A DNA stretch of 64,000 bases from Halobellus rarus (GTDB lineage: Archaea > Halobacteriota > Halobacteria > Halobacteriales > Haloferacaceae): NCBI RefSeq assembly GCF_024494595.1, contig NZ_JANHDI010000010.1:124001-188000 (forward strand), written 5' to 3'. The position numbers were made by a program, and so were the translations under genes. The notes beneath the pieces are model-generated. The model worked only from the letters and a program-made list of their open reading frames with translations, was not told the DNA's origin and made no database searches. Of the stretch, positions 1-64,000 are shown in pieces (within the stretch, counting starts at the first letter, position 1; each line of letters opens with the position of its first letter).

Positions 1-81
1 GACGTCGCCGCCGAACCGTTCGGAGAGACCCCCGAGCGGGAGGCCGTCCGCGACCCGCCGAGCGTCCCGGTTCGCGTCCAT
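1..81 (-). CDS. N-terminal fragment of an unidentified protein, cut by window edge
   Basis: Reading the minus strand from the ATG at 81 gives 27 codons, open to the window edge, beginning MDANRDARRVADGLPLGG. Third positions are nearly all G or C, as expected for a haloarchaeal gene. A TATA-like box lies about 50 nt upstream on the same strand, so a transcript with a short leader is likely. Too little is present to name a family. A second minus-strand frame starting at ATG 298 is also open to the edge, but it runs through the TATA box and its composition is less convincing. Confidence 0.5.
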   Translation of the reverse strand, partial: MDANRDARRVADGLPLGGLSERFGGDV

Positions 82-130
82 ACGACTACCAAGCGGTCAC
101 GTCGTTTACCGATTGGGGCGACGGCACTGA

Positions 131-140
131 GATTTATATA
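131..140 (-). promoter_or_regulatory. TATA box for the leftmost minus-strand gene
   Basis: On the minus strand this reads TATATAAATC, a good haloarchaeal TATA element in otherwise GC-rich DNA. Transcription would begin near 105-110, about 25 nt before the ATG at 81. Confidence 0.5.
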
Positions 141-359
141 CGAACGCGGGGCCAGAGGCCCCGTGACGTAGGAGTAGTTCCGCGTCGGGCAGCGGGTGTT
201 CGGCACGTCGACGCGGGAAGCGGCGACGACGCGGTCGCCCTCGCAGGAGCCGACGGCGCCGGTGAGGACGTCGTCGTGGGGAGTCGAGGGCGTCGCCATC
301 GTCGCGAGCGGGGTGCCGACTGTTCGCCAACCCGTCGGATGGCGCGAGGAGCGCCGTCT

Positions 360-2159
360 TCACTCCGCCGAGAGCAACTCGTCCATCCGGTCGAGGTACT
401 CGTCGTAGACGGAGATGGCGGACTCGATCGGTTCCGAGGAGGTCATATCGACGCCGGCGGCCTCGAGGACGTCGATCGGGTACTCCGAGCCGCCGAGCGC
501 CAGCGCCTCGCGGTAGGCCGTCGCGGCGTCATCGCCCTCTTCCAGGATCTGCTCGACGATCGCGACGGCGGCGGAGATGCCCGTCGCGTACTGGTAGACG
601 TAGTAGTTGTAGTAGAAGTGGGGGATCCGCATCCACTCGCGGTCGATTCGGTCGTCGAGTTCGGCCGGCGCGTAAAACTCCGACTTCAGGCCGCGGTACT
701 CCTCGTCGAACCGGTCGGGGGTGAGCGCGCCGTCGGCCTCCGCGATCTCGTGGATCCGGAGCTCGAAGTCCGCGAACATCGCCTGTCGGAACAGCGTCTG
801 CCGGAAGCGTTCGAGGTACTCGTCGAGCACGTGCATCCGGAGTTCGTCGTCCTCGACGGTCTCGAGGAGGTGATGCGTCAGGAGCGTCTCGTTGACCGTC
901 GAAGCCACCTCCGCGACGAAGATTGTGTAGTCCGCGTAGTGCCAGGGCTGTGCGTCTTTCGCGAGCTCGGAGTGCAGCGAGTGTCCGAGTTCGTGTGCCA
1001 GCGTGAACATCGAGGCGATGTCGTCCTGGTAGTTCATCAGGACGAACGGCTGGGTGTCGTAGGTGCCCGCGGAGAACGCCCCCGAGCGCTTGCCGCGGTT
1101 CTCGTAGACGTCGACCCAGCGCGATTCCAACCCCTCGGCGACGCGCTCCTGGTAGGCCTCGCCGAGCGGTGCGACCGAGTCCACGATGAACTCCGTCGCC
1201 TCCTCGTAACTGACGTCCAGTCCCTCGTTGCCGGTCATCGACATATACAGGTCCCACATCCGAAGGTCGTCGACGCCGAGCGCCTCCCGTTTCAACTCGG
1301 CGTGTCGGTGGAGGCTGTCGAGGTTCTCGTGCACCGTCTCGATCAGCGTGTCGTACACCTCGTCCGGGACGTTGGGGCCGTCGAGCGCCGCCTCTCGTGC
1401 GGTCTCGTAGCGCCGCGCGCGGGCGTACTTGACGTCCTTGCGGACGCTGCTCTTCAGCGAGGTCCCCACGGTGTTGCGGACCTCCCCCCACTCGTCGTAG
1501 AACCCCTCGTAGACCTCCCGCCGGAACGCGCGGTCGGGGTGCTTCTGGAGCTTCGTGAAGTTCCCCTGCGTGATCTCCACGGGCTCGCCGTCGGGGTGCT
1601 CGACCGTCGGGAACGTCATATCTGCGTTCGAGAGCATCCCGAAGATGTCGGAGGACGCGCCCGCGACCTCGCCGAGTTCAGCCAGCAGTTCCTCGATCTC
1701 CGCCGATCGGGTGTGGGGTTTCGTCCGCAGGACGTCGTCGAAGTAGTGCTCGTACTCGGCGAGTGCGGGTTCTCGATCGACGAACGACTCGACGTCGGAC
1801 TCGTCGAGCCGCTGGAGCTCCGGTTCGAGGAAGCTCACCGCCGACTGCGTCGCCGAAGAGAGGGATTCGGCCTTCGCGCTCATCGCCTGATACTCCTGGT
1901 TCCGCGTGTCCTCGGCGCTCCGCAGGTTGGCGTAACTGACGACCTTCGAGACCTCGCGGAGGAGTTCCTCCCGCAGTTCGAGCAGTTCCAGAAGCGTCTC
2001 TGGGCTCTCGGCCGCCCGTCCCTCGTAGGCCCGCAGGTCGTCGACGCGGTCCGTGACCGATTCGTAGGCCGCCTCCCAGGCGTCGTCGTCCGGGTAGATG
2101 CTCGTGAGGTCCCACTTGTCCTCGGTATCTATCTCGCTCCGTTCGGGAACCCGACTCAT
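360..2159 (-). CDS. pepF: Oligoendopeptidase F (M3 family zinc metallopeptidase)
   Basis: A cytoplasmic zinc peptidase of about 599 residues that cleaves short peptides. The M3 zinc site is seen as HELGH near residue 386, in the context FTLAHELGHSLHSEL, with the third-ligand region VAEVASTVNE about 30 residues later. The PepF-type N-terminal helical domain and the closing aromatic-rich stretch (HFYYNYYVYQYATG) are both present, and the length is typical of the family. I start at ATG 2159. A longer version from GTG 2198 would put the start inside the probable promoter. It is transcribed away from the neighbouring S6e cluster. Identity is firm; the preferred peptides are not known. Confidence 0.93.
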   Translation of the reverse strand: MSRVPERSEIDTEDKWDLTSIYPDDDAWEAAYESVTDRVDDLRAYEGRAAESPETLLELLELREELLREVSKVVSYANLRSAEDTRNQEYQAMSAKAESLSSATQSAVSFLEPELQRLDESDVESFVDREPALAEYEHYFDDVLRTKPHTRSAEIEELLAELGEVAGASSDIFGMLSNADMTFPTVEHPDGEPVEITQGNFTKLQKHPDRAFRREVYEGFYDEWGEVRNTVGTSLKSSVRKDVKYARARRYETAREAALDGPNVPDEVYDTLIETVHENLDSLHRHAELKREALGVDDLRMWDLYMSMTGNEGLDVSYEEATEFIVDSVAPLGEAYQERVAEGLESRWVDVYENRGKRSGAFSAGTYDTQPFVLMNYQDDIASMFTLAHELGHSLHSELAKDAQPWHYADYTIFVAEVASTVNETLLTHHLLETVEDDELRMHVLDEYLERFRQTLFRQAMFADFELRIHEIAEADGALTPDRFDEEYRGLKSEFYAPAELDDRIDREWMRIPHFYYNYYVYQYATGISAAVAIVEQILEEGDDAATAYREALALGGSEYPIDVLEAAGVDMTSSEPIESAISVYDEYLDRMDELLSAE

Positions 2160-2257
2160 ACCGGGGAAAGCGGTGGCGTCGTGGTAAGACTTACTCACCC
2201 GGCGGAACCCGCGTCCGTGAGGGGACTCGAACGGCAGACAAGCGGCGGTCGTCCGGG

Positions 2258-2686
2258 TTACTCCCGAAGCGAGGAGGCGATATCGCGGAGCGACTGGTCC
2301 GGACGCGCGGGGACGTCGTAGACGACTCGTTCGCCGGGTTCGCGGAGGCCGTAACAGAACCCCGGATCGAGTTCGTCGAGTTCGACCGCGTCGCCGGGGT
2401 CACGGTCGTGATCGGCACACCACGCAACGAGTCGGTTCTCGCCCTCTCGCGGCTCGCGCGCCAGGCGCTCGTTGTCGTACGCGCCGCGGACGAGCAGGCC
2501 CGTCGAATCGGAAACGACTCGCGCGTGGGTGGTTGCGCCGTCGAGAAGCAGTCGGACGATGTCGCCTTCGTCGACGGAGGCGTCGTCGGGGAGGCGGAGA
2601 CACGGGCGCCTGGTGCCGCCGCTGCGTGCGATGGTGGCCCGCAGTCCCGTCACCGAGGCGTGATCGCTCGGGATCCGTTCGGACAC
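2258..2686 (-). CDS. Conserved haloarchaeal protein (DUF7112-like)
   Basis: 142 residues, soluble, very acidic, with no catalytic motif I recognise. Features are an early TIARSGGTRRPCLRL stretch followed by a predicted beta-rich barrel-like region and FCYGLREPGERVVYDV near the end. It resembles what I remember as the haloarchaeal DUF7112 family, but that assignment is from memory. It lies 6 nt downstream of the S6e gene on the same strand and is probably co-transcribed with it, which hints at a role tied to translation; that is inference only. Confidence 0.75.
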   Translation of the reverse strand: MSERIPSDHASVTGLRATIARSGGTRRPCLRLPDDASVDEGDIVRLLLDGATTHARVVSDSTGLLVRGAYDNERLAREPREGENRLVAWCADHDRDPGDAVELDELDPGFCYGLREPGERVVYDVPARPDQSLRDIASSLRE

Positions 2687-2692
2687 GAGCGG

Positions 2693-3127
2693 TTACTCGT
2701 CGTCGGCGTCGGCTTCCTCGTCGTCCTCGGCGTCGGCTTCCTCGTCGTCGGCTTCTTCAGCTTCGTCCTCGTCGTCGCCGATCGTCCCGTCGACGACCGC
2801 GGCGTTCACCTGAGCGGTCTCGTCGGAGAGCTGTCGGCCGCGCACGGTGACTCGCTTCCGCTCGCCGTCGCGGGACGGTTTGTACCCCACGCCGCCTTCG
2901 AGGAGGAGTTCCTTCAGATTCGAGCCGGCGACGTCTTTGCGCATCGGTCGGCCCGCCTCGTCGGAGCCGCCGGTGAGTTCCAGCGTGTGTCCGTCGAGAC
3001 CGACGGCACCGCCGTCGACCTCGTCGCCGAGTTCGCGACCGATGAATCGGTTCGCGTCCTGTCCGTCGACCTCGAACTGCTCTGTGTGTCCGGTCTCGTC
3101 GGAGACGACGACCTTGAATTCAGCCAT
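2693..3127 (-). CDS. rps6e: 30S ribosomal protein S6e
   Basis: A 144-residue small-subunit ribosomal protein. It begins [20 protein letters not shown] and carries the S6e hallmarks [28 protein letters not shown] and the [17 protein letters not shown] basic segment. Archaeal S6e lacks the long eukaryotic C-terminal phosphorylated helix; here the C-terminus is instead a low-complexity Asp/Glu/Ala tail of about 30 residues, as in other halophiles. The ATG at 3127 lies about 25 nt after a TATA element, so the message is probably leaderless. The same-strand gene follows after 6 nt. Confidence 0.96.
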
Positions 3128-3148
3128 AGACGGGAGGAGACGGCCGCC

Positions 3149-3158
3149 GATAAAAAGT
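3149..3158 (-). promoter_or_regulatory. TATA box for rps6e
   Basis: The minus strand reads ACTTTTTATC, centred about 27 nt before the ATG at 3127. The spacing fits a leaderless haloarchaeal transcript. Confidence 0.5.
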
Positions 3159-3246
3159 ACGTCGAAAGCGACTCCCGCTCGAACGGCGTCGCAGGCGGAC
3201 GACCGGGACATTCGAGACGCGAGCGACAGCGACGCTCGGAGCCCGG

Positions 3247-4350
3247 TCAGTCGGCGGATTCGAACCCGTCCTCCCAGCGGAACCGCCCGTTGCGCTGGAC
3301 GACTTCGCCGTCGATTTCGAGCCGGGAATCCTCGCTCACGTCGGTGATGAGGTCGACGTGGACGGCCGAGTCGTTTCCCGATTCGCCGTCGGGCAGACAG
3401 GCGTCGTAGGCCCGCCCGAACGCGAGGTGGACGGTGTCGCCCATCTTCTCGTCGAAGAGGATGTTGTCGGTGATCCGATCGATCCCGCGGTTCATTCCGA
3501 TACCGAGTTCCCCGAGTCGACGCGCCCCCTCGTCGGTATCCAGCAGATCCGAGAGGGTGTCTTCGCCCGCGGCGGCGCTGAAGTCGACGACTCGGCCAGC
3601 CTCGAACCGGAGCCACACGTCGCGGACGCGGGCACCGGAGATGGTCATCGGGACGTCGAAGACGACCTCGCCCTCCGTATCGTACGGCGCGGTGAACACC
3701 TCTCCGGAGGGGAGGTTGTGGGAGTCGTAGGCGACGGAGGCCGCGGAGTTGACCGCGGTTCGGCCCTCGATCGACATCGTCAGGTCCGTATCGGCGCTCA
3801 CCAGTCTCACCTCGCTCCCGTCGTCGAGAACCGACTTCAACTGTGCCATCTCCTCGGCGAGGGACTCCCAGTCGCGGAGGATCGCACCGTAGGCGAACTC
3901 TCGATAGGCCTCGTAGGACATCCCGGCCTGCTGAGCGAGCGAGCGCGTCGGGTGGACGGTCGACACCCAGTCGGTCTCCATTCGCGCCTCCTTGATCGGC
4001 TGTCTCGCCCGCGCGGCGGCCTGTCGCGTCTCACCGTCGACGTCCGCGGTCGCGAACGTGTTGCGGCCGCCGCCGAGAAAGAGGACGGCGTCGGCGTTCT
4101 CGTACAGCGCGAGTTCGTGGCCGGGTGCCTCGTCGAACTCGCCCGCGTGTGCGCGGAGGTACGCGCGGGAAACCTCGTCGGAGGCGTACGTGGTGACGAC
4201 GTTCGCACCGCGTTCGCCCAGCGCCTCGGCGACGGCGACGGCGAGGTCGTGCGCGCCTTCGGCGACGCTGACGACGACGTCGTCGCCCGATTCGATGCGC
4301 GCGCTCCAGTCGACGAGCGTCTCGGCGTGCTCGCGGATGCGTTGATCCAT
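3247..4350 (-). CDS. M29 family aminopeptidase (aminopeptidase T type)
   Basis: A 367-residue cytoplasmic metal-dependent exopeptidase. Family signatures in order are [20 protein letters not shown] near residue 210 (the conserved N-x-P-x-G-E metal-ligand motif), [23 protein letters not shown] and the closing HVDLI. Length and motif order match thermophilic M29 enzymes. The start at ATG 4350 is supported by an A/T-rich TATA element at 4371-4387, shared back to back with the ATP-grasp gene on the other strand. It probably acts in peptide turnover, like the nearby PepF. Confidence 0.9.
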
Positions 4351-4370
4351 ACGTCCCCTCCGTCGCCGCG

Positions 4371-4387
4371 GTCAAAAACGCTTATCG
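4371..4387. promoter_or_regulatory. Divergent promoter between aminopeptidase and ATP-grasp genes
   Basis: This short A/T-rich patch in GC-rich DNA contains CTTATC on the plus strand, 25 nt before GTG 4411, and GTTTTTGAC on the minus strand, about 25 nt before ATG 4350. Both genes would have leaderless transcripts. Confidence 0.45.
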
Positions 4388-4410
4388 CCCGACGCGGCCG
4401 AGCGGCGAGC

Positions 4411-5298
4411 GTGACGTCCATCGCGCTGGCGACCGCCGCCGACCTGCCCGACCTCGTCGACGACGACGCGTCGTTTGTGACTGCCCTCCGGGACCGCGGT
4501 GCGACCGCGACCCCGGTCGTCTGGTCCGACGAGTCGGTCGCGTGGGACGACTTCGACGCGGTCCTCGTCAGGTCGGTCTGGGACTACTACCGCCGGCCCG
4601 ACGAGTTCGCGGCGTGGGTCGATCGCGTCGACGCGGCGTCGCCGACGGTGCTGAACGCGCCCGGGACGCTGCAGTGGAACCGACACAAGTTCTATTTGCG
4701 GGACCTGGAAGACCGCGGCGTCGACACGCTCCCGACGGAGTACGTCGAACGAGGAGCAGCGATAGCCCTTCCAGACATCTTCGCCCGGCGGAGCTGGGAC
4801 GAACTCGTCGTCAAGCCCGCCGTGAGTGCGGGCGCGTTCGAGACGCGGCGGATCGGGCGCGAGGACGCCGCGGACGAACAGCCGTGGTTCGACGGCCTCG
4901 CCGCCGACCGCGACGTCCTCGTCCAGGAGTTCGCCGACGGCATCACGGCGGGCGAGTGGTCGCTCGTGTTCTTCGATGGGAGCTACAGCCACGCCGTCGT
5001 CAAGCGCCCCGAGGCGGGCGACTTCCGAGTCCAGGAGGACCACGGCGGCAGCGTCGCGGCCGAGAGGCCGACCGAGTCGCTCCGGAAGCGAGCGCGCGAG
5101 GTGGTCGACGCCGTGACGGCCGAGCGGGGCGGCGACGTACCGCTGTACGCCCGCGTCGACGGGATCGAGCGGGACGGCGGTGGAGACGGGGTCGGGTTCC
5201 AACTGCTCGAAGTCGAACTCATCGAACCGGAGCTGTTCTTCCGGGTCGACGCCGACGCCGGCGGACGGCTTGCAGACGCCCTGCTCGACCGTCTGTAG
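4411..5298 (+). CDS. ATP-grasp (RimK/glutathione-synthetase-like) ligase
   Basis: A 295-residue protein with GTG start, chosen because it sits 25 nt after a TATA element and its sequence (MTSIALATAADLPDLVDDD) matches the family's usual N-terminus. The N-terminal domain carries VRSVWDYYRRPDEF and NAPGTLQWNRHKFYL, typical of this ATP-grasp subfamily. The ATP-binding lysine region is DELVVKPAVSAGAFET. The C-terminal metal-binding segment includes ARVDG and LLEVELIEPELFF. It probably joins a carboxylate to an amine or thiol with ATP; the substrates are unknown. It stands alone, with 6-phosphogluconate dehydrogenase 79 nt downstream. Confidence 0.85.
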   Translation: MTSIALATAADLPDLVDDDASFVTALRDRGATATPVVWSDESVAWDDFDAVLVRSVWDYYRRPDEFAAWVDRVDAASPTVLNAPGTLQWNRHKFYLRDLEDRGVDTLPTEYVERGAAIALPDIFARRSWDELVVKPAVSAGAFETRRIGREDAADEQPWFDGLAADRDVLVQEFADGITAGEWSLVFFDGSYSHAVVKRPEAGDFRVQEDHGGSVAAERPTESLRKRAREVVDAVTAERGGDVPLYARVDGIERDGGGDGVGFQLLEVELIEPELFFRVDADAGGRLADALLDRL

Positions 5299-5377
5299 TC
5301 GTCGGTTTCGTCGGCGGGGTATCGGCTCCCCTCCCGAAACCGCAACCACTACCACCTCCCGAAGAGCAGCCGTTGGT

Positions 5378-6280
5378 ATGCAACTGGGCGTCATCGGCCT
5401 CGGCCGGATGGGACAGATCGTCGTCGATCGCGTGCTCGACGCGGGGCACGACGTCGTAGCGTTCGACCTCGACGCGGAGGCGGTCGCGACCGCCGCCGAC
5501 GCGGGGGCGACGCCGGCGGAGGACTTAGACGACCTCACCGACCGCCTCGGCGAGGAGAAGCGAATATGGCTGATGGTCCCTGCCGGCGAGGCCGTCGACG
5601 CGACGCTGGACGAACTCGAACCGCGTCTCACCGCCGACGACGTCGTCGTCGACGGCGGTAACTCCAACTTCCACGACTCGGTCCGGCGGGCCGAGTCGAC
5701 GGTCGCCGCGTACCTCGACTGCGGCACCTCCGGCGGTCCCGCTGGAGCCGAACTCGGCTTCTCGCTGATGATCGGCGGCCCCGAGTGGGCTTACGAAGCG
5801 ATGGCGCCCGTCTTCGACGCCGTCGCCACGGGGCCGGCGGGCCACGACCGGATGGGTCCGAGCGGATCCGGCCACTACGTGAAGATGGTCCACAACGGCG
5901 TCGAGTACGCGCTGATGCAGGCCTACGGCGAGGGCTTCGAGCTGCTCGCGAACGGCCGCTACGACCTCGATCTGGAAGCGGTCGCCCGCACGTGGAACAA
6001 CGGCGCTGTCATCCGCTCGTGGCTGCTCGAACTCTGCGAGGAGGCGTTCCGTGAGGAGGGCAACGACCTCGGCGACGTCGCCGACCACGTGTCGGGCGGT
6101 TCGACCGGCACTTGGACCGTCCAAGAGGCGCTCGAACAGGAGGTTCCGGTGCCGCTCATCTACCAGGCGCTCGCGGAGCGCTTCGGCAGCCGTGCCGACG
6201 ACGGCCGCTTCGGTCGTCGGCTGGCGAACCGCCTGCGCTACGGCTTCGGCCGTCACGAGGTCCAGCGGCGCGAGGAGTAG
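5378..6280 (+). CDS. gnd: 6-phosphogluconate dehydrogenase, decarboxylating (short archaeal type)
   Basis: A 300-residue enzyme oxidising 6-phosphogluconate to ribulose 5-phosphate and CO2, for the oxidative pentose phosphate route that haloarchaea use. The N-terminal Rossmann motif is GVIGLGRMGQ. Substrate-binding signatures are VVVDGGNSNFHDS, DCGTSGGPAGAELGFSLMIGG and HYVKMVHNGVEYALMQAYGEG, where the K and N are the catalytic pair. The short form of about 300 residues is usual in haloarchaea, compared with about 470 in E. coli. The start is ATG 5378, giving an intact GxGxxG immediately. Confidence 0.95.
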   Translation: MQLGVIGLGRMGQIVVDRVLDAGHDVVAFDLDAEAVATAADAGATPAEDLDDLTDRLGEEKRIWLMVPAGEAVDATLDELEPRLTADDVVVDGGNSNFHDSVRRAESTVAAYLDCGTSGGPAGAELGFSLMIGGPEWAYEAMAPVFDAVATGPAGHDRMGPSGSGHYVKMVHNGVEYALMQAYGEGFELLANGRYDLDLEAVARTWNNGAVIRSWLLELCEEAFREEGNDLGDVADHVSGGSTGTWTVQEALEQEVPVPLIYQALAERFGSRADDGRFGRRLANRLRYGFGRHEVQRREE

Positions 6281-6330
6281 ACGGACCTCGTCGGCGGCGA
6301 TTACTGAACAACCGCAACGGGCGGGACTGG

Positions 6331-6432
6331 AAGGGGCCGCGAGGCTCGGCGAGCGAGACGACGCAAGCACCGGAGCGAACGGAGTGAGCGAGGAGCACAG
6401 CGAGTCGCAGCCGTCGAGCCTCGCGGGGGCTT
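6331..6432. repeat. Structured intergenic repeat with long inverted-repeat ends
   Basis: The gnd-ferredoxin gap holds AAGGGGCCGCGAGGCTCG (6331-6348) and its near-complement CGAGCCTCGCGGGGGCTT (6415-6432). Twelve central pairs are perfect and more pair with mismatches. Between the arms is a purine-rich run with the recurring haloarchaeal string GAGCGAACGGAGTGAGCGA. If transcribed it would fold into a long hairpin with a large loop. It may be a non-coding RNA or a mobile intergenic repeat; no coding frame here looks real. Confidence 0.5.
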
Positions 6433-6534
6433 CCGAAGTCGTCCCGATCCAACCAGTCGGCGCAGTTTCACGGAGAGATCCGTATCGCCGAGGCAATCAC
6501 AATTTCCTTAACCCCCGACTCCGTAGCCGCCGAT

Positions 6535-7122
6535 ATGGTCGAAATCAACCTCGTGGGGCTGGGTCTCGGGGTGACCCTGACGCTCCTCGCGGTGTCGCTG
6601 CACTACGCGCGTGGCACCGGGTGGTCCCCCACCGGAGACATCTCCCAGGAGGTGCTCGAACAGCGGGCGAGCGCCGTGCCGGAGACCGACTTCCCCGAAC
6701 CGATGAACCGCTCCATCGGCGGCGGTGCCGCTCCCGCGGGGGCGGTCGCCGGCGGCGAGGAGGGCGCAGAACTCGAAGAGGGCGGCGAGACCGACGAGTC
6801 GAGTCCCGCCGACATCCCCGAGGACGAGATCGAGTACTTCGAGGTCGAGTTCGTCAAGCAGGGCGAGACGATCGAACTCGCGAACAACGAGACGGTACTC
6901 GAACAGGGCGAAGAGGAGGGCTGGGATCTCCCGTACGCCTGCCGGCAGGGGCAGTGCGTTTCCTGTGCCGGGCAGATCACCTCCGGCGGCAACTCCGAGG
7001 ACTACGTCGTCCACGACAATCAACAGATGCTCGACGACGGTGAACTCGACGAGGGCTACACGCTCACCTGCGTCGCCTACCCCCGCGCGGACTTCACGAT
7101 CGAGACGGGCGAAGCGCCCTGA
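6535..7122 (+). CDS. 2Fe-2S ferredoxin with N-terminal membrane anchor
   Basis: A 195-residue electron carrier. Residues about 4-25 form one hydrophobic helix (NLVGLGLGVTLTLLAVSLHY), followed by a Gly/Ala/Glu-rich linker and a plant-type ferredoxin domain from about residue 100. The cluster ligands are C-x4-C-x2-C (ACRQGQCVSCAG) with the fourth Cys in LTCVAYP. Unlike the soluble halophilic ferredoxin, this one is tethered to the membrane, so it probably passes electrons to a membrane partner. It starts at ATG 6535 and stands alone just upstream of tRNA-Arg. Confidence 0.9.
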   Translation: MVEINLVGLGLGVTLTLLAVSLHYARGTGWSPTGDISQEVLEQRASAVPETDFPEPMNRSIGGGAAPAGAVAGGEEGAELEEGGETDESSPADIPEDEIEYFEVEFVKQGETIELANNETVLEQGEEEGWDLPYACRQGQCVSCAGQITSGGNSEDYVVHDNQQMLDDGELDEGYTLTCVAYPRADFTIETGEAP

Positions 7123-7192
7123 GACCATCGGTTTTTCGACGTTCCTTCCCGTTCACAACGGTTAAATCACCGGCAGGTCTACCTCGGTCCGA

Positions 7193-7265
7193 GGGCCCGT
7201 AGCTCAGTGGACAGAGTCCCTGGTTCCGGACCAGGATGTCGCGGGTTCAAATCCCGTCGGGTCCG
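7193..7265 (+). tRNA. tRNA-Arg (anticodon CCG)
   Basis: A full cloverleaf of 73 nt. The acceptor stem GGGCCCG pairs with CGGGTCC (one G-T pair) with discriminator G. The D arm is GCTC/GAGT. The anticodon stem CCTGG/CCAGG encloses the loop TTCCGGA, with CCG at 7226-7228, which reads CGG (Arg). The T arm has the GGTTCAAATCC core. No intron and no encoded CCA. The last 14 nt plus 4 flanking nt are repeated 77 bp downstream. Confidence 0.95.
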
Positions 7266-7346
7266 TTCGGCCTCGCTTCGCTCGTCCTCACTCCCCCGAC
7301 GACCTCCCACTCGCCCGGCTCGTGGGAGTCCCGTCGGGTCCGTTCG
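7252..7346 (+). repeat. 18-bp duplication of the tRNA-Arg 3' end (att-like scar)
   Basis: TCCCGTCGGGTCCGTTCG occurs at 7252-7269 (tRNA 3' end plus 4 nt) and again, perfectly, at 7329-7346. The 59 nt between hold a 7-bp hairpin (CTCCCAC at 7304-7310, GTGGGAG at 7322-7328). A copied tRNA 3' end is the classic mark left by site-specific integration at a tRNA gene, but the space between is too short to hold an integrase, so this would be a relic. Confidence 0.6.
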
Positions 7347-7414
7347 ATCTTCGGCGTCACGCCAGTCCCGGTCAATGCGGGAACGTATATGTCCTCTCGA
7401 AACCGATTTTGGGT

Positions 7415-7864
7415 ATGTCCCTCCGAAAGCGGGGCGAAACGGCGCTCTGGAGTCGCCACTCGAATCCGAAAAGCGGTTGGACGCGCGTCCCCACCGGCCC
7501 GATTCTCGTCTACGCGCTCTATCGTCGCGACTGGCGACTGCTGCTCGCCGCGCTCGTCTGGACGGTCCTCAATCCGGTCCTGTTCGGTCCGCCGGAGACC
7601 GACGACGCGTGGATGACCCGGGCGGTCCTGGCGGAGCAGTGGTGGATCCGCGAGGAGGAGCGCTCGACCGTCGGCCTCGACTACCCGAACGTCTGCAACG
7701 CCGTCGGCGCGCTCGGCTTCTGCTACGCGCTGTACGCCGCGTATCGACGGCGGCCCGTCGGGGCCGCCGTCGGGACCGTCGCCTCGATCGGGCTGAAGTT
7801 CTGGTGGCTTCGCGTGCTGGTCGGACGGTACGACGCTGCAACGGAAGCGGCCGAGCGGCGATGA
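7415..7864 (+). CDS. Conserved haloarchaeal membrane protein (DUF6653-like)
   Basis: 149 residues with about three hydrophobic helices: LLLAALVWTVLNPVLF near residues 40-55, AVGALGFCYALYAAY, and AVGTVASIGLKFWWLRVLV near the C-terminus. It matches my memory of the DUF6653 family (helix with the NPVLF core, then PPETDDAWMTRAVLAE); the function is unknown. Start at ATG 7415; a TATATG patch at 7386-7391 gives a suitable promoter. It ends 7 nt before the convergent histidine kinase gene. Confidence 0.75.
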   Translation: MSLRKRGETALWSRHSNPKSGWTRVPTGPILVYALYRRDWRLLLAALVWTVLNPVLFGPPETDDAWMTRAVLAEQWWIREEERSTVGLDYPNVCNAVGALGFCYALYAAYRRRPVGAAVGTVASIGLKFWWLRVLVGRYDAATEAAERR

Positions 7865-7871
7865 GGGCTGA

Positions 7872-10757
7872 TCACCGCCCGAACTCGACGCCCCGGATCT
7901 CGAACCGCGCACCGCCCTCCGAGCCCTCGGTGAGACTGATCTCCCACCCGTGTTCCTCGACGACGCGCTCGACGATGTTCAGCCCGAACCCCGTCCCCTC
8001 GTCGGCGGTCGAGTAGCCCATCTCGAACACGTCCGGGCGGCTGTCGGGCGGGATTCCCGGCCCGTCGTCTTCGACGTAAAACCCGTCGTCGAGTTCGCCG
8101 ACGACGACCGTCACGTCCTCGCCGCCGTGTTCGACGGCGTTCCGGAACAGGTTCTCGAAGAGTTGCTGCAGGCGGCTGCGGTCGCCGCTGATCGTTCGCT
8201 CGATCCCGGAGCGAAGCGTCGCGTCCGCGGTCGCGACGTTCTTCCAGCAGGTCCCGAGGAACCGGTCTAGCTCGACCGACTCGCGCTCGATCACGCTGGT
8301 CCCGTTGCGCGCGAGCGTGAGCAGATCGTTGATCAGGGTATTCATTCGGTCGTGCATCCGCTCGACGGCTTCGAGGTGTTCGCTGTCGCACTCCTCGCGG
8401 GCGAGTTGGAGTCGCCCCTCCGCGACGTTGAGCGGGTTGCGGAGGTCGTGGCTGACGACAGACGCGAATTCGGCCATCTGCTGCTCGCGCTGCTTGCGGT
8501 CGGAGATGTCGCGAGCGATGCTCAGTACCGCCCTCTCAGCCTGGTACGTGATCAGACTGGAGTTGATTTCGACGGGTATCCGCTCGCCGTCGGCCGTCTC
8601 GTGAGCGGTCTCGAAGACCTGCATCCCGTCCTCCGGCATATCTTCGATGAGCGCCGTGATCTCGCCGTCTTCGAGCCCGACGTCGATGTCGTGGGGTCGC
8701 ATCGAGAGCAGTTCCGATCGCGAGTAGCCGAGGGTCTCCACCGCCGCGTCGTTGACAGCGTGGAACCGTTCGTCGAGGCCGATAACCCACGCCGAGTCGT
8801 TCATCCCGTTGAAGAGCTCCGAGGCGTCCTCGCGGGCCCGCTGGAGTTGCCGCTCGCGCTCCCGCTGCTCGGTGACGTCCTGGACGGCACCGCGGAGCGT
8901 CACGACGTCGCCGTCTTCGACCGTCGGCACGCCCTGCACGCGGAGCCAGCGGGTCTCGTCGGTCGAGCCGCGGCACCGGACCTCGACGTCGAAGGGATCG
9001 CCGCTATCGAGCGCCGTCTCGACGGCGTCGGCGACGATCTGACGATCCGCCTCGTGGTAGGCGTCGAGGGCGACCTCCAGGGAGAGGTCCGTGTCGCGAT
9101 CGACGCCGAACAGCTCGTAGAGCTGGTCGGTCCAGAACACCTCCATCGTGTCGGGGTCGAGTTCCCAACCGCCCACGTCGGCGATGCGCTCGGTCCGTTC
9201 GAGCAGTTCGCGCATCCGCTCGAACTCGCGCTCGCGAGCGCGCCGGTCGGTGATGTCGCGGGTCACGCCGACGACGCCCTCGACGGAGCCGTCCGCGACG
9301 AGCGGAGTGAGCCGGTACTCGAGCACGCCGGGACCGTACTCGGCGATCGGCGTTTCGATCTCGCCGCGGAGTTCCTCGCGGTCGCCGTCGAGGAGATCGC
9401 GGTACGGATCGCCGTCCGCCTCGTCTCTGATCGTTTCGATCAGCGTGCTCGGCTCGCCTTCGAGCGCGTCCGGGGTCGTCCCGTAGAGTTCGGCCATCCG
9501 CTCGTTCACGAGGTCGAAGCGACCCTCCTCGTCGTAGATGCAGGCGGCCTCCTGCATCATGTTGACCATCTGTTCGTAGCGCCGGAGCGCCCGTTCTCGC
9601 GCCTTCCGCCGGCTGATGTCCCGAGAGATGACGATGAACCGACCCTCCCCGTCGTCGGTGGGGAGTCGAGTGAGGTGAACCTTCACCGGGAAGCGCTCGC
9701 CGTCGGCGCGTCTGAACGCCGTCTCGACCTCGTGGCGCTCGCCGACGTCCATTCCGTCCCAGGTTTCGCGGAGTTCCTCGGGGTCGCTCTCCTGGTCGAC
9801 GTCCCACACCTTCTGTCCGATCAGTTCTCCCCGGGATCGATCGAACGCCTCACAGAACCGCCGGTTCACGTCGGTGATCGTCCCCTCGTCGGTGTGGACG
9901 TCGATCATATCCGGCGAGTTCTCGAACAGCGCTTCGAGACGGGCCGTGGTCCGCTCGAGCCGCTCTTCGCGCTCCTTTCGCTCGGTGACGTCGGTGATGA
10001 ACCCCTCGAGTGCGACCACCGACTCGTCGCGGCGAACGCTGCGTCCCCGTTCCCACACCCACCTGATCGCGCCGTCGTCGGTGACGATCCGGTAGGTGGC
10101 CTCGAACGTGCCGTCGCCCGCGAGCGCGTCCTGGACGGTCTCCCACACCTGCTCGCGGTCGTCGGGGTGGACGACGTCCTCGCCCCACTGTACCTCGTTG
10201 CGTTCTAGCTCGACGGCCGCGTAGCCGGAGAGCGCCTCGACTTCGCCCTCGACGGTCTCCATCGGCCACGCGGGCGCGTTCCGACAGCGATAGACCATCC
10301 CCGGGAGGTTGTCGATGAGCGTCTCCAGGCGACGGGTCCGTTCGGTCAGGAGTCGGTGTGACTGGTGCGCGTCGACGGCGTTGACGATCCGGTTCGCGAG
10401 CAGTTCGTACTGTTCGGACCCCGTCCCCTTCTGGAGGTAGTCGGTCACGCCGGCGGAGATGGCGTCGCTGGCGACCTCCTCGGACCCTTTTCCCGTATAG
10501 AGGATGAACGGCAGTTCCGGGTAGTCCTCGCGGACGGCTTCGAGGAATTCGATGCCGTCGGGTCCCGGCATATCGTAGTCCGAGACGAGACAGTCGACGT
10601 CGTGGTCGGCGAGGACGTCCAGTCCCGCGTCCGCGTCGCGCGCGGCTCGAACCGCGATCCGGGCGTCGACGCGTTCGAGGAACGTCGCCGTCAACTCCGT
10701 GAAATCCGGGTCGTCGTCGACGTGGAGGACGTCGATCGTATCGGGCGTGTCGGTCAT
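7872..10757 (-). CDS. Multi-PAS sensor histidine kinase with N-terminal receiver domain
   Basis: A 961-residue soluble signalling kinase. Order: receiver domain (about residues 8-125; phospho-acceptor Asp60 in SDYDMPGPDG, switch Lys in LQKGTG); five PAS/PAC sensor units separated by short coiled linkers (about 150-270, 280-390, 400-515, 520-640, 645-765), several ending in DITDR- or DVTER-like PAC motifs; HisKA with the phosphorylated His in VVSHDLRNPL; and HATPase_c with N box LFENLFRNAVEHG, G1 DDGPGIP and G2 GTGFGLNIV. There are no membrane helices, so it reads a cytoplasmic cue, perhaps redox or light. No separate response regulator is nearby. I start at ATG 10757 (MTDTPDTIDVLHVDDDPDF); the extension to 10787 adds 10 unlikely residues. 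Confidence 0.93.
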   Translation of the reverse strand: MTDTPDTIDVLHVDDDPDFTELTATFLERVDARIAVRAARDADAGLDVLADHDVDCLVSDYDMPGPDGIEFLEAVREDYPELPFILYTGKGSEEVASDAISAGVTDYLQKGTGSEQYELLANRIVNAVDAHQSHRLLTERTRRLETLIDNLPGMVYRCRNAPAWPMETVEGEVEALSGYAAVELERNEVQWGEDVVHPDDREQVWETVQDALAGDGTFEATYRIVTDDGAIRWVWERGRSVRRDESVVALEGFITDVTERKEREERLERTTARLEALFENSPDMIDVHTDEGTITDVNRRFCEAFDRSRGELIGQKVWDVDQESDPEELRETWDGMDVGERHEVETAFRRADGERFPVKVHLTRLPTDDGEGRFIVISRDISRRKARERALRRYEQMVNMMQEAACIYDEEGRFDLVNERMAELYGTTPDALEGEPSTLIETIRDEADGDPYRDLLDGDREELRGEIETPIAEYGPGVLEYRLTPLVADGSVEGVVGVTRDITDRRAREREFERMRELLERTERIADVGGWELDPDTMEVFWTDQLYELFGVDRDTDLSLEVALDAYHEADRQIVADAVETALDSGDPFDVEVRCRGSTDETRWLRVQGVPTVEDGDVVTLRGAVQDVTEQRERERQLQRAREDASELFNGMNDSAWVIGLDERFHAVNDAAVETLGYSRSELLSMRPHDIDVGLEDGEITALIEDMPEDGMQVFETAHETADGERIPVEINSSLITYQAERAVLSIARDISDRKQREQQMAEFASVVSHDLRNPLNVAEGRLQLAREECDSEHLEAVERMHDRMNTLINDLLTLARNGTSVIERESVELDRFLGTCWKNVATADATLRSGIERTISGDRSRLQQLFENLFRNAVEHGGEDVTVVVGELDDGFYVEDDGPGIPPDSRPDVFEMGYSTADEGTGFGLNIVERVVEEHGWEISLTEGSEGGARFEIRGVEFGR

Positions 10758-10898
10758 ACCTGCATGCTCGTTGGGACAGCCTCGCACGGGGGAAACTTAA
10801 GCGGTCGTCATCGTGCGGGGGGCGAACTGACCGGGGCGACGCCAGCGGACCTCACGAAGCGAGAGACTGCCGGACCGCGTTCACTTCAGAGCGGATTC

Positions 10899-12512
10899 TC
10901 AGAGATCGTGCCGCCGAACGAGCGCCAGCGCGACGCTCCCGAGGGAGGCCGCACCGGCGAGCAGTCGCAACTGGAAGCGGACCGGATTCGTCGCGATTTG
11001 AGAGGTGAGGGCCGCGAGGACCGCGACTGCGATCAGGAACCAGACGAGGGCGTAGCTTCGGCCCTCGACGTCGCGGTCCTCGTATCTGGACACGTAGGGG
11101 AGAAGCGTCGGGAACGCGGTGATGAACCCCAGGACGACCGGGAGGTTCAGCGCTGCGAAAATCGCCCCCACCGACGGCGATCCGCTCGCGGTCGCGACGG
11201 TGATCGCTCGGGACAGGAACCACACCGACACGGTCTCGACGTACAGGCCGACGGCGATCCAGAGGTTCTCGTGCGTCAGCGGCTGCGGCTCCCGCGAGCG
11301 GTTGGCGACCCACCAGCCGAGGCCGAGAACCAGCGGCCAGCAGAGCGCGAACGCGTACTCGACCGGCGACGTACCCGGAGCGGAGACGGCGAAGACGTAC
11401 GCGGCCGACGCGAGGACCGCGAACAGCGGCAGCGCGACGAACCCGGCGGGGCGCGCGATCGGCGCGCCCTCGGTCGTCTCTCGACCCTCCCAGGCGTCGA
11501 GGAAGTGCGGCAGTCGCTGGAGTTCGCGGACCCACAGCCAGAGGAAGAACGTCCCGGCGAACCCCAGCATCGCGACCAGCCCCGAGAGCCCCCAGACCGT
11601 CACCCACGCGTCGAGGCCGAGTTCGAGGATCGATCCACCGAGGAGCGCGAGAGACGGTCTCGCCATCTGCGATCCCAGCGTCACGGCGAAGAAGAGGTAC
11701 CCCGTCGCGACGAACGCGCCGAGCACGACGAACGTCGTCAGAAAGAGCCCCTGGACGCTCCGGGAGACGTTCTCCAGCGAATCGAGCAGATATCGCTCGA
11801 GGTCGAACTCGACGTCCAGCACCTGTCCCCGACTCGGCCCGATCGTCAGCCGGGGCGAGACGGCCGCGACGACGGCCCAGCCGAGAAAGAGCAGGTCCGG
11901 GAGGGGGTACGCGTAGACGAACAGTTGCGAGATGACGCCCGAGAGAAACACCGGGAAGGTCAGGAGGATGCCGACGGCGGCGAGGTACGCCACGCGCCCG
12001 GCGACGCCGACGAGTCCCTCGCGGGCGAAATCCGCCCGAAGCTCCTCTGAGACGTCGCGGTGGGGCGAGACGAGTTGAAGGACCTCGACGCCGTTCCCTT
12101 CCGGGTCGAACAACGACCACCCGCGGACCCGGCTCAGATACCACAGCATCGCGGCCGCGCTCGCGATCATCAGCACGGCGATGCCGGCCGTGAGTCGAAC
12201 GCCCTCGACGTACTCGAAGAGGAGTCCGGCGCTCACCGCCGACGCGGTGAAGACCGCTCGGAACCCGCGCGCCTCGGATTGCAGCCAGTCGAGGTACGTG
12301 TACACGAGCGGCGTGAACGTGTAGAAGACCGTCGCGAACAGCAGCCAGGTCGTCGCCGCGGCGACGGACTCCGGACCGACAGTACCTCCGAGGAGCGAGA
12401 CGAGCGGGACGAGAACGTCTTCGGGGAGTCGAGCCAACAGGTCGGAGACCGCCGCGCCGCCGATCCAGACGTTCGGCGAACGCAGGGCCGACGAACCGAA
12501 CCCGGGAGCCAT
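10899..12512 (-). CDS. Polytopic membrane protein of unknown function
   Basis: 537 residues with about twelve hydrophobic segments and no motif I recognise. Segments include the early ATTWLLFATVFYTFTPLVY and VYAYPLPDLLFLGWAVVAAV, and a last pair near the C-terminus (YALVWFLIAVAVLAALTS). An Arg/Asp-rich loop lies between the early and middle helices. It looks like a conserved haloarchaeal transporter-like or structural membrane protein. It is flanked by the kinase gene and a small-protein gene on the same strand, with gaps of about 140 and 106 nt, so it is probably its own transcription unit. A second, overlapping minus-strand frame here is Arg/Gly-rich and is a shadow. Confidence 0.75.
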   Translation of the reverse strand: MAPGFGSSALRSPNVWIGGAAVSDLLARLPEDVLVPLVSLLGGTVGPESVAAATTWLLFATVFYTFTPLVYTYLDWLQSEARGFRAVFTASAVSAGLLFEYVEGVRLTAGIAVLMIASAAAMLWYLSRVRGWSLFDPEGNGVEVLQLVSPHRDVSEELRADFAREGLVGVAGRVAYLAAVGILLTFPVFLSGVISQLFVYAYPLPDLLFLGWAVVAAVSPRLTIGPSRGQVLDVEFDLERYLLDSLENVSRSVQGLFLTTFVVLGAFVATGYLFFAVTLGSQMARPSLALLGGSILELGLDAWVTVWGLSGLVAMLGFAGTFFLWLWVRELQRLPHFLDAWEGRETTEGAPIARPAGFVALPLFAVLASAAYVFAVSAPGTSPVEYAFALCWPLVLGLGWWVANRSREPQPLTHENLWIAVGLYVETVSVWFLSRAITVATASGSPSVGAIFAALNLPVVLGFITAFPTLLPYVSRYEDRDVEGRSYALVWFLIAVAVLAALTSQIATNPVRFQLRLLAGAASLGSVALALVRRHDL

Positions 12513-12618
12513 CGCCCTGGCGTTGACCGGTCAGGGCCATCAATTTTGACTCACAGGAACGAGCGCTCCGGGAGCGGGAGACGACGTCACGACGCCGGCG
12601 AGAGACGGCGACGGACCG

Positions 12619-12831
12619 CTATTCGAGGTAGCCGAGCTCTTCGAGTCGGGATTCGAGGTCCTCGTCGAGTTCGACCGCCGACAGCGTGTCGCTGAGCTGT
12701 TCGTTGCGAACGCGGACGACGTCGAGCAGTTGCATCGCCGTGCGGAGTTTGTAGTGGACCTCCTCGTCGTCCGTCTGTTCGATGGCGCTTTCCAGAAGCG
12801 ATTTGATCGTCTCCGAGGTGTCGGAAGTCAT
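12619..12831 (-). CDS. Small acidic helical protein, conserved haloarchaeal type
   Basis: 70 residues, beginning MTSDTSETIKSLLESAIEQ, strongly acidic and almost wholly helical (TAMQLLDVVRVRNEQLSD, ending LEELGYLE). There are no cysteines or membrane helix. The start at ATG 12831 follows a weak ACTTTTAC TATA element about 33 nt upstream, which favours it over the longer 117-residue reading from further upstream. It may be a dimeric regulatory or structural helix bundle. The function is not recognised. Confidence 0.65.
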   Translation of the reverse strand: MTSDTSETIKSLLESAIEQTDDEEVHYKLRTAMQLLDVVRVRNEQLSDTLSAVELDEDLESRLEELGYLE

Positions 12832-12941
12832 CAGTGTCGGTTCGGAACCGGTGGGGTAAAAGTGACGCTCATCGACACAAGAATTCGTCCCAATCGCACG
12901 CTCGAACGACGGCGGGTGCCCGGGGACCGAGCACACGGAGT

Positions 12942-13781
12942 TCACCGAAACTCGTAGAAAACGACGCCGCACGTCTCACACGCCAGGACGTTCGAACGAT
13001 CGTCCGTGGTTCCGGAGAGCGTGTGCCCGCAACAGTCCTCCGGCGTGGTCTCGACGACGTCGGCGTCGCAGATCGGGCAGGTCTCGAGGAACGCACAGAG
13101 AGCGTGCGCGGCCAGGCCTCGGATTTCGGGCCGAAGGTCGGTTTCGGCGAGCGCGCGGGCCGCGGCGACCTCCGCGACCGCGACCGGTCGGCGGAGCCAC
13201 GTCGTCGACCCGTCGACGCCGGTGACGACGAGGAACGTCTCCGAGCCGGTCCGCTCGACGCGCGCCGACTCGACGCGGGCCAACGCGTCGCGGACGGCGT
13301 CGACGAGTCGATCGTCCGAGTCCGCCGCGAGCGCGTCCATCTCGCGCCGCCACGCCGACGCGAACGCCTCGGTCGGTTCGAGGTGTTCGCCATCGACGTC
13401 GACGACGCCGACCGCGACGAGTTCGCGGAGGACGTCGTCCCCGTCGACACCGTCAGTCCCGTTGCCGTCGGCCCCATCGAGGTCACCGAGCGTCTCCGAG
13501 GGGGCAGTGTGCGCGAAGTAGTCGCCCGGGAGCCGCGCCACGAGACGCGGCGCGAACCGGGGCGTGTACGGGATCAGATAGCCGCGGAACCAGATCGCGA
13601 CGAGGCCGACGAACGCGACGAGCGCGGGAGCCACTAGCGCGACGCCGTCGGCGAGCGGGGTGGCCACCAGCGCGACGACGCCGGTGAGCACGGCCAGGAC
13701 GACCACGTTGACCACCGTGCAGGGCCAACAGCGGCCGTCGCCGGTGTGTTCGGGCCGACGGAGTCGGGGGAGTGCGGTCAT
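12942..13781 (-). CDS. Membrane-anchored protein with C-terminal zinc ribbon
   Basis: 279 residues. The N-terminus has an isolated CWPC, then two adjacent hydrophobic helices (about residues 20-70; VVNVVVLAVLTGVVALV and APALVAFVGLVAIWF). A hydrophilic domain of about 150 residues follows, and a zinc-binding tail with CPICDAD, CCGH and CETCG. I start at ATG 13781 (MTALPRLRRPEHTG); the longer reading adds Arg-rich residues from the spacer. The function is unknown. The next gene upstream on this strand ends about 23 nt away, so the two may be co-transcribed. Confidence 0.75.
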   Translation of the reverse strand: MTALPRLRRPEHTGDGRCWPCTVVNVVVLAVLTGVVALVATPLADGVALVAPALVAFVGLVAIWFRGYLIPYTPRFAPRLVARLPGDYFAHTAPSETLGDLDGADGNGTDGVDGDDVLRELVAVGVVDVDGEHLEPTEAFASAWRREMDALAADSDDRLVDAVRDALARVESARVERTGSETFLVVTGVDGSTTWLRRPVAVAEVAAARALAETDLRPEIRGLAAHALCAFLETCPICDADVVETTPEDCCGHTLSGTTDDRSNVLACETCGVVFYEFR

Positions 13782-13803
13782 CGATCGGCGGGCAGGACCG
13801 CCC

Positions 13804-14475
13804 TCATTTCTCCGATACCTCCGCAAGCGCTTCGAGCACGCCGTCGGCGAAGGAGCCCTCGGTCCTGACGTCCGCCCGCGAAGCGGCGGTCTCGTCGGCG
13901 TTGGCGACGGCGTAGGAGCGGCCGACGGCGTCGAACAGTTCCGCGTCGTTCGCCGAGTCGCCGATCGCGACGAACTCCTCGGGGTCTCGGTCCAGCAGTT
14001 CGCAGGCGCGGCGCAGGCCGGTCGCTTTGCTCACCGACGACGACTTGACGTGGTATGCGTACCCGGAATCGACGATGGTCTGTCCGTACTCGGTCGCGAG
14101 ATCGTCGAGGAGTTCCAGCGGCACCGACCGCGTCACCGAGAGCTCCGTCTCCCGCCAGCGGTTGTGCATATCAGGTTCGGGCCAGCCCGGTGGATATCCT
14201 GCTTCGCGGAGGCGTCCGGCGACCTCTCGCGCCGCCGTCGAATCACCCGCGACGGTGAGGTCGCCGTCGACGAGGATGACGCCGCCGTTCTCGGCGATCA
14301 CCCGTTCGGGGATCCCCAGGAACGTACAGAGCGCGACGGGGTAGGCGAACGATTTCCCGGTCGCTAAGACGACCGGCTCCTCCCACTCCCGGAGCGGGCC
14401 GAACAGGCGCTCGTCGATCCCGCCCGCCGACCTCGTCATCGTGCCGTCGATGTCGATTGCGATCGGGCGGCTCAT
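13804..14475 (-). CDS. Phosphoglycolate phosphatase (archaeal HAD family)
   Basis: A 223-residue HAD-superfamily phosphatase. The nucleophile motif is AIDIDGTMT near residue 6. The second motif Ser/Thr lies in VVLATGKS, the Lys region in VSKATGLRRAC, and the acidic motif in AIGDSANDAELF. The cap domain and length match the archaeal phosphoglycolate phosphatase group (Thermoplasma TA0175 type), which removes phosphate from 2-phosphoglycolate. Start ATG 14475 places the nucleophile where the family has it. Other sugar phosphates are possible substrates. Confidence 0.85.
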   Translation of the reverse strand: MSRPIAIDIDGTMTRSAGGIDERLFGPLREWEEPVVLATGKSFAYPVALCTFLGIPERVIAENGGVILVDGDLTVAGDSTAAREVAGRLREAGYPPGWPEPDMHNRWRETELSVTRSVPLELLDDLATEYGQTIVDSGYAYHVKSSSVSKATGLRRACELLDRDPEEFVAIGDSANDAELFDAVGRSYAVANADETAASRADVRTEGSFADGVLEALAEVSEK

Positions 14476-14980
14476 CGGTTTCCGATGGGAAGCGAAGCGC
14501 ATCGTGGTCGTTCGAGCGTGCGATGCGCCGTCGACCCCACAGTCGAGCGTGCCCGCCGCCCCACGAAATCGGAGGGCGTCGTCGGGATTCGAGACGTCCC
14601 GTACGTGGGCGTGATCTGACGGGGGTGCATCGGTCGCGTGGAATGTCGAATCGGTTTCCTGGGGGTCCGAGGAATGCGTCTCCCCCGGACGAACTCGTTC
14701 GGACTCATTCTGCTGTGGGCGGTGTACGAGGCCCAGTACCGATAAAGACGGCGACGGGCGGGCGTCGGCATCCGCCGGTGATCGTGCTGGATGGGGCCGC
14801 GGTATCGGAGCAACGATCGACCACCAGCCCGCCGCTGTACCCCGTTACGGCCTCGGGTCGACGACGGCGGTGGATCGTTCCTTCCGAGGGCGATCATCGT
14901 CTTTGGTGACATTTTTATTTTCACTCCAGGTGTAGATAGTAACCAAAGAGTTAAGTTTTTTCACTATCGATTCTCGCACT
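14476..14980. other. Intergenic region ahead of phnD; no convincing gene
   Basis: Two overlapping opposite-strand frames of 150 codons exist here but both are Arg/Pro/Ser-rich shadows without start signals. The last 80 nt turn sharply A/T-rich and carry the phnD promoter. I see no RNA gene. Confidence 0.6.
14948..14961 (+). promoter_or_regulatory. phnD: Probable promoter of the phn operon
   Basis: GAGTTAAGTTTTTT lies 20-33 nt before ATG 14981 in an A/T-rich patch, matching the spacing for a leaderless transcript. A second A/T run (ACATTTTTATTTTC, about 14909-14922) lies upstream and could be an activator site or second promoter. Confidence 0.45.
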
Positions 14981-16198
14981 ATGCGTCAGGTGGATCGACG
15001 AAAGTTTGTCAGTGGCATTGGTGCTGCGACGCTCGCGGGCGTCGCGGGATGTAGCAGCGGCGGAAGCGGCGGCGACTCGGGCGGAGATTCCGGAGGCAGC
15101 GGCGACAGCGGCGGGGATTCGAGCGGTGACTCCGGCGGCGACGGCGACGACGGCGGTTCCGACGCGCCGGCTCACACCGACCCCTCGACGTATCCGGAGT
15201 TCGACCCCTCGAGCCCCGAGTTCCCGCAGCTGACCAGCACGCTGCTCGACGCCGGCTTCGAGACCGGCGCGATGTCGGATCTAGAGCGGATGCAGGAGAA
15301 TCCCCGGGACGAACCGCGCTACGGACAGCCGGTGGCCGAGACTCCCGACGACGAGAGCGAGTGGCTCGACCCCGACACCCTCGAGTTCTCGCTGACGCCG
15401 ACGGAAGACCCGACGGTCTACGAGGAAACGCTCCGCCCGCTGCTGGACAACATCGAAGAGGAGACCGGTAAGACAGTCAACTACGCCTCACTGGACTCCT
15501 ACGCCGCGCAGGTCGAGGCGATGCGTTCCGAGCGGCTTCACCTGGCCGGCTTCTCGACGGGTGCGGTCCCGTACGCGGTGAACATCGCCGACGCGGTGCC
15601 GTTCAGCGTGCAGATCGACGGCAGCGGCGAGAACGGCTCGTTCGGCTACCGCCTCTGGCTGATCACGCAGGTCGACAACCCCGACATCGGCTCGCTCGAG
15701 GACCTCAAGGGCGAGCCGATGCAGAACGTCGCTCACGCCGACCCCTCGTCGAACTCCGGGAACCTCGCGCCGCGCGCGCTGTTCGCCAACGAGGGCGTCG
15801 TCCCCGAGGAGGACTACGAAGTCAGCTACTCCGGCGGTCACCAGCAGAGCTCCCTCGGCGTCGCCAACGACGACTACGAGGCCGCGCCGGTCTGTTCGAC
15901 CTGTATCGCCCGCGTCATTCGCGACGATCAGATTGATCCGACCCAGCTCAAGTGCATCTGGGCCTCCGATCCGTTCCCGACGACGGCGTTCTCGTACGTC
16001 AACACGCTCCACCCGGACATCCAGGAGGGCGTCCGGAAGGCGTTCATCGATTACGACTACCAGGGCACCTCGATCGCCGAGGAGTTCGAAGGCCGGGGTA
16101 CCTGGGTCGAAATCGACTACGCGACCGTGTGGGACATCATCCTCCAAATCCAGGAATCGCTCGACGTCGAGTACGAGACGGGCAACCTCTCGGAGTAA
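14981..16198 (+). CDS. phnD: Phosphonate/phosphite/phosphate-type ABC importer, substrate-binding lipoprotein
   Basis: A 405-residue secreted binding protein. The Tat signal has twin Arg (DRRKFVSGIG) and a lipobox (GVAGCSS) with the lipidated Cys at about residue 24. A Ser/Gly/Asp linker of about 40 residues follows, as in haloarchaeal surface lipoproteins. The PhnD-like core has LTPTEDPTVYEETLRPLLD, a Ser-rich ligand loop (HADPSSNSGNLAPRALF) and GHQQSSLGVANDDYEAAPV. It captures an oxyanion such as phosphonate, phosphite or phosphate outside the cell and hands it to the PhnE permeases. It is first in a four-gene operon. No C-P lyase genes are in the window, so the true ligand is open. Confidence 0.9.
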   Translation: MRQVDRRKFVSGIGAATLAGVAGCSSGGSGGDSGGDSGGSGDSGGDSSGDSGGDGDDGGSDAPAHTDPSTYPEFDPSSPEFPQLTSTLLDAGFETGAMSDLERMQENPRDEPRYGQPVAETPDDESEWLDPDTLEFSLTPTEDPTVYEETLRPLLDNIEEETGKTVNYASLDSYAAQVEAMRSERLHLAGFSTGAVPYAVNIADAVPFSVQIDGSGENGSFGYRLWLITQVDNPDIGSLEDLKGEPMQNVAHADPSSNSGNLAPRALFANEGVVPEEDYEVSYSGGHQQSSLGVANDDYEAAPVCSTCIARVIRDDQIDPTQLKCIWASDPFPTTAFSYVNTLHPDIQEGVRKAFIDYDYQGTSIAEEFEGRGTWVEIDYATVWDIILQIQESLDVEYETGNLSE

Positions 16199-16248
16199 TC
16201 GGCGGTTCTCCCCGCTCACTCGTTTAGTCCAACAACATTATCGTAGAT

Positions 16249-17079
16249 ATGCTCTCAGTAACTGACTTACAGAAGACGTACCCTTCGGGTGACGAGGCCC
16301 TCAAAGGCGTCTCGCTCGACGTGACAGGTAGCGAGACGGTAGCGATGATCGGCCCCAGCGGAGCCGGGAAGAGTACGTTCATTCGATGCGTGAACCGACT
16401 CACTGAACCGACCGGCGGGAGCGTCGAACTCGACGGGCTCGAAATAACGGGGCTCTCGGGCAAAGAGCTCCGGAACGCACGCCGCGATATGGGGATGATC
16501 TTCCAGGAGTACAACCTCATCGAGCGGCTCACCGTCATGGAGAACGTCCTCTCCGGACGACTCGGATACGTGAGCACCTGGGACGCGTTCCGGCGGAAGT
16601 TCGCCGGCGACGACATCGAACGCGCGTACGAGGTCCTAGACCGCGTCGGACTCGGAGGCCACGAGAACAACCGGGCCGACGAACTCTCCGGCGGGCAGCG
16701 TCAGCGCGTCGGCATCGCGCGGGCGATCCTCCAGCGGCCGAAGATCCTGCTCGTCGACGAACCGACGAGCAGCCTCGACCCCGAGTCCTCGCGGGCGGTG
16801 ATGGACCTCCTCACAGAGATCGCCGCCGAAGACGACATCCCGGTGTTGATCAACATCCACGAGGTCGACCTCGCAGAGGAGTACGCCGGCCGAATCGTCG
16901 GACTGCGCGACGGTCAGAAGGTCTTCGAGGGAGGACCGGACGATCTCGACGAGACCGCCCGCGGCCAGATCTACCGCGGCGAGGAAATTCCGGAGGGTGC
17001 GGGCCCGACAGGGAAGGTAGCGGAGGCCGGGACCCCCGGAGAGTCCTCGCAGGAAGAAGGTCAAATCAGGCGGGGCTAG
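16249..17079 (+). CDS. phnC: Phosphonate-type ABC importer, ATP-binding subunit
   Basis: A 276-residue ABC ATPase driving PhnE transport. Walker A is GPSGAGKST, the Q loop is in [14 protein letters not shown], the signature is [14 protein letters not shown], Walker B is [12 protein letters not shown], and the switch His is in [12 protein letters not shown]. These sequences around the Q loop and signature are the PhnC pattern. The extra acidic C-terminal tail of about 20 residues is a halophile feature. It sits 50 nt after phnD and 2 nt before phnE. Confidence 0.95.
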
Positions 17080-17081
17080 CT

Positions 17082-17894
17082 ATGGCGACAGAACAACCGG
17101 AACAGCGGACGTGGAGGCGCCCGACGGCGTTCTACAACCACTACGTGAAGTGGGCGGTCTACGTGGTCATCACGGTGTTCCTGCTGTGGAGCGCCTGGAA
17201 TATGCGGATCTCACCGGCCCGGATAATGGACGGCTGGAACGCCGCCGTCGGGCTGGTCGAAGGAATGGTCCCGCCGGAGTACACCACGCAGTTCAAGAAC
17301 GAACTGCTGATCGAGGGACTCGTCGAGAGCCTCGCGATGTCGGTCATCGCGACGATCGTCGGCGTCATCATCTCGATCCCGGTGGCGTTCATGGCCGCCG
17401 AGAACATCGCACCGAAGCCGGTGTACTGGACCGGCAGAGGGATCATCACGGTCTCGCGGTCGTTCCACGAACTCATCATCGCGATCATCGCCGTCAAGGC
17501 GGTCGGGATCGGCGCGCTCGCCGGCGTGATCGCGCTCTCGTACAAGACGGTCGGCTTCTTCGCGAAACTGCTCGCCGAGGAGATCGAAGACATCGACAGC
17601 GGACAGATGGAAGCGACCGAGGCCACCGGCGCGAACCGCGTGCAGACGATGCTCTTCGGGGTCATCCCCCAGGTGATGCCGCGGATCATCGGGCTGACGA
17701 TCTACCGCTGGGACATCAACATCCGCCACAGCACGATCGTCGGTATCGTCGGCGCCGGCGGCATCGGCGCGACGCTGCTGAACTCCTTCGACCAGTACGA
17801 CTACGACTTCTTCCTGACGATCATCATCGCGATCATCGCGATCGTCATGGTCGGTGAGCTGATCAGTACGTACATCAGGGGGCGGATACAATGA
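17082..17894 (+). CDS. phnE: Phosphonate-type ABC importer, permease subunit 1
   Basis: A 270-residue inner-membrane permease with about six helices. The EAA loop that docks on PhnC reads GQMEATEATGANRVQTMLFG followed by the conserved VIPQVMPR. The closing segment has STIVGIVGAGGIGATL, the PhnE signature. It starts 2 nt after phnC and overlaps the second permease by 4 nt, indicating translational coupling. Confidence 0.93.
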   Translation: MATEQPEQRTWRRPTAFYNHYVKWAVYVVITVFLLWSAWNMRISPARIMDGWNAAVGLVEGMVPPEYTTQFKNELLIEGLVESLAMSVIATIVGVIISIPVAFMAAENIAPKPVYWTGRGIITVSRSFHELIIAIIAVKAVGIGALAGVIALSYKTVGFFAKLLAEEIEDIDSGQMEATEATGANRVQTMLFGVIPQVMPRIIGLTIYRWDINIRHSTIVGIVGAGGIGATLLNSFDQYDYDFFLTIIIAIIAIVMVGELISTYIRGRIQ

Positions 17895-18682
17895 CAGACT
17901 ACCAGACCTGGGAGCGGCGGACGCCGAGACAGCGGATCGGCCGGTACATCCTGATGCTGATCGTACTGGTCGCGGCCGCGGTATCCTGGCAACTGTTGCA
18001 GATCAACTACAGCTACCTCGGGACCGCTCCGACGGAGTTCATGGACCTGATCAACCGGATGTACCCGCCGAACGTCGGGTACACCGGCGAGATCATCTCG
18101 CCGATGATCGAGACGATCCACATCGCGATTCTCGGAACGGCGCTGGCGGTCCTGATGTCGATTCCGGTCGCGCTGATCGGCGCGGAGAACACGACGCCGA
18201 ACCGGTTCACGTTCGTCCTGGGGAAGTTCATAATCTCCGCCTCGCGGTCGGTGAACGTGATCATCTGGGCGCTGGTCTTCGTCATCATCTTCGGATCGGG
18301 CGCGCTGGCGGGGACGCTCGCCATCGCGGTCCGCTCGATCGGTTTCTGTTCGAAACTGATCGCGGAGGCCATCGAGGAGATCGACCCCGGTCAGGTCGAA
18401 GCGATCCAGGCGACGGGCGCGAACTCGATCGAGGCCGCGATCTACGGCATCGTTCCGCAGGTCAAGCCCGCCCTCATCGGCGTCTCCACCTACCGGTGGG
18501 ACATCAACGTCCGCGCCTCGACGATCATCGGCTTCGTCGGCGCCGGCGGCATCGGCGTCGAACTGAACACGTCGATCAACTTCTTCGCGTGGCAGCAGGT
18601 CCTCACGATCCTCTTGGCGATCCTCATCATCGTCGTCTTCAGCGAGGTCGTCTCGGCGTACCTGCGCCGGAAGGTCCGCTGA
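17891..18682 (+). CDS. phnE: Phosphonate-type ABC importer, permease subunit 2
   Basis: A 263-residue paralogue of the preceding gene, with about six helices, the EAA loop GQVEAIQATGANSIEAAIYG and the end signature ASTIIGFVGAGGIGVEL. The 4-nt ATGA overlap with phnE1 couples the two. Two PhnE proteins probably make a heterodimeric pore, an arrangement seen in several haloarchaeal and bacterial phn loci. It is the last gene of the operon. Confidence 0.92.
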   Translation: MTDYQTWERRTPRQRIGRYILMLIVLVAAAVSWQLLQINYSYLGTAPTEFMDLINRMYPPNVGYTGEIISPMIETIHIAILGTALAVLMSIPVALIGAENTTPNRFTFVLGKFIISASRSVNVIIWALVFVIIFGSGALAGTLAIAVRSIGFCSKLIAEAIEEIDPGQVEAIQATGANSIEAAIYGIVPQVKPALIGVSTYRWDINVRASTIIGFVGAGGIGVELNTSINFFAWQQVLTILLAILIIVVFSEVVSAYLRRKVR

Positions 18683-19704
18683 GCCGCGTTCCTCCGTTTC
18701 GGTCCAGCGCACGTGCCTCGTCGGGTCGGTTTTGATAACGGGGTATGCACGACCCAGCCGCGAGATGCCTCACAGACGTACGGCCGACAGAACCAATCAC
18801 GTGACCGCGCGCCGTCGTGGGATCGGTCGCGTACACGCTTCCGACGGCGACGCGGAGAATTCGAACCCCGAAACGCTGGAGATCCGAGACCGCTCGATCG
18901 CACCGGAACGCCGAGTCGGTACTCCGACTGTCGCGGTGGCTCCCCGATATCGGGCACTACCCGGATGGCGACGACGCGATCGGGCCCCGAACCGTTCCAA
19001 ATCTAATCAGATCCGTGTCAGTATGTGGATCGGGGAGTCCCAGGTGAAGAGACGAATCGCTCCGCGCTCGAAGATCTCACTCGCTGGCGGTACCGAAGTG
19101 TATCGCTGGATCAGGCACCACGTGCTGTCGGCGGTCTATTTCAGGGGTTTCGGACCCTAACATCGACGAATTCCCAACAGGCGCACGATCGGCGATGCGC
19201 GGTGATCGGAGAGACGGGACAGTCGTTGAATTGCCTCGGTCCGCTCCGACGTGGCTGTTGTCTCCCGGTTCGAACGTAGGCCGACTATATAGAACAAATT
19301 GTGCCGTTCGGAGCGTGAAATTCGCGTATTGTTCGATATGTCGAAACGGGGGAGCAACGGCCGCCGGGGATGACTCGCCAGAGGCGGTGAATATTTCCTT
19401 TAAACCTCGATTTCAACGGGTATGGAGACATCAGTGGCGAACAATGGAATCGAGATGCCGAGTTGAGTTTCGTATATCGAAATTCATCGCACACTCTTTT
19501 AATATTGTCTGCTACTGTGAGATATATTTTCATAGTGGGACCGGGACTGAGACGGTCCGAAAGACCGGAATAACGTCTAGCTGCGCGATGTCCGGTTCGG
19601 AGAGGAGTAAAAGAACGTGAATCGGGGGAGCCGATACACCGGACACCTACGGATATATATAGAAAATACCAAGGATTATAAGGGTAAACAATAACATAAG
19701 TCGA
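18683..19704. other. 1-kb non-coding spacer between phn and ugp operons
   Basis: No reading frame here has the acidic composition, G/C third positions or start signals of its neighbours; the frames are Arg/Ser-rich and overlap each other. From about 19,390 to 19,700 the DNA becomes markedly A/T-rich. That stretch is a long regulatory region or relic insertion ahead of ugpB. I see no tRNA or inverted-repeat ends. Confidence 0.5.
19652..19683 (+). promoter_or_regulatory. ugpB: Promoter region of the ugp operon
   Basis: Two TATA candidates: GATATATATAG at 19652-19662 and GATTATAAG at 19675-19683. The second lies about 25 nt before GTG 19705 and about 30 nt before ATG 19711, so it favours a leaderless or nearly leaderless message. 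Confidence 0.45.
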
Positions 19705-19710
19705 GTGGAA

Positions 19711-21132
19711 ATGATGACAGAAAGAACCAGGCGAACGTTCATCAAAGGTGCGGGCGCAGCGACCGTCGCGGGGCTCGCTGGGTGTTCGAGTCAGGACGGG
19801 AGCGGTGATTCCGGCGGCGATTCCGGCGGCGACTCCGGGGGCGATTCCGGGGACTCGAACGGGACGACGACGGGATCGGGCCAGGGCGAATCGGTCACGA
19901 TCCAGTTCTGGCACGCGATGGGCGGTGACCTCGCACAGCGCATCGACGACATCGTTGACAGTTTCGAAGAGCAGAGCGACGGCATCACCGTCGAAACGAC
20001 GTCGCGGAACAGCTACCGGGACAACCTCAACGCGACGACCTCGGCGGTGAGCTCCGGAAACCCGCCGGCGCTCTCGCAGCTCTTCGAGATCGGGACGCAG
20101 TTGGCGATCGACAGCCAGGCGTTCGTCCCGGTCGAGGACATCATTCCGAGCGACCGGATCAACTACGACAACTTCCTCGATCCGGTGTTGGACTTCTATC
20201 GGGTGGACGGGAAGCTGAACTCGATGCCGTTCAACTCCAGTAACGCGATTATGATGTACAACCGGGACGCCTTCGAGGAGGCCGGGCTGGATCCGGACTC
20301 TCCACCCACGACGTACCAGGGCGTCACGGACGCCGCGAACACCCTCACCAGCGAGGGCGTCGTCGAGCAGGGAATGACGTTCCCGAACCACTCGTGGTTC
20401 GTCGAGTCGTGGTTCGGGCACCAGGACACGACGCTCGTCAACAACGACAACGGACGGAGCGGGCGCGCGACGGAGTCGAACCTCGACAGCGAGGCCGCCC
20501 AGAACATCTTCGAGTGGTGGGTCGACCTCTACGAGCAGGACCAGTACCTCAATCCCGGAATCGAGGCGTGGGGCGAGGCCCAGCAGGCCTTCCTGACCCA
20601 GGAGACGGGGATGATCATCTACTCGACGTCGAGCATCGCGCCGATGAAGCAGGGCGCCGCCGACAACGGGTTCGAACTCGACACGGCGTACCTGCCCGCG
20701 CCCGGTGGCGACCGGGCAGGAATCCCCATCGGCGGGGCGTCGCTGTGGGTCCCGCAGGGCCTCTCGGACGCCCAGCAGCAGGCCGCCGCGGAGTTGCTGC
20801 TCTTCATGACGCAGCCGGAGCAGCAGGCGCAGTGGCACACCGGAACCGGCTACTTCCCGGTTCGCGAGGAGTCGATCACGCAACTCGAAGACGACGGGTT
20901 CTACGAGGAGAACCCGGCGTTCCGGACGGCCATCGACCAGCTCAACGAGACCGAGAGCACGCCGGCGACGAGCGGGGCCCTGATGGGACCGTTCCCGGAG
21001 GTCCGCACCATCATCGAAGAGGGCTACGTGAGTATGATCCAGGACGACGGACCGAGCGTCTCCGACGGCCTCTCGGAGATCAAAAGCGACGTCGACAGCG
21101 CGCTGCAGAGCTACAACGACCGGGTCTCGTAA
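19711..21132 (+). CDS. ugpB: Glycerol-3-phosphate-type ABC importer, substrate-binding lipoprotein
   Basis: A 473-residue family-1 solute-binding lipoprotein. Tat signal TRRTFIKGAG; lipobox GLAGCSS; then a Ser/Gly/Asp repeat linker almost identical in style to that of PhnD. The core opens with TIQFWHAMGG, the UgpB hallmark, and includes MPFNSSNAIMMYNRDAFEEAG and IPIGGASLWVPQG (substrate pocket). It probably binds sn-glycerol 3-phosphate or glycerophosphodiesters, since a glycerophosphodiesterase closes the operon. Starts at GTG 19705, ATG 19711 and ATG 19714 are all possible; I use 19711. Confidence 0.9.
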   Translation: MMTERTRRTFIKGAGAATVAGLAGCSSQDGSGDSGGDSGGDSGGDSGDSNGTTTGSGQGESVTIQFWHAMGGDLAQRIDDIVDSFEEQSDGITVETTSRNSYRDNLNATTSAVSSGNPPALSQLFEIGTQLAIDSQAFVPVEDIIPSDRINYDNFLDPVLDFYRVDGKLNSMPFNSSNAIMMYNRDAFEEAGLDPDSPPTTYQGVTDAANTLTSEGVVEQGMTFPNHSWFVESWFGHQDTTLVNNDNGRSGRATESNLDSEAAQNIFEWWVDLYEQDQYLNPGIEAWGEAQQAFLTQETGMIIYSTSSIAPMKQGAADNGFELDTAYLPAPGGDRAGIPIGGASLWVPQGLSDAQQQAAAELLLFMTQPEQQAQWHTGTGYFPVREESITQLEDDGFYEENPAFRTAIDQLNETESTPATSGALMGPFPEVRTIIEEGYVSMIQDDGPSVSDGLSEIKSDVDSALQSYNDRVS

Positions 21133-21154
21133 TCGACTCACTCCCACTGACAGA

Positions 21155-22045
21155 ATGCCCGAATTCACTAAACCGTACGAATCGCGGTGGCAGGCGTTTC
21201 TGCTGCTGCTTCCGACGTTCGCGGTCCTGATCGCGTTCCTGTACTACCCGGGAGTCGAGACCTTCCGGTTGAGTCTCCAGCAGACGATTCTCCTGGGCAC
21301 CCGAAAGACGTTCGTGGGGCTCGAGAACTACGCGACGCTCGCGACGTCCTCGGCGTACCACTGGAGCTTCGCGATCTCGGTCGCCTTCGCCGCGGTCGTC
21401 GTCGTCGGAACGCTCGTGGCATCGCTGTTCGTCGCGTACCTCCTCTTCCAGGTCGACGTCGGTTCGTCGACGTACCTGATCGCGGCGATCTGGCCGTATG
21501 CGCTGCCGACGGCCGTCGCCGCGTCGGTGCTCTTGTTCCTGCTGCATCCGTCCCTGGGGATCATCACCTACGTGCTGGAGAGCCTCACCGGGACCTCGCT
21601 AGATTGGTTCACGAACGGCCCGCAGGCGTTCGCGATCGTCGCCGTCGTCGCCATCTGGAAGCAGTTGGGATACAACATCATCTTCATGGTCGCGTCGCTG
21701 AACAACATTCCCGAGACGCTGACCGAGTCGGCCAAGCTGGACGGCGTCGGTCACCTGAAGATGCTGTATCGGGTGTACGTACCTCTGATGTCCCCGACGC
21801 TCGTCTTCCTCGTGGTCATGAACACGATCTACGCGTTCTTCCAGACGTTCCCGCTCGTCGACCTGATGACGAGCGGCGGACCGAACGAGGCCACGAACCT
21901 GCTGATCTTCAAACTGTACCGCGACGCGTTCGAGTTCAGCAACCTCGGGCTCGCGTCCGCGGAATCGGTCGTCCTGTTCGCCATCGTGGCGATACTGATG
22001 TACGTCCAGTTGCGGCTGTCGGAGAGCTACACTACCTATGCGTGA
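21155..22045 (+). CDS. ugpA: Glycerol-3-phosphate-type ABC importer, permease
   Basis: A 296-residue membrane protein with six helices (MalF/UgpA type). It starts MPEFTKPYESRWQAFLLLLP, with the first helix immediately after. The EAA loop that contacts the ATPase is ESAKLDGVGHLKMLYRVYVP. It follows ugpB by 22 nt. Confidence 0.93.
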   Translation: MPEFTKPYESRWQAFLLLLPTFAVLIAFLYYPGVETFRLSLQQTILLGTRKTFVGLENYATLATSSAYHWSFAISVAFAAVVVVGTLVASLFVAYLLFQVDVGSSTYLIAAIWPYALPTAVAASVLLFLLHPSLGIITYVLESLTGTSLDWFTNGPQAFAIVAVVAIWKQLGYNIIFMVASLNNIPETLTESAKLDGVGHLKMLYRVYVPLMSPTLVFLVVMNTIYAFFQTFPLVDLMTSGGPNEATNLLIFKLYRDAFEFSNLGLASAESVVLFAIVAILMYVQLRLSESYTTYA

Positions 22046-22145
22046 TACGATGTGTGAAACCCCACAGTTGAACCGACGGCGCGAGCGTCGATCGCCACGG
22101 AGCGTCGGCTCCTCGCCGACGAGCAGTTCGAGCGAGGTGTGACAG

Positions 22146-23015
22146 ATGGCGACACGCTCAACGTCCGAGTCGACGCTCGCCCGGTTGCTACCCGGAGACA
22201 TCGACGCCGAGCAGGCGCTCGTCCACGGCGGCCTCGTGGTGTCGATTTTCCTGATGGGCCTGCCGCTGCTCCTGGCGCTGATCATGAGCACCCAGAACAC
22301 CACCGAGGTGTATCAGATCACCAACGTCGGAATCGGGAGCCAGGGACTCTCGAACTACGAAACGGTGCTCGGGGAGTACAACTTCGGACAGTACATGATC
22401 AACTCGGTCGTGATGTCGGTGATCATCGTCGTCGGGAAGGTGACGCTGTCTCTCTTCGCGGCGCTCGCGCTCGTCTACTACCGATTCCCCTACGAGCGCG
22501 CCGTGTTCATGTTCATCCTGCTCACGCTCCTGTTGCCGGTCCCGGTCCGGATCGTGCCGCTGTTCGACCTGATGGCACGGCTCGGCTGGGGGAACACGCT
22601 GATGGCGATCACCGGCCCGTACATCGCGAGTGCGACGGCGGTGTTCCTGTTCCGACAGCACTTCATGTCGATTCCCGCCTCGCTGGTCGAGAACGCACAC
22701 CTCGACGGCGTCGGGCCGCTGAAGTTCCTCTGGGAGGTGCTGATACCGATGTCGAGAGGGATGATCGCCGGCGTCTCGGTGATCACCTTCATCTACGCGT
22801 GGAACCAGTACCTGTGGCCGCTCATCATTATGAGCGATCAGAGCAAGCAGGTGGTGCAGGTCGGCCTCCGGTTCCTCCAGGCGGCCTCGCAGTCGGGGCT
22901 CACGCGCTGGGGAATCATTATGGCCGGCGCAGTGATCGCGCTCCTGCCGCCGCTCGCCGTGCTCATCGTGATGCACCGGCCGCTTCTCAAGACACTCGCG
23001 ATCCAACAGAAGTGA
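22146..23015 (+). CDS. ugpE: Glycerol-3-phosphate-type ABC importer, permease
   Basis: A 289-residue membrane protein of MalG/UgpE type with six helices. The EAA loop reads ENAHLDGVGPLKFLWEVLIP. LTLLLPVPVRIVPLFDLM and FIYAWNQYLWPLIIM are family signatures. A 100-nt gap separates it from ugpA, longer than the other spacings in this operon. It pairs with UgpA to form the translocation pore. Confidence 0.93.
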   Translation: MATRSTSESTLARLLPGDIDAEQALVHGGLVVSIFLMGLPLLLALIMSTQNTTEVYQITNVGIGSQGLSNYETVLGEYNFGQYMINSVVMSVIIVVGKVTLSLFAALALVYYRFPYERAVFMFILLTLLLPVPVRIVPLFDLMARLGWGNTLMAITGPYIASATAVFLFRQHFMSIPASLVENAHLDGVGPLKFLWEVLIPMSRGMIAGVSVITFIYAWNQYLWPLIIMSDQSKQVVQVGLRFLQAASQSGLTRWGIIMAGAVIALLPPLAVLIVMHRPLLKTLAIQQK

Positions 23016-23021
23016 TACACT

Positions 23022-24161
23022 ATGTCTGACATTCACATCGACGGTCTGACGAAAGAGTTCGACGACGTAACGGCGGTCGACGACATCTCCTTCGACGTCG
23101 ACAGCGGCGAGTTCCTCGTCCTCGTCGGTCCCTCGGGGTGCGGTAAATCGACCACACTTCGGATGATCGCCGGACTCGAAGACATCACGAGCGGCGAACT
23201 CCGAATCGGCGAACGCCGCGTGAACGAACTGGCACCGAAAGAGCGCAACATCGCGATGGTGTTCCAGAACTACGCGCTCTACCCGCACATGACGAGCGCA
23301 GAGAACATGAAGTTCGGGATGAAGTCCGTCAGCGACTACACGAGCGAGGAGATAAACGAACGCGTCAGGAAGGCCGCCGACATCCTCGACATTCCGGAAC
23401 TCCTCGACCGCAAGCCCAGCGAACTGTCGGGCGGAGAGCGACAGCGGGTCGCCATCGGACGGGCGATCGTCCGCGAACCCGACGTGTTCCTCCTGGACGA
23501 GCCGCTGAGCAACCTCGACGCGAAGCTCCGGGTGCAGATGCGCGCGGAGCTCTTACAGCTCCACCGGGAACTCGACGCCACGACGGTGTACGTGACTCAC
23601 GATCAGACCGAGGCGATGACGCTCGGCGATCGGGTGGCGGTCCTGAACGACGGGCAGATCGAGCAGGTGGACCCGCCGCAGATGCTCTATGACTTCCCCG
23701 ATACGCGGTTCGTCGCGGAGTTCATCGGCAGCCCCGCGATGAACATCGTGCCGATCGACCTCGCCTTCGGGGACGGCGCCGTCGCGCATCACGAGAGCTT
23801 CGAGCTGTCGCTGCCGAACCCGGAGCTGTTCACCGAGCGACCGGACTCGGCGTACTTCGGCGTCCGTCCCGAGGACGTCTCGCTCGTCGACAACGTCGCG
23901 GGCGATCCCGAGACGTTCGAGGCCGAAGTGAGCGTCACCGAACCGCTCGGGGAGTCGCTCTTAGTTCACTGTCTGCTCGGCGGCGACGAACTCCACGTGA
24001 AAGCGGAGGCGCGGACCGAACTCGACGCCGGCGACACCGTCGAACTCTGCGTCGACGAGGAGCGGCTGCACGTGTTCGACGACGCCGGCGACGCGATCTA
24101 TCACTCCTCCCCGCGCGGAGAGACGGTGTCCGACGCCGCCGAGACGCAGGTCGAACCCTAA
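23022..24161 (+). CDS. ugpC: Glycerol-3-phosphate-type ABC importer, ATP-binding subunit
   Basis: A 379-residue ABC ATPase of the sugar/glycerol-phosphate (MalK/UgpC) group. Walker A is GPSGCGKST, the Q loop VFQNYALYPHMT, the signature LSGGERQRVAIGRA, Walker B VFLLDEPLSNLDAKLR and the switch His VTHDQTEAM. The C-terminal 130 residues form the regulatory OB-fold (TOBE) domain with FVAEFIGSPAMN and VRPEDVS. It follows ugpE by 6 nt. Confidence 0.95.
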   Translation: MSDIHIDGLTKEFDDVTAVDDISFDVDSGEFLVLVGPSGCGKSTTLRMIAGLEDITSGELRIGERRVNELAPKERNIAMVFQNYALYPHMTSAENMKFGMKSVSDYTSEEINERVRKAADILDIPELLDRKPSELSGGERQRVAIGRAIVREPDVFLLDEPLSNLDAKLRVQMRAELLQLHRELDATTVYVTHDQTEAMTLGDRVAVLNDGQIEQVDPPQMLYDFPDTRFVAEFIGSPAMNIVPIDLAFGDGAVAHHESFELSLPNPELFTERPDSAYFGVRPEDVSLVDNVAGDPETFEAEVSVTEPLGESLLVHCLLGGDELHVKAEARTELDAGDTVELCVDEERLHVFDDAGDAIYHSSPRGETVSDAAETQVEP

Positions 24162-24259
24162 TGAGCGGTGTCGTCGAAACCGTCGACGACACGCCGGTGT
24201 CGTCGCGGCAGTCGTCACCGCGCGAGCGCCCAGCGGGGAGTTCACCGGAGAGGGTCTGA
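24161..24259 (+). CDS. Possible 32-residue peptide between ugpC and ugpQ
   Basis: An ATG overlaps the ugpC stop (TAATG). The frame encodes 32 residues (MSGVVETVDDTPVSSRQSSP then RERPAGSSPERV) and ends in TGA one base before the GTG of ugpQ. The exact fit between the two genes would couple translation. The composition is polar and unremarkable, so it could equally be a spacer; no homologue is recognised. Confidence 0.3.
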   Translation: MSGVVETVDDTPVSSRQSSPRERPAGSSPERV

Positions 24260-24260
24260 A

Positions 24261-24959
24261 GTGCGCCCGATCGCCCACCGAGGCTGTCTGGCGCAGTATC
24301 CGGAGAACACCCTCGAAGCGTTTCGACGCTCCGCGGCGGTCGTGGAGATGATCGAGACCGACGTCCAGCGCTGCGCGTCGGGCGAACTGGTCGTCTTCCA
24401 CGACGAGACGCTCGATCGAGTCACCGACGTTACCGGCGAGGTTGCGTCGACGCCGCTGTCGGCACTCAAGGAGGCCTCGGTCCTCGGCACTGACGAATCG
24501 ATCCCCCTCCTGACGGAGGTGTTCGAGGCCGTTCCGCCGAGCGTCGGGCTGAATCTCGAACTGAAGGGGCTGGACGTCGCGGCCGACGCCGTCGAGATCG
24601 CCGGCCGGTACGACCACGAGGTGATCGTCTCCTCGTTCCGACCGGACGAGGTCGCGGACGCCCGCGACGCCGGTGCGGCGGCGGTCGCGTACCTGGTCTA
24701 CGCCGACGCCGACGCGACCGACGAGTTCGACACGGCCGAGGCGCTCGACGTCGCCGACGAGTTGGGCTGTTCGTACGTCCATCCGCACGTTCACCTCTGT
24801 CTCGACACCGAAATCGTCGAGCGCGCTCACGCCAGAGGGTTCGGCGTCAACGCTTGGACCGCCGAGGGAAGCGACACGATCGCGGAGTTACGCGCTCGGA
24901 ACGTCGACGGCGTCGTGATCGACGACTGCGGGCTCGCAGACGAGTGTCGAGACGAGTAG
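24261..24959 (+). CDS. ugpQ: Glycerophosphodiester phosphodiesterase
   Basis: A 232-residue GDPD-family TIM barrel that cuts glycerophosphodiesters to glycerol 3-phosphate and an alcohol. The N-terminus holds the catalytic HRG followed by YPENTLEAF, then IETDVQ (metal Glu and Asp) and VFHDETLDR (second catalytic His). LNLELKG supplies another metal ligand. No signal peptide, so it works in the cytoplasm on imported substrate. The GTG start at 24261 places HRG at residues 6-8, as in relatives. It closes the operon and supports a glycerophosphodiester role for the importer. Confidence 0.9.
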   Translation: MRPIAHRGCLAQYPENTLEAFRRSAAVVEMIETDVQRCASGELVVFHDETLDRVTDVTGEVASTPLSALKEASVLGTDESIPLLTEVFEAVPPSVGLNLELKGLDVAADAVEIAGRYDHEVIVSSFRPDEVADARDAGAAAVAYLVYADADATDEFDTAEALDVADELGCSYVHPHVHLCLDTEIVERAHARGFGVNAWTAEGSDTIAELRARNVDGVVIDDCGLADECRDE

Positions 24960-24989
24960 CGCGGGGGGCCGCTCTCTTCTCCGGTCGCG

Positions 24990-26258
24990 TTAGAGAATCT
25001 GGACGGCGACGACGCCGACGAGGCCCAGCAGCGAGAGGTACGCCGAGCGGGTCGTGACGGGAACGAGCAGGTTCCGGTTGATGCCCACGGCGAGCCACAC
25101 CTTGACGAAGATGCTCGCGAGTGTGCCGGCCAGGACGCCCTGAGCCGCCACAGCGGGCGTAATCTGACCAGTACTCGCCAGCGAGACGGCCGTCGTAGTC
25201 GTCGTCCCGCTGGAGAGCAATCCGCTGAGGAAACTGGTGAGGAGGAAGCCGGCGGTCCCGAACATCTGTTGCGCTCCCGCCGTGATCACGAGGACGAGGA
25301 GGAACAGCCCGCCGAACGTCAGCGCGTTGGCGCTGCTGAACGGCGAGTCGAGATCGAGTTCCATATCGCCGGTCCAGTTGCGCTCGTAGCCGGTCAGCGC
25401 GACGCCGCCGACGGCGATCAGCCCGAGCGGGAGGCCGACGCTGAACGCGGACTGCGGGACGAAGGCGACGACGATGATGAGGTTCCGAACGGCCATCGCG
25501 GCGTCGGCGACGAGGATCGTCGCCACCGCGAGGTCGAGGATCCCCGAGTTGGTCTTCGCCCGGTTCGCGATTTCGCCGATGACGGCCGTCGAGTTGACGA
25601 GACCGCCGAAGAACCCCGTGATGAGCATCCCGCGGCTCCCGTAGCGCTGCATGATCGCGTAGTTCACGAACCCGATCGCGCTGACCGCGATCACCAAGAG
25701 CCAGATGAGTTGCGGGTCGATCGCGTCCCACGGCCCGTACGTCCCCGTCGGCAAGAGCGGGTAGACGACGAAGGCGATGATGGCGAACTCGGCGGCTCCG
25801 CGGACCTCCTGGTGTGAGAGGCGGTTCGCGAACTGGTGGAGCTCCCGCCGCAGGACCAGCAGGAACGACGACGTGATCGCGATGACGACCCCGACCAGGA
25901 GGTAGTCCATCCCGACGAGCACGCCGACGACGTAGGCGACGAGCAACGACGTCGACGTCGTCAGCGCGAGCCCGCCGCCGTCCTCGTCGGGACTGTCGCG
26001 CGCGTCGATGAGGAGCCCGCGAGCACCGAGCAGGATGCCCTGGACGAGAACCAGCACCCCACCGAGCGCCAGCAGGACCGTCTCTCCGAGCGTCGCGGCC
26101 GCCGCGCCGACGAGGCTGGTGAGCGTGAAGGTCCGAATCCCCGCGGACTTGTTCGACCACTCCCGCTCGAGTCCGAGCAGCATACCCAGCGCCCCCGCGA
26201 TGAAGAGGTTGAGCACGTCCGCGTTGATCGGGACGGTCTCCGGGCCGAGCTGCAGCAT
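24990..26258 (-). CDS. MgtC/SapB family membrane protein with DUF4010 domain
   Basis: 422 residues. The N-terminal third carries the MgtC signature GLEREWSNKSAGIRTFTLTS with about five helices. The rest is a DUF4010-type block of about eight more, including GFFGGLVNSTAVIGEIANRA and LLSSGTTTTTAVSLASTG. Families of this kind are linked to magnesium or low-phosphate stress, but transport has not been shown for DUF4010 proteins. I start at ATG 26258, which lies about 28 nt after a TATA box; a TTG at 26288 would start inside that box. It is convergent with ugpQ. Confidence 0.85.
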   Translation of the reverse strand: MLQLGPETVPINADVLNLFIAGALGMLLGLEREWSNKSAGIRTFTLTSLVGAAAATLGETVLLALGGVLVLVQGILLGARGLLIDARDSPDEDGGGLALTTSTSLLVAYVVGVLVGMDYLLVGVVIAITSSFLLVLRRELHQFANRLSHQEVRGAAEFAIIAFVVYPLLPTGTYGPWDAIDPQLIWLLVIAVSAIGFVNYAIMQRYGSRGMLITGFFGGLVNSTAVIGEIANRAKTNSGILDLAVATILVADAAMAVRNLIIVVAFVPQSAFSVGLPLGLIAVGGVALTGYERNWTGDMELDLDSPFSSANALTFGGLFLLVLVITAGAQQMFGTAGFLLTSFLSGLLSSGTTTTTAVSLASTGQITPAVAAQGVLAGTLASIFVKVWLAVGINRNLLVPVTTRSAYLSLLGLVGVVAVQIL

Positions 26259-26285
26259 CGTCAGATTCCCCCCGTGACCGTCCGC

Positions 26286-26297
26286 CAAAATAAAAGG
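26286..26297 (-). promoter_or_regulatory. TATA box for the MgtC/DUF4010 gene
   Basis: The minus strand reads CCTTTTATTTTG about 28-40 nt before ATG 26258. A second A/T-rich run (ATATGAGTATATACC) lies just upstream. Confidence 0.45.
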
Positions 26298-26375
26298 AAC
26301 ATATGAGTATATACCAGTATTTTCTCTATTTAGGCTATATAGCCACGTCGCTTAGTTCTTTCGCAGCGAACCGGA

Positions 26376-26389
26376 TTAGGCCCGCCTAA
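26376..26389. promoter_or_regulatory. Palindromic operator, DtxR/IdeR-like (distal)
   Basis: TTAGGC-CC-GCCTAA is a perfect inverted repeat. The half-site TTAGG/CCTAA is that of the DtxR/IdeR iron-dependent repressors, whose haloarchaeal relatives are SirR/Idr. It lies about 45 nt before an iron-siderophore binding-protein gene. A related half-site, ATTTAGGCTATATAGCC, lies at 26328-26344. Confidence 0.6.
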
Positions 26390-26409
26390 ACTTCGAAAGG
26401 GACCTGAGT

Positions 26410-26427
26410 ATTTAGGGTGGCCTAAAT
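26410..26427. promoter_or_regulatory. Palindromic operator, DtxR/IdeR-like (proximal)
   Basis: ATTTAGG-GTGG-CCTAAAT is an 18-bp perfect palindrome ending 3 nt before the ATG at 26431. A repressor here would cover the transcription and translation start of the binding-protein gene, consistent with iron-dependent shut-off. Confidence 0.6.
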
Positions 26428-26430
26428 CGT

Positions 26431-27615
26431 ATGTCGAGAGACGCTGACGACGGGATCACGCGACGAGAGATCGTCCGGTACGGCGCAGCGATCACCGGTG
26501 CTGGCCTCTTCGCCGGATGTACCGGCGGATCGGACGGCGGAGCGGGCGCATCGAGTACCACGTCGGCAGAGGCGACTGCCGTAGAAAGCACGACCGAAGC
26601 GACGGCGTCGGCGGAGCCGTCGTACACCGTCGCCATCGAACCCGTGGGGGAGGTCGCTTTCGAATCGGTACCGGAGACCTGGGTCGCTAACAACGGAAGC
26701 TGGGCGGATATGGGGATCGCGCTCGGGCTGGAGCCGCCGAAGGGCGTCTGGCTCCCGAGCCGGTACCACACGCGCTACTACGACGAGATTCCGGGTGTGA
26801 GCGTCGACGGCGACACCATCCAACAGCTCTGGGGCGACGGCGGCGTCGGCAAAGAGCAGTTCTACGAACTCGACGCCGGCGTCCACGTGTTCGACCCGAA
26901 CTTCCTGCGTAACCGCGGCGAGTGGTCGGAAGACGACGTCGATGAACTGACGACTCAAATCGGGCCGGTCTTCGGGAACAGCATCTTCGGGCGGACCTAT
27001 CCGTGGCACGACGACTATCGGTACTACACCCTCTACGAGGCGTTCGAGAGGCTCTCACAGGTGTTCCAGCGAACCGATCGGTTCGAGGCGTTCGCGGCGC
27101 TCCACGGGGAGTTCCAGACGAACCTGCGGTCGGCCGTCTCCGAAGCGGGCGAGCGACCCTCCGCAGCGGTCGTCTGGGCGGGCGGCGACCAACCGGAGTC
27201 GTTCTATCCCTACGTGCAGAACGAGGGAACGAGCTTCAAGCACCTCGAAGACCTCGAAGTGGGAGATTCCCTCGCGAACACGAGCGTCAAGGACTTTCTC
27301 AGTAACCGGGGTGCGATCGACTACGAGACGCTGCTGGACGTCGATCCCGAGGTGCTGCTCGTCCGGGGGCAGGAGGCGAAGACGGCCGAGGAGTTCCGTG
27401 ACACGGTGGTCTCGTTTATGGAATCGCACGACGTCGCGAGCGAACTCACCGCGGTCGCGAACGGTGACGTCTACCGGGCGGGGCCGCTGTATCAGGGGCC
27501 GATCACGAACCTCGTCGTTACCGAGCGACTTGCGAGGACGCTGTACGGCGTCGAGGAGGAGCTGTTCGACCGACAGCGCGTCAGCGACATCGTGGCCGGT
27601 TCGTTCGAGGCGTAG
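26431..27615 (+). CDS. Iron(III)-siderophore-type ABC substrate-binding lipoprotein
   Basis: A 394-residue secreted protein with Tat signal (TRREIVRYGAA) and lipobox (LFAGCTG), then a Ser/Thr/Ala linker and a class-III (FhuD/BtuF-like) binding fold: a first lobe with VPETWVANNGSWADMGIALG, a long connecting helix, and a second lobe with DPEVLLVRGQEA and GDVYRAGPLYQGPITNLV. Class-III proteins bind Fe-siderophores, haem or cobalamin. The two palindromes just upstream favour iron. The usual FecCD permease and ATPase are not adjacent, so it must use a transporter encoded elsewhere. Confidence 0.85.
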   Translation: MSRDADDGITRREIVRYGAAITGAGLFAGCTGGSDGGAGASSTTSAEATAVESTTEATASAEPSYTVAIEPVGEVAFESVPETWVANNGSWADMGIALGLEPPKGVWLPSRYHTRYYDEIPGVSVDGDTIQQLWGDGGVGKEQFYELDAGVHVFDPNFLRNRGEWSEDDVDELTTQIGPVFGNSIFGRTYPWHDDYRYYTLYEAFERLSQVFQRTDRFEAFAALHGEFQTNLRSAVSEAGERPSAAVVWAGGDQPESFYPYVQNEGTSFKHLEDLEVGDSLANTSVKDFLSNRGAIDYETLLDVDPEVLLVRGQEAKTAEEFRDTVVSFMESHDVASELTAVANGDVYRAGPLYQGPITNLVVTERLARTLYGVEEELFDRQRVSDIVAGSFEA

Positions 27616-27699
27616 GCTTTCGGGCGAGCCTCGGAGCTGTCGGACCGAAGCCTCGAGAAACCGCGCTGTTCAATGTGTTCCAGCGGGTAGAGACAACCA

Positions 27700-27951
27700 A
27701 TGGCCGAAAAGCGCGCGACGGTGACCTGCCCCGAGTGCGGACAGCGGGAGACGTTCGACAAGCTCGCGCGGGCACGGGCGTTCATCGAGACCCACCGGTC
27801 CGAGACGGGACACGAGGCGACGTGGGAATTGCACCGACTCTCGCCGGGTGTCGAGCGCGCCGGGGACGACGCCGGCGTCTGCGGTCGGCCGGAGTGTACG
27901 ACCGAAGATTCGCCGCTCTATCTCGGCGACGACGCGAACGTCTGCGACTGA
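27700..27951 (+). CDS. Small zinc-ribbon protein (DUF7542-like)
   Basis: 83 residues. It begins MAEKRATVTCPECGQRETFD, with one CPECG knuckle; two further cysteines lie in GVCGRPECTTEDSPLY. A central helix (ARARAFIETHRSETGHEATWEL) carries two histidines that may complete a metal site. I recall a haloarchaeal family of this shape as DUF7542. Role unknown; possibly nucleic-acid or protein binding. Confidence 0.75.
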   Translation: MAEKRATVTCPECGQRETFDKLARARAFIETHRSETGHEATWELHRLSPGVERAGDDAGVCGRPECTTEDSPLYLGDDANVCD

Positions 27952-28002
27952 GGGAGAGTGCCGCCCTGAGGCGTCGATACGGTCCCGTATCCACGCCGCA
28001 CG

Positions 28003-28794
28003 CTACTCCGTGGCGAGCGCAGCGTCGAGCAGATCCCGCCGCCGTCGACACTCGCGGACGGCTCGCGCGAGTCCATCGAGCGCTGGATAGGTCGTGTCGC
28101 GATCGCCGAAGAGGTACTCCACGACCGCGTCGTGACCGATGCCCGCCTTCACGTCCGAGGACGTCACGGCGTCCAGAGTCGACTGTCGCGCTCGGATCGC
28201 GTCGTCGAGGTCGGCCTCCAGCGCGGTCGTCTGACGGCGACGCGCCCACAGTTCCGCGTCTTCACACAGCAGGCGGTCGGACTTGTCGACCGACGGGAGC
28301 GACGCTTCGACCCGCTTCAGCACCCCGATCGCATCGTCGAGCGACTCCAGTTCCCGTGCCAATACCCGGAGCATCACCCGGCCCTCGGCGAGGCGCTGGT
28401 CGACGGAATCGAGGACCGCCCGCCGGAGCGGCTCGGTGAATCGGTTGCCGCCGCCCTCGGTGGCGAGCGCGACGGCGACCTCCCCACTCAACTCCGCTGC
28501 GATAGCGGCGTGCACACCGCCGGAAGCGTCGTCGACGTGCGGCAACACCGACTCCTCGAAGGCCGCGCGAACCCGACGACACCCGCCGGTAGTCGTCGGC
28601 GCGCTCGCTGTCCACCCGACGGAGGACGGTCCGGTCGTCGCACCGGTATCGCCGAGATCAGCCGTCTCCGTCTCGGCGACCGTGCGACGGAATCGCTCGA
28701 ACCCGCGCTGTTGTCGCTCGGTTCGTCGCCGCTCGTCGCGGGCGGTTCGACGGGCCGCGGTCAGCTCGGAAACGGCGTCGCCGACGTCCGGCAC
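28003..28794 (-). CDS. Conserved haloarchaeal helical protein (DUF7260-like)
   Basis: 263 residues, mostly helical, rich in Arg, Glu and Asp. It opens with a coiled-coil-like stretch (AARRTARDERRRTERQQRGF, then FRRTVAE) and ends in a second helical block (CRRRRDLLDAALATE). No membrane helix or catalytic motif is visible. The N-terminal pattern matches what I remember of DUF7260. It is convergent with the zinc-ribbon gene and divergent from the alcohol dehydrogenase, so it is probably monocistronic. Confidence 0.65.
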   Translation of the reverse strand: MPDVGDAVSELTAARRTARDERRRTERQQRGFERFRRTVAETETADLGDTGATTGPSSVGWTASAPTTTGGCRRVRAAFEESVLPHVDDASGGVHAAIAAELSGEVAVALATEGGGNRFTEPLRRAVLDSVDQRLAEGRVMLRVLARELESLDDAIGVLKRVEASLPSVDKSDRLLCEDAELWARRRQTTALEADLDDAIRARQSTLDAVTSSDVKAGIGHDAVVEYLFGDRDTTYPALDGLARAVRECRRRRDLLDAALATE

Positions 28795-28996
28795 GGTCGT
28801 TCACCTCCGTACCGCTTCGAGTTCGGGCCGACGACCCCGCCCGATCGATCCGATCGACCGCGGGACGGAAGGGCGTTCCTGGGCACGCTTTTCGGTCCGC
28901 CTAAATCCTAATAACGGTTGCGCTCGGAGCGGGCGAAGGAGGGCCGCAGACCGATCTGATCCGCGGACTTTTCTTCGCGCCGGACGCAGTGGCAGT

Positions 28997-30034
28997 ATGC
29001 GCGCAGCAGTCTTTCACGGTCCCCGAGACGTTCGCGTCGAAGACGTTCCCGAACCGGAACTCGACGCCCCCACGGACGCCGTCGTCCGCGTGACCCACAC
29101 CGCGGTCTGCGGGTCGGACCTGTGGTTCTACCGGGGCGACAGCGACCGCGACGCGGGGTCGAAGGTCGGCCACGAGCCGATGGGGATCGTCGAGGCCGTC
29201 GGCGACGACGTCCGCTCCGTGGAACCGGGCGACCGCGTGCTCGCGCCGTTCAAGATCAGCTGCGGCTCCTGTGAGTTCTGTCGGAAGGGGCTACACACCT
29301 CATGTGTGAACGGTGACGGCTGGGGCGGCGACAACGGGGGCGCGCAGGGCGAGAAGGTCCGCTGCCCGCACGCCGACGGGACGCTCGTCCGTATCCCTGA
29401 TCGCTACGCCGACGACGAGGACGCCCTCCGCTCGCTGTTGCCACTCACTGACGTGATGGGCACGGGCCACCACGCCGCGGTGAGCGCGGGCGTCGAGGAA
29501 GGAGACACCTGCGTCGTCGTCGGCGACGGGGCGGTCGGCCTCTGCGGCGTGCTCGCTGCGCGCCGTCTCGGTGCGGAGCGGATCGTCGCCGTCGGCCACC
29601 ACGAGGACCGACTCGAACTGGCTGAAGAGTTCGGCGCGACCGACGTCGTCGCCGCGCGCGGTGAGGAAGCGGTCGAACAGGTCCACCAGGTGACGAACGG
29701 CGGCGCGAACCACGTGATGGAGTGCGTCGGCGCCGCGTCGTCGATGGAGACGGCCGTGGCGGTCTGCCGGCCCGGCGGCACCGTCGGCTACGTCGGCGTC
29801 CCCCACGGCCTCGACGGGGGCCTGGACCTCTTCTCGTTCTTCGGCGACAACGTGACGCTCCGCGGCGGCGTCGCGCCCGTGCGCGCCTACGCAGAGGAGT
29901 TGATGGCGGACGTCCTGCAGGGAACGCTCGACCCCTCGCCGGTGTTCACGAAGACCGTGGACTTAGAGAACGTCGCCGAGGGCTACCGCGCGATGGACGA
30001 GCGCGAGGCGATCAAGGTGCTCGTCGAGGTCTGA
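28997..30034 (+). CDS. Zinc-dependent alcohol dehydrogenase family protein
   Basis: A 345-residue medium-chain dehydrogenase/reductase. The catalytic zinc ligands are Cys38 (TAVCGSD) and His59-Glu60 (VGHEP). The structural zinc is held by four Cys in CGSCEFCRKGLHTSC. The Rossmann fold has VVGDGAVGLCGVLAA, and the following acidic-free AVGHHEDR turn does not settle NAD versus NADP. It oxidises an alcohol or reduces an aldehyde; the substrate is unknown. Start ATG 28997. Confidence 0.9.
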   Translation: MRAAVFHGPRDVRVEDVPEPELDAPTDAVVRVTHTAVCGSDLWFYRGDSDRDAGSKVGHEPMGIVEAVGDDVRSVEPGDRVLAPFKISCGSCEFCRKGLHTSCVNGDGWGGDNGGAQGEKVRCPHADGTLVRIPDRYADDEDALRSLLPLTDVMGTGHHAAVSAGVEEGDTCVVVGDGAVGLCGVLAARRLGAERIVAVGHHEDRLELAEEFGATDVVAARGEEAVEQVHQVTNGGANHVMECVGAASSMETAVAVCRPGGTVGYVGVPHGLDGGLDLFSFFGDNVTLRGGVAPVRAYAEELMADVLQGTLDPSPVFTKTVDLENVAEGYRAMDEREAIKVLVEV

Positions 30035-30045
30035 AGGGTTTCTAT

Positions 30046-30660
30046 TCACTCCACGCCGCCGACGCCCGAGGCCGCGTCGGGCAGGTCGTAGGGATCGGCG
30101 TCGAGACCGAGCGCTTCGAGCGCGGCCGCGAGGTGTTCGTCCTTCGCGTACTCCGCGCCGTCTTCGACGCGTAGCTCCTGGGCCTTCGCGAGCACCTCGC
30201 CGCGGCGGTCGTCAGGGATGTCGTACTTGTCGGTCGAGAGTTCGATCACGAGGCCGTTGTTGTCGTGGGTATAGAGAGAGAAGAAGATGCCCCGGTCGAA
30301 GACGTTGTAGTTGCGGCCGTCGTCGTCGAGCGCCGCCGCGACGTCCTCGAAGTCCTCCGGCGCGATGCTGAAACAGAGGTGATGGACGGAGCCGGTGCCG
30401 CCGCGCTGGGGACCGCGGTTCGATTCGCGGTCGCCGACGAACACCGTCAGGATTCGGCCGTCGCCCGTGTCGAAGAACAGGTGCGTCTGAGAGGGGTCGT
30501 CGAGGTTCGGCTGCCTGAGCACCAGCGGCATCCCGAGCAGGTCGCGATAGAACGCGAGAGTGTCCTCCTCGTTGCTCCCCCAGATGGTGATGTGGTCGGT
30601 CCCGGTCGTCTGAAACGGACTGTCCGGTCGTTCCGCGGTGACTGGCGGGTCGTCGCTCAT
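30046..30660 (-). CDS. VOC (glyoxalase/dioxygenase-fold) protein
   Basis: 204 residues. A single vicinal-oxygen-chelate module covers about residues 18-145: DHITIWGSNEEDTLAFYRDL supplies the first metal His, VHHLCFSI the second, and GLVIELST the Glu. The C-terminal 50 residues are an acidic helical tail. Ring-cleaving dioxygenases and glyoxalases share this fold; the metal and substrate cannot be told here. Convergent with the alcohol dehydrogenase. Confidence 0.85.
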   Translation of the reverse strand: MSDDPPVTAERPDSPFQTTGTDHITIWGSNEEDTLAFYRDLLGMPLVLRQPNLDDPSQTHLFFDTGDGRILTVFVGDRESNRGPQRGGTGSVHHLCFSIAPEDFEDVAAALDDDGRNYNVFDRGIFFSLYTHDNNGLVIELSTDKYDIPDDRRGEVLAKAQELRVEDGAEYAKDEHLAAALEALGLDADPYDLPDAASGVGGVE

Positions 30661-30760
30661 ACCCGCCGTAGAACGGCCACCGGCATAAGTGCCGGAGTGA
30701 CACCGATGTCACTTGCGGTGCATCGATCCGTTCCGATCCCGGAGACGGTTCCCTCTCCGG

Positions 30761-30910
30761 CTACTGGCCGACGAACGTGTCCCGGCGGTACCGACACTGC
30801 TCACAGAAGAACTGGGCGTAGCCGGCCGGCTGGACGCCGGTGAACGACATCTCTTCCCCGCAGTCGGGACACCACTTCTCGTCGACGCTCGACGGCCGCT
30901 GAATCGACAT
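30761..30910 (-). CDS. 49-residue double-CxxC zinc-ribbon microprotein
   Basis: It begins MSIQRPSSVDEKWCPDCGEE and has two knuckles, CPDCG and CEQC, spaced about 20 residues apart, the layout of the haloarchaeal CPxCG small zinc-finger proteins, several of which affect stress, motility or biofilm. Start ATG 30910 follows an A/T-rich TATA-like patch (TATACGG on the minus strand near 30930). It is far shorter than most genes and is easily missed. Confidence 0.75.
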   Translation of the reverse strand: MSIQRPSSVDEKWCPDCGEEMSFTGVQPAGYAQFFCEQCRYRRDTFVGQ

Positions 30911-31152
30911 ATCTCCACGGAGTGTGTGACCGTATATCAATCTGCCGAATATGTAATGATCGATGAATGTCGAATCGGTGAGAAGACGGGACGTCGTCGT
31001 TCCTGAAGGGGCGTCGTCTCGCACCGACGACTCGACGACGCGATGTCGCGATCGCCGGTGCGCGATCACAGTGGCGTTCGTACGTCTTCGCGCGCTCCCC
31101 GGTGCGGGCTCGAACGAGCGATGGTACGGACGCTACGATACGACGGTCCGTA

Positions 31153-31959
31153 TCAGTACCGCGAGGGGAGGTACGCGAAGCCGATCATAAAGACCGCCGT
31201 GAGGAACGAGACGATGCTAATTCCCCACAACCCGTTGATGTGGGTCTGGAAACGGTCGATGTCGTCGATCTGGCTGTTGTAGTTCTCGAAGTTCTGTGTC
31301 AGTTGCATCGTCGAATCGTCGGGGAAGTGCGCGAGGTACGTCTGATCTCCCAGCGTGACGTTGGCCTCGTCGCCGACGCTTATGGCGTTCGTCCGCGGAC
31401 CGGTCCAGGACAACTGCACGGCGTCCGCCGTCACGGAATCGACGGTGGTCGCGTTGCCCTCGTACTGGATCGTCTCTCCCTCGGCGTACGACTGCGTCTC
31501 GGGTTCCGGGAAGTACTCCGCGGCCGGAACGAGTTCCGAGTCGTTGAGCACGACGTATCGGGTGCCGTTCTGCTCGACCGTTTCCTCACTGGCGTCCGGG
31601 TCGTCCAGAAGGATCGCCGTCTCGTTGATCTCTTCGCGGAGCGTGAACTCGGTGGGTTCGTCGCCGTCAGCGACGAGCACTCGCCACTCCTCGCCGTCGA
31701 CGGTCTGCGTGGAGTCGTTTTCCCAAGTGACGGTGTACTCTGCAGACTCCTCGGTGTACTGCAGTTCACCGCTGCCGTCGGAGACGCTCGAAACCGTGTA
31801 GGTCTGGTCTCCGACCTGGAACTGGTCACCCTGTGCGAGTTCGTACTCGGGGTTGTCGAACTCGACGGTCGGTGTCTGCGCGGTCGCGATGAGCGAGTAC
31901 GAAGCCGCACCGATAACGATGAAGAGTGCGACGTAGATCGCCGCGGCGCGTCGTTGCAT
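31153..31959 (-). CDS. Secreted-domain membrane protein with N- and C-terminal helices
   Basis: 268 residues. The first helix (AAAIYVALFIVIGAASYSLI) and the last (GISIVSFLTAVFMIGFAYLP) bracket an acidic, beta-rich domain of about 200 residues with many Thr/Asn sites suited to glycosylation (NETA, NGT, NVT). Topology suggests a large external domain fixed at both ends. Start at ATG 31959 (MQRRAAA) gives the usual positive charge before the helix. The function is unknown, with relatives I believe widespread in haloarchaea. Confidence 0.75.
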   Translation of the reverse strand: MQRRAAAIYVALFIVIGAASYSLIATAQTPTVEFDNPEYELAQGDQFQVGDQTYTVSSVSDGSGELQYTEESAEYTVTWENDSTQTVDGEEWRVLVADGDEPTEFTLREEINETAILLDDPDASEETVEQNGTRYVVLNDSELVPAAEYFPEPETQSYAEGETIQYEGNATTVDSVTADAVQLSWTGPRTNAISVGDEANVTLGDQTYLAHFPDDSTMQLTQNFENYNSQIDDIDRFQTHINGLWGISIVSFLTAVFMIGFAYLPSRY

Positions 31960-32181
31960 ATCTCCGGATTTGATCACGTGGCGTATAACGGTTACCGTTT
32001 TCTCGAACGTTCGTGGCGAGACTCGGCCCCACGCTCGAGTGTCCGATCTCAGGTCGGCAGGTCTTCACGGCGTTTTGAGGCGAAAACCGCTACGACGGTC
32101 GTAGAAGGAATCCGACGAGACAAACCACTATATTCACCGGAAGGGAATCGGAGACCAGCGTCCGCCGGGTCGCGACTGTCA

Positions 32182-33150
32182 ATGATCACTATTCACAACG
32201 GAATTCCGACGGCGGCAGAGTTACGCGCGTTTGCTCTGAAATATCGACGATCCGGCCCGGATCCTCGAACCACCGCCCGTCGGTTGGCTTCGATCGAGGC
32301 CAACGAGGAGGTCCTAGAGATACTATCGGAACCGTTCACGTCGGTCGAGGATACCCACGACCGGCTGGTGCGGACGGAACAGTCCTTTCGCGAGCGCAGC
32401 GACCGCCGATCGGTGTTTCTCACGGTGTACACGCGAATGACCGCGGCCGTTCGGTCGGGCATCCGGTCTGGACGCTTCGCTAACGAGGAGTGGGCGAGAA
32501 GATACCTAGTCGCGTTCGCGAACTACTATCGACGGGCGCTCCTCGCGTTCGAGCGCCGCGACTTCGAGGCTGTCCCCGCCCCGTGGCGAATCGGATTCAC
32601 GGCGTCGGTCCGGGGCGATTCCTTGATCGCACAGGACGCGCTGTCGGGCATCAACGCGCACATCAACTACGATCTCACGTACACTCTCGACGACGTGGGG
32701 ATCGACCCGGATCGCGACGCGAAGCGGGCGGACCACGATCAGATCAACGAGGTCCTGAACCGGCTCATCGATACCGTTCAGGATGTCCTGGTGGATGTGT
32801 ACTCCGCCGTCGGAATCTCCCAAATCGACGATCTGCTCGGCCAGCTCGACGAGCAACTCGCATTTCTCGGACTCACGCGGAGTCGGCAATTCGCCTGGCG
32901 GAACGCCGTGTTACTCGCTGACCTACCGTGGCAAGCGATCGAGAGATACGTCGACTGGCGGACGCAAACCGTCGCGACCGGGATCGCGCAGTTCGTCCTC
33001 GCTCCCCGGACGACTTCTGCGACGTACGACCCACTTCGGAGCGCCGAAGCCGACCACCGGACAGTCGCCGCGTTTCACGAGGCGTTCGAAGACCGAGTCC
33101 CCGAACGACTGCTCGGTAATGCAACTCGGCTCGACCACGTCAGAGAATAA
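32182..33150 (+). CDS. DUF5995 family protein
   Basis: 322 residues, soluble and helical. Recognised by ALSGINAHINYDLTYTLDD (the conserved NAHINYDL core) and by DHDQINEVLNRLIDTVQDVL; a second conserved block is FAWRNAVLLADLP. The NAHI-type histidine with downstream His/Asp residues suggests a metal or catalytic site, but no activity is established. It is the last gene with clearly chromosomal composition: the DNA becomes A/T-rich within about 20 nt of its stop. Confidence 0.8.
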   Translation: MITIHNGIPTAAELRAFALKYRRSGPDPRTTARRLASIEANEEVLEILSEPFTSVEDTHDRLVRTEQSFRERSDRRSVFLTVYTRMTAAVRSGIRSGRFANEEWARRYLVAFANYYRRALLAFERRDFEAVPAPWRIGFTASVRGDSLIAQDALSGINAHINYDLTYTLDDVGIDPDRDAKRADHDQINEVLNRLIDTVQDVLVDVYSAVGISQIDDLLGQLDEQLAFLGLTRSRQFAWRNAVLLADLPWQAIERYVDWRTQTVATGIAQFVLAPRTTSATYDPLRSAEADHRTVAAFHEAFEDRVPERLLGNATRLDHVRE

Positions 33151-33160
33151 AACGAATTGT

Positions 33161-33199
33161 AAAGCCAAGGGCCGGCTTTAGGGCTAAGGGTTAAAGCCC
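33161..33199. repeat. Nested inverted repeats at the left edge of the island
   Basis: AAAGCC (33161-33166) pairs with GGCTTT (33174-33179); then GGGCT (33181-33185) pairs with AGCCC within AAAGCCC (33193-33199). The four AAAGCC/GGCTTT-type half-sites, placed between the last chromosomal gene and a tyrosine recombinase, look like recombinase arm or attachment sites, or a terminator. No tRNA is next to them. Confidence 0.4.
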
Positions 33200-33223
33200 A
33201 GCAAATAAAGAATATAAACAGAG

Positions 33224-34522
33224 ATGGGGACACGAGATCAAATCGAGAACCTGCAAAAACGAATCAAGAAACGTTCAGGTCTGGCCGATGAGCCCCCCGA
33301 AGACGAAGACGCACCAACTATCTCCGAGGACGATGCCGAGGTCCTCCTCGAGTTCAGCCGGCAACTCGACCTGCTCAGTTCGAAGTATACTGACTACAGG
33401 CATCTCAAACTTCTCCGTCACTGCGTCATTATGGCGGAGCAGGTCGGTGGGCTCGCCGAGGCGCTCGAAAGTCGAGACGCCGCCGAGGAAGTCGTCGTAT
33501 GGATCAACAGAGAGCGTGGTGTCCCCGAATACAGTGAAGAGACCAACCAAGACTATCGAGTTGCTCTCCGGATCTTCGGGAAGCGAACTCTCAAGTTGGC
33601 TGATGATGAGGTTCCGGACTCACTAGCGTGGGTTCCAACAGGTACGAGCAATTCCTACGACCCCTCTCCCAGTCGGTCCAATATGTTAGACTGGAAGGAA
33701 GCGAAGAGGATGGCCATCGAGGGGACAACCAATCACCGCGACAAGGCCCTCATCACAGTGGCTCACGAACTCGGACCGCGGGGAGAAGAAATGCACGGGG
33801 TCCGGATGAAGCAAGTGAATGACGCGGATCACGGGATCCAGATCAGTCTCGATGGGAAGCAGGGGGAACATTCGGTCACGCTAATCAACAGCGTCCCCTA
33901 CTTACAGCAGTGGCTCAGCGAACATCCTGCTCCAGACGATGACGAGGCATACCTCTGGTGTAACCTGGACGATCCCCACGATAACGCGAGCTATCAGACG
34001 TTCCTCGGTCGGTTCAAAGAGGCAGGACGTCGAGTCGAGATGGACAAGCCCGTCACGCCTACGAACTTCCGAAAGTCGAACACGTACTGGCTCGCCAAAC
34101 AGGGCGCAAATGAGTCATTCATCAACGAGCGTCAGGGCAGAAAGGCGACTTCTGACCACGCTCGACGGTATATCGCAGAGTTCGGACCGGAAAACGAGAA
34201 CAATCAGTACGCGGAACTTCAGGGGCTCGAAGTACAAACAGCGAAGACGGAAGATCGGACTCCGCTCACGTGCCCTCGGTGTGATAAGCAGACCCCACGT
34301 GACGAACCGTTCTGCGTCTGGTGTCACCAAGCGATGGAGCCCGAGGCGGTACAGGAACTCGAAGAGCGAGAGGATGAACAGCGGCGAAAGCTACTCCGGA
34401 TTGCCCAAGATAATCCGGAACTCCTCCAAACACTTGAAGAGATGGAACCGCTGATTGAAGCACTTGGTGGTGATGCAGAACTGATCGATGCAGCAGCGAG
34501 CTTTACCGAAGCAGTCGAGTGA
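33224..34522 (+). CDS. Tyrosine recombinase / integrase with C-terminal zinc ribbon
   Basis: A 432-residue site-specific recombinase. The N-terminal SAM-like DNA-binding domain runs to about residue 150. The catalytic domain carries the first Arg in ELGPRGEE (about 184), the second in TPTNFRKSN (about 282) where the usual His of HxxR is Asn, and the Tyr nucleophile in ARRYIAEF (about 315). After it comes a zinc ribbon (CPRCD, CVWCHQ) and an acidic coiled tail. It probably moves the island or a relic of it. It starts at ATG 33224; a TATA-like AATATAAAC only 5 nt upstream is oddly close to the start. Confidence 0.85.
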   Translation: MGTRDQIENLQKRIKKRSGLADEPPEDEDAPTISEDDAEVLLEFSRQLDLLSSKYTDYRHLKLLRHCVIMAEQVGGLAEALESRDAAEEVVVWINRERGVPEYSEETNQDYRVALRIFGKRTLKLADDEVPDSLAWVPTGTSNSYDPSPSRSNMLDWKEAKRMAIEGTTNHRDKALITVAHELGPRGEEMHGVRMKQVNDADHGIQISLDGKQGEHSVTLINSVPYLQQWLSEHPAPDDDEAYLWCNLDDPHDNASYQTFLGRFKEAGRRVEMDKPVTPTNFRKSNTYWLAKQGANESFINERQGRKATSDHARRYIAEFGPENENNQYAELQGLEVQTAKTEDRTPLTCPRCDKQTPRDEPFCVWCHQAMEPEAVQELEEREDEQRRKLLRIAQDNPELLQTLEEMEPLIEALGGDAELIDAAASFTEAVE

Positions 34523-34623
34523 GACGAGGAGGATTGAGATCGGCTTCCGGTTCCTGTTGGCCGGAATGGATCTATTGTAGAATAGTTCACAGACCTCCAG
34601 TGTGATCAGTCAATAACAGAATC

Positions 34624-34968
34624 ATGGACGACTCCCGAGGTCACGAGCCGTTCCCAGTACTCCCGGATACCGACGAGTACGAGACTCTCAGTTTCCTTGT
34701 GCGCAATCAGGGTGAGCGGTTCACTCCCTCCGGAATCGCTGTACACGCGGACGTCAGCGAAGCAAGTGCGCCTGAAACCTTGCATAATCTCCTCGAAAAG
34801 AATCTCGTCGAACACGAACAGGGAGATTACTACGTTAACTCAGATCGTGCAGAAGATATCAAATCTCGACTTGAGTCGGTAGACGCCGCTAAACGCCTAC
34901 ATAAGACTGCTCCCGACGACGATATGTACGCAGTAACTGATTGGGTAAAGAAATTGAATTCCTCTTGA
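34624..34968 (+). CDS. Small winged-helix transcription regulator
   Basis: 114 residues. DEYETLSFLVRNQGERFTPS then GIAVHADVSEASAPETLHNL form the helix-turn-helix, with the wing in LVEHEQGDYYVNSD. The C-terminus is a short helix. The shape matches MarR/Arc-type haloarchaeal regulators, many of which are antitoxins, but no toxin gene follows: the next object, 6 nt after the stop, is a MITE. It could autoregulate or control the upstream recombinase. Confidence 0.7.
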   Translation: MDDSRGHEPFPVLPDTDEYETLSFLVRNQGERFTPSGIAVHADVSEASAPETLHNLLEKNLVEHEQGDYYVNSDRAEDIKSRLESVDAAKRLHKTAPDDDMYAVTDWVKKLNSS

Positions 34969-34981
34969 GAGAGAGTTATAC

Positions 34982-35202
34982 TGCTCTATTGAAAATGGAA
35001 GACAGCGTCGGGTTTCTGCGAATTTAGCTGTGAAGACCAAGTATATTTCATTATGAAATTGGGGAAATGTATTTGGATAGGATTATCTCGCCAGTGAGCA
35101 GAAGAATAGATTGGAAATCAAAATCATCCTCCGCTCAAGGGACAGAAAAACTCAGCTCAAAATCCATCAATCCCGCCGCTGTACCGCATTTTCAATAGAG
35201 CA
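34982..35202. mobile_element. 221-bp MITE with perfect 16-bp ends and 8-bp target duplication
   Basis: Left end TGCTCTATTGAAAATG (34982-34997) is the exact reverse complement of the right end CATTTTCAATAGAGCA (35187-35202), and the symmetry continues imperfectly inward for about 30 bp. Both ends are flanked by AGTTATAC (34974-34981, 35203-35210), an 8-bp target-site duplication. No coding frame is inside. The TGCTCTATTGAAA tip and 8-bp duplication resemble IS6-family termini, so an IS6-type transposase elsewhere may mobilise it. Confidence 0.85.
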
Positions 35203-35303
35203 AGTTATACAACAGTTCCAACACCCCATTCCCCGCTATGTGTGCTCAGTACGGAGCTGAGCTATAGATGTTATGTGCCGGGTAGGGGATACCGCTCAAT
35301 GCA

Positions 35304-36026
35304 CTAAGGCTCATTTGAGTTTGAATCCTCTCCCTCATCATCCTCTTCTTCCTCGCCATTATCCTCGGACTCGTAGCCCTTCATCCAGAGGTAGTATGCG
35401 ATATACCCTACGGTCGCTGAGACAGCAATGAAAGATCCGGCCTTGATCTCGACTATACGTGAATGGGAAGGAGAGATGATGAGCAGCAATCCCAGAGACA
35501 TCTCGGTCAAACCGACAACGAGTAGAGCGAAAGACTTCCTCAGTCGCGTGGACTTGTCCTCCAAAATACCCCAGTTGCTGTTGACTGTCTTGGCATAGTT
35601 GGTAACTATGATAGAATCATACTCATCAGCCTCTAACTCACTCTTGATCAGAGACTCAGCAGTATCGGTCGAAGGCCCGAACCCGATCTTGATCCCCAGC
35701 ATCACAATAATCGCATAGACAAGAGACGCGAACAAGGCAACTATCCCGACCAGGACCGGTGGAGTATCTATCAGGGCGATACTAGGCGTCGAATCTGAGG
35801 TACGCAGCAGGATCGAGAGACCTGTGAGATAAATCCCGATGAGTGCGATATTCGCTCTGATAGCCTTCCAGGCCTTATCCTCGAAGTTTGAGACCGACTG
35901 AAACTGGTCGGCCACCATCGACTGATACCTATTCGCCAAATCACGCTTAGAACTGAGAGCTTGTTCTCCTCCTCCAGATGCCTCCCCGTTCTTTCCCTTC
36001 TGTTTCTTCTCCTCAATCCCCGACAT
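35304..36026 (-). CDS. Four-helix membrane protein, last gene of an unrecognised operon
   Basis: 240 residues with four predicted helices: about 58-78 (RANIALIGIYLTGLSILL), 88-110 (VLVGIVALFASLVYAIIVML), 165-185 (FALLVVGLTEMSLGLLLII) and 195-215 (FIAVSATVGYIAYYLWM). Lys/Gly/Ser-rich N-terminus and an extreme Glu/Asp tail. The layout (soluble helix, two TM, soluble loop, two TM) recalls SLATT-type and other membrane effectors of defence systems, but I cannot name a family. It follows the middle gene by 4 nt. Confidence 0.7.
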   Translation of the reverse strand: MSGIEEKKQKGKNGEASGGGEQALSSKRDLANRYQSMVADQFQSVSNFEDKAWKAIRANIALIGIYLTGLSILLRTSDSTPSIALIDTPPVLVGIVALFASLVYAIIVMLGIKIGFGPSTDTAESLIKSELEADEYDSIIVTNYAKTVNSNWGILEDKSTRLRKSFALLVVGLTEMSLGLLLIISPSHSRIVEIKAGSFIAVSATVGYIAYYLWMKGYESEDNGEEEEDDEGEDSNSNEP

Positions 36027-36030
36027 AGAT

Positions 36031-37182
36031 TCAGTACTCGCCTTTCTCCGGCTCAGTCAGGTCGCTCGTGATAGTAGTCTGTGTAGAATCATCACGAACA
36101 TCTGACCGAACAGATGTATCGGTGTCAACAGCGTTTTCGCAGTACCATTCTGCAAAGATATGCGCTAAGTCAGCTAGATCAGAGCGACGGGTGACAACGT
36201 CTTTGTGGTCTCTGCGTTTGTCCTGGAGGTTCCGGAACTTAACCCGGTACTCGTCGTCAGATACCTGTTCAGCAGCCTCAACACCCACGAGATACTCCAG
36301 TGTAGAACGGATCCACTCTTCCCGAACTCCGTTGCCAGGAATGTATTTTCGGTTGAGCATCGCATAGAGTTCGTCAATCGTAATTTTGAACTCGATAATT
36401 CGGCGAGGGTTCTTACCCTGCCAGATGACCTGCTCGGTGTCATCAAGACAGTTGAAGAAGACGTTGTGCCAGAGATAACAGGCGAAGTAGAGTTCAGAGA
36501 GTTCCTTGTTACAGAGAACGCCCGTTGATTTCTTGTCGTCGAAGAATCCAGGCGGCGAGTCGATGGTTTCGAAGCCACCGTCCGCTATGGAAAGACGGGT
36601 GCTGATCTGCTTACGTTCTGGGAGCACATCGTCTCGGAAGTTCTGATTAACCTTCGACAGTCGTCCAAACTCGTATTTCGGATTCGTGTTTTGATCGACG
36701 TAATCGTAGCTGAGCAGTACTAAATTTGAGTCGAACTGAATATCTCCCTTGGACAGGAAGTTCTGGACCCTGTGTTCCGCCGTCTGAGCATTCTGATTGC
36801 TGATGAGTAAGGCGATATCATATTTTTCGGGTATCTTGGATTCTGACCCGTTGACCCGGAACGAGTAGCCCTGGTCATAACCAGAGATATCCTCTAAAAA
36901 CTCCTTCAGATCTTCTTCGCCTCGGGGAAGATTATGGTAAACATCGAATAGGATGCCGTAGTCTTCATCGAAATAGGCTGTGAAGGTCGGAGTCAGCTCT
37001 GACCCGTTGTACTGGATACTTTCCTCGGGAAAGCGATCAAAGCTGAAGTCTCGGAACTCAGAGCTATATTGGTCAACAAGGAACTCTTCCCAGGCAGAAA
37101 CGACATCGACGTATCTGTCGTATCTCTCAAATCTATCGAAAGTTTGGTCAACGCACTGTACGAAACTATCTGACTCTGTCAC
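36031..37182 (-). CDS. Unknown protein, middle gene of an unrecognised operon
   Basis: 383 residues, soluble. The first half has an alpha/beta core (TAYFDEDYGILFDVYHNLP, KYDIALLISNQNAQ, NLVLLSYDYVDQ) that could be nuclease-like or nucleotide-binding, but no definite catalytic set is visible. Around residues 265-320 is a winged-helix-like block (FKITIDELYAMLNRKYIPGN, then VREEWIRSTLEYLV). The tail is polar and Thr-rich. It lies 6 nt after the first gene and 4 nt before the membrane protein gene, so all three are one transcript. Confidence 0.65.
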   Translation of the reverse strand: MTESDSFVQCVDQTFDRFERYDRYVDVVSAWEEFLVDQYSSEFRDFSFDRFPEESIQYNGSELTPTFTAYFDEDYGILFDVYHNLPRGEEDLKEFLEDISGYDQGYSFRVNGSESKIPEKYDIALLISNQNAQTAEHRVQNFLSKGDIQFDSNLVLLSYDYVDQNTNPKYEFGRLSKVNQNFRDDVLPERKQISTRLSIADGGFETIDSPPGFFDDKKSTGVLCNKELSELYFACYLWHNVFFNCLDDTEQVIWQGKNPRRIIEFKITIDELYAMLNRKYIPGNGVREEWIRSTLEYLVGVEAAEQVSDDEYRVKFRNLQDKRRDHKDVVTRRSDLADLAHIFAEWYCENAVDTDTSVRSDVRDDSTQTTITSDLTEPEKGEY

Positions 37183-37188
37183 GGGTGG

Positions 37189-38295
37189 TTATGCTGCTGA
37201 GAAGTAGTCGTCGAAATCGCGTTCCTGCTTCTCCTCGGCTTTGATTTCTCCCTCAAGGAATCCTTTGTTAATCTGGTCGCAGATCCTGCTCAGGGACTTT
37301 TTCGAGGCGTTGAATCCAGGGATAATCGAGATATCACTATCCGATGTGAGGTAAACATCCACGCTGGTTCCGTCGTCAAAATCGAGGACAGATGCGTGCA
37401 TATACGGATTGTCGTGGTAGACCGTAACAGAGGTGCGTTTTATCCCCTTTAATGCTTTTATCAGCCGCTTATTCTCCTCGACACCGGTTATCGAGCCTTC
37501 TTCGTACTGGATTTTGATTGGGTCTGTATCTCGGGATCCGTACTCCCTGTCGCGGTCTTGGAAGAGTTCTCCTTTGTCAGAAATGAAGGAGGCTAAGCTG
37601 TTCAGCAAGACGTTGAAGTAGAGGTCGCTGGACCCACTGATGTAACGAGTCGCTCCGTTTCGAGACACAAAGAATTGGAACCTCGTTCCCGCATTATGAA
37701 CGGTGAGTTCGATTTTATCGACGTAGAGATCGTTGGTAGAAGCCTCGTTGAAGACTTCGTAGAATGGCTTGTCCTCGTGATATTCAATCTGTGTGTCCTC
37801 TCCGGTCGACTTAAGAACCGCTTTTTTCACCACGAGATTTCCGTTCACACGGTTGTCGAAGTTCTGGATAAGGTGACGGAGATCTTCGCTGGACAGGAAA
37901 GATCCAGTAATCTCTGAAGGCAGAGTCTCGATGTAACGGGTGAGTGCTTTGTCGAAGAAATCCTTGTCAGAGACTGCGAAAATGGTGTATAACATCTCCT
38001 CGGAGTGGCTTACGATGAAGAAGTTGTCCTTGAACTGTCGAGACCCTCCTTCGTACGACTCGCCTTCGATCTCTCTGATCAGGCGGCCGCTCGTGAAAAC
38101 CTCCTGATCCTCGATTGAAACACTATATTCCTCTAATAGGTATTCGTCGAAGATCTCCTTCGGAGTACGCTCCGAGATAACAGTTAAGGCCCGGACAGGT
38201 TCTTCACGGTCCTCTATAAGCTCCTCAATATATGCACGGAAGGAAGTCTCCGTCTCGTGTTCCGCGAAGTCGTAAAGAGTGCCTGTCCGTTCCAT
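37189..38295 (-). CDS. Unknown protein, first gene of an unrecognised operon
   Basis: 368 residues, soluble, acidic and beta-rich; begins MERTGTLYDFAEHETETSFR. Blocks such as DNFFIVSHSEEMLYTIFAVS, FFVSRNGATRYISGSSDLYF and YMHASVLDFDDGTSVDVYLT look like repeated beta-sheet domains of a sensor or binding protein. No known motif is seen. It opens the three-gene operon, with an A/T-rich promoter zone just upstream (about 38,300-38,330). Confidence 0.65.
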   Translation of the reverse strand: MERTGTLYDFAEHETETSFRAYIEELIEDREEPVRALTVISERTPKEIFDEYLLEEYSVSIEDQEVFTSGRLIREIEGESYEGGSRQFKDNFFIVSHSEEMLYTIFAVSDKDFFDKALTRYIETLPSEITGSFLSSEDLRHLIQNFDNRVNGNLVVKKAVLKSTGEDTQIEYHEDKPFYEVFNEASTNDLYVDKIELTVHNAGTRFQFFVSRNGATRYISGSSDLYFNVLLNSLASFISDKGELFQDRDREYGSRDTDPIKIQYEEGSITGVEENKRLIKALKGIKRTSVTVYHDNPYMHASVLDFDDGTSVDVYLTSDSDISIIPGFNASKKSLSRICDQINKGFLEGEIKAEEKQERDFDDYFSAA

Positions 38296-38681
38296 TTTTC
38301 AGTGTGTATTTTGTCGGGAATACGTTTACAGGTCCGTGTCTTCTTCCAGCCTGATTATTATTCTTTTCCTTGAGACTTGCTACTAGCGGTGGCGACTCCT
38401 CGTATTCTATGCTACTCACCATCACGACTTATAAGCTGGCAAAGAATGGTGATAGGGAGTGATAGAATTGTTGGCACACGGATCAGCTTACCCCCAACTC
38501 GCTCAATGTAGGGGTACTTACTGAGCGGGCGATTCATCTCCGAGGATTCTGAAAACAACCGCCGGGTGAACGGTTCTCTGACACTCTCTGGAAGGTGATT
38601 GCCGAATCCAATGAAACGGTGGCTCCGGTATCATCTCGTGCTCCGCATAATTTCTGTGATGTCGTGCCATCGCTTTCTGTC
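38296..38681. other. Non-coding spacer, 386 bp
   Basis: This holds the promoter region of the three-gene operon at its left end. The remainder has no convincing frame on either strand, and no inverted-repeat ends are seen. It may contain decayed mobile-element sequence. Confidence 0.45.
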
Positions 38682-39158
38682 TCAGGGTGGATTGCTTCCA
38701 GCGTTTAGCGGTGAATACGAGTCTGTGGGATAGGCGACTCGCCAGAGTTTGAGAACGGCGCGAGTGACCAACTCTTCGAGGGACTGCGTGATACAGGAGT
38801 CTTCGACGTCAGCAGGATTTGAACTCGCATCTGGCGGCGGATGGTAATGTTCTGTCCCAGAGACGTGGAGATAGTCCCCGCCGTGGGGATGGTTTCCCCA
38901 GCGAAGAGTCACGTCCGCGGTATCCGTATAATGGAACTTGTAATCGTCCTGCGTCGTCCACTGGACATCGATCCGAGCTCCGTCGGCGTCACAGAGCCCG
39001 TCGTCGAGAGAGACTTCGAGTACTGATGGATTGAGATAGTCGTCGAGACGGGCTGTCGCAAGTGGTTCCCTCTCTTCGATGATATCGCGGATTGAAAGCA
39101 GTGCTGGGCGATCAATTGCCCCGCGGGGGGTATGATCTTCTTCCTGTGAGTCCGCCAT
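38682..39158 (-). CDS. TumE-like (DUF6516) toxin candidate
   Basis: 158 residues. The central block DDYKFHYTDTADVTLRWGNH, HPHGGDYLH and GTEHYHPPP followed by SLEELV is the pattern I recall for DUF6516/TumE toxins (YxxHY...RYDN.PHH...HxH...SLEE). It is encoded 3 nt after a winged-helix protein, the usual antitoxin-first order. N-terminus MADSQEEDHTPRGAIDRP. The toxin assignment rests on this pattern and the gene order, not on a search. Confidence 0.6.
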   Translation of the reverse strand: MADSQEEDHTPRGAIDRPALLSIRDIIEEREPLATARLDDYLNPSVLEVSLDDGLCDADGARIDVQWTTQDDYKFHYTDTADVTLRWGNHPHGGDYLHVSGTEHYHPPPDASSNPADVEDSCITQSLEELVTRAVLKLWRVAYPTDSYSPLNAGSNPP

Positions 39159-39161
39159 ATC

Positions 39162-39794
39162 TCATGCGGGGACGCTATCGTCTGTGGAGCGACGATCACC
39201 GTCGACGAACTGCTCGGCGTTCCCGATCGAAAGGGCCGCGTTCGCGAACGCAAGGCTTCGTCGGAGCGTCTTCCACTCACGGATCGTCTCCATATCGGGT
39301 TCGTCCGGCGTGGAATCAGACGCAGCGAGTGCTTGGTTCGTCTGGTCGACAGCCAGTTCTTCCGGTGACTCGACGCCGAACTTAGACTGATATTCTGCGA
39401 GTTGCTCGCGCATCTCCTGAATCTGCGAGACGAGTTCGTCAGTCGAGACGTGCTCGAGGATGTCCGCAGCTTGCTCGACGACTAGCGACTCAGGAGAGCG
39501 GCGATACAGCGTCCCGCCGTGCTCGCCAGTCTCCGTCTCGACGAATCCCTCCTCTGCGAGTGTATTCAGATGTTTGCGGGCAGTTTTTGCAGCAGTTCGT
39601 GCGTCTTCAGCAACTGTATCAGCTGAGACAGGACTGTACGTGTGAGCAATGACGTGGCGGATGCGCTCATAGGGCGTCGTTTCAGCCTCCCAGTCGTCCC
39701 CGACTGCCTCATTGATGTCCGCAAATTCCACTGGTGGATCTCGATCGTCGATATAGACACGAAGCAGGCGAGGGTGTATAGTCCTTCGGCACAA
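39162..39794 (-). CDS. Winged-helix antitoxin candidate (DUF7342-like)
   Basis: Up to 210 residues. The core TTPYERIRHVIAHTYSPVSA then DTVAEDARTAAKTARKHLNTLAEEGFV is a clear winged helix with the recognition helix in TARKHL. A long amphipathic helix (TDELVSQIQEMREQLAEYQS) would dimerise it. It probably represses its own operon and neutralises the toxin encoded 3 nt downstream. The start is uncertain: the longest frame uses TTG 39794; GTG 39731 (VEFADINEAVG) is a good alternative. Confidence 0.65.
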   Translation of the reverse strand: MCRRTIHPRLLRVYIDDRDPPVEFADINEAVGDDWEAETTPYERIRHVIAHTYSPVSADTVAEDARTAAKTARKHLNTLAEEGFVETETGEHGGTLYRRSPESLVVEQAADILEHVSTDELVSQIQEMREQLAEYQSKFGVESPEELAVDQTNQALAASDSTPDEPDMETIREWKTLRRSLAFANAALSIGNAEQFVDGDRRSTDDSVPA

Positions 39795-39882
39795 TTGTAA
39801 TTTACTCTATCATCCCTCACATAGGTTAAAAATCAGATTCTCTGGAGAGGGGTACAGACAGAGTACTGTGGGGTGACTCTCG

Positions 39883-40605
39883 CTACTGTTGAAGATGGAA
39901 TTCAGATAGGCTAACATTTGCTTTCCGCTTTCGCGAATAGAGACGCTGTCCAATCGAAGCAATAGCATTTGCATAATAATCTCCCCCCGCTACGTCTTTT
40001 GAAATGTAATAATCAGGTGTGCCTTCTCTGGCTTGATGTATGTCGTTTTTCTCCCCGACATCGTCGTAATCAATCTGTTTGGTAAATTCTTCCGGGCTTG
40101 GCAGTTCCCAGAGTGGCACATTCGACGCCAATAATACTGCTTCCGGGGCCTGTCCAAATTCTTTCTTCCCATCCCGAATTCCTCGCCTTGTTGCTCGATG
40201 GAATTCCAGTGCCTGATGAGCTACCGCTTCAGGAGAGGCCAGATCTGCATCAATTTGGGATAATCCAATGTACGAAAGAGCAACCATATTGCGAACGCAC
40301 TCCACTGCGTGATTGCCTTCCCACTCTTCTGGATCTTTGTTAGCATTCATCACGTTATCGATGTCAGTTGGATCACGAGTACTACTGCCCTCAGAATGTC
40401 TCAGTTCCTCAAAGGCCATCTGTAGTTGATCCCGATCCCAGTGATTCATCAACAGAGAGAAGTCTTCCATTGCTGCTTTGAAATGCTCTCGTATCTCTCG
40501 TTTACGTTGTGACCGTGTTGATTGGTGGTCGTAGTCAGTCTCGCCTAGTATCCAGTTTTTATCGGCTGTTCGTAGAAACCCGTTAGGTTCGTCTGATTGT
40601 TCCAT
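39883..40605 (-). CDS. Haloarchaeal mobile-element protein of unknown function
   Basis: 240 residues, soluble and helical. The N-terminal segment (TADKNWILGETDYDHQSTRS, QRKREIREHFKAAMEDFSLL) matches a pattern I have seen in many proteins carried on haloarchaeal plasmids and islands, whose function is unknown. The C-terminus has a conserved-looking DYYISKDVAGGDYYANAIAS. It has its own A/T-rich upstream region. Confidence 0.65.
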   Translation of the reverse strand: MEQSDEPNGFLRTADKNWILGETDYDHQSTRSQRKREIREHFKAAMEDFSLLMNHWDRDQLQMAFEELRHSEGSSTRDPTDIDNVMNANKDPEEWEGNHAVECVRNMVALSYIGLSQIDADLASPEAVAHQALEFHRATRRGIRDGKKEFGQAPEAVLLASNVPLWELPSPEEFTKQIDYDDVGEKNDIHQAREGTPDYYISKDVAGGDYYANAIASIGQRLYSRKRKANVSLSEFHLQQ

Positions 40606-40913
40606 ACTCTCCTCTGTAAGAGGATACGTTAAAATAGATTTCTTAACCCGTACTCAGGACCCTCAGAATACCTTTCTCGAATTTCGACTAACTACACTAA
40701 TAAAAGATCCTTCTAACGGTAGAGGACCGTCTGTGAATTAGTCTGTTTGGGGGTAATCAGGTCCATTGTGTCTACACTCTTTCGTTCTGCTATGCAGTCG
40801 TCGAAAAAGCCAGACTCGTCAGGGAAGTCAAGCAGGCATTGCCACTACTTCCCGCAGTCAGGCAAGACAAACCTGCAATCGATAGATGAACTGCTTGTCG
40901 TGGGGTGATTCTG
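40606..40913. other. Non-coding spacer, about 300 bp
   Basis: A divergent promoter zone: A/T-rich runs such as GTTAAAATAGATTTCTTAAC (near 40,630) for the minus-strand gene and ACTAATAAAAGATCC (near 40,697). I see no gene or clear repeat in the rest. Confidence 0.4.
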
Positions 40914-41099
40914 ATGGATGAACTTGATCCCGATCACTATGTGAACAACAACTCTGACCAGCTCGCCTACGTCATCAAACACAGCAACGACCAGTTCGTC
41001 CGGAGTCTCTGTCTTGCTGCCCTTGTCGAGTATGGAAACGAGGGGGACGTTAGTGAAGTGAGGAAGCAGTTGGAGCAGGTTGAAAAAGAGCGTAGTTGA
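40914..41099 (+). CDS. Small helical protein, possibly HEAT-repeat-like
   Basis: 61 residues beginning MDELDPDHYVNNNSDQLAYV. The stretch SLCLAALVEYGNEGDVSEVR then KQLEQVEKER resembles a single HEAT-like helical pair. A GTG nine bases upstream would add three residues. The next small frame starts across its stop. Confidence 0.45.
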   Translation: MDELDPDHYVNNNSDQLAYVIKHSNDQFVRSLCLAALVEYGNEGDVSEVRKQLEQVEKERS

Positions 41100-41101
41100 A
41101 T

Positions 41102-41320
41102 ATGCCCTTCAGAAATATAAAATACCATATGTATATCCATACAGATAGGGATACTAGATATTTCAAATCATCTATAAAACTCCGTTCCGAATCACGAGAT
41201 CAGGTTTTTCTGTCGATAGCCACCTCTCCAAAACCGCAGTACGCAGATGGATTCATATATAAAGAGGATTTTGTAGACGATTTCCACGAGTTCTACAAAA
41301 AGCCACCGCCCGCGGATTGA
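41102..41320 (+). CDS. Possible small protein of unknown function
   Basis: 72 residues from ATG 41102, a basic and aromatic-rich sequence (MPFRNIKYHMYIHTDRDTRY) ending KPPPAD. A TTG at 41096 would overlap the previous stop. It is A/T-rich like the rest of this part of the island. No family is recognised; it may be real or an artefact. Confidence 0.35.
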   Translation: MPFRNIKYHMYIHTDRDTRYFKSSIKLRSESRDQVFLSIATSPKPQYADGFIYKEDFVDDFHEFYKKPPPAD

Positions 41321-41445
41321 AACACCTGATATCAGGGATTTCAGCTGGTGAAATCTTGTGTACGGGATCAGATCCAGCAAAAGAGTGTAGACGGGTTTTG
41401 GCCCGGTATTCGACTAACAATAAGAAAACAAAGAATAACAGAAAT

Positions 41446-41580
41446 ATGGTAATTTGGCGTAGGAAGCTGGTGGATGAAGGCAAAGTGGGGATGTCCACAT
41501 CACGTGAGACAGACCAAGAGAACAACCTGCAAGGCTGCGATATTGAATCCCTCAAGCGGATGGACGAGGTTAGCCAATGA
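41446..41580 (+). CDS. 44-residue peptide leading the recombinase operon
   Basis: ATG 41446 starts MVIWRRKLVDEGKVGMSTSR; the frame ends in TGA overlapping the ATG of the recombinase (ATGA), so translation is coupled. An A/T-rich promoter (AACAATAAGAAAACAAAG) lies just upstream. Small basic or mixed-charge proteins in this place can be recombination directionality factors, but nothing in the sequence proves it. Confidence 0.5.
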   Translation: MVIWRRKLVDEGKVGMSTSRETDQENNLQGCDIESLKRMDEVSQ

Positions 41581-42257
41581 CGGGTCGAGGCTTCAAGCCA
41601 CTGAGCCTTGATGAGATCCAGGTCTTCGAGGCGGCAGCGAAAGACGCAACCAACCCGATCCGAACGCTAACTGCTCGTCTCCTACTGCATACAGGGATGC
41701 GTAATGGTGAGTTCAATCATATGCGTCCCTGGTGGGTCCTCGAGAAAAATGGAAAATACCGAATCGACATTCCGCGACGAGAGGACTGTGTCGGCGGTGC
41801 CGGCCCAGCAGGATTCGGCAATCAGAATCACTTCAACTTGAACGACAGGGGGGAGCCTTGCTCGAAGTGCCGAAACAAATCACATCGTGAGGACAATCGG
41901 TGGACCTGCAAGACTCGGTCCTCTGACCGAACCATCCCCATTAACAGCAAGCAAGAGGATCTGGTTGACCTCCTCAAGTGGTGGAAGAACGGCTACGACT
42001 ATATGCCGCTTTCACACCGCTCGGTCAACTACCATCTCAAACAGCTCGCTGATGCGGCTGGTCTAAATCGGAAGGTAACGGCCCACGACCTTCGGCATAC
42101 ACATGGCACGATGCTAGCTCGAATGGACTGGACTGCGGTTCAGATAATGGACCGGCTCGGTCACGGATCTATCCAGATGCCCCGGAAGTACATCACGTAT
42201 ACCGCGCAGGCATCGCGTGACCTAGTCGAAAAGAAATACAACCTAGACAGTCTATGA
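41577..42257 (+). CDS. Tyrosine recombinase, intact catalytic set
   Basis: A 226-residue recombinase lacking the usual long N-terminal core-binding domain. All catalytic residues are in place: Arg in HTGMRNGEF (about 42), HxxR in AHDLRHTHGT (about 169), the second His in RLGHGSI, and Tyr in RKYITYT (about 207). In the middle, CSKC and a later C with His may bind zinc. It overlaps the 44-residue frame upstream and the next recombinase-like gene by 4 nt. Confidence 0.85.
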   Translation: MTGRGFKPLSLDEIQVFEAAAKDATNPIRTLTARLLLHTGMRNGEFNHMRPWWVLEKNGKYRIDIPRREDCVGGAGPAGFGNQNHFNLNDRGEPCSKCRNKSHREDNRWTCKTRSSDRTIPINSKQEDLVDLLKWWKNGYDYMPLSHRSVNYHLKQLADAAGLNRKVTAHDLRHTHGTMLARMDWTAVQIMDRLGHGSIQMPRKYITYTAQASRDLVEKKYNLDSL

Positions 42258-43162
42258 ATGGCGATCCGCTCACGCAAGAGCAGACAATTACGTTTCAGAA
42301 GGCGGCGAAAAGCGGAGATTTCGTCGACCGGTTGCTAGGGGTATTGCTCCATACCGGTTTGACTGCGACAGAGTTCACGCATATGCATGACAACTGGCTA
42401 GATCCGCTTCCAGAGTCAATTGAAGCGTGTGAGGATACCGTCCCGATAATTCGGATCCCATCGGAAGCAACCTGTCGTAAACTCAAGCTGGGAGTGAATT
42501 TGGAAATTCATCAGCGGACAGGCCGGTGTGGATACTGTAAGGATATTGGGTACGAGAAGTGGTTCCCTGGACAGCCAGATAGCGATTGTCGCGTTCGGAA
42601 CGTCCCAGTACCCGATGAAGATACGGCACGAACGCTATACTGGTGGTTTTCGAGGTATAGTTCGACGCCGATCAGCGTGAACAGTCTCAAAAATCGGCTA
42701 TCGAAGTTGGCGGAACGGGCTGGTCTAGGGCGAAATATCACACCCCGAGATATGCGAGCAACATATGGGACGAATCTCGTCCGGATGGAATTCTCTTCAA
42801 GAGAGGTTGCAGAACTAATGGGGTTATCTACTCACCTACTGACTCGCGAATTCTTCGAAGCAGCAGGTAGGCCCGTCGACTGGCCCGAAAACAAATCTGA
42901 TTCGACGATCTTGGCGGCTATCGCCGAAAATGAGCCAGTGATAAAAACAGAGATCGGTGGATTAGTTGGTATTCACAAAAGCGCGGGAACGAAACGCGCG
43001 AGCGACCTTATTGATCGAGGCTTGGTAGTCAAGGTTGGAGAACGGCAGGGCAAAGTTGAGCGTCTAACAACATACGGAGTTAACCCAGAGATGCTCGAGG
43101 AAGAAGGGTTCGACGAACTCGTAGATCGCTGCTCCAGCGATGGAGAGAAGAGTTATGAGTAG
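42254..43162 (+). CDS. Degenerate recombinase fused to a winged helix
   Basis: A 302-residue paralogue of the preceding protein with the same fold but lost catalysis: the first Arg site reads HTGLTATEF, HxxR reads PRDMRATYG, the second His site reads LMGLSTH, and the Tyr site reads TREFFEAA. Zinc-like CGYC is kept. After residue 210 it gains a winged-helix domain (VIKTEIGGLVGIHKSAGTKR, LVVKVGERQGKVERL). A DNA-binding partner or regulator of the active enzyme is the likely role. Overlap of 4 nt upstream, 8 nt downstream. Confidence 0.8.
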   Translation: MNGDPLTQEQTITFQKAAKSGDFVDRLLGVLLHTGLTATEFTHMHDNWLDPLPESIEACEDTVPIIRIPSEATCRKLKLGVNLEIHQRTGRCGYCKDIGYEKWFPGQPDSDCRVRNVPVPDEDTARTLYWWFSRYSSTPISVNSLKNRLSKLAERAGLGRNITPRDMRATYGTNLVRMEFSSREVAELMGLSTHLLTREFFEAAGRPVDWPENKSDSTILAAIAENEPVIKTEIGGLVGIHKSAGTKRASDLIDRGLVVKVGERQGKVERLTTYGVNPEMLEEEGFDELVDRCSSDGEKSYE

Positions 43163-43682
43163 CGAAACGCCGTCCCTCACAGAATTAGAAGGGCAGTTGA
43201 AAGCGCTTCAGCAGGGGCACAATAATGCCTGGGACGCAATTGAAGACCTGCAAGATCAGATGCAGGAGATAAGAGCGGAGCAACGTCGCATACAGGAGGG
43301 TCAGACTGATCTTCAGGCCTCGATAGAGCAGATCGACACGAGAACAGATCTTCTCCGGCTCGTCGAGAGTAGCGATGAGATGAGTGGAAAGCAACGATCA
43401 GTCGCATTGATCCAACATCTCCGACGAGCGGCAATGCGAGAACGCGAGCGCGGTCGCACAGCGAAGGCGTCGCTCAACCGAGAAGAAGCCGAGCGCGCAC
43501 TACAGTATCCAGCTATTGACCGGACAACGGTTTACACCGATATGGATCGCGCAGAGCGTCTCGTCGGAGATAGAGACGTTCTCTGGTATGAGAGCAACTC
43601 GAGTGGACGTAGTCGGCTGAAGCTGAATCTTGAGGCCGGTGACCTCCCTACAGAAGTCGTCGGGCAACACGGAGGTCGATGA
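43155..43682 (+). CDS. Coiled-coil protein with C-terminal winged helix
   Basis: 175 residues. Residues about 5-75 are a long coiled coil (TELEGQLKALQQGHNNAWDA, LQDQMQEIRAEQRRIQEGQT). The C-terminal part holds a helix-turn-helix-like segment (LNREEAERALQYPAIDRTTV, YTDMDRAERL) and a basic wing. The ATG at 43155 overlaps the recombinase paralogue's stop region by 8 nt, so it completes a four-gene operon. It may bridge recombinase and DNA. Confidence 0.65.
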   Translation: MSSETPSLTELEGQLKALQQGHNNAWDAIEDLQDQMQEIRAEQRRIQEGQTDLQASIEQIDTRTDLLRLVESSDEMSGKQRSVALIQHLRRAAMRERERGRTAKASLNREEAERALQYPAIDRTTVYTDMDRAERLVGDRDVLWYESNSSGRSRLKLNLEAGDLPTEVVGQHGGR

Positions 43683-43683
43683 C

Positions 43684-43888
43684 TGTGGAAGCTCCACAAC
43701 AGTTGTCGAAGAGGAAGCCCCCTCCGTGATCTACTTGGAGTCCGTGCGTTCCCTCTATCCGGTGTAATTGCGGGATAGAGCGGGTTTGAATGAAGTGTCG
43801 ATTAGTCGTTAGTACGCTAAAGACAGCTCGCTCCGCTCGCTCCGTTCCGGAGACCACACTCCTGGAACGGTGTTGTGGAGCGTCCACA
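43684..43888. repeat. Paired palindromes in front of the MCM gene (candidate origin or operator)
   Basis: TGTGGA-AGC-TCCACA (43684-43698) and TGTGGA-GCG-TCCACA (43874-43888) are two 15-bp palindromes of the same type, 190 bp apart, sharing CTGTGGA and CTCCACAACA in inverted orientation. The second ends 11 nt before the MCM start. Such repeats next to a replicative helicase suggest an origin or an autoregulatory operator. Confidence 0.5.
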
Positions 43889-43899
43889 GATCAAGAACG

Positions 43900-45930
43900 A
43901 TGCCCATCACACAAGAGCTCACGGACGAACTGATACAATTCCTCCGAGATTACTACTGGGAGGAAATTGGAACACTCGCCATACGCTTCCCTCGCGATCA
44001 GAAGTCGTTGTATGTCGACTACGGAGATGTGTATCGATTTGACCCAGATGTCGCGAAGGATCTACGTGAGCAACCGGAGCGTATGCTCGAATGCTTTAAC
44101 GAAGCGCTTCGATATTGTGATCTTCCTGTCGACGTCGACCTCACAGGCGCGCACGTACGTATCCATAATCTCCCCGACTCACTGGATGTCGAACAAGTCT
44201 CACGACATCGGAATATCGGGACAATGCTGGATATTCGCGGGCAAGTCCAGAAGGTAAGTGCAGTAAAACCCCGAATCCAGACCGCTGTCTTCGAATGCCA
44301 ACGCTGTGGAACCCAAACAGAGATCCCACAAGTTGGCGACCAGTTAGCAGAGCCTCACGAGTGTTCAGGATGTGAACGACAAGGGCCATTCGTGCTGGTT
44401 GATACAGCAAGCGAGTGGGTTGACCACCAGTATGCTCGTATACAACAACCGCCAGAACGAACCAATGGCGGAGAAGGGGAAACGATCGACGTCCACCTTG
44501 AGGATGATCTGATCCGAGAATTCGAGGCAGGTGATCGAATTACCCTGACTGGCGTACTGGATATCGAAACTGCGACTGAGAAACAGTCACGGTCGTTTGA
44601 CACGACTGTCGACGCTCAGGCGGTCGTTCGTGAGGAGAGCGATTATGAAGACATCGACGTCGAAAACTACCACGAGGAGATCGCTGCCATCGCGAGTGGC
44701 GAGAAAGGCGATCCGTACGAATTACTTGTCGATTCGATCAATCCAGAGCACAAAGGAGACGAGGATATCAAACTCGCTATCGGTCTCCAAATGTTCGGTG
44801 GCTGGTCTCGTGGCGGCCGAGCGCGTGGAGATTCTCATATTCTCTTGTTGGGTGATCCTGGCTGCGGGAAGTCGACATTCCTCCAAGCAGTTGATAAGCT
44901 AGCCCCACGGTCAACATACGCATCTGGAAAAGGAGCAACAGCAGCGGGCATTACGGCTGCTGCAGTGGCCGATGACTTTGGTGACTCCGAGTGGGGACTT
45001 GAAGCCGGAGCACTCGTCTTAGCCGATGGAGGGATCGCCTGCCTCGATGAGATCGATAAAGTTCCAGAGAAGGCGGTCTCCTCAATGCACGACGCTCTTG
45101 AGAGCCAGAAAGTCCGAGTCAACAAGGCAGGCATCAACGCGACGCTAAATTCACGGACGGCGCTGCTTGCTGCAGGAAATCCATCAGAGGGTCGGTTTGA
45201 CCCGTTCCAATCCAGAGCTCAGCAGATCGATCTGGGGCCTACGTTGATGAGCCGATTCGATCTGATGTTTATGGTCTCTGATTCGCCGGATTTGGCCGAT
45301 GATCGAGAGGTGATCGACCATATGATTCGCTCACGGCGGGCAGCAGCAAAACAAGAACTCGGAGACGAACTAACCGAAGAAGAACGACAGAGCGTCGAGC
45401 CAGCAATTCCGGCGGAGACGCTTCGAGCGTATGTCGCGTATGCGAAAGAGGAGGTAACACCGTATCTCCCCGAAACGAACAGTGATGCGCGGGAGTATCT
45501 CCGTGAAGAGTTTCTAAAGCTCCGACTGGCTAACGAGGAAGACCAAGAGAATCCGGTTCCAGTAACGTTTCGACAGGAGGAGGCAATCGAGCGGCTAGCA
45601 GAAGCTTCTGCACGGGTTCGTCTCGATGATAACGTTTCGAAAGACGATATCGAGCGAGCCCTAACCCTCGTTAGAACGTCGATGAAACAAGTTGGGATTG
45701 ACCCTGAGACGGGGTCATTCGATGCAGATGTAATCGAGACAGGACAGTCGCAGAGTCAACGGACACGGCGAAAGCGGATTCTCGCCATTATCGAGGACCA
45801 ACAGGAGATCACGGTTGCAGAGATAGCCGACATCATAGATGAGGAAGAGACGAAGATCAAAAACGACATTCAATCGCTGAAAAATCGGGGCCAGGTATAC
45901 GAACTACAGGGCCAGCTCAGGGCAACCTAG
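43900..45930 (+). CDS. mcm: MCM replicative helicase (element-encoded)
   Basis: 676 residues with standard MCM architecture. The N-terminal domain holds a zinc knuckle (CQRCG, CSGC; about 137-163). The AAA+ core has Walker A GDPGCGKST (about 316-324), Walker B IACLDEID (about 380), sensor AAGNPSEGRFD and Arg finger SRFDLMF (about 450). A C-terminal winged helix reads EITVAEIADIIDEEETKIKN. Start at ATG 43900, right after the palindrome. Mobile haloarchaeal elements often carry their own MCM; this would open the element's origin. Confidence 0.93.
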   Translation: MPITQELTDELIQFLRDYYWEEIGTLAIRFPRDQKSLYVDYGDVYRFDPDVAKDLREQPERMLECFNEALRYCDLPVDVDLTGAHVRIHNLPDSLDVEQVSRHRNIGTMLDIRGQVQKVSAVKPRIQTAVFECQRCGTQTEIPQVGDQLAEPHECSGCERQGPFVLVDTASEWVDHQYARIQQPPERTNGGEGETIDVHLEDDLIREFEAGDRITLTGVLDIETATEKQSRSFDTTVDAQAVVREESDYEDIDVENYHEEIAAIASGEKGDPYELLVDSINPEHKGDEDIKLAIGLQMFGGWSRGGRARGDSHILLLGDPGCGKSTFLQAVDKLAPRSTYASGKGATAAGITAAAVADDFGDSEWGLEAGALVLADGGIACLDEIDKVPEKAVSSMHDALESQKVRVNKAGINATLNSRTALLAAGNPSEGRFDPFQSRAQQIDLGPTLMSRFDLMFMVSDSPDLADDREVIDHMIRSRRAAAKQELGDELTEEERQSVEPAIPAETLRAYVAYAKEEVTPYLPETNSDAREYLREEFLKLRLANEEDQENPVPVTFRQEEAIERLAEASARVRLDDNVSKDDIERALTLVRTSMKQVGIDPETGSFDADVIETGQSQSQRTRRKRILAIIEDQQEITVAEIADIIDEEETKIKNDIQSLKNRGQVYELQGQLRAT

Positions 45931-45962
45931 CGGCAGGATCTGTATTCAAGTCATCAATGACC

Positions 45963-45999
45963 GAGATAGTCTCCTAAAGAATTATACTATCATAGATAG
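45963..45999. promoter_or_regulatory. Palindromes ahead of parA (partition operator or promoter)
   Basis: GAGA-TAG-TCTC (45963-45973) and CTATC-ATA-GATAG (45987-45999) are perfect short palindromes. The A/T-rich TTATAC between them is a TATA candidate about 35 nt before ATG 46020. They could be the ParA/ParB binding site. Confidence 0.4.
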
Positions 46000-46019
46000 C
46001 ATAAGCGTCTAAAATAGTT

Positions 46020-46787
46020 ATGACATCAAAAATAGCAATAAGCAATCAGAAAGGCGGTGTAGGGAAGACAACTGTCGCGATCAACGTTGCGGGAGCGCTT
46101 GCCAATCGTGGCCACGAAGTACTGCTCGCCGATTTGGATCCCCAAGGTCACGCAACCGAGGGAGTAGGATTAGCAGACACGTATGATTCCGCCAAACCAC
46201 ACTTCGGAAGCGTTCTCGAGACGATCGACGAAAATCGAACAGTTGCGGAGATTGTCTATTCACACGAAGCGTTTGATGTCATTCCCTCAAACGTCGATAT
46301 GTTCACGCTTGAAACGGATCTGACGGGTGCGATGCGATCTCGGGAACGACTGGAATTACTCTTCGATAATCTCGATCACGACTACGATTTCATAATCGTC
46401 GACTGTCCACCCTCGTTGGGGCATCTCACCGATAATGCGCTACTCGCCTGCCAAAACGTGTTGATCCCAGCGCTTGCAGAAGGAACCTCCATTCGTGCGC
46501 TTGAGATTCTGTATGACCAAATAGAATCAATCGAACGGGGCTACGACGTCCAGATTACCCAACTTGGACTCGTGGCGAATCGCGTGGAACACGATGGGGA
46601 GGCAAAGGAAATGATGGAGTGGTTTGAAGATACATTTGAAGGACAGCTTCCTGTCTGGGAGGTTCGAAAGCGCGTCGCATTAAAGCGAGCGTGGAACAAC
46701 GGTGTTTCTATCTTTGAACACGAGGAAGAATCCGATATGGAATCCGTATTTACTGCCGTTGCGACACATTTGGAGGGGACAGTATGA
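46020..46787 (+). CDS. parA: ParA/Soj family partition ATPase
   Basis: 255 residues. The deviant Walker A is KGGVGKTT near residue 10, Walker A' is LADLDPQGHATEG, and Walker B is FIIVDCPPS, the ParA signature. The C-terminus is acidic. Starts MTSKIAISNQKGGVGKTT. It moves and segregates element DNA. It overlaps the next gene by 4 nt. Confidence 0.93.
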   Translation: MTSKIAISNQKGGVGKTTVAINVAGALANRGHEVLLADLDPQGHATEGVGLADTYDSAKPHFGSVLETIDENRTVAEIVYSHEAFDVIPSNVDMFTLETDLTGAMRSRERLELLFDNLDHDYDFIIVDCPPSLGHLTDNALLACQNVLIPALAEGTSIRALEILYDQIESIERGYDVQITQLGLVANRVEHDGEAKEMMEWFEDTFEGQLPVWEVRKRVALKRAWNNGVSIFEHEEESDMESVFTAVATHLEGTV

Positions 46788-47140
46788 CGGACCGAGGCAA
46801 CCGATCAGACCGTCTCCGGGAACGGTTTCAGGGAGATACAGAAGATCAGGAAGACCCCAACACAGAAGAGATATCGTCTAATACGTCTAAGACGACTATG
46901 ACGACCGACGATAGCGATTCTACTCTGTCAGAGACAGGTAGTGCTGTCAAGGACCGACCAAGCGTTCTGATGTATCTTCCCGAGGAGATCCGGCAGGAAC
47001 TCGATATTCGATTTGATGAACTCAATGCCAAACACAAAAGACAGCACGGCGAAGCCCTCGAGAAGAATCGAGATTATTACCCGGCTGTTATCGAGGCAGG
47101 CTTAACTGATAAAGACCTCAAAGACATCTTAGACATCTAA
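46784..47140 (+). CDS. ParA-partner (ParB-like) DNA-binding protein candidate
   Basis: 118 residues. The first 60 residues are Thr/Ser/Asp-rich and disordered. The C-terminal half (RPSVLMYLPEEIRQELDIRF, DELNAKHKRQHGEAL) looks like a ribbon-helix-helix-like fold, with PAVIEAGL at the end. The 4-nt overlap with parA is the usual sign of a partition cassette's second gene. It is the last plus-strand gene, 5 nt from the convergent helicase. Confidence 0.65.
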   Translation: MTDRGNRSDRLRERFQGDTEDQEDPNTEEISSNTSKTTMTTDDSDSTLSETGSAVKDRPSVLMYLPEEIRQELDIRFDELNAKHKRQHGEALEKNRDYYPAVIEAGLTDKDLKDILDI

Positions 47141-47145
47141 AGACA

Positions 47146-50052
47146 TTAGACAGGAAGCGTAAGGCATAGTCCTTCGACAGAGGGAGCTAACGAGATTACC
47201 TGTGCCTTCCGATGGAGTTCTGCTCGCCGATCCTCAATTCGTTGTTCGAGTTTAGAGAGTCGCTCTCGCTGACCCCGAATTGCGATGTCCATATTGGAAC
47301 CGGCCTCGGCCTTCCGCTCGTACTCGTCGATGAACTCCTCGATTCGTTGCCGCTCAGCATCGGCGTATTCCTCGAGGTCATCGAGCTCTTGTTGCGTCTC
47401 TCTTCTGCGACGCTCGTGGAGATCTTCTCGAAGCGACTCGACGTGCTTGCTAACGTAGCTATCCGCAGCTTCGCGTAACTGCGGCTGTTCCTGAATGAGC
47501 GATCGAACACTTTCCGCATCCGGCGTTCCCTTGATGCTATCGCCCTGTATGACGCGTTCTCCCAGTCGATGCCGTGGATCGTGGTGGTTTCGGTCAACGA
47601 AGACCGGGAGCAACTCTTCGCGGATGACTTCGCCAGTCCCGTCTTCGAACCCTACCCGGTACGTGTAGGTGAGTCCAGGCTCGTCGACGAACGGGAGGAG
47701 CTTCAAACCGACATTGCCGTTCTCGGTCGCGAGGACGTGTTCCATCAGTCGCTGGACGAGGTCGGCATCGGGAGAGACGTAATCAATCCCCTCGTGATCC
47801 ATCGCGAATTCCCGGCTGAACGTGAATGGTCCATATTCCTCGTCCGTGCCGTCGTAGAGCGGTTCAGGAAGCGTTGCTCGATAGAGGTTCGTTCCTGCCT
47901 TTTCAACGTCACCACCGAGCGTCTCGACGCCACGTTCGACGAACTCATGGATGTCTCCCTCGCTGCCATAGACATCCTCGGAGTCATCCATTACCTCCTG
48001 AATCTTCTCGCGACTCTCTTGATCGAACGTACTCGTATCGATGAGACTTCGCTCGTACCACTCCTGAAGCGTCTGTTGGCGCTCGTCGATGAGGTCTTCG
48101 AGTTCCTCCTTGGTTGCACTCGGAGGCTCCTCGTTCCGAATGGATCGCATAATGAGCGAGTCCATATTGATGTCGTCGAGCATCCCGAGGACATCGGCAG
48201 TGTTGCCGAGTTGGCCGCGAATGCTCTCAACTTTGCTCTGGAGCATCTCAAAAATCTCTCCCTCTCGAGTGTCCTCGAACGAGAAGTTCCAGACCTTGAC
48301 TTCCTTGTCTTGCCCGTAACGGTGGATGCGCCCGATCCGTTGTTCGAGACGGTTCGGATTCCACGGCAACTCGTAGTTCACCATAATATGGCAGCTGTGC
48401 TGGAGGTCGATTCCTTCACTCGCCGCGTCGGTCGCAAAGAGTAGACGGGACTGGCCGTGGTTGAACTCCTCTTCGATGCGAGCACGCTCCTCCTTATCGA
48501 CGTCGCCGTGGATGACGAGAATTTCGTCAGCCCACGGTTCGTCTTTCACGAGGTCCAGAAGATACTCGAGGGTATCGCGGTACTCGGTAAACAGTAGTAC
48601 CTTCTCGTCGGGCTGTTCCTCCAGGAGCTGTTGGATGTACCTACGAACTTTCTGGGCTTTCGAGTCGACAGGAATGCCTTCGGCGAGTTCGACGAGATCC
48701 CGAAGCGTTTCGATCTCCTCTTCGAGTTGGGCGTCGCTTTCGGTGACGGTCAACCCAGCGAGTTCTTCTTCGGCGTGCTGTTTGTCGTCTTCGTCGAGGT
48801 CTTCACCGTCAAGATACGCAGCCGCTTCTTCCGAAAGATCCGTCCCCGTCGACTGTTCGTCAACGAGATCTCGCAATCGACGACTCAACGTCGCCTGAAT
48901 CGCTCCGATACTACTGACGAGCCGTTTTTGCATAAGCGCCATCGCGAAGCCGACTGCAGGCTCGTTTAGCTGCTCGGAGCGGTTGTAGACGTGTTTCACG
49001 TAATCGGTGACGGCGCGGTAGAACTGGCGCTCCTCGTGGCTCATCTCGATGCCGACCGTCCGGACATCTCGGTCAGGGAAGATGCGCTCGCCGTCGTCGT
49101 CATAGATCGTCTGTTTGCCACGGCGGATCATCACTCGATCGACGGCGTCCGTCGAGAGGTCGCGATCCTCCGCGACGAGGAACGGGTCGATATACTCGAC
49201 GAGCGAGCGGAATGCCTCGCCCTTGCCGTCGTGGGGCGTCGCGCTGAGTAACAACAACGAATCGGAGTTGCCCGTGACCCGCTCGACCATCTTCGACGTC
49301 TGGCTCGGGGATTCACCACGCTTGGCGGCCTTGTGTGCCTCGTCGACGACGACAACATCCCAGAACGAATCCTCGAGTGCGGGCTGGAATTCGTCCTGCC
49401 GGAGAAAGGCCATACTCGTCACCATCCGTTGGTGGTCTTGATCCCAGATATTCGCCGCATCTCCCAGACGGCGTCGCTCGCCTTCGACCCACTCTCTGTC
49501 CGCCGGCGTGAGGTCGATGTCGAAGAAGCGGTCCATATCTCGGATCCACTTTTTCTGAAGGTGGGCCGGGACGACAAACAGCACGCGATCGGCACGATTT
49601 CGGGCGGAGAGTTCTTTGAGAACTAGTCCGGCTTCGATTGTCTTCCCGAGACCGACGTCGTCGGCGATGAGCGCCCGTTGACGGAGCTTTTGCATCACCC
49701 AGTTGACCGCGTCGAGTTGGTAGGGTTCGAGTCGGACTAACGAATTCGAGATGCTCAGTAGCTGGCCCTGTTCGTGCGCGATCTGGAGCTGAAGCGCTTG
49801 GGATCGGAGATCGAACCATTCGGCCGAGACGAGATCGTGGTCGGGATGGAGTTGGTCAGCTATCGACGGCTCCAACTCGGCGAGTGAATCGCGTTGCGGT
49901 TCGATTTCGACGTCATCGATACAGACCGTTTTGACGCCTTGATCCTCGACGTACGCCCGAAGGTAGTCGAGATCTCCGACCGAGTAGGTCTTGATGACCT
50001 CTGCGGCGGTTCCGTTGAGGACGATCGCATCGCCCGGATTGAACGTACTCAT
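47146..50052 (-). CDS. brxHII: SNF2-family helicase, BrxHII-like (BREX-5 / DISARM DrmD type)
   Basis: A 968-residue SNF2 DNA translocase. Motif I ADDVGLGKTIEAGL (about 130), motif II VVVDEAHKA (about 236), motif III LLLSATPHDG, motif V ATDAASEGIDLQ and motif VI EQRIGRIHRYGQ. A DUF-like C-terminal region and a coiled coil (RRRETQQELDDLEEYADAER) follow. Helicases of this shape are encoded in haloarchaeal BREX-5 loci (BrxHII) and as DrmD in DISARM. Its start overlaps the nuclease gene's stop (ATGA), so the two are translated together. Confidence 0.85.
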   Translation of the reverse strand: MSTFNPGDAIVLNGTAAEVIKTYSVGDLDYLRAYVEDQGVKTVCIDDVEIEPQRDSLAELEPSIADQLHPDHDLVSAEWFDLRSQALQLQIAHEQGQLLSISNSLVRLEPYQLDAVNWVMQKLRQRALIADDVGLGKTIEAGLVLKELSARNRADRVLFVVPAHLQKKWIRDMDRFFDIDLTPADREWVEGERRRLGDAANIWDQDHQRMVTSMAFLRQDEFQPALEDSFWDVVVVDEAHKAAKRGESPSQTSKMVERVTGNSDSLLLLSATPHDGKGEAFRSLVEYIDPFLVAEDRDLSTDAVDRVMIRRGKQTIYDDDGERIFPDRDVRTVGIEMSHEERQFYRAVTDYVKHVYNRSEQLNEPAVGFAMALMQKRLVSSIGAIQATLSRRLRDLVDEQSTGTDLSEEAAAYLDGEDLDEDDKQHAEEELAGLTVTESDAQLEEEIETLRDLVELAEGIPVDSKAQKVRRYIQQLLEEQPDEKVLLFTEYRDTLEYLLDLVKDEPWADEILVIHGDVDKEERARIEEEFNHGQSRLLFATDAASEGIDLQHSCHIMVNYELPWNPNRLEQRIGRIHRYGQDKEVKVWNFSFEDTREGEIFEMLQSKVESIRGQLGNTADVLGMLDDINMDSLIMRSIRNEEPPSATKEELEDLIDERQQTLQEWYERSLIDTSTFDQESREKIQEVMDDSEDVYGSEGDIHEFVERGVETLGGDVEKAGTNLYRATLPEPLYDGTDEEYGPFTFSREFAMDHEGIDYVSPDADLVQRLMEHVLATENGNVGLKLLPFVDEPGLTYTYRVGFEDGTGEVIREELLPVFVDRNHHDPRHRLGERVIQGDSIKGTPDAESVRSLIQEQPQLREAADSYVSKHVESLREDLHERRRRETQQELDDLEEYADAERQRIEEFIDEYERKAEAGSNMDIAIRGQRERLSKLEQRIEDRRAELHRKAQVISLAPSVEGLCLTLPV

Positions 50053-50525
50053 AGATCACTCGAGTGGGCAGATGTAGTCTCCTCATCGCGCTTGTCGGAT
50101 GGGTCCTCAGTGTTCAGTACGAGCTCGATAGCTCGTTCGAACGTATACTCCTCGAGGAGTTTAGCTCGTGCTGCGTTTGATTTACTAAGCTCGTCTCGTT
50201 GCTTCGTGTTGATCCTGAACTCCTTAGAGCCGACATCATCGTACGTCGCGTAGAATACCTCGTCGAGATCGACGATGTAGCCGGCAAAGATGTCGACCTG
50301 TCCCTCCTCGTACCGGTCTGTGAAGATCCGATATTTCCAGGGCGACTCAGTTAGCTGATTTGCTTTCTTGACCTGGACGCGAAGCAACTCGTCGTCTTTG
50401 TCAGCAACGAGGTCGTACTTGTACAGGCCGTGGGTATAGGAGACACGACAGTCCTTGCGAACGAGATCAGCCGCGACGGCGAATTCCGCTACTTCCCCAT
50501 CGACGTGGCCCGTATTACGACTCAT
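50049..50525 (-). CDS. PD-(D/E)XK nuclease-like protein in the BREX operon
   Basis: 158 residues. The core motif is visible as E in DGEVAEFAVAADLV, D in YKYDLVAD and Q-V-K in LLRVQVKKANQL, the E...D...(E/Q)xK pattern of small PD-(D/E)XK endonucleases of the group-I-intron or resolvase type. Start ATG 50525 (MSRNTGHVDGEVAE). It lies between pglZ (76 nt upstream) and the helicase (overlapping). A nuclease here would be an effector that cuts foreign DNA; the role is inferred. Confidence 0.75.
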   Translation of the reverse strand: MSRNTGHVDGEVAEFAVAADLVRKDCRVSYTHGLYKYDLVADKDDELLRVQVKKANQLTESPWKYRIFTDRYEEGQVDIFAGYIVDLDEVFYATYDDVGSKEFRINTKQRDELSKSNAARAKLLEEYTFERAIELVLNTEDPSDKRDEETTSAHSSDL

Positions 50526-50601
50526 TACTCTGTTCGCCTCCAGACGGCCAGGGATGGTAGATGAGTAGCATCATAGCTCACAGTTTGATGGGGTACTGTT
50601 G

Positions 50602-52755
50602 TTACTCCTGTGTGATCGTGACGAAATTCAAGATGAACTCTTGGGGGAGAACGCCACCGTGATAGAACCGGGCGTCGGGAAGCCCCTGGTTTCGGAACCG
50701 TTGGATCGGATCCGTGAGGGCACTGATCTCCGTGTTGTCGTCGAGATAGCCGAGGTGGGCGTTCTCGTCGAGGAGTACACCCGGTGCGTCGTCGAGGTCA
50801 GTGCCGGCGACCCAGCGTCTCGTCACTTTTGCGGCATCAGCTGGCGGATAGATGTCGTCGATGTCGACGCTCCGCGGTAGCGAGACGAATCCGTGGTCAG
50901 ACAGGATGTACGCCCGATCCCACTCGCCTTGGTCGAGTTTCTCGCAGATGATCTCCGAGATCGTCTCGATGCGGTCCGAAAACACCGATTCGAAGTCGGT
51001 GAGTTCCTCTTCACCGGTCTTATCGAGGTCGTTCCAGTAGTAGGCGACGCGGTTCGTCCAGCCCGAATCGTCGTCCTCGCTTTGCATAATGTAGCTCCAG
51101 CCATCTTCCGCGAGGAGCTTCTCTCGTCGGTAATTGGTGATTTCCCGACCATTGCGCTTGGGAACGAGTTCGCTATCCTCGAGCTCGATAGAGAAGCTGA
51201 ACTTGCTTCCCGGTGTGAGGGCCGCTTTTCCGAACTCCGTATCAGAAGGGAGCGTTCCGACCCACGGGGTCTCGTCGACTTCGAGGCTCGGGAGCTTCCG
51301 GCGGATGGATGCGGCCAGTTCGTGAGCGAGATCAAAGCGGAGCGCGTCAACGATGAACAGCGCGACGCTCTGGCCGCTCTGGAGGTGTTCTTTCTCCTGG
51401 TCGAAGAACTGATGCGCGTAGTTTTCGCCGACGAACGGGGAGCCTGCCTCGATCTGGTCGACGACCAGATCGCCGAGCTCGGTGAGGTAATCAAGATACC
51501 GCGACTCGGTCAGTGAGGTTCGTAACTCTCCGAGCGTCGCCGTCGCGGGGTGTTCCTCGTGAAGGTCAGCTTCGGGTTCGCCCGAGATGATGAGATTGTA
51601 TACGGCGTTGTCGATCTGCCACGTCCCTCGATCAACGTCGCCGTACAGATCGACGACGTCAGTCGTGTCGCCGCGTTCTTCCCACGTATCGAGTTCGTGG
51701 GCGAGCCTCGCGACTTCAGTCGCTTGTGCCCAGGTTCGAGTCCACGGAACGTCGCCGTAGGTCGTCTCGAGACGATCGTGGCGCTCAGTCGCCTGATTGA
51801 TACAGGTTTCGTACTCGCCGTTTCGGTACGTGCGCTTCCACGCGTTCCACAACTGGTGTTCAAGCGTCGCGTCGACCGGACAGTCGGCGAGTTCCCACGG
51901 GTCATCATACGTTCGGAGGACATCGTGCCAAAAGATTGCGTTCGGGTCGAGGTAGGTTCCAGCCAGCTCCGCGGCTCGGTCGCTATCGACTTTGCTCAAC
52001 AACGACTGCAGGTCCGGGCGAGAAATCCCGAGTCCCGAACTGGGCTCCGGACGGTACTCGGCTGGGAGCGCTGATTCATCGAGGCCAGCGTCGACGAGCC
52101 ACTCGGCGACCGCAAAGCGTCGAGTTCGATCGACAATCACCTCCGCGTCCGTCACGCCCTCGACCGCGGCGATACCCTCGTCAACGAGCAAGTCGCGGAT
52201 CTGAAGCAGGTCATCGTGGTCATCGGGGAGGTTCTCGGTGCCGTGTTCGAGGACGATCCTTACGGGATCATCGTTGCCGTCGAGGACAATCTTCGTCTGA
52301 AGACCTTTGAGCGAGGGGAGTCCACCGTCGCCATTGAGTTCCTGGTAGAGCGTCGTCGCGACTTGTTCGCGGTCGTCAGCCTCCTCGTAGGCGGTACGGA
52401 TGGACGCCGACTGGAGGCGGTCGTTCTCGAAACACCGTGCCGCGAGCTTGCCGATATGGGCCTCAACAACGCCGCCAGTGTTCTCGACATCCCGGAACCA
52501 ATCGACGTCGTCGCGTTTCGGCTGGGGAACGTACCAGACGGTTCGATCGCGGGGAGCATCGGTCCGGAGTTCGAGCGGGGTCTGCTCGGCCGCTCGGAAC
52601 CGACAGCCGAGTTGGTGGCTGACGTTCTCGACGATCTCCGCGAGGTGGCCACCGTCGTCCCACCAGAGGACGACCGGATCGTCGTCCTGAGCGTCGGTGA
52701 TTGCCGTCTCGATGGCGTCTCGGGCGCACTCGGGGAGGGTTTTCGTGGCGGGCAT
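50602..52755 (-). CDS. pglZ: BREX phosphatase-like protein PglZ
   Basis: 717 residues. The N-terminal half is a helical scaffold specific to PglZ. From about residue 450 comes an alkaline-phosphatase-like metal domain: ALFIVDALRFDL (about 463), LPSDTEFGKAAL, ILSDHGFVSLP (about 616) and the closing FYHGGVLPQEFILN. PglZ is a core BREX protein. I start at ATG 52755 (MPATKTLPECARDA); the frame extends 32 codons further upstream without a family-like start. An A/T-rich TATA zone lies in the spacer ahead. Confidence 0.9.
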   Translation of the reverse strand: MPATKTLPECARDAIETAITDAQDDDPVVLWWDDGGHLAEIVENVSHQLGCRFRAAEQTPLELRTDAPRDRTVWYVPQPKRDDVDWFRDVENTGGVVEAHIGKLAARCFENDRLQSASIRTAYEEADDREQVATTLYQELNGDGGLPSLKGLQTKIVLDGNDDPVRIVLEHGTENLPDDHDDLLQIRDLLVDEGIAAVEGVTDAEVIVDRTRRFAVAEWLVDAGLDESALPAEYRPEPSSGLGISRPDLQSLLSKVDSDRAAELAGTYLDPNAIFWHDVLRTYDDPWELADCPVDATLEHQLWNAWKRTYRNGEYETCINQATERHDRLETTYGDVPWTRTWAQATEVARLAHELDTWEERGDTTDVVDLYGDVDRGTWQIDNAVYNLIISGEPEADLHEEHPATATLGELRTSLTESRYLDYLTELGDLVVDQIEAGSPFVGENYAHQFFDQEKEHLQSGQSVALFIVDALRFDLAHELAASIRRKLPSLEVDETPWVGTLPSDTEFGKAALTPGSKFSFSIELEDSELVPKRNGREITNYRREKLLAEDGWSYIMQSEDDDSGWTNRVAYYWNDLDKTGEEELTDFESVFSDRIETISEIICEKLDQGEWDRAYILSDHGFVSLPRSVDIDDIYPPADAAKVTRRWVAGTDLDDAPGVLLDENAHLGYLDDNTEISALTDPIQRFRNQGLPDARFYHGGVLPQEFILNFVTITQE

Positions 52756-52996
52756 AGTTATTGCTCCCCGTCGATCAGAGGATGGTTCACTTGGAGATCT
52801 GGAATCAGCTGAGGACCCAAACGGCTCCCAATTGAAGTAGAAAACTGGCACAGAGGAGCATCACGTTCCATGTGTGGTAGATTCGTGTACTAGCAGAGCC
52901 ACACAATTGCCTTTAATGTATCTCAACAATCAGAGGCTGGGGCTACACAGACTGTGAAAACTAGGGGGCCGCTGACGTCCTTCGGAACTCGGAACA

Positions 52997-53425
52997 TCAG
53001 AATCGTCTGTGTCTCCCTGAGCTACTGCGGCGGTTAGAAAGGAGCCACTCGATGAAGGAGATCCAACTCCAAAGCCTTGCTCCGATGACGATGATCCCCG
53101 CACCAATTGCGAACATCACCAGCCCGGCGATGGGGTTAGAAAGGAACACGCTCGTTCCCGCTGCTTCGAAGACGAACCCCAGAATACCGAATAGACCAGC
53201 GGAGAGAGTGACAATAGCCAGCCCGGCGAGAGAGATGATCAGGGGATAGTTTTGGAGAACAAAGAGGAGCGTGGTAATTGAGCCATCGGCTGTAATACTC
53301 CCCGTAGATTCGGAAACCTCAGCCAGCGATTCCCCCATTATAGAAAAGGCTCCAGCGAGGAGAGCGACAGCGACGCCTTCGATATTACCGAGGAACCGAT
53401 CTCCGTATTCTTGGTCGAGAGACAT
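52997..53425 (-). CDS. Small membrane protein of unknown function
   Basis: 142 residues with about three helices (EGVAVALLAGAFSIMG, PLIISLAGLAIVTLSAGLFG, PIAGLVMFAIGAGIIVIG) and a basic Arg-rich tail. No family is recognised. It sits in the cargo between pglX and pglZ, together with a coiled-coil protein on the same strand, and may be a membrane effector; that is speculation. Confidence 0.55.
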   Translation of the reverse strand: MSLDQEYGDRFLGNIEGVAVALLAGAFSIMGESLAEVSESTGSITADGSITTLLFVLQNYPLIISLAGLAIVTLSAGLFGILGFVFEAAGTSVFLSNPIAGLVMFAIGAGIIVIGARLWSWISFIEWLLSNRRSSSGRHRRF

Positions 53426-53515
53426 TATCGTTCGAGTATTCGTTCATTTACCTTGAAACCAGCCACGGCCCGCTTCGTTGCTACACAAGCCTGTTAGCAG
53501 AGTGGATTGACTGGG

Positions 53516-53749
53516 TCATCCCCAAGTTTGGGCCTTCTCCTCTGCCCCTTCAGCTATTGATCTCGTATCCTCAAGTTCTGACCGAGCATCCTCGATCTCA
53601 TATTTCGTTTGTTCAACCTCATCTCGGATCTGGCTGATTTCACGGTAAACGAGATAGACAATCCCCCAGTCAGTTACCAAGCCCACAAACGTCAGAGAGT
53701 ACCCGAGGAGAGGATAGTCGATCCGTAGCTCAGTACCCCAGGGTGTCAT
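53516..53749 (-). CDS. Single-helix coiled-coil protein
   Basis: 77 residues: one membrane helix near the N-terminus (SLTFVGLVTDWGIVYLVYR) followed by a coiled coil (REISQIRDEVEQTKYEIEDA, SELEDTRSIAEG). Such small anchored coiled-coil proteins are common in islands and have no assigned role. Confidence 0.5.
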   Translation of the reverse strand: MTPWGTELRIDYPLLGYSLTFVGLVTDWGIVYLVYREISQIRDEVEQTKYEIEDARSELEDTRSIAEGAEEKAQTWG

Positions 53750-53968
53750 AGAAGAGTTGTCACGGTGTTTATTTCACGGTTGCACGGCTGAATCACCCGT
53801 GAGACTCTGATTGCGTATGGAGCGTCAAGGTTTCTGCCAGCTCAAAGAGGTGTCCCGATAGTCGTGCGAGATACAGGGCGCGTATCTTGCACGCGGGTCT
53901 TGACAAGACTTGGACGGGCAGAGCCGTGCGAAGCTTTCTATGACAGGCTCTGTATTTCACTCACGGCT

Positions 53969-54880
53969 ATGGACACCGAACTCAAACGCCTGATAGACGG
54001 TCTCTTCGCTGACATAGCCTGCTACAACTGCGGAACAGAATTCGTCATACAAGCAAACCGGCTCACCAGAGAGGACGACGGCCTGTACACCACCCCACAC
54101 TCCTGTCCCGGATGCGAAGCGGAGTACGAAATTACCGTAGAAAACGACAGACAGCTCCTCAGCTACGAAGCCAACCGACTCGACGAAGACGATAATCACG
54201 TGAATATGTTTTCCAGCTCACGGAAGGAATCACTCCACAGACAGACGCACCCGATGAGAGAACTCGTAGAGGGCTTCGGTGAACTCAATGTGGCACTTGC
54301 CATCCTTTGGGAGAACAGAGACCGCATCCACGACGCTTGTGACACCTTCAGAGACGAGGGATTCGACGACAAAGGAGCAGAGTTTGGCCGCCGGGTTAAC
54401 ACTGATGTCCACAACTACATAGCAAGCGCCTACACCTTCAACCAAATCCTCCAAACAATCGAACCAAACATCCCGACCGACGGCCCCGTAGAGAAAGCGA
54501 AGGAAGAATTTGAGGAAGAAGAACGGTTAATAATGGGGCTCAGAGTATACGCGCAGCACAACCTCTCACTTCCCTTCCGCTACGGCCAATTCATCGACGA
54601 GAATACGGGTAGTACAGAAATGACGTTGAGTGTAGGCTTGGAGGAAGTGAACGTCATCGAATCCGATATCGACACTTACGGGCCCGACGGATACAGAAAA
54701 GGCGCGGATCATCACTACGAGAAAGTCGAAGGCGACACAATCAACATCGAACGTCGCATCAATTTTCACTACGAGGCCGCCGAAGAACTCGTTGAAGCCA
54801 TCGGTGAACACGCCGAGGCAGAACACGGTGACGAGTTAGAAGATTACCGCGAGTCAGCGACCTACGACGCAGAACGCTGA
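53969..54880 (+). CDS. Zinc-ribbon protein of unknown function
   Basis: 303 residues. The N-terminal zinc ribbon has CYNCG near 20 and CPGCEA near 47. The remainder is helical and acidic with no motif I recognise (ELVEGFGELNVALAILWENR, FNQILQTIEPNIPTDG). The longer frame from 53864 has an implausible N-terminus, so I start at ATG 53969 (MDTELKRLIDGLF). It ends 42 nt before an IS6-type terminus. Confidence 0.6.
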   Translation: MDTELKRLIDGLFADIACYNCGTEFVIQANRLTREDDGLYTTPHSCPGCEAEYEITVENDRQLLSYEANRLDEDDNHVNMFSSSRKESLHRQTHPMRELVEGFGELNVALAILWENRDRIHDACDTFRDEGFDDKGAEFGRRVNTDVHNYIASAYTFNQILQTIEPNIPTDGPVEKAKEEFEEEERLIMGLRVYAQHNLSLPFRYGQFIDENTGSTEMTLSVGLEEVNVIESDIDTYGPDGYRKGADHHYEKVEGDTINIERRINFHYEAAEELVEAIGEHAEAEHGDELEDYRESATYDAER

Positions 54881-54922
54881 TGTGATCATCTGTATCTCGC
54901 ACGCCGATTCTATCACCTCTTA

Positions 54923-54939
54923 AGGATTTCAACAGAGCC
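54923..54939 (-). mobile_element. Solo IS6-family-like terminus (left copy)
   Basis: The minus strand reads GGCTCTGTTGAAATCCT, like the GGCACTGTTGCAAA end of IS6/IS26 elements. The element it belonged to would lie to the left, but no transposase remains. The following bases (TAAGAGGTGATAGAATC on the minus strand) partly match those next to the right copy. Confidence 0.6.
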
Positions 54940-55096
54940 GCGATGGAGATTCTTCTAATTGGTTTTCGGCTTCTCAATCCAGATCATCATTTAGATGATT
55001 TCCTGATAGTGGGGTTCGCTCTACAGGGGTCGGGGCGATCTTCCCACCGTTGTATTAACAGAGACATCCTCACTCCGTTGATGACTGGGCTGATGT

Positions 55097-55927
55097 TCAG
55101 CTGCGTAGTTCATCGTAGCCAGTCTTCACTGCGATACCGACCGCTGGGAGCAGGTAGCCCCATACGTAACCCGCCATATGTCCGTAAATCCCTCCAGGCG
55201 CAGACGGCGGAAATAGGAGTAATAAGCCGTAGAGGTACAGTACAACGGAGCCCCCAAGAAATGGTAGCCCCGGTTCAGCTAGCGTTTCGGGCGATTGAAC
55301 CAGTTGATAAGACATATACAGGAGTCCCGCAACCCCGAGCACTCCGAGGAGAATTACGGTATTATTCACTTCGCCGAGACTATAAAACGCGACGGCGAAT
55401 CCAAGTACGAACAATCCGAGTGAAACTTGTATGCAGCGCGTGTCGCCGGTCAATTCGGAGTAGTAGTATGCTATGGCGATTGGCAAGAAGCCTGTAACGG
55501 CACCGACTGTTTGTGAGAACCCGACGCTCTCGAACCGGGAAAGAATATCTGGACTATCGGAGAAAATTTGAAGAATCGTCCAACTGGCAAAGAATGGCAG
55601 AATCAGGATGTAAGCGACGAATGCGTATCGGTAGATGGCAGCGGAGCCAGATACGCGCATCAAAAGTAGGGAGGCACCGCCGAGAATCCAATAGCCAATA
55701 ATGTTTGACTGGATGTGTGAAATGTTCCGATGCGCGAGGTTTGACCCGATAATGCCGACGACAGTCGGGTTCCGTGCTTCGTATTCCAACGCCTGCTCGC
55801 TTCCGGGATACAGGTAGATTGCGATCAAAATCAACGAGGGCAACACGAAGAACAACAGTATGTCCCGAATAAGATTGGAATCGACGTTACCCCGGAACTG
55901 CTCACGGAGCGATTGGTCGTTTGCCAT
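55097..55927 (-). CDS. Rhomboid-like membrane protein
   Basis: 276 residues with about seven helices. The rhomboid layout can be traced: HIQSNIIGYWILGG (HxxxN motif, usually helix 2), VGFSQTVGAVTG where the canonical GxSG is GFSQ, and GIYGHMAGYVWGY with a His in the last helix. Ser in GFSQ and His in GHMAG could form the catalytic pair, but the altered GxSG leaves activity in doubt. The gene is bracketed exactly by IS6-type ends. Confidence 0.7.
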   Translation of the reverse strand: MANDQSLREQFRGNVDSNLIRDILLFFVLPSLILIAIYLYPGSEQALEYEARNPTVVGIIGSNLAHRNISHIQSNIIGYWILGGASLLLMRVSGSAAIYRYAFVAYILILPFFASWTILQIFSDSPDILSRFESVGFSQTVGAVTGFLPIAIAYYYSELTGDTRCIQVSLGLFVLGFAVAFYSLGEVNNTVILLGVLGVAGLLYMSYQLVQSPETLAEPGLPFLGGSVVLYLYGLLLLFPPSAPGGIYGHMAGYVWGYLLPAVGIAVKTGYDELRS

Positions 55928-55979
55928 TACAGGATATCTGACTGTCCGGTGTTAGGAATTTGCCGGTATAATATAAAGT

Positions 55980-55996
55980 GGCTCTGTTGAAATCCT
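55980..55996 (+). mobile_element. Solo IS6-family-like terminus (right copy)
   Basis: GGCTCTGTTGAAATCCT, a perfect inverted copy of 54923-54939, starting 52 nt upstream of the rhomboid-like gene. The matching far end of an element is not found to the right, so it is a relic. With the left copy it encloses 1,040 bp carrying a single gene. Confidence 0.6.
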
Positions 55997-56128
55997 CAGA
56001 AAGTGAGATGTTCTGACCCGATGGGAGTCAATACGAGGAGAGAGATACTATAGACTACTTTTTCAGTCATCCGTACACTTTATCGGGTCGAACTCTTGCT
56101 TGTAGGTATGGGGATATTCTAGCGGGTA

Positions 56129-56323
56129 GTGTTTCGTAAGCCAGATGGACGAAGGAAAGGACTCATCTTTTTGTCCTTATCGTCCATCTGCCTCATTGCG
56201 TGGGTGTACACTGGTATCGTACTCAATAGTTCCCACTTCTTCCTCTTTACTGGTCTCGCGTTTGGATTCTCTGGGTTCGCCGAATCGCTGCCTCTAGAGC
56301 GACGCGAACCGGGATCAGCATAA
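56129..56323 (+). CDS. Small two-helix membrane protein
   Basis: 64 residues from GTG 56129 (MFRKPDGRRKGLIFLSLSSI). Two helices: GLIFLSLSSICLIAWVYTGIV and HFFLFTGLAFGFSGFAES, then LPLERREPGSA. The HFFLFTGLAFGFSGFAESLP segment is a pattern I recall in many short haloarchaeal membrane proteins. It ends 48 nt before the convergent pglX stop. Confidence 0.6.
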   Translation: MFRKPDGRRKGLIFLSLSSICLIAWVYTGIVLNSSHFFLFTGLAFGFSGFAESLPLERREPGSA

Positions 56324-56370
56324 TTTTGGTGTATGATAGATCCGACAGCTCAAAATATGACGAAAAGCGG

Positions 56371-59300
56371 TTACAGTACCGTGTCGTCGACAGTCTTCGG
56401 AACGAGGTCGGCCTCCGCGAGCGGCGTGATATTGATCTCGACGCCGTGTTTATGGTTCGGCCGGTAGCCAGCGGTCGTAATCTCCGAGAGGGCTCGGTCG
56501 GCCCAGTCGGACGAAATATCGGCTGCAACCTCATCGCACGTCTCGCTGATCTCCTCAGCGAGTTCCCTGTACTCCTCAAGGTCGCTTGCGAGTTCGGCGA
56601 GTAGTTCAGCGCGCCGAGTGTCACCACCGTCAGCGATCGTCGTCTGTCCGGCGTCCTCGAACTGCTCGTAGTAGTAGGTGGTGAAGAGAATCCCGTTGGA
56701 GGCGTAGTGCGCGGAGCCGACGAGATCATCGTAGTACTCGAAGAGATCGTACAGATGTGCCTCCACTGGCTCGGAGCCGTCCTCCGCGTAGGCCTCGAAG
56801 GCAGTTTCCAGTTCCTCGAGCGCATCGATCCACTCCTCGCGATTCTCTTCGACAGTCTCGTAGAAGGAGGGGCTGAAGAGGTCCTCCATATCGACGTCGT
56901 CCATACTCGCGAGTTCCTCCAACGCCTCCAATCGATCGGCAGTCTGTTCGCGGAACGCTGCGACCTGTTCGGCCGCCGCGGACGCCGCCGCTCGGTTCTC
57001 ATCGGACCACTCCCGCGGGGTCGACTGTGCGAGTTCGGCAAGGCGGTCTTCGAAGACAGCGATCTGTTCAAGACCGCTCTCACAGCGGGCGTACTCATCG
57101 GCAGCCTCGGCCTGCTCGGAGGCCGACAGGGAGTCATCACTCCGTCGGCGGTTAGCCGCACTGCGGCGCTCTCGGAGGAGGGCTTTCCGGGGTTCGAGAT
57201 AGCGATTCTGGAGGCGGTCAAAGACGCCGTCGTCGAGCTGGTGGTAGTCAATCAGGCAGGCGAAGCCCTCGCCCTCGGGATCGGAGACGAGCCGTTCGGT
57301 GGTCAGCCGCCAGAGGATCGGTGTTCGGTCGAACTTCGAGACGTGGTACTCGAAGAGGTCGTCTTCGAGCCACGCCCGGAGGTTGGGATAGGCCTCCTCG
57401 TCCGCAGGTCGGCTCCCGAGGAGGTCGTCAACTTCGGCGAGGCGAGCGTCGGCGTATTCGCCCCAGATCCGTTCGAACTCGTCCTTGATCCGCGCGAGGA
57501 GGTCGCTCTCGCGGTCGACATCCGAGAGGGCGACGATACCGTCGTCGTCCTCGTGGACGATTCGAAGCGTGAGGTGGAGAAGCAGGTCCTTGACCATCTC
57601 CGGGAAGTCATCTCCGGGCTCGGTGATGGATTCAGGATCGTACGCTTCTCTCTCACGAGGGTCCTCAATCGTTCGAAGCGCGATCTCTTGGAGGATCGTT
57701 TCGCGTTGGTCGTCGTTGATATCGAAACAGTCGAAGACTGCGTTATCGATGGCGTCGGAGTACGAATGAATTTGCTTCTCAATATATTCAAGATGCTGTG
57801 CTGCTGCAACCCCAATGTTCTTCAGCGATTCGGACCGGTCCACATAATCTCTTGGTTCGATGGTATCGACCTTAGTTCTGAGATCTCGATGAGGATGCCG
57901 GTACTGGGGAAGGCTATTACCACTATCCAGTAGATCCAGAAGGATAGGTACAGTATAATGGGGCGAATCAAATTCATATGAACGTTTGGCAATTATCCCT
58001 CCAACAGAATCTTTGGCAAGCTTTTTGAGTTTTTCATTTTCAAGCGCTTTGTTCCAAGGTACGCCACCAAGAATACCTACTTGCCACATTCTTTCAGAAG
58101 TTTTGCACAACATAAGGTAGGTGAAAAGGCGACTGTTTCCGTATGATAGGAGTTGCCATTCGACATCATCAGCAAAGATAGTTGGCCCATTGCTGCCAAA
58201 AACCGATTCAGAATGTAGATACCCAAAGCGACGACCATCGCGCTTGATACGATTATATGTAATCCCACCCGTGAAGTACCGATTTTTGCTTGGTGTTCCG
58301 TTCCCGACAGACCTACGTTGTAGCTCTTTTCCATCTTCCCCCCATAAAATCGTCTCCTGAATCCGTGGTAGTATCCAGGTATCTTCTCCACCGGTTGAGT
58401 ACGGAGCCCAATACTCGTCAGAGGTTGCCCAAAACTTTCTCACAAATCGTAGATCGTTACCAGAGGCTATCCCTTGCCGAATTACGCCAATCCCTGATTG
58501 GTCTTCAGACCCGCGACCGCCGTCAAGGATGTGAGGAGTATCATATAATTTACGTATTTCTAGAGGGACCCAATATGATAGGGGGGCACCAGGAATAATG
58601 CTTAATTCAGTCAGATCACGACGGTACAGACGCTGGATAGGAGGGTCTTCAGAGGGAACAAATATAGAATTGAGATATTCTTTTTCTTTGTCTGATTTGT
58701 CAACATCCGGTAGTCGAATAAACGTCCCTGTTTCCCCACTCGTTGCACGAGATCGAACGACTGTACCAACTGTACCAACTGTGGCGTTGTCCAGAACATC
58801 ATATCCAAATTCTGTGAAAAAGTCGAACGAACCCCGATCTCCAATGAAATCTTCTCGAAAGTTACGAAATGAGCTATTGAACATAAAAGACCAGGGAACG
58901 AGCATCCCGACGCGACCGTTCGTACTGACGAGTCGATCACACGCTTCGAAGAAATTGATATAGTACTCCGTCGTGTAATCGTAGTGCTCCTCGACGTACG
59001 CTTGTACGCCATCGGGCATCCGTCCTCGTGATCCATACGGCGGATTCATCAACGCAACGTCGTAGTCCTGCGTCAGTACCACCAGGAGGTTGAGGAAGCT
59101 CCGAAGATTCTGCTCACCGAAAGAATCCGATGTCCGCTCATCAACGGCGTCTTCCAACTTCCGCAGAAATTCGTTCAGGGTATGCGGGCCGTCGCCGCCC
59201 CACTCCATCACGTCGGTCTGGTCTTCCATAAACTCATCTTCGAGTGCGCCTTGGACATCCAGTAGACTTCCGAGCGCCTCCGTCGTCTGGAATTCCTCGA

Positions 59301-60567
59301 TGACCTCGTCGAGCGCTTTCCGGACTTCTGTCCCTTCGCCCGTGATCTCATCGAGGACGTCAAGCGCTTCCTCGACCTCCGCAACACGGGCGTCGGCGGC
59401 GACGATCCCAAGATTCGGCATCTCGAAGGCATCGTTGTCTTCGTCTTCCGCCCGCGTTCGCGCCTTCAGATAGAGGTTGAACGCCGAGAGCTGACAGGAG
59501 CGCAGGTCGATGTCGACGCCGTAGAGGTTGTGTTTGAGAATCTTCGCGGGAATCTCCCCACGGTCGAGGTCGGTTTCGGCCCACCAGATGCGCTCTAAGA
59601 TGTCGAAGGCATAGAGGAGGAAGTGGCCACTTCCGCAGGCCGGGTCGATGACGCGGAGTTCACGCGGATGGTCGAAACTGGGAGCCTCTTGATCTTCCTC
59701 GTCGGGAATCAAATACGTACAGAGTTCAGCGACCGACGGTGAGTCCTCCGGTGTGACGAGACGCTCCTTGCGTTCTTCGGGGGACAGCGTCTCCGGCTCA
59801 GGAACTGTCGACTCCTTTCCGGTCGCTTCGAGATAGAGCTTTCCGAGAGAGTTGTCCGCGAGCATCCGGACGACCCAGTGTGGCGTATAGAACTGGTTGG
59901 CAGGACCGACGTCGCTCGGTTCGAGCGTATTCTTCGCGTCGAGCGCCTCGACGACTGGCCGGTTGTAGTACTCGTAGACCCATCCGAGGACGTCGTCTGC
60001 TCGCCAGACTTCGTCGGGCACCTCGTCGAGCATCCCACAGAGTTCCTCGAAGGTGTCGTCGTCCGGATCGAGCTGACTGTAGGCCGTCTCCCGGTCGAAG
60101 AGGATCTCGATTTCCTCGGCTAACTCGTCACAGACGTCGTGGTACGCCTGGAGGATCGCCTCGTCCTCTAAGAGGAATTCCTTGTGAACGAGCGTCTCCG
60201 CGGCCGGTGTGAGGCCGTTCTCCTTGAAGACGGTGACCTCCTCGTCGACGAAGTCCCGGACCTCCATACAGCGCAGCGCCGCAAGGCGGTTGACGATCGT
60301 GTAGCCGACGCCCGTGACGTACTCGTCGAACGCCTCCGACCACGACTCGCCGTCGACGACCTCGAGTTCGATCGCCTCGGCGATCTGTTGTGCGTCCTCC
60401 TGGAGGGCGTTACGGTCTTCGGGCTCGTCGTCAAGTCCCTTCTGCGTCAGTTGGAACTCGACGTTGTCCTCGACGCGGTCGCGCATTTCGGCGACGACGT
60501 CCTCGAGATACTCACGTTCGGCCTTGTCCAGTTGCGCCTTCCGTTGAGAGGGAGAATCGTGTTCCAT
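56371..60567 (-). CDS. pglX: BREX adenine-specific DNA methyltransferase PglX
   Basis: 1,398 residues. A long helical N-terminal region is followed by a SAM-binding motif (DPACGSGHFLLYAF, about 306) and the catalytic NPPY (about 507), in the gamma-class N6-adenine order. The C-terminal half carries target-recognition regions and a coiled coil. It would mark host DNA at one adenine in a non-palindromic site. This is the BREX-5 type of PglX, to my knowledge. It is the first gene of the defence set on this strand but is 3.6 kb from pglZ, with foreign-looking cargo in between. Confidence 0.9.
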   Translation of the reverse strand: MEHDSPSQRKAQLDKAEREYLEDVVAEMRDRVEDNVEFQLTQKGLDDEPEDRNALQEDAQQIAEAIELEVVDGESWSEAFDEYVTGVGYTIVNRLAALRCMEVRDFVDEEVTVFKENGLTPAAETLVHKEFLLEDEAILQAYHDVCDELAEEIEILFDRETAYSQLDPDDDTFEELCGMLDEVPDEVWRADDVLGWVYEYYNRPVVEALDAKNTLEPSDVGPANQFYTPHWVVRMLADNSLGKLYLEATGKESTVPEPETLSPEERKERLVTPEDSPSVAELCTYLIPDEEDQEAPSFDHPRELRVIDPACGSGHFLLYAFDILERIWWAETDLDRGEIPAKILKHNLYGVDIDLRSCQLSAFNLYLKARTRAEDEDNDAFEMPNLGIVAADARVAEVEEALDVLDEITGEGTEVRKALDEVIEEFQTTEALGSLLDVQGALEDEFMEDQTDVMEWGGDGPHTLNEFLRKLEDAVDERTSDSFGEQNLRSFLNLLVVLTQDYDVALMNPPYGSRGRMPDGVQAYVEEHYDYTTEYYINFFEACDRLVSTNGRVGMLVPWSFMFNSSFRNFREDFIGDRGSFDFFTEFGYDVLDNATVGTVGTVVRSRATSGETGTFIRLPDVDKSDKEKEYLNSIFVPSEDPPIQRLYRRDLTELSIIPGAPLSYWVPLEIRKLYDTPHILDGGRGSEDQSGIGVIRQGIASGNDLRFVRKFWATSDEYWAPYSTGGEDTWILPRIQETILWGEDGKELQRRSVGNGTPSKNRYFTGGITYNRIKRDGRRFGYLHSESVFGSNGPTIFADDVEWQLLSYGNSRLFTYLMLCKTSERMWQVGILGGVPWNKALENEKLKKLAKDSVGGIIAKRSYEFDSPHYTVPILLDLLDSGNSLPQYRHPHRDLRTKVDTIEPRDYVDRSESLKNIGVAAAQHLEYIEKQIHSYSDAIDNAVFDCFDINDDQRETILQEIALRTIEDPREREAYDPESITEPGDDFPEMVKDLLLHLTLRIVHEDDDGIVALSDVDRESDLLARIKDEFERIWGEYADARLAEVDDLLGSRPADEEAYPNLRAWLEDDLFEYHVSKFDRTPILWRLTTERLVSDPEGEGFACLIDYHQLDDGVFDRLQNRYLEPRKALLRERRSAANRRRSDDSLSASEQAEAADEYARCESGLEQIAVFEDRLAELAQSTPREWSDENRAAASAAAEQVAAFREQTADRLEALEELASMDDVDMEDLFSPSFYETVEENREEWIDALEELETAFEAYAEDGSEPVEAHLYDLFEYYDDLVGSAHYASNGILFTTYYYEQFEDAGQTTIADGGDTRRAELLAELASDLEEYRELAEEISETCDEVAADISSDWADRALSEITTAGYRPNHKHGVEINITPLAEADLVPKTVDDTVL

Positions 60568-60690
60568 ACGAAATACTCAGTATACCTCTATCGAACCGCA
60601 GGAATGTCTTATAGGTTGGCGATAAAAGGAGTCACCGCGACTGCGTAGCGATGGTCTGAAAGTTATCTGAGTAAAACAAGTGGCCATCGT

Positions 60691-61170
60691 ATGGAATGGA
60701 TCGACGTTCTACGGACGTGGGCACCGATCATTCAGGCAGGAGCGATTATGGTCGCAGTAGGAACTGTATCATTGACCTACAGACAGGTCAAGCTCCGAAA
60801 AGAGCAAGCTACAACTCAATTTGAGGACGAGCTGGCTCGAGAATATCGAGAGTTGGCAAGGGATCTGCCGGTGAAGGCACTCTTGGGAGATGAACTAACG
60901 GAAGAGGAATTCAAAGATCAGTTTTCAGATCTCTACTACTACGTTGACCTTTCAAACGAGCAGGTGTTCTTGCGGTTTGAAGAACGAGTGAGTAAAGAGA
61001 CGTGGGAAAACTGGCAGGCAGGCATTGAGTCAAACCTAAATAGGCCTGCATTTCGAATGGCATGGAACGAGATCAAGGAACGCTCCAATAGCTTTCAAGA
61101 ACTTCGGCGATTAGAGCAGAATGACTTCCAAACAGACCCAGCAGAATGGGATCAAATAGACTCTGAATAG
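60691..61170 (+). CDS. Membrane-anchored small helical protein
   Basis: 159 residues. One N-terminal helix (IIQAGAIMVAVGTVSLTY), then a charged linker (RQVKLRKEQATTQFEDELAR) and a helical cytoplasmic domain with FSDLYYYVDLSNEQVFLRF and WENWQAGIESNLNRPAF. The pattern of one membrane helix, coiled linker and a domain with a WENW motif is common in defence islands (DUF4760-like), but I cannot name it with certainty. Divergent from pglX, convergent with kwaB. Confidence 0.6.
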   Translation: MEWIDVLRTWAPIIQAGAIMVAVGTVSLTYRQVKLRKEQATTQFEDELAREYRELARDLPVKALLGDELTEEEFKDQFSDLYYYVDLSNEQVFLRFEERVSKETWENWQAGIESNLNRPAFRMAWNEIKERSNSFQELRRLEQNDFQTDPAEWDQIDSE

Positions 61171-61212
61171 TTCACGTACGAAGAGTACTATACCGTACCG
61201 TTGATTGTATGA

Positions 61213-62220
61213 TCAATCGCCAGCGTCTTCCTTCGCTAAAGAAACGTATCCCTGTTCGGTAATCGGAGAATTCAGATGGTCATCGTTGAAGAAGCGGAGG
61301 ACCTTCCACACGTCTAGTTTGTTCTCCATCGTAATCGCAAGTGTCCCGTCCTCACGCTCCTCAAACTCTAAGTCAGTATCAAACTCCTCTCTGACTAACG
61401 ATGCATCGTCAGCGTCCATATCCTCGTAAACCCCGCGCTCTTTGACTTCTTGTAGAAGACGAAGCGCATTCGGGTTGCCACGGACTGCATCGGAAAACAT
61501 CTGAAAGTTATCGAATGGGATGTCTCCATCCTCTAATTCAGTAAGCATCTCTTCGGCATTCTTTTTATACGCATCCATATAACCGAAGGCGTTCTCGAAC
61601 TTCGTGTGGTTGAACACAAATAACATCCCGTCATAATAGACGGCATCAAGGCGGTTAGGAATCCCCAAGAGCGAATCGTCAACCTTGCGGTGGGTTTCGG
61701 ATCCAACCTTCATCCTTAGCCACGAAGTCCGACCTAAGATTTGACGACGACTGTAGTTGATGAACGCAATAATTGGCTGGTCGAGATCATTATGTTGGAT
61801 TCGGATCGACTGGAACTCTGGCTTCGGTGATTCCGTGTATCGCGTGCTAGAGAAGCGCTGCCCGTTGAAGAGTCGCTCAAACCTCTCAAATTGGGGAATA
61901 TTTTCTACTGGTTCATACTCAATAACATCCTCATCCTTGTGCCGATTCTGGATGTCATACTCGGCAATCCGCTTTGTGTCGTTATTGAGTGCAGAGACCT
62001 TATTATCTACTTTGTCACGAATGAGGTCTTCCAGTTCCGTAGCAATATTATCGTCAATCTTGATACGCTCGAATTCGTACTCGATATCCTCTTCTCCGAT
62101 ACCGTCGTTGTTCTCGAATCTTCTTGCAACGAGTAGATCACGACCCTTATTGTCTGACTCTGATTGTTTGAGTTCGTCCAGTAGGGTGTTGAGTTCTCGA
62201 AGCTTATCCCCCATCGACAT
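61213..62220 (-). CDS. kwaB: Kiwa defence protein KwaB (DUF4868)
   Basis: 335 residues, close to the known KwaB length of about 315. The DUF4868 layout is seen: an N-terminal helical acidic region, then WLRMKVGSETHRKVDDSLLG, LDAVYYDGMLFVFNHTKFEN, and the closing KVLRFFNDDHLNSPITEQGY. KwaB binds DNA and works with the membrane sensor KwaA against phage. Its ATG overlaps the KwaA stop (TAATG), the Kiwa order. Confidence 0.85.
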   Translation of the reverse strand: MSMGDKLRELNTLLDELKQSESDNKGRDLLVARRFENNDGIGEEDIEYEFERIKIDDNIATELEDLIRDKVDNKVSALNNDTKRIAEYDIQNRHKDEDVIEYEPVENIPQFERFERLFNGQRFSSTRYTESPKPEFQSIRIQHNDLDQPIIAFINYSRRQILGRTSWLRMKVGSETHRKVDDSLLGIPNRLDAVYYDGMLFVFNHTKFENAFGYMDAYKKNAEEMLTELEDGDIPFDNFQMFSDAVRGNPNALRLLQEVKERGVYEDMDADDASLVREEFDTDLEFEEREDGTLAITMENKLDVWKVLRFFNDDHLNSPITEQGYVSLAKEDAGD

Positions 62221-62789
62221 TATCTAGTTGAAAGACACACATCCTTACTGATAGTTGTTGTCTTTACTGACACCTCTTTGCCTTCAAGATGATCTTTGGA
62301 GAGCAGAAGCAACTCATCGCCATCAACGCGTACTTTGTATACATCATATCGAAGAGCGGCTAAGACGGGGTTGATGTATAGACGGTTTGATCGGATCTGT
62401 AACGCTCCAACGGTGAGAAATAGAACAATGAACGACAGCATATTCGAGAGTTGAGAGTAGTCCAAGACGACAAACGGGAAAATGTACACGATAACATATT
62501 CACTAACGAGGTCACCTCGGTTTTCGTAGTGATCTAGCTCTAGGAGTTCGCCCTCATCATCGCGGTTGATATAAATTAAGGCCAAGAGAAACGTAACGCT
62601 GATAGCTGAGAGTAGAAGGGCTACGATAGCGATTAGCGATAGCTGTATACCGAGAAAGTGATAGACTGGGGTGCTAATTCCGAATAGTTCGTATCTGACT
62701 ATCTGGGTCTGAAACGCAATAACTAGGTATAGCGGAGCGTATGAACTGGCGAAGAGGAGCGACTTCCCCCAGCTGGGGATATTGCTCAT
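62220..62789 (-). CDS. kwaA: Kiwa defence membrane protein KwaA
   Basis: 189 residues with four helices (SLLFASSYAPLYLVIAFQT, FLGIQLSLIAIVALLLSAIS, VSEYVIVYIFPFVVLDYSQL, LSFIVLFLTVGALQI) and a C-terminal soluble tail with DELLLLSKDHLEGKEV. Length, helix count and place directly ahead of kwaB match KwaA, the membrane sensor of the Kiwa system. Confidence 0.8.
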   Translation of the reverse strand: MSNIPSWGKSLLFASSYAPLYLVIAFQTQIVRYELFGISTPVYHFLGIQLSLIAIVALLLSAISVTFLLALIYINRDDEGELLELDHYENRGDLVSEYVIVYIFPFVVLDYSQLSNMLSFIVLFLTVGALQIRSNRLYINPVLAALRYDVYKVRVDGDELLLLSKDHLEGKEVSVKTTTISKDVCLSTR

Positions 62790-62832
62790 TATAGCCTCTT
62801 AACACTAGTAGGGCAAACATCTTCCGAAGGCA

Positions 62833-63678
62833 TCACGACCGCGTGAATGCGTCGTTCCTGCCTGTATCCCGAATTCCCTCAGAAGTTCGTTCAGCAAACC
62901 CGTACTGTTCGAGGTACTCGAAACGACGTTCGATCTCCTCGTCAGAAACGCTCAACTCCGTGGCCAGTGCGCTCACGGACTTCGGAGTGTCCTCCTCTAA
63001 CTGCATACGAAGTTCGTATCCTTCCATATACCGCAGATAGTACTCTTGAACGGCGTCATCGAGTGGCGTTTGAATTCCTTCATTTTCGTCGAGTCGCTCC
63101 AGGGATTCGGAGACCACCGTGACGAAGAATTCCCCGCCCAGGAGTTCCACCTGGCGTTCGAGTTCGGATTCGATGACGTCGAAGTCGAGATTCGTCTGGA
63201 CGAGCGTGGCCATATCGCCGATGTCGTCCGTGCGTTCTGCGACGGCTTTGAAGAGAAAGATGTCCTCGAACGAGACGAGGCCGACCGAGAAATACTCCTC
63301 CGAGAGAAACGGTTCGCTTCGCGCTTGCATTCCATCGCTGAAGAACAGCTTATCGGCGATTTGGCGATAGAAGACGTCGAACTGGCAGCCGGCGTCGTTT
63401 CGTACGCAGTGGCGTGCGCCCAACCGATCGTACTCGTCACCGAGATCCGTGACTTCCTCGTACCCGAGGTCGTTGAGTACCCCCATCAGGCGGCTGAGAG
63501 CCGCTTCGTCCACGACAACGAGATCGATATCTTTGGTCGTGTCCTTGAGAGACGGTTCGTGGAGTGACATTGCGCCACCGCCGATGAGGTACGCCTCGAC
63601 GTCAGTCTGGAGGTGATCTGCGATCCGCTGGAGTTCGGCCTCGATATAGTCACGGCCGAATCGTTCACGAGAACTCAT
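62833..63678 (-). CDS. Nucleotidyltransferase-fold protein (DUF6036/AbiEii-like)
   Basis: 281 residues. The nucleotidyltransferase signature is AYLIGGGAMSLHEPSLKDTTKDIDLVV, shown here as GGGAMSLHE plus TKDIDLV with the metal Asp pair. The C-terminal part carries a winged-helix-like block (SALATELSVSDEEIERRFEY, LEQYGFAER). Its start overlaps the upstream gene by 4 nt (ATGA). That two-gene form is typical of type IV toxin-antitoxin or MNT-like pairs, where this would be the toxin or an AMP-transferring antitoxin. Confidence 0.75.
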   Translation of the reverse strand: MSSRERFGRDYIEAELQRIADHLQTDVEAYLIGGGAMSLHEPSLKDTTKDIDLVVVDEAALSRLMGVLNDLGYEEVTDLGDEYDRLGARHCVRNDAGCQFDVFYRQIADKLFFSDGMQARSEPFLSEEYFSVGLVSFEDIFLFKAVAERTDDIGDMATLVQTNLDFDVIESELERQVELLGGEFFVTVVSESLERLDENEGIQTPLDDAVQEYYLRYMEGYELRMQLEEDTPKSVSALATELSVSDEEIERRFEYLEQYGFAERTSEGIRDTGRNDAFTRS

Positions 63679-64000
63679 AGAGTGACCTCATACTCTCTGG
63701 CTGTTTGTTTGAAGTCTTCCCATTCGGGTAGTTTCTCAGCCGTGACGGTGCCTTCCGACTCCAGGAATTCGATGAGTTCGTCAATGATAGCGCGTAGATC
63801 GAGCGTTGCCTCGGATACGTAGTATTCAGCGCGCTCGCGGAGCACAGTTCGATCGATTCCCTGTTTCTGTATCAGTAACAGACAGTAGGTTCGGTATCGC
63901 GAGTCATCATCGATGAGCAGCGTGTGGCAGACTAACTCTGCGGGAGTGATTTCCGAGAGTCGATCCGTCTGGAAGTAATGCCGACGATCACGGGTGAGAA
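63675..64000 (-). CDS. C-terminal fragment of partner gene of the nucleotidyltransferase
   Basis: The last 107 or so codons of a gene running in from the right, ending REYEVTL with TGA overlapping the ATG at 63678. The visible part (TRDRRHYFQTDRLSEITPAE, RTYCLLLIQKQGIDRTVLRE) is helical and acidic. It is probably the antitoxin or HEPN-type partner, but the decisive N-terminus is outside the window. Confidence 0.6.
   Translation of the reverse strand, partial: LTRDRRHYFQTDRLSEITPAELVCHTLLIDDDSRYRTYCLLLIQKQGIDRTVLRERAEYYVSEATLDLRAIIDELIEFLESEGTVTAEKLPEWEDFKQTAREYEVTL

Follow-up and report, generated by a model that had tools for sequence, protein, structure and literature searches.

A tyrosine recombinase and its catalytically dead paralogue in haloarchaeal plasmids and plasmid-derived islands: a candidate two-subunit recombinase

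The recombinase pair and its surroundings

The DNA analysed here (the window) is a stretch of 64,000 nucleotides from Halobellus rarus contig NZ_JANHDI010000010.1, and coordinates refer to it unless contig positions are given. Two recombinase genes lie in tandem on its forward strand. The first (41577..42257, +), hereafter the live copy, encodes a tyrosine recombinase of 226 residues with a CxnCxxC insertion, and the second (42254..43162, +), hereafter the dead copy, encodes a protein of 302 residues. An ATGA overlap of 4 nt (42254..42257, +), read directly in the sequence, probably couples the two genes translationally. The proteins are 28% identical over 210 residues (BLASTP, E 5e-21) and so are paralogues, which together with the open frames confirms the original prediction of a paralogue overlapping the first recombinase by 4 nt.

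PF00589 (E 8.1e-15) is the only family to score over its cut-off in the live copy, where the match begins with the catalytic domain. The protein consists of that domain only, with neither a core-binding nor an arm-binding domain. Its active site is complete (R42, K112, H170/R173, H196 and Y205), a set that within an integrase fold places it in the tyrosine recombinase superfamily and adds the lysine to the R, HxxR, H and Y already recognised. The alignment of eight live copies shows these residues to be invariant except at position 196, where tryptophan replaces histidine once. In the dead copy of the window, the first arginine is replaced by threonine, the lysine is lost, the first histidine of HxxR becomes arginine, the second histidine leucine and the tyrosine phenylalanine. 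The claim that every catalytic residue had gone is thus correct for five of the six, as the second arginine (Arg II) is retained within RDMR.

Although its active site is lost, the dead copy belongs to the recombinase fold. Residues 1–205 (42254..42868, +) align with the live copy by BLASTP, PF00589 matches at its cut-off, and the predicted model matches XerA (5hxy, E 2.7e-6). AlphaFold confidence for this part is mostly pLDDT 75–92 and lower around residues 51–110. The zinc-type cysteines of the C...CxxC insertion (C71, C95 and C98 in live numbering) are common to both copies, and the fold and zinc-like motif are therefore kept as had been described. The remainder of the protein (42869..43162, +) is a putative winged-helix extension, as the original prediction held: its C-terminal 95 residues score just under the curated cut-off for Pfam MarR_2 (E 1.8e-5) and are predicted to follow the order H-H-H-E-E at pLDDT below 50, a low confidence attributable to an alignment of only four rows.

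The two genes flanking the pair are less closely tied to it than had been proposed. Downstream, a gene for a coiled-coil protein of 175 residues (43155..43682, +) overlaps the dead gene by 8 nt (43155–43162). The overlap and the long predicted helices (residues 8–73 and 78–116) agree with the earlier description of a coiled-coil winged-helix protein, but the winged helix stays putative, the C-terminal region being modelled at pLDDT below 50. On plasmids of Natrinema and Haloarcula, and in the majority of the further genomes inspected, homologues of this protein lie immediately upstream of MCM with no recombinase pair, and we therefore assign it to an MCM replication module rather than to the pair. 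Its candidacy as a third recombination subunit was rejected on the same grounds. The module continues with a plasmid-type MCM helicase (43900..45930, +; PF00493, E 4.4e-72), and a ParA-family partition ATPase follows (46020..46787, +; AAA_31, E 1.1e-44), a homologous stretch of which also lies beside the pair in genome G385. Upstream, the 44-residue peptide that had been noted does correspond to a frame at 41446–41580, but this is really the 3' part of an 87-codon frame with a TTG start (41317..41580, +) that overlaps the live gene by 4 nt. The N-terminal half of this frame resembles its counterpart in genome G099 better than does the poorly conserved 44-residue C-terminal part. With the third gene belonging to MCM and the peptide poorly conserved, the proposed four-gene machine is reduced to the two recombinases. 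A break in homology upstream of the window pair was considered as a recombination site and dropped, since it falls inside diverging small frames.

The pair lies within an island whose integrase is probably a separate recombinase. This BJ1/Humcor1-like tyrosine integrase of 432 residues (33224..34522, +; PF00589, E 7.8e-13) is 35–39% identical to haloviral integrases, and its counterparts are 93% identical in G385 and 81% identical in G099. It begins 49 bp further into the island than a 13-bp sequence, AGCCAAGGGCCGG (33163..33175), which we read as attL: this sequence is identical to the 3' ends of the tRNA-Cys genes that lie at contig positions 208747, outside the window, and 211875. None of the other 13-mers of the left border recurs in 148 kb. 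The island, integrated at tRNA-Cys, spans about 51.6 kb, from window position 33163 to contig position ~208758, beyond the window end. At the contig end (G000:C24, 206192–212159; L102, L103), about 3.1 kb including the tRNA-Cys gene is tandemly repeated, either by duplication or as an assembly artefact. The same island holds a defence island at 47146–63678 with BREX genes (BrxHII, 47146–50052; PglZ, 50602–52851; PglX, 56371–60567) and a Kiwa pair (KwaB, 61213–62220; KwaA, 62220–62789).

A homologous island in G385 shares its left part with that of the window at 85–89% DNA identity and has the same integrase and border sequence at one end. Its live copy is decayed and adjoined by an insertion sequence, and the stretch examined showed no dead copy. 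Since the island has been retained despite the decay of its live copy, the pair is dispensable for holding such an island in place and is probably not its integrase. The earlier reading of the pair as the integration machine of the island is not supported, a separate recombinase adjoining the tRNA-Cys attL.

Distribution and descent of the dead copies

The live and dead tandem was found at ten further haloarchaeal loci, 11 with the window, by searching 392 genomes of the class, another 392 of the order and a plasmid collection. The ten loci are G099, G051, G345, G374, G418, G220, G006, G385 and the Halobacterium salinarum plasmids pKBTZ03_437 and pKBTZ03_58, on both of which the dead copy is labelled 'hypothetical protein'. 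The gene pair of G051 is the same as that in Haloarcula vallismortis ATCC 29715 contig 57. Pattern scans with the live alignments gave one useful locus, in Haloarcula vallismortis, and from IMG/VR only distant integrases; pattern scans of genome contigs and viral contigs using the dead protein alone returned nothing. Detailed comparisons used ten loci rather than 11, since G418 is a near-duplicate of G374.

At all ten, the dead gene starts 1–17 nt inside the end of the live gene or 2 nt past it, the frame of the dead copy is open, and the live copy has R, K, HxxR, H/W and Y. The substitution pattern in the dead copies is consistent across relatives. Arg I, the lysine and both histidines are lost in every one, the tyrosine in seven and Arg II in three, while the three cysteines, H48, W53 and P66 are retained throughout. 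Catalytic cells are kept in 10/60 cases against 149/190 for other positions conserved in live copies (Fisher p 7e-18, a guide only, as the rows are related and the value overstates their independence). A winged helix is present in most dead copies, in some of them together with a C2H2-like finger, and winged-helix families are weakly matched in those of G051, pKBTZ03_437 and pKBTZ03_58. The dead copies of G374, G345 and G220 have instead a zinc-knuckle-like tail, identified by eye, and no recognised winged helix. These three loci have in common about 175 bp of upstream DNA and both recombinase genes between unrelated flanks, which indicates that the pair travels without the third gene.

The dead copies have been kept by selection. 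When the window is compared with G099, dN/dS comes to 0.02 in the live gene, 0.145 in the dead gene and 0.12 in the third, and for the dead gene of G345 against those of G220 and G374 it is 0.08–0.11; the ratios are approximate, with dS near saturation in several comparisons (1.0–2.8), but still far from 1. Judged from these substitution rates, purifying selection is acting on the dead copies in two lineages. The seven dead copies of winged-helix type group in a single clade (bootstrap/SH-aLRT 95/92) and branch largely in the order of their live partners, part of that order lacking resolution and none of it being in conflict. The best tree places all ten dead copies on one side of a branch, including those of G374, G345 and G220, at a value (78/43) that gives no real support; a single origin of all ten is nonetheless likely. 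That the second gene is a decaying duplicate is barely credible on this evidence. It does evolve faster than the live copy (dN/dS 0.145 against 0.02), but its frame is open at 10/10 loci, its losses are selective for catalytic residues, and a domain gain is shared within a supported clade. With the tandem at 11 loci and dN/dS of about 0.08–0.15, neither relaxed selection nor frame damage is seen, and a one-off pseudogene is rejected.

Several possible relatives and neighbours of the pair were recorded in passing. In G393 (L083, 5234–8479, −) a dead-type recombinase match lies inside a very long open frame, and in G180 (L100, 2234–5197, −) a tandem of recombinase-like frames, of 251 and then 733 residues, possibly represents another version of the pair. 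A lone relative in G030 (L037, 7118–7930), with Arg I and with R for the first His of HxxR, sits between two other recombinase genes. A DUF4238-type gene is close to the pair in two unrelated elements (L082 in G418 and L133 in pKBTZ03_437). The segment beside the recombinase module differs between the otherwise 96% identical islands of G374 and G418, possibly through turnover of cargo at the site.

Proposed role of the pair

Four circular molecules carry the pair: both Halobacterium plasmids, and the contigs G345:C6 and G220:C50, which are read as circles because they end in 77-bp terminal repeats such as assemblers leave. No tyrosine recombinase match other than the pair was obtained on the Halobacterium plasmids, and the plasmids of G345 and G220 carry another tyrosine recombinase besides. 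Pairs are often near ParA, MCM or Orc1/Cdc6. Upstream of the live gene, short repeats cluster at some loci. Four of the six copies of CTGTGAA in 57 kb of G374 fall within 233 bp there, as do five of the nine copies of CCACAAG in pKBTZ03_437 (43.8 kb) within 211 bp, the latter including two inverted pairs 23–24 bp apart. Each of these two heptamers has a copy 21–26 bp ahead of the live start codon, and a clustered heptamer occupies that position in six of the seven regions analysed. The DNA before the live gene of the window itself showed no repeated heptamer. The clusters are candidate binding sites for recombination, autoregulation or both.

These features suggest that, on haloarchaeal plasmids and in islands derived from them, the pair forms a site-specific recombinase of two subunits, in which the live copy cuts, the dead copy holds the DNA and the reaction serves the plasmid form, a reading whose chances we consider about even. 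The minimal live subunit, with its intact active site, would carry out all strand cutting. The dead subunit most likely sits beside it at the recombination site, supplying the DNA binding and architecture that one-chain recombinases house in their core- and arm-binding domains. Its description as a structural subunit in the original prediction fits a conserved partner at 11 loci that is under purifying selection, mostly overlaps the live gene and has mostly added DNA-binding domains. The reaction itself, the least certain step, is probably the resolution of multimers or the joining and splitting of replicons. We favour such a role in the plasmid form over chromosomal integration of the window island because the island has its own tRNA-Cys integrase. 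A stronger version is offered tentatively: the tandem may be a split tyrosine recombinase, whose dead winged-helix paralogue became the obligate target-recognition subunit of a catalytic-only chain and has long diverged together with it.

Several other functions could be served by the same two genes, and the plasmid-form reaction is favoured over the most serious of them, integration, which we regard as possible but rather unlikely. Here the pair would be the integrase and excisionase of a smaller nested element, with the dead copy as a helper or directionality factor like Orf2 and Orf3 of SNJ2, whose integrase operon includes MarR-like and coiled-coil helpers that raise activity (PMC8371274). 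Pairs do occur in chromosomal islands as well, and the match between the 96% identical islands of G374 and G418 ends precisely where the recombinase module begins on its upstream side. Against a nested element, the window island comes with an integrase and a tRNA-Cys site of its own, G374 has another integrase-like gene near the pair, and a scan around the pairs for a further copy of the presumed core, CGATATGGTCGTG, found none, giving only weak one-mismatch 12-mers that are not relied on. On plasmids, moreover, the pair sits uninserted; an element carried by a plasmid may also be an integrative one in a latent state.

The heptamers and the added domains bear also on regulation. If the dead paralogue were mainly the transcriptional regulator of the operon, a repressor of recombinase fold binding repeats upstream of the live gene, then both the winged helix or zinc finger of most dead copies and the clustering of heptamers, with one 21–26 bp before the start codon in 6/7 regions, would be explained. 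A repressor would not, however, need the whole recombinase fold and an invariant CxnCxxC insertion for so long, nor need it overlap the live gene everywhere. We consider regulation as the main role improbable, and dual roles are possible. Less probable by far is a DNA invertase for phase variation like the annotated Int1 of PhiH1 and PhiCh1. Int1 of PhiH1, PhiCh1 and ChaoS9 is homologous to the live copy (23–28% identity) and lies within an annotated invertible segment, but has no dead partner beside it. Long inverted repeats flanking the pair, the feature of the PhiH1 Int1 invertase, were absent from the window island and the other loci scanned, and inversion was rejected accordingly.

Comparison with known systems

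The nearest functional parallels are the SNJ2 system, GinC of the GInts and Tfp, and the pair lacks those defining features of each that were tested. SNJ2 encodes IntSNJ2 with Orf2 and Orf3 (Wang et al. 2018, reviewed in PMC8371274), the MarR-like and coiled-coil helpers raising integrase activity. As far as that review describes them, the helpers are small (111 and 140 residues), are not presented as recombinase paralogues and are encoded by genes within the operon. Here the MarR-like winged helix is fused to a dead recombinase and the coiled-coil gene belongs to MCM. SNJ2-family integrases also have, by the review's description, a SAM-like domain, which the live copy does not. Among the small haloarchaeal recombinases, Int1 of PhiH1, PhiCh1 and ChaoS9 is homologous to the live copy and shares its C...CxxC insertion, but is a single gene with no dead partner, in an invertible tail-fibre segment. 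XerC and XerD are two paralogous subunits of one recombinase and act in multimer resolution; both are catalytic, whereas one subunit is dead in every copy of the pair examined. As possible equivalents of the dif-like site at which Xer resolution takes place, the pairs offered only the candidate repeats before the live gene.

Catalytically incomplete partners are known from bacteria. GinC of the GInts, which is without the first arginine, is essential for mobility, and Tfp of the strand-biased elements (SEs) is without the RHRY motif (PMC5385486, PMC10214605). The coupling of genes in an operon with an incomplete recombinase-like partner is the likeness to the present pair. GInts and SEs differ in having two further large live recombinases and a TnpC-like protein, and reports of them come from bacteria alone; a core-site-binding domain is ascribed to GinC and Tfp (PMC5385486, PMC10214605). 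The dead copy of the present pair instead retains the catalytic-domain fold, after which comes a winged helix. Elements of the GInt, SE, Tn554 and RIT kind place two to three active recombinases and a TnpC/GinD-like gene at the element end. Each pair described here has one active recombinase, and the pair lies inside the island rather than at its end. In the literature searched, outside whose scope most subscription journals lie, no description was found of an archaeal dead paralogue paired with a catalytic-only recombinase. Genes for hypothetical proteins that adjoin recombinases, as with the dead copies of the Halobacterium plasmids, merit re-inspection.

Mobile-element integrases are believed to have evolved as a simple recombinase chain gained a DNA-binding domain (PMC8138268). 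Here the added domain is carried by a separate, dead copy of the enzyme that selection has kept. Should the pair prove an obligate heteromer, it would offer a naturally occurring case of cutting by one chain and site recognition by another, and the role of a dead partner, as in GinC and Tfp, would become directly testable.
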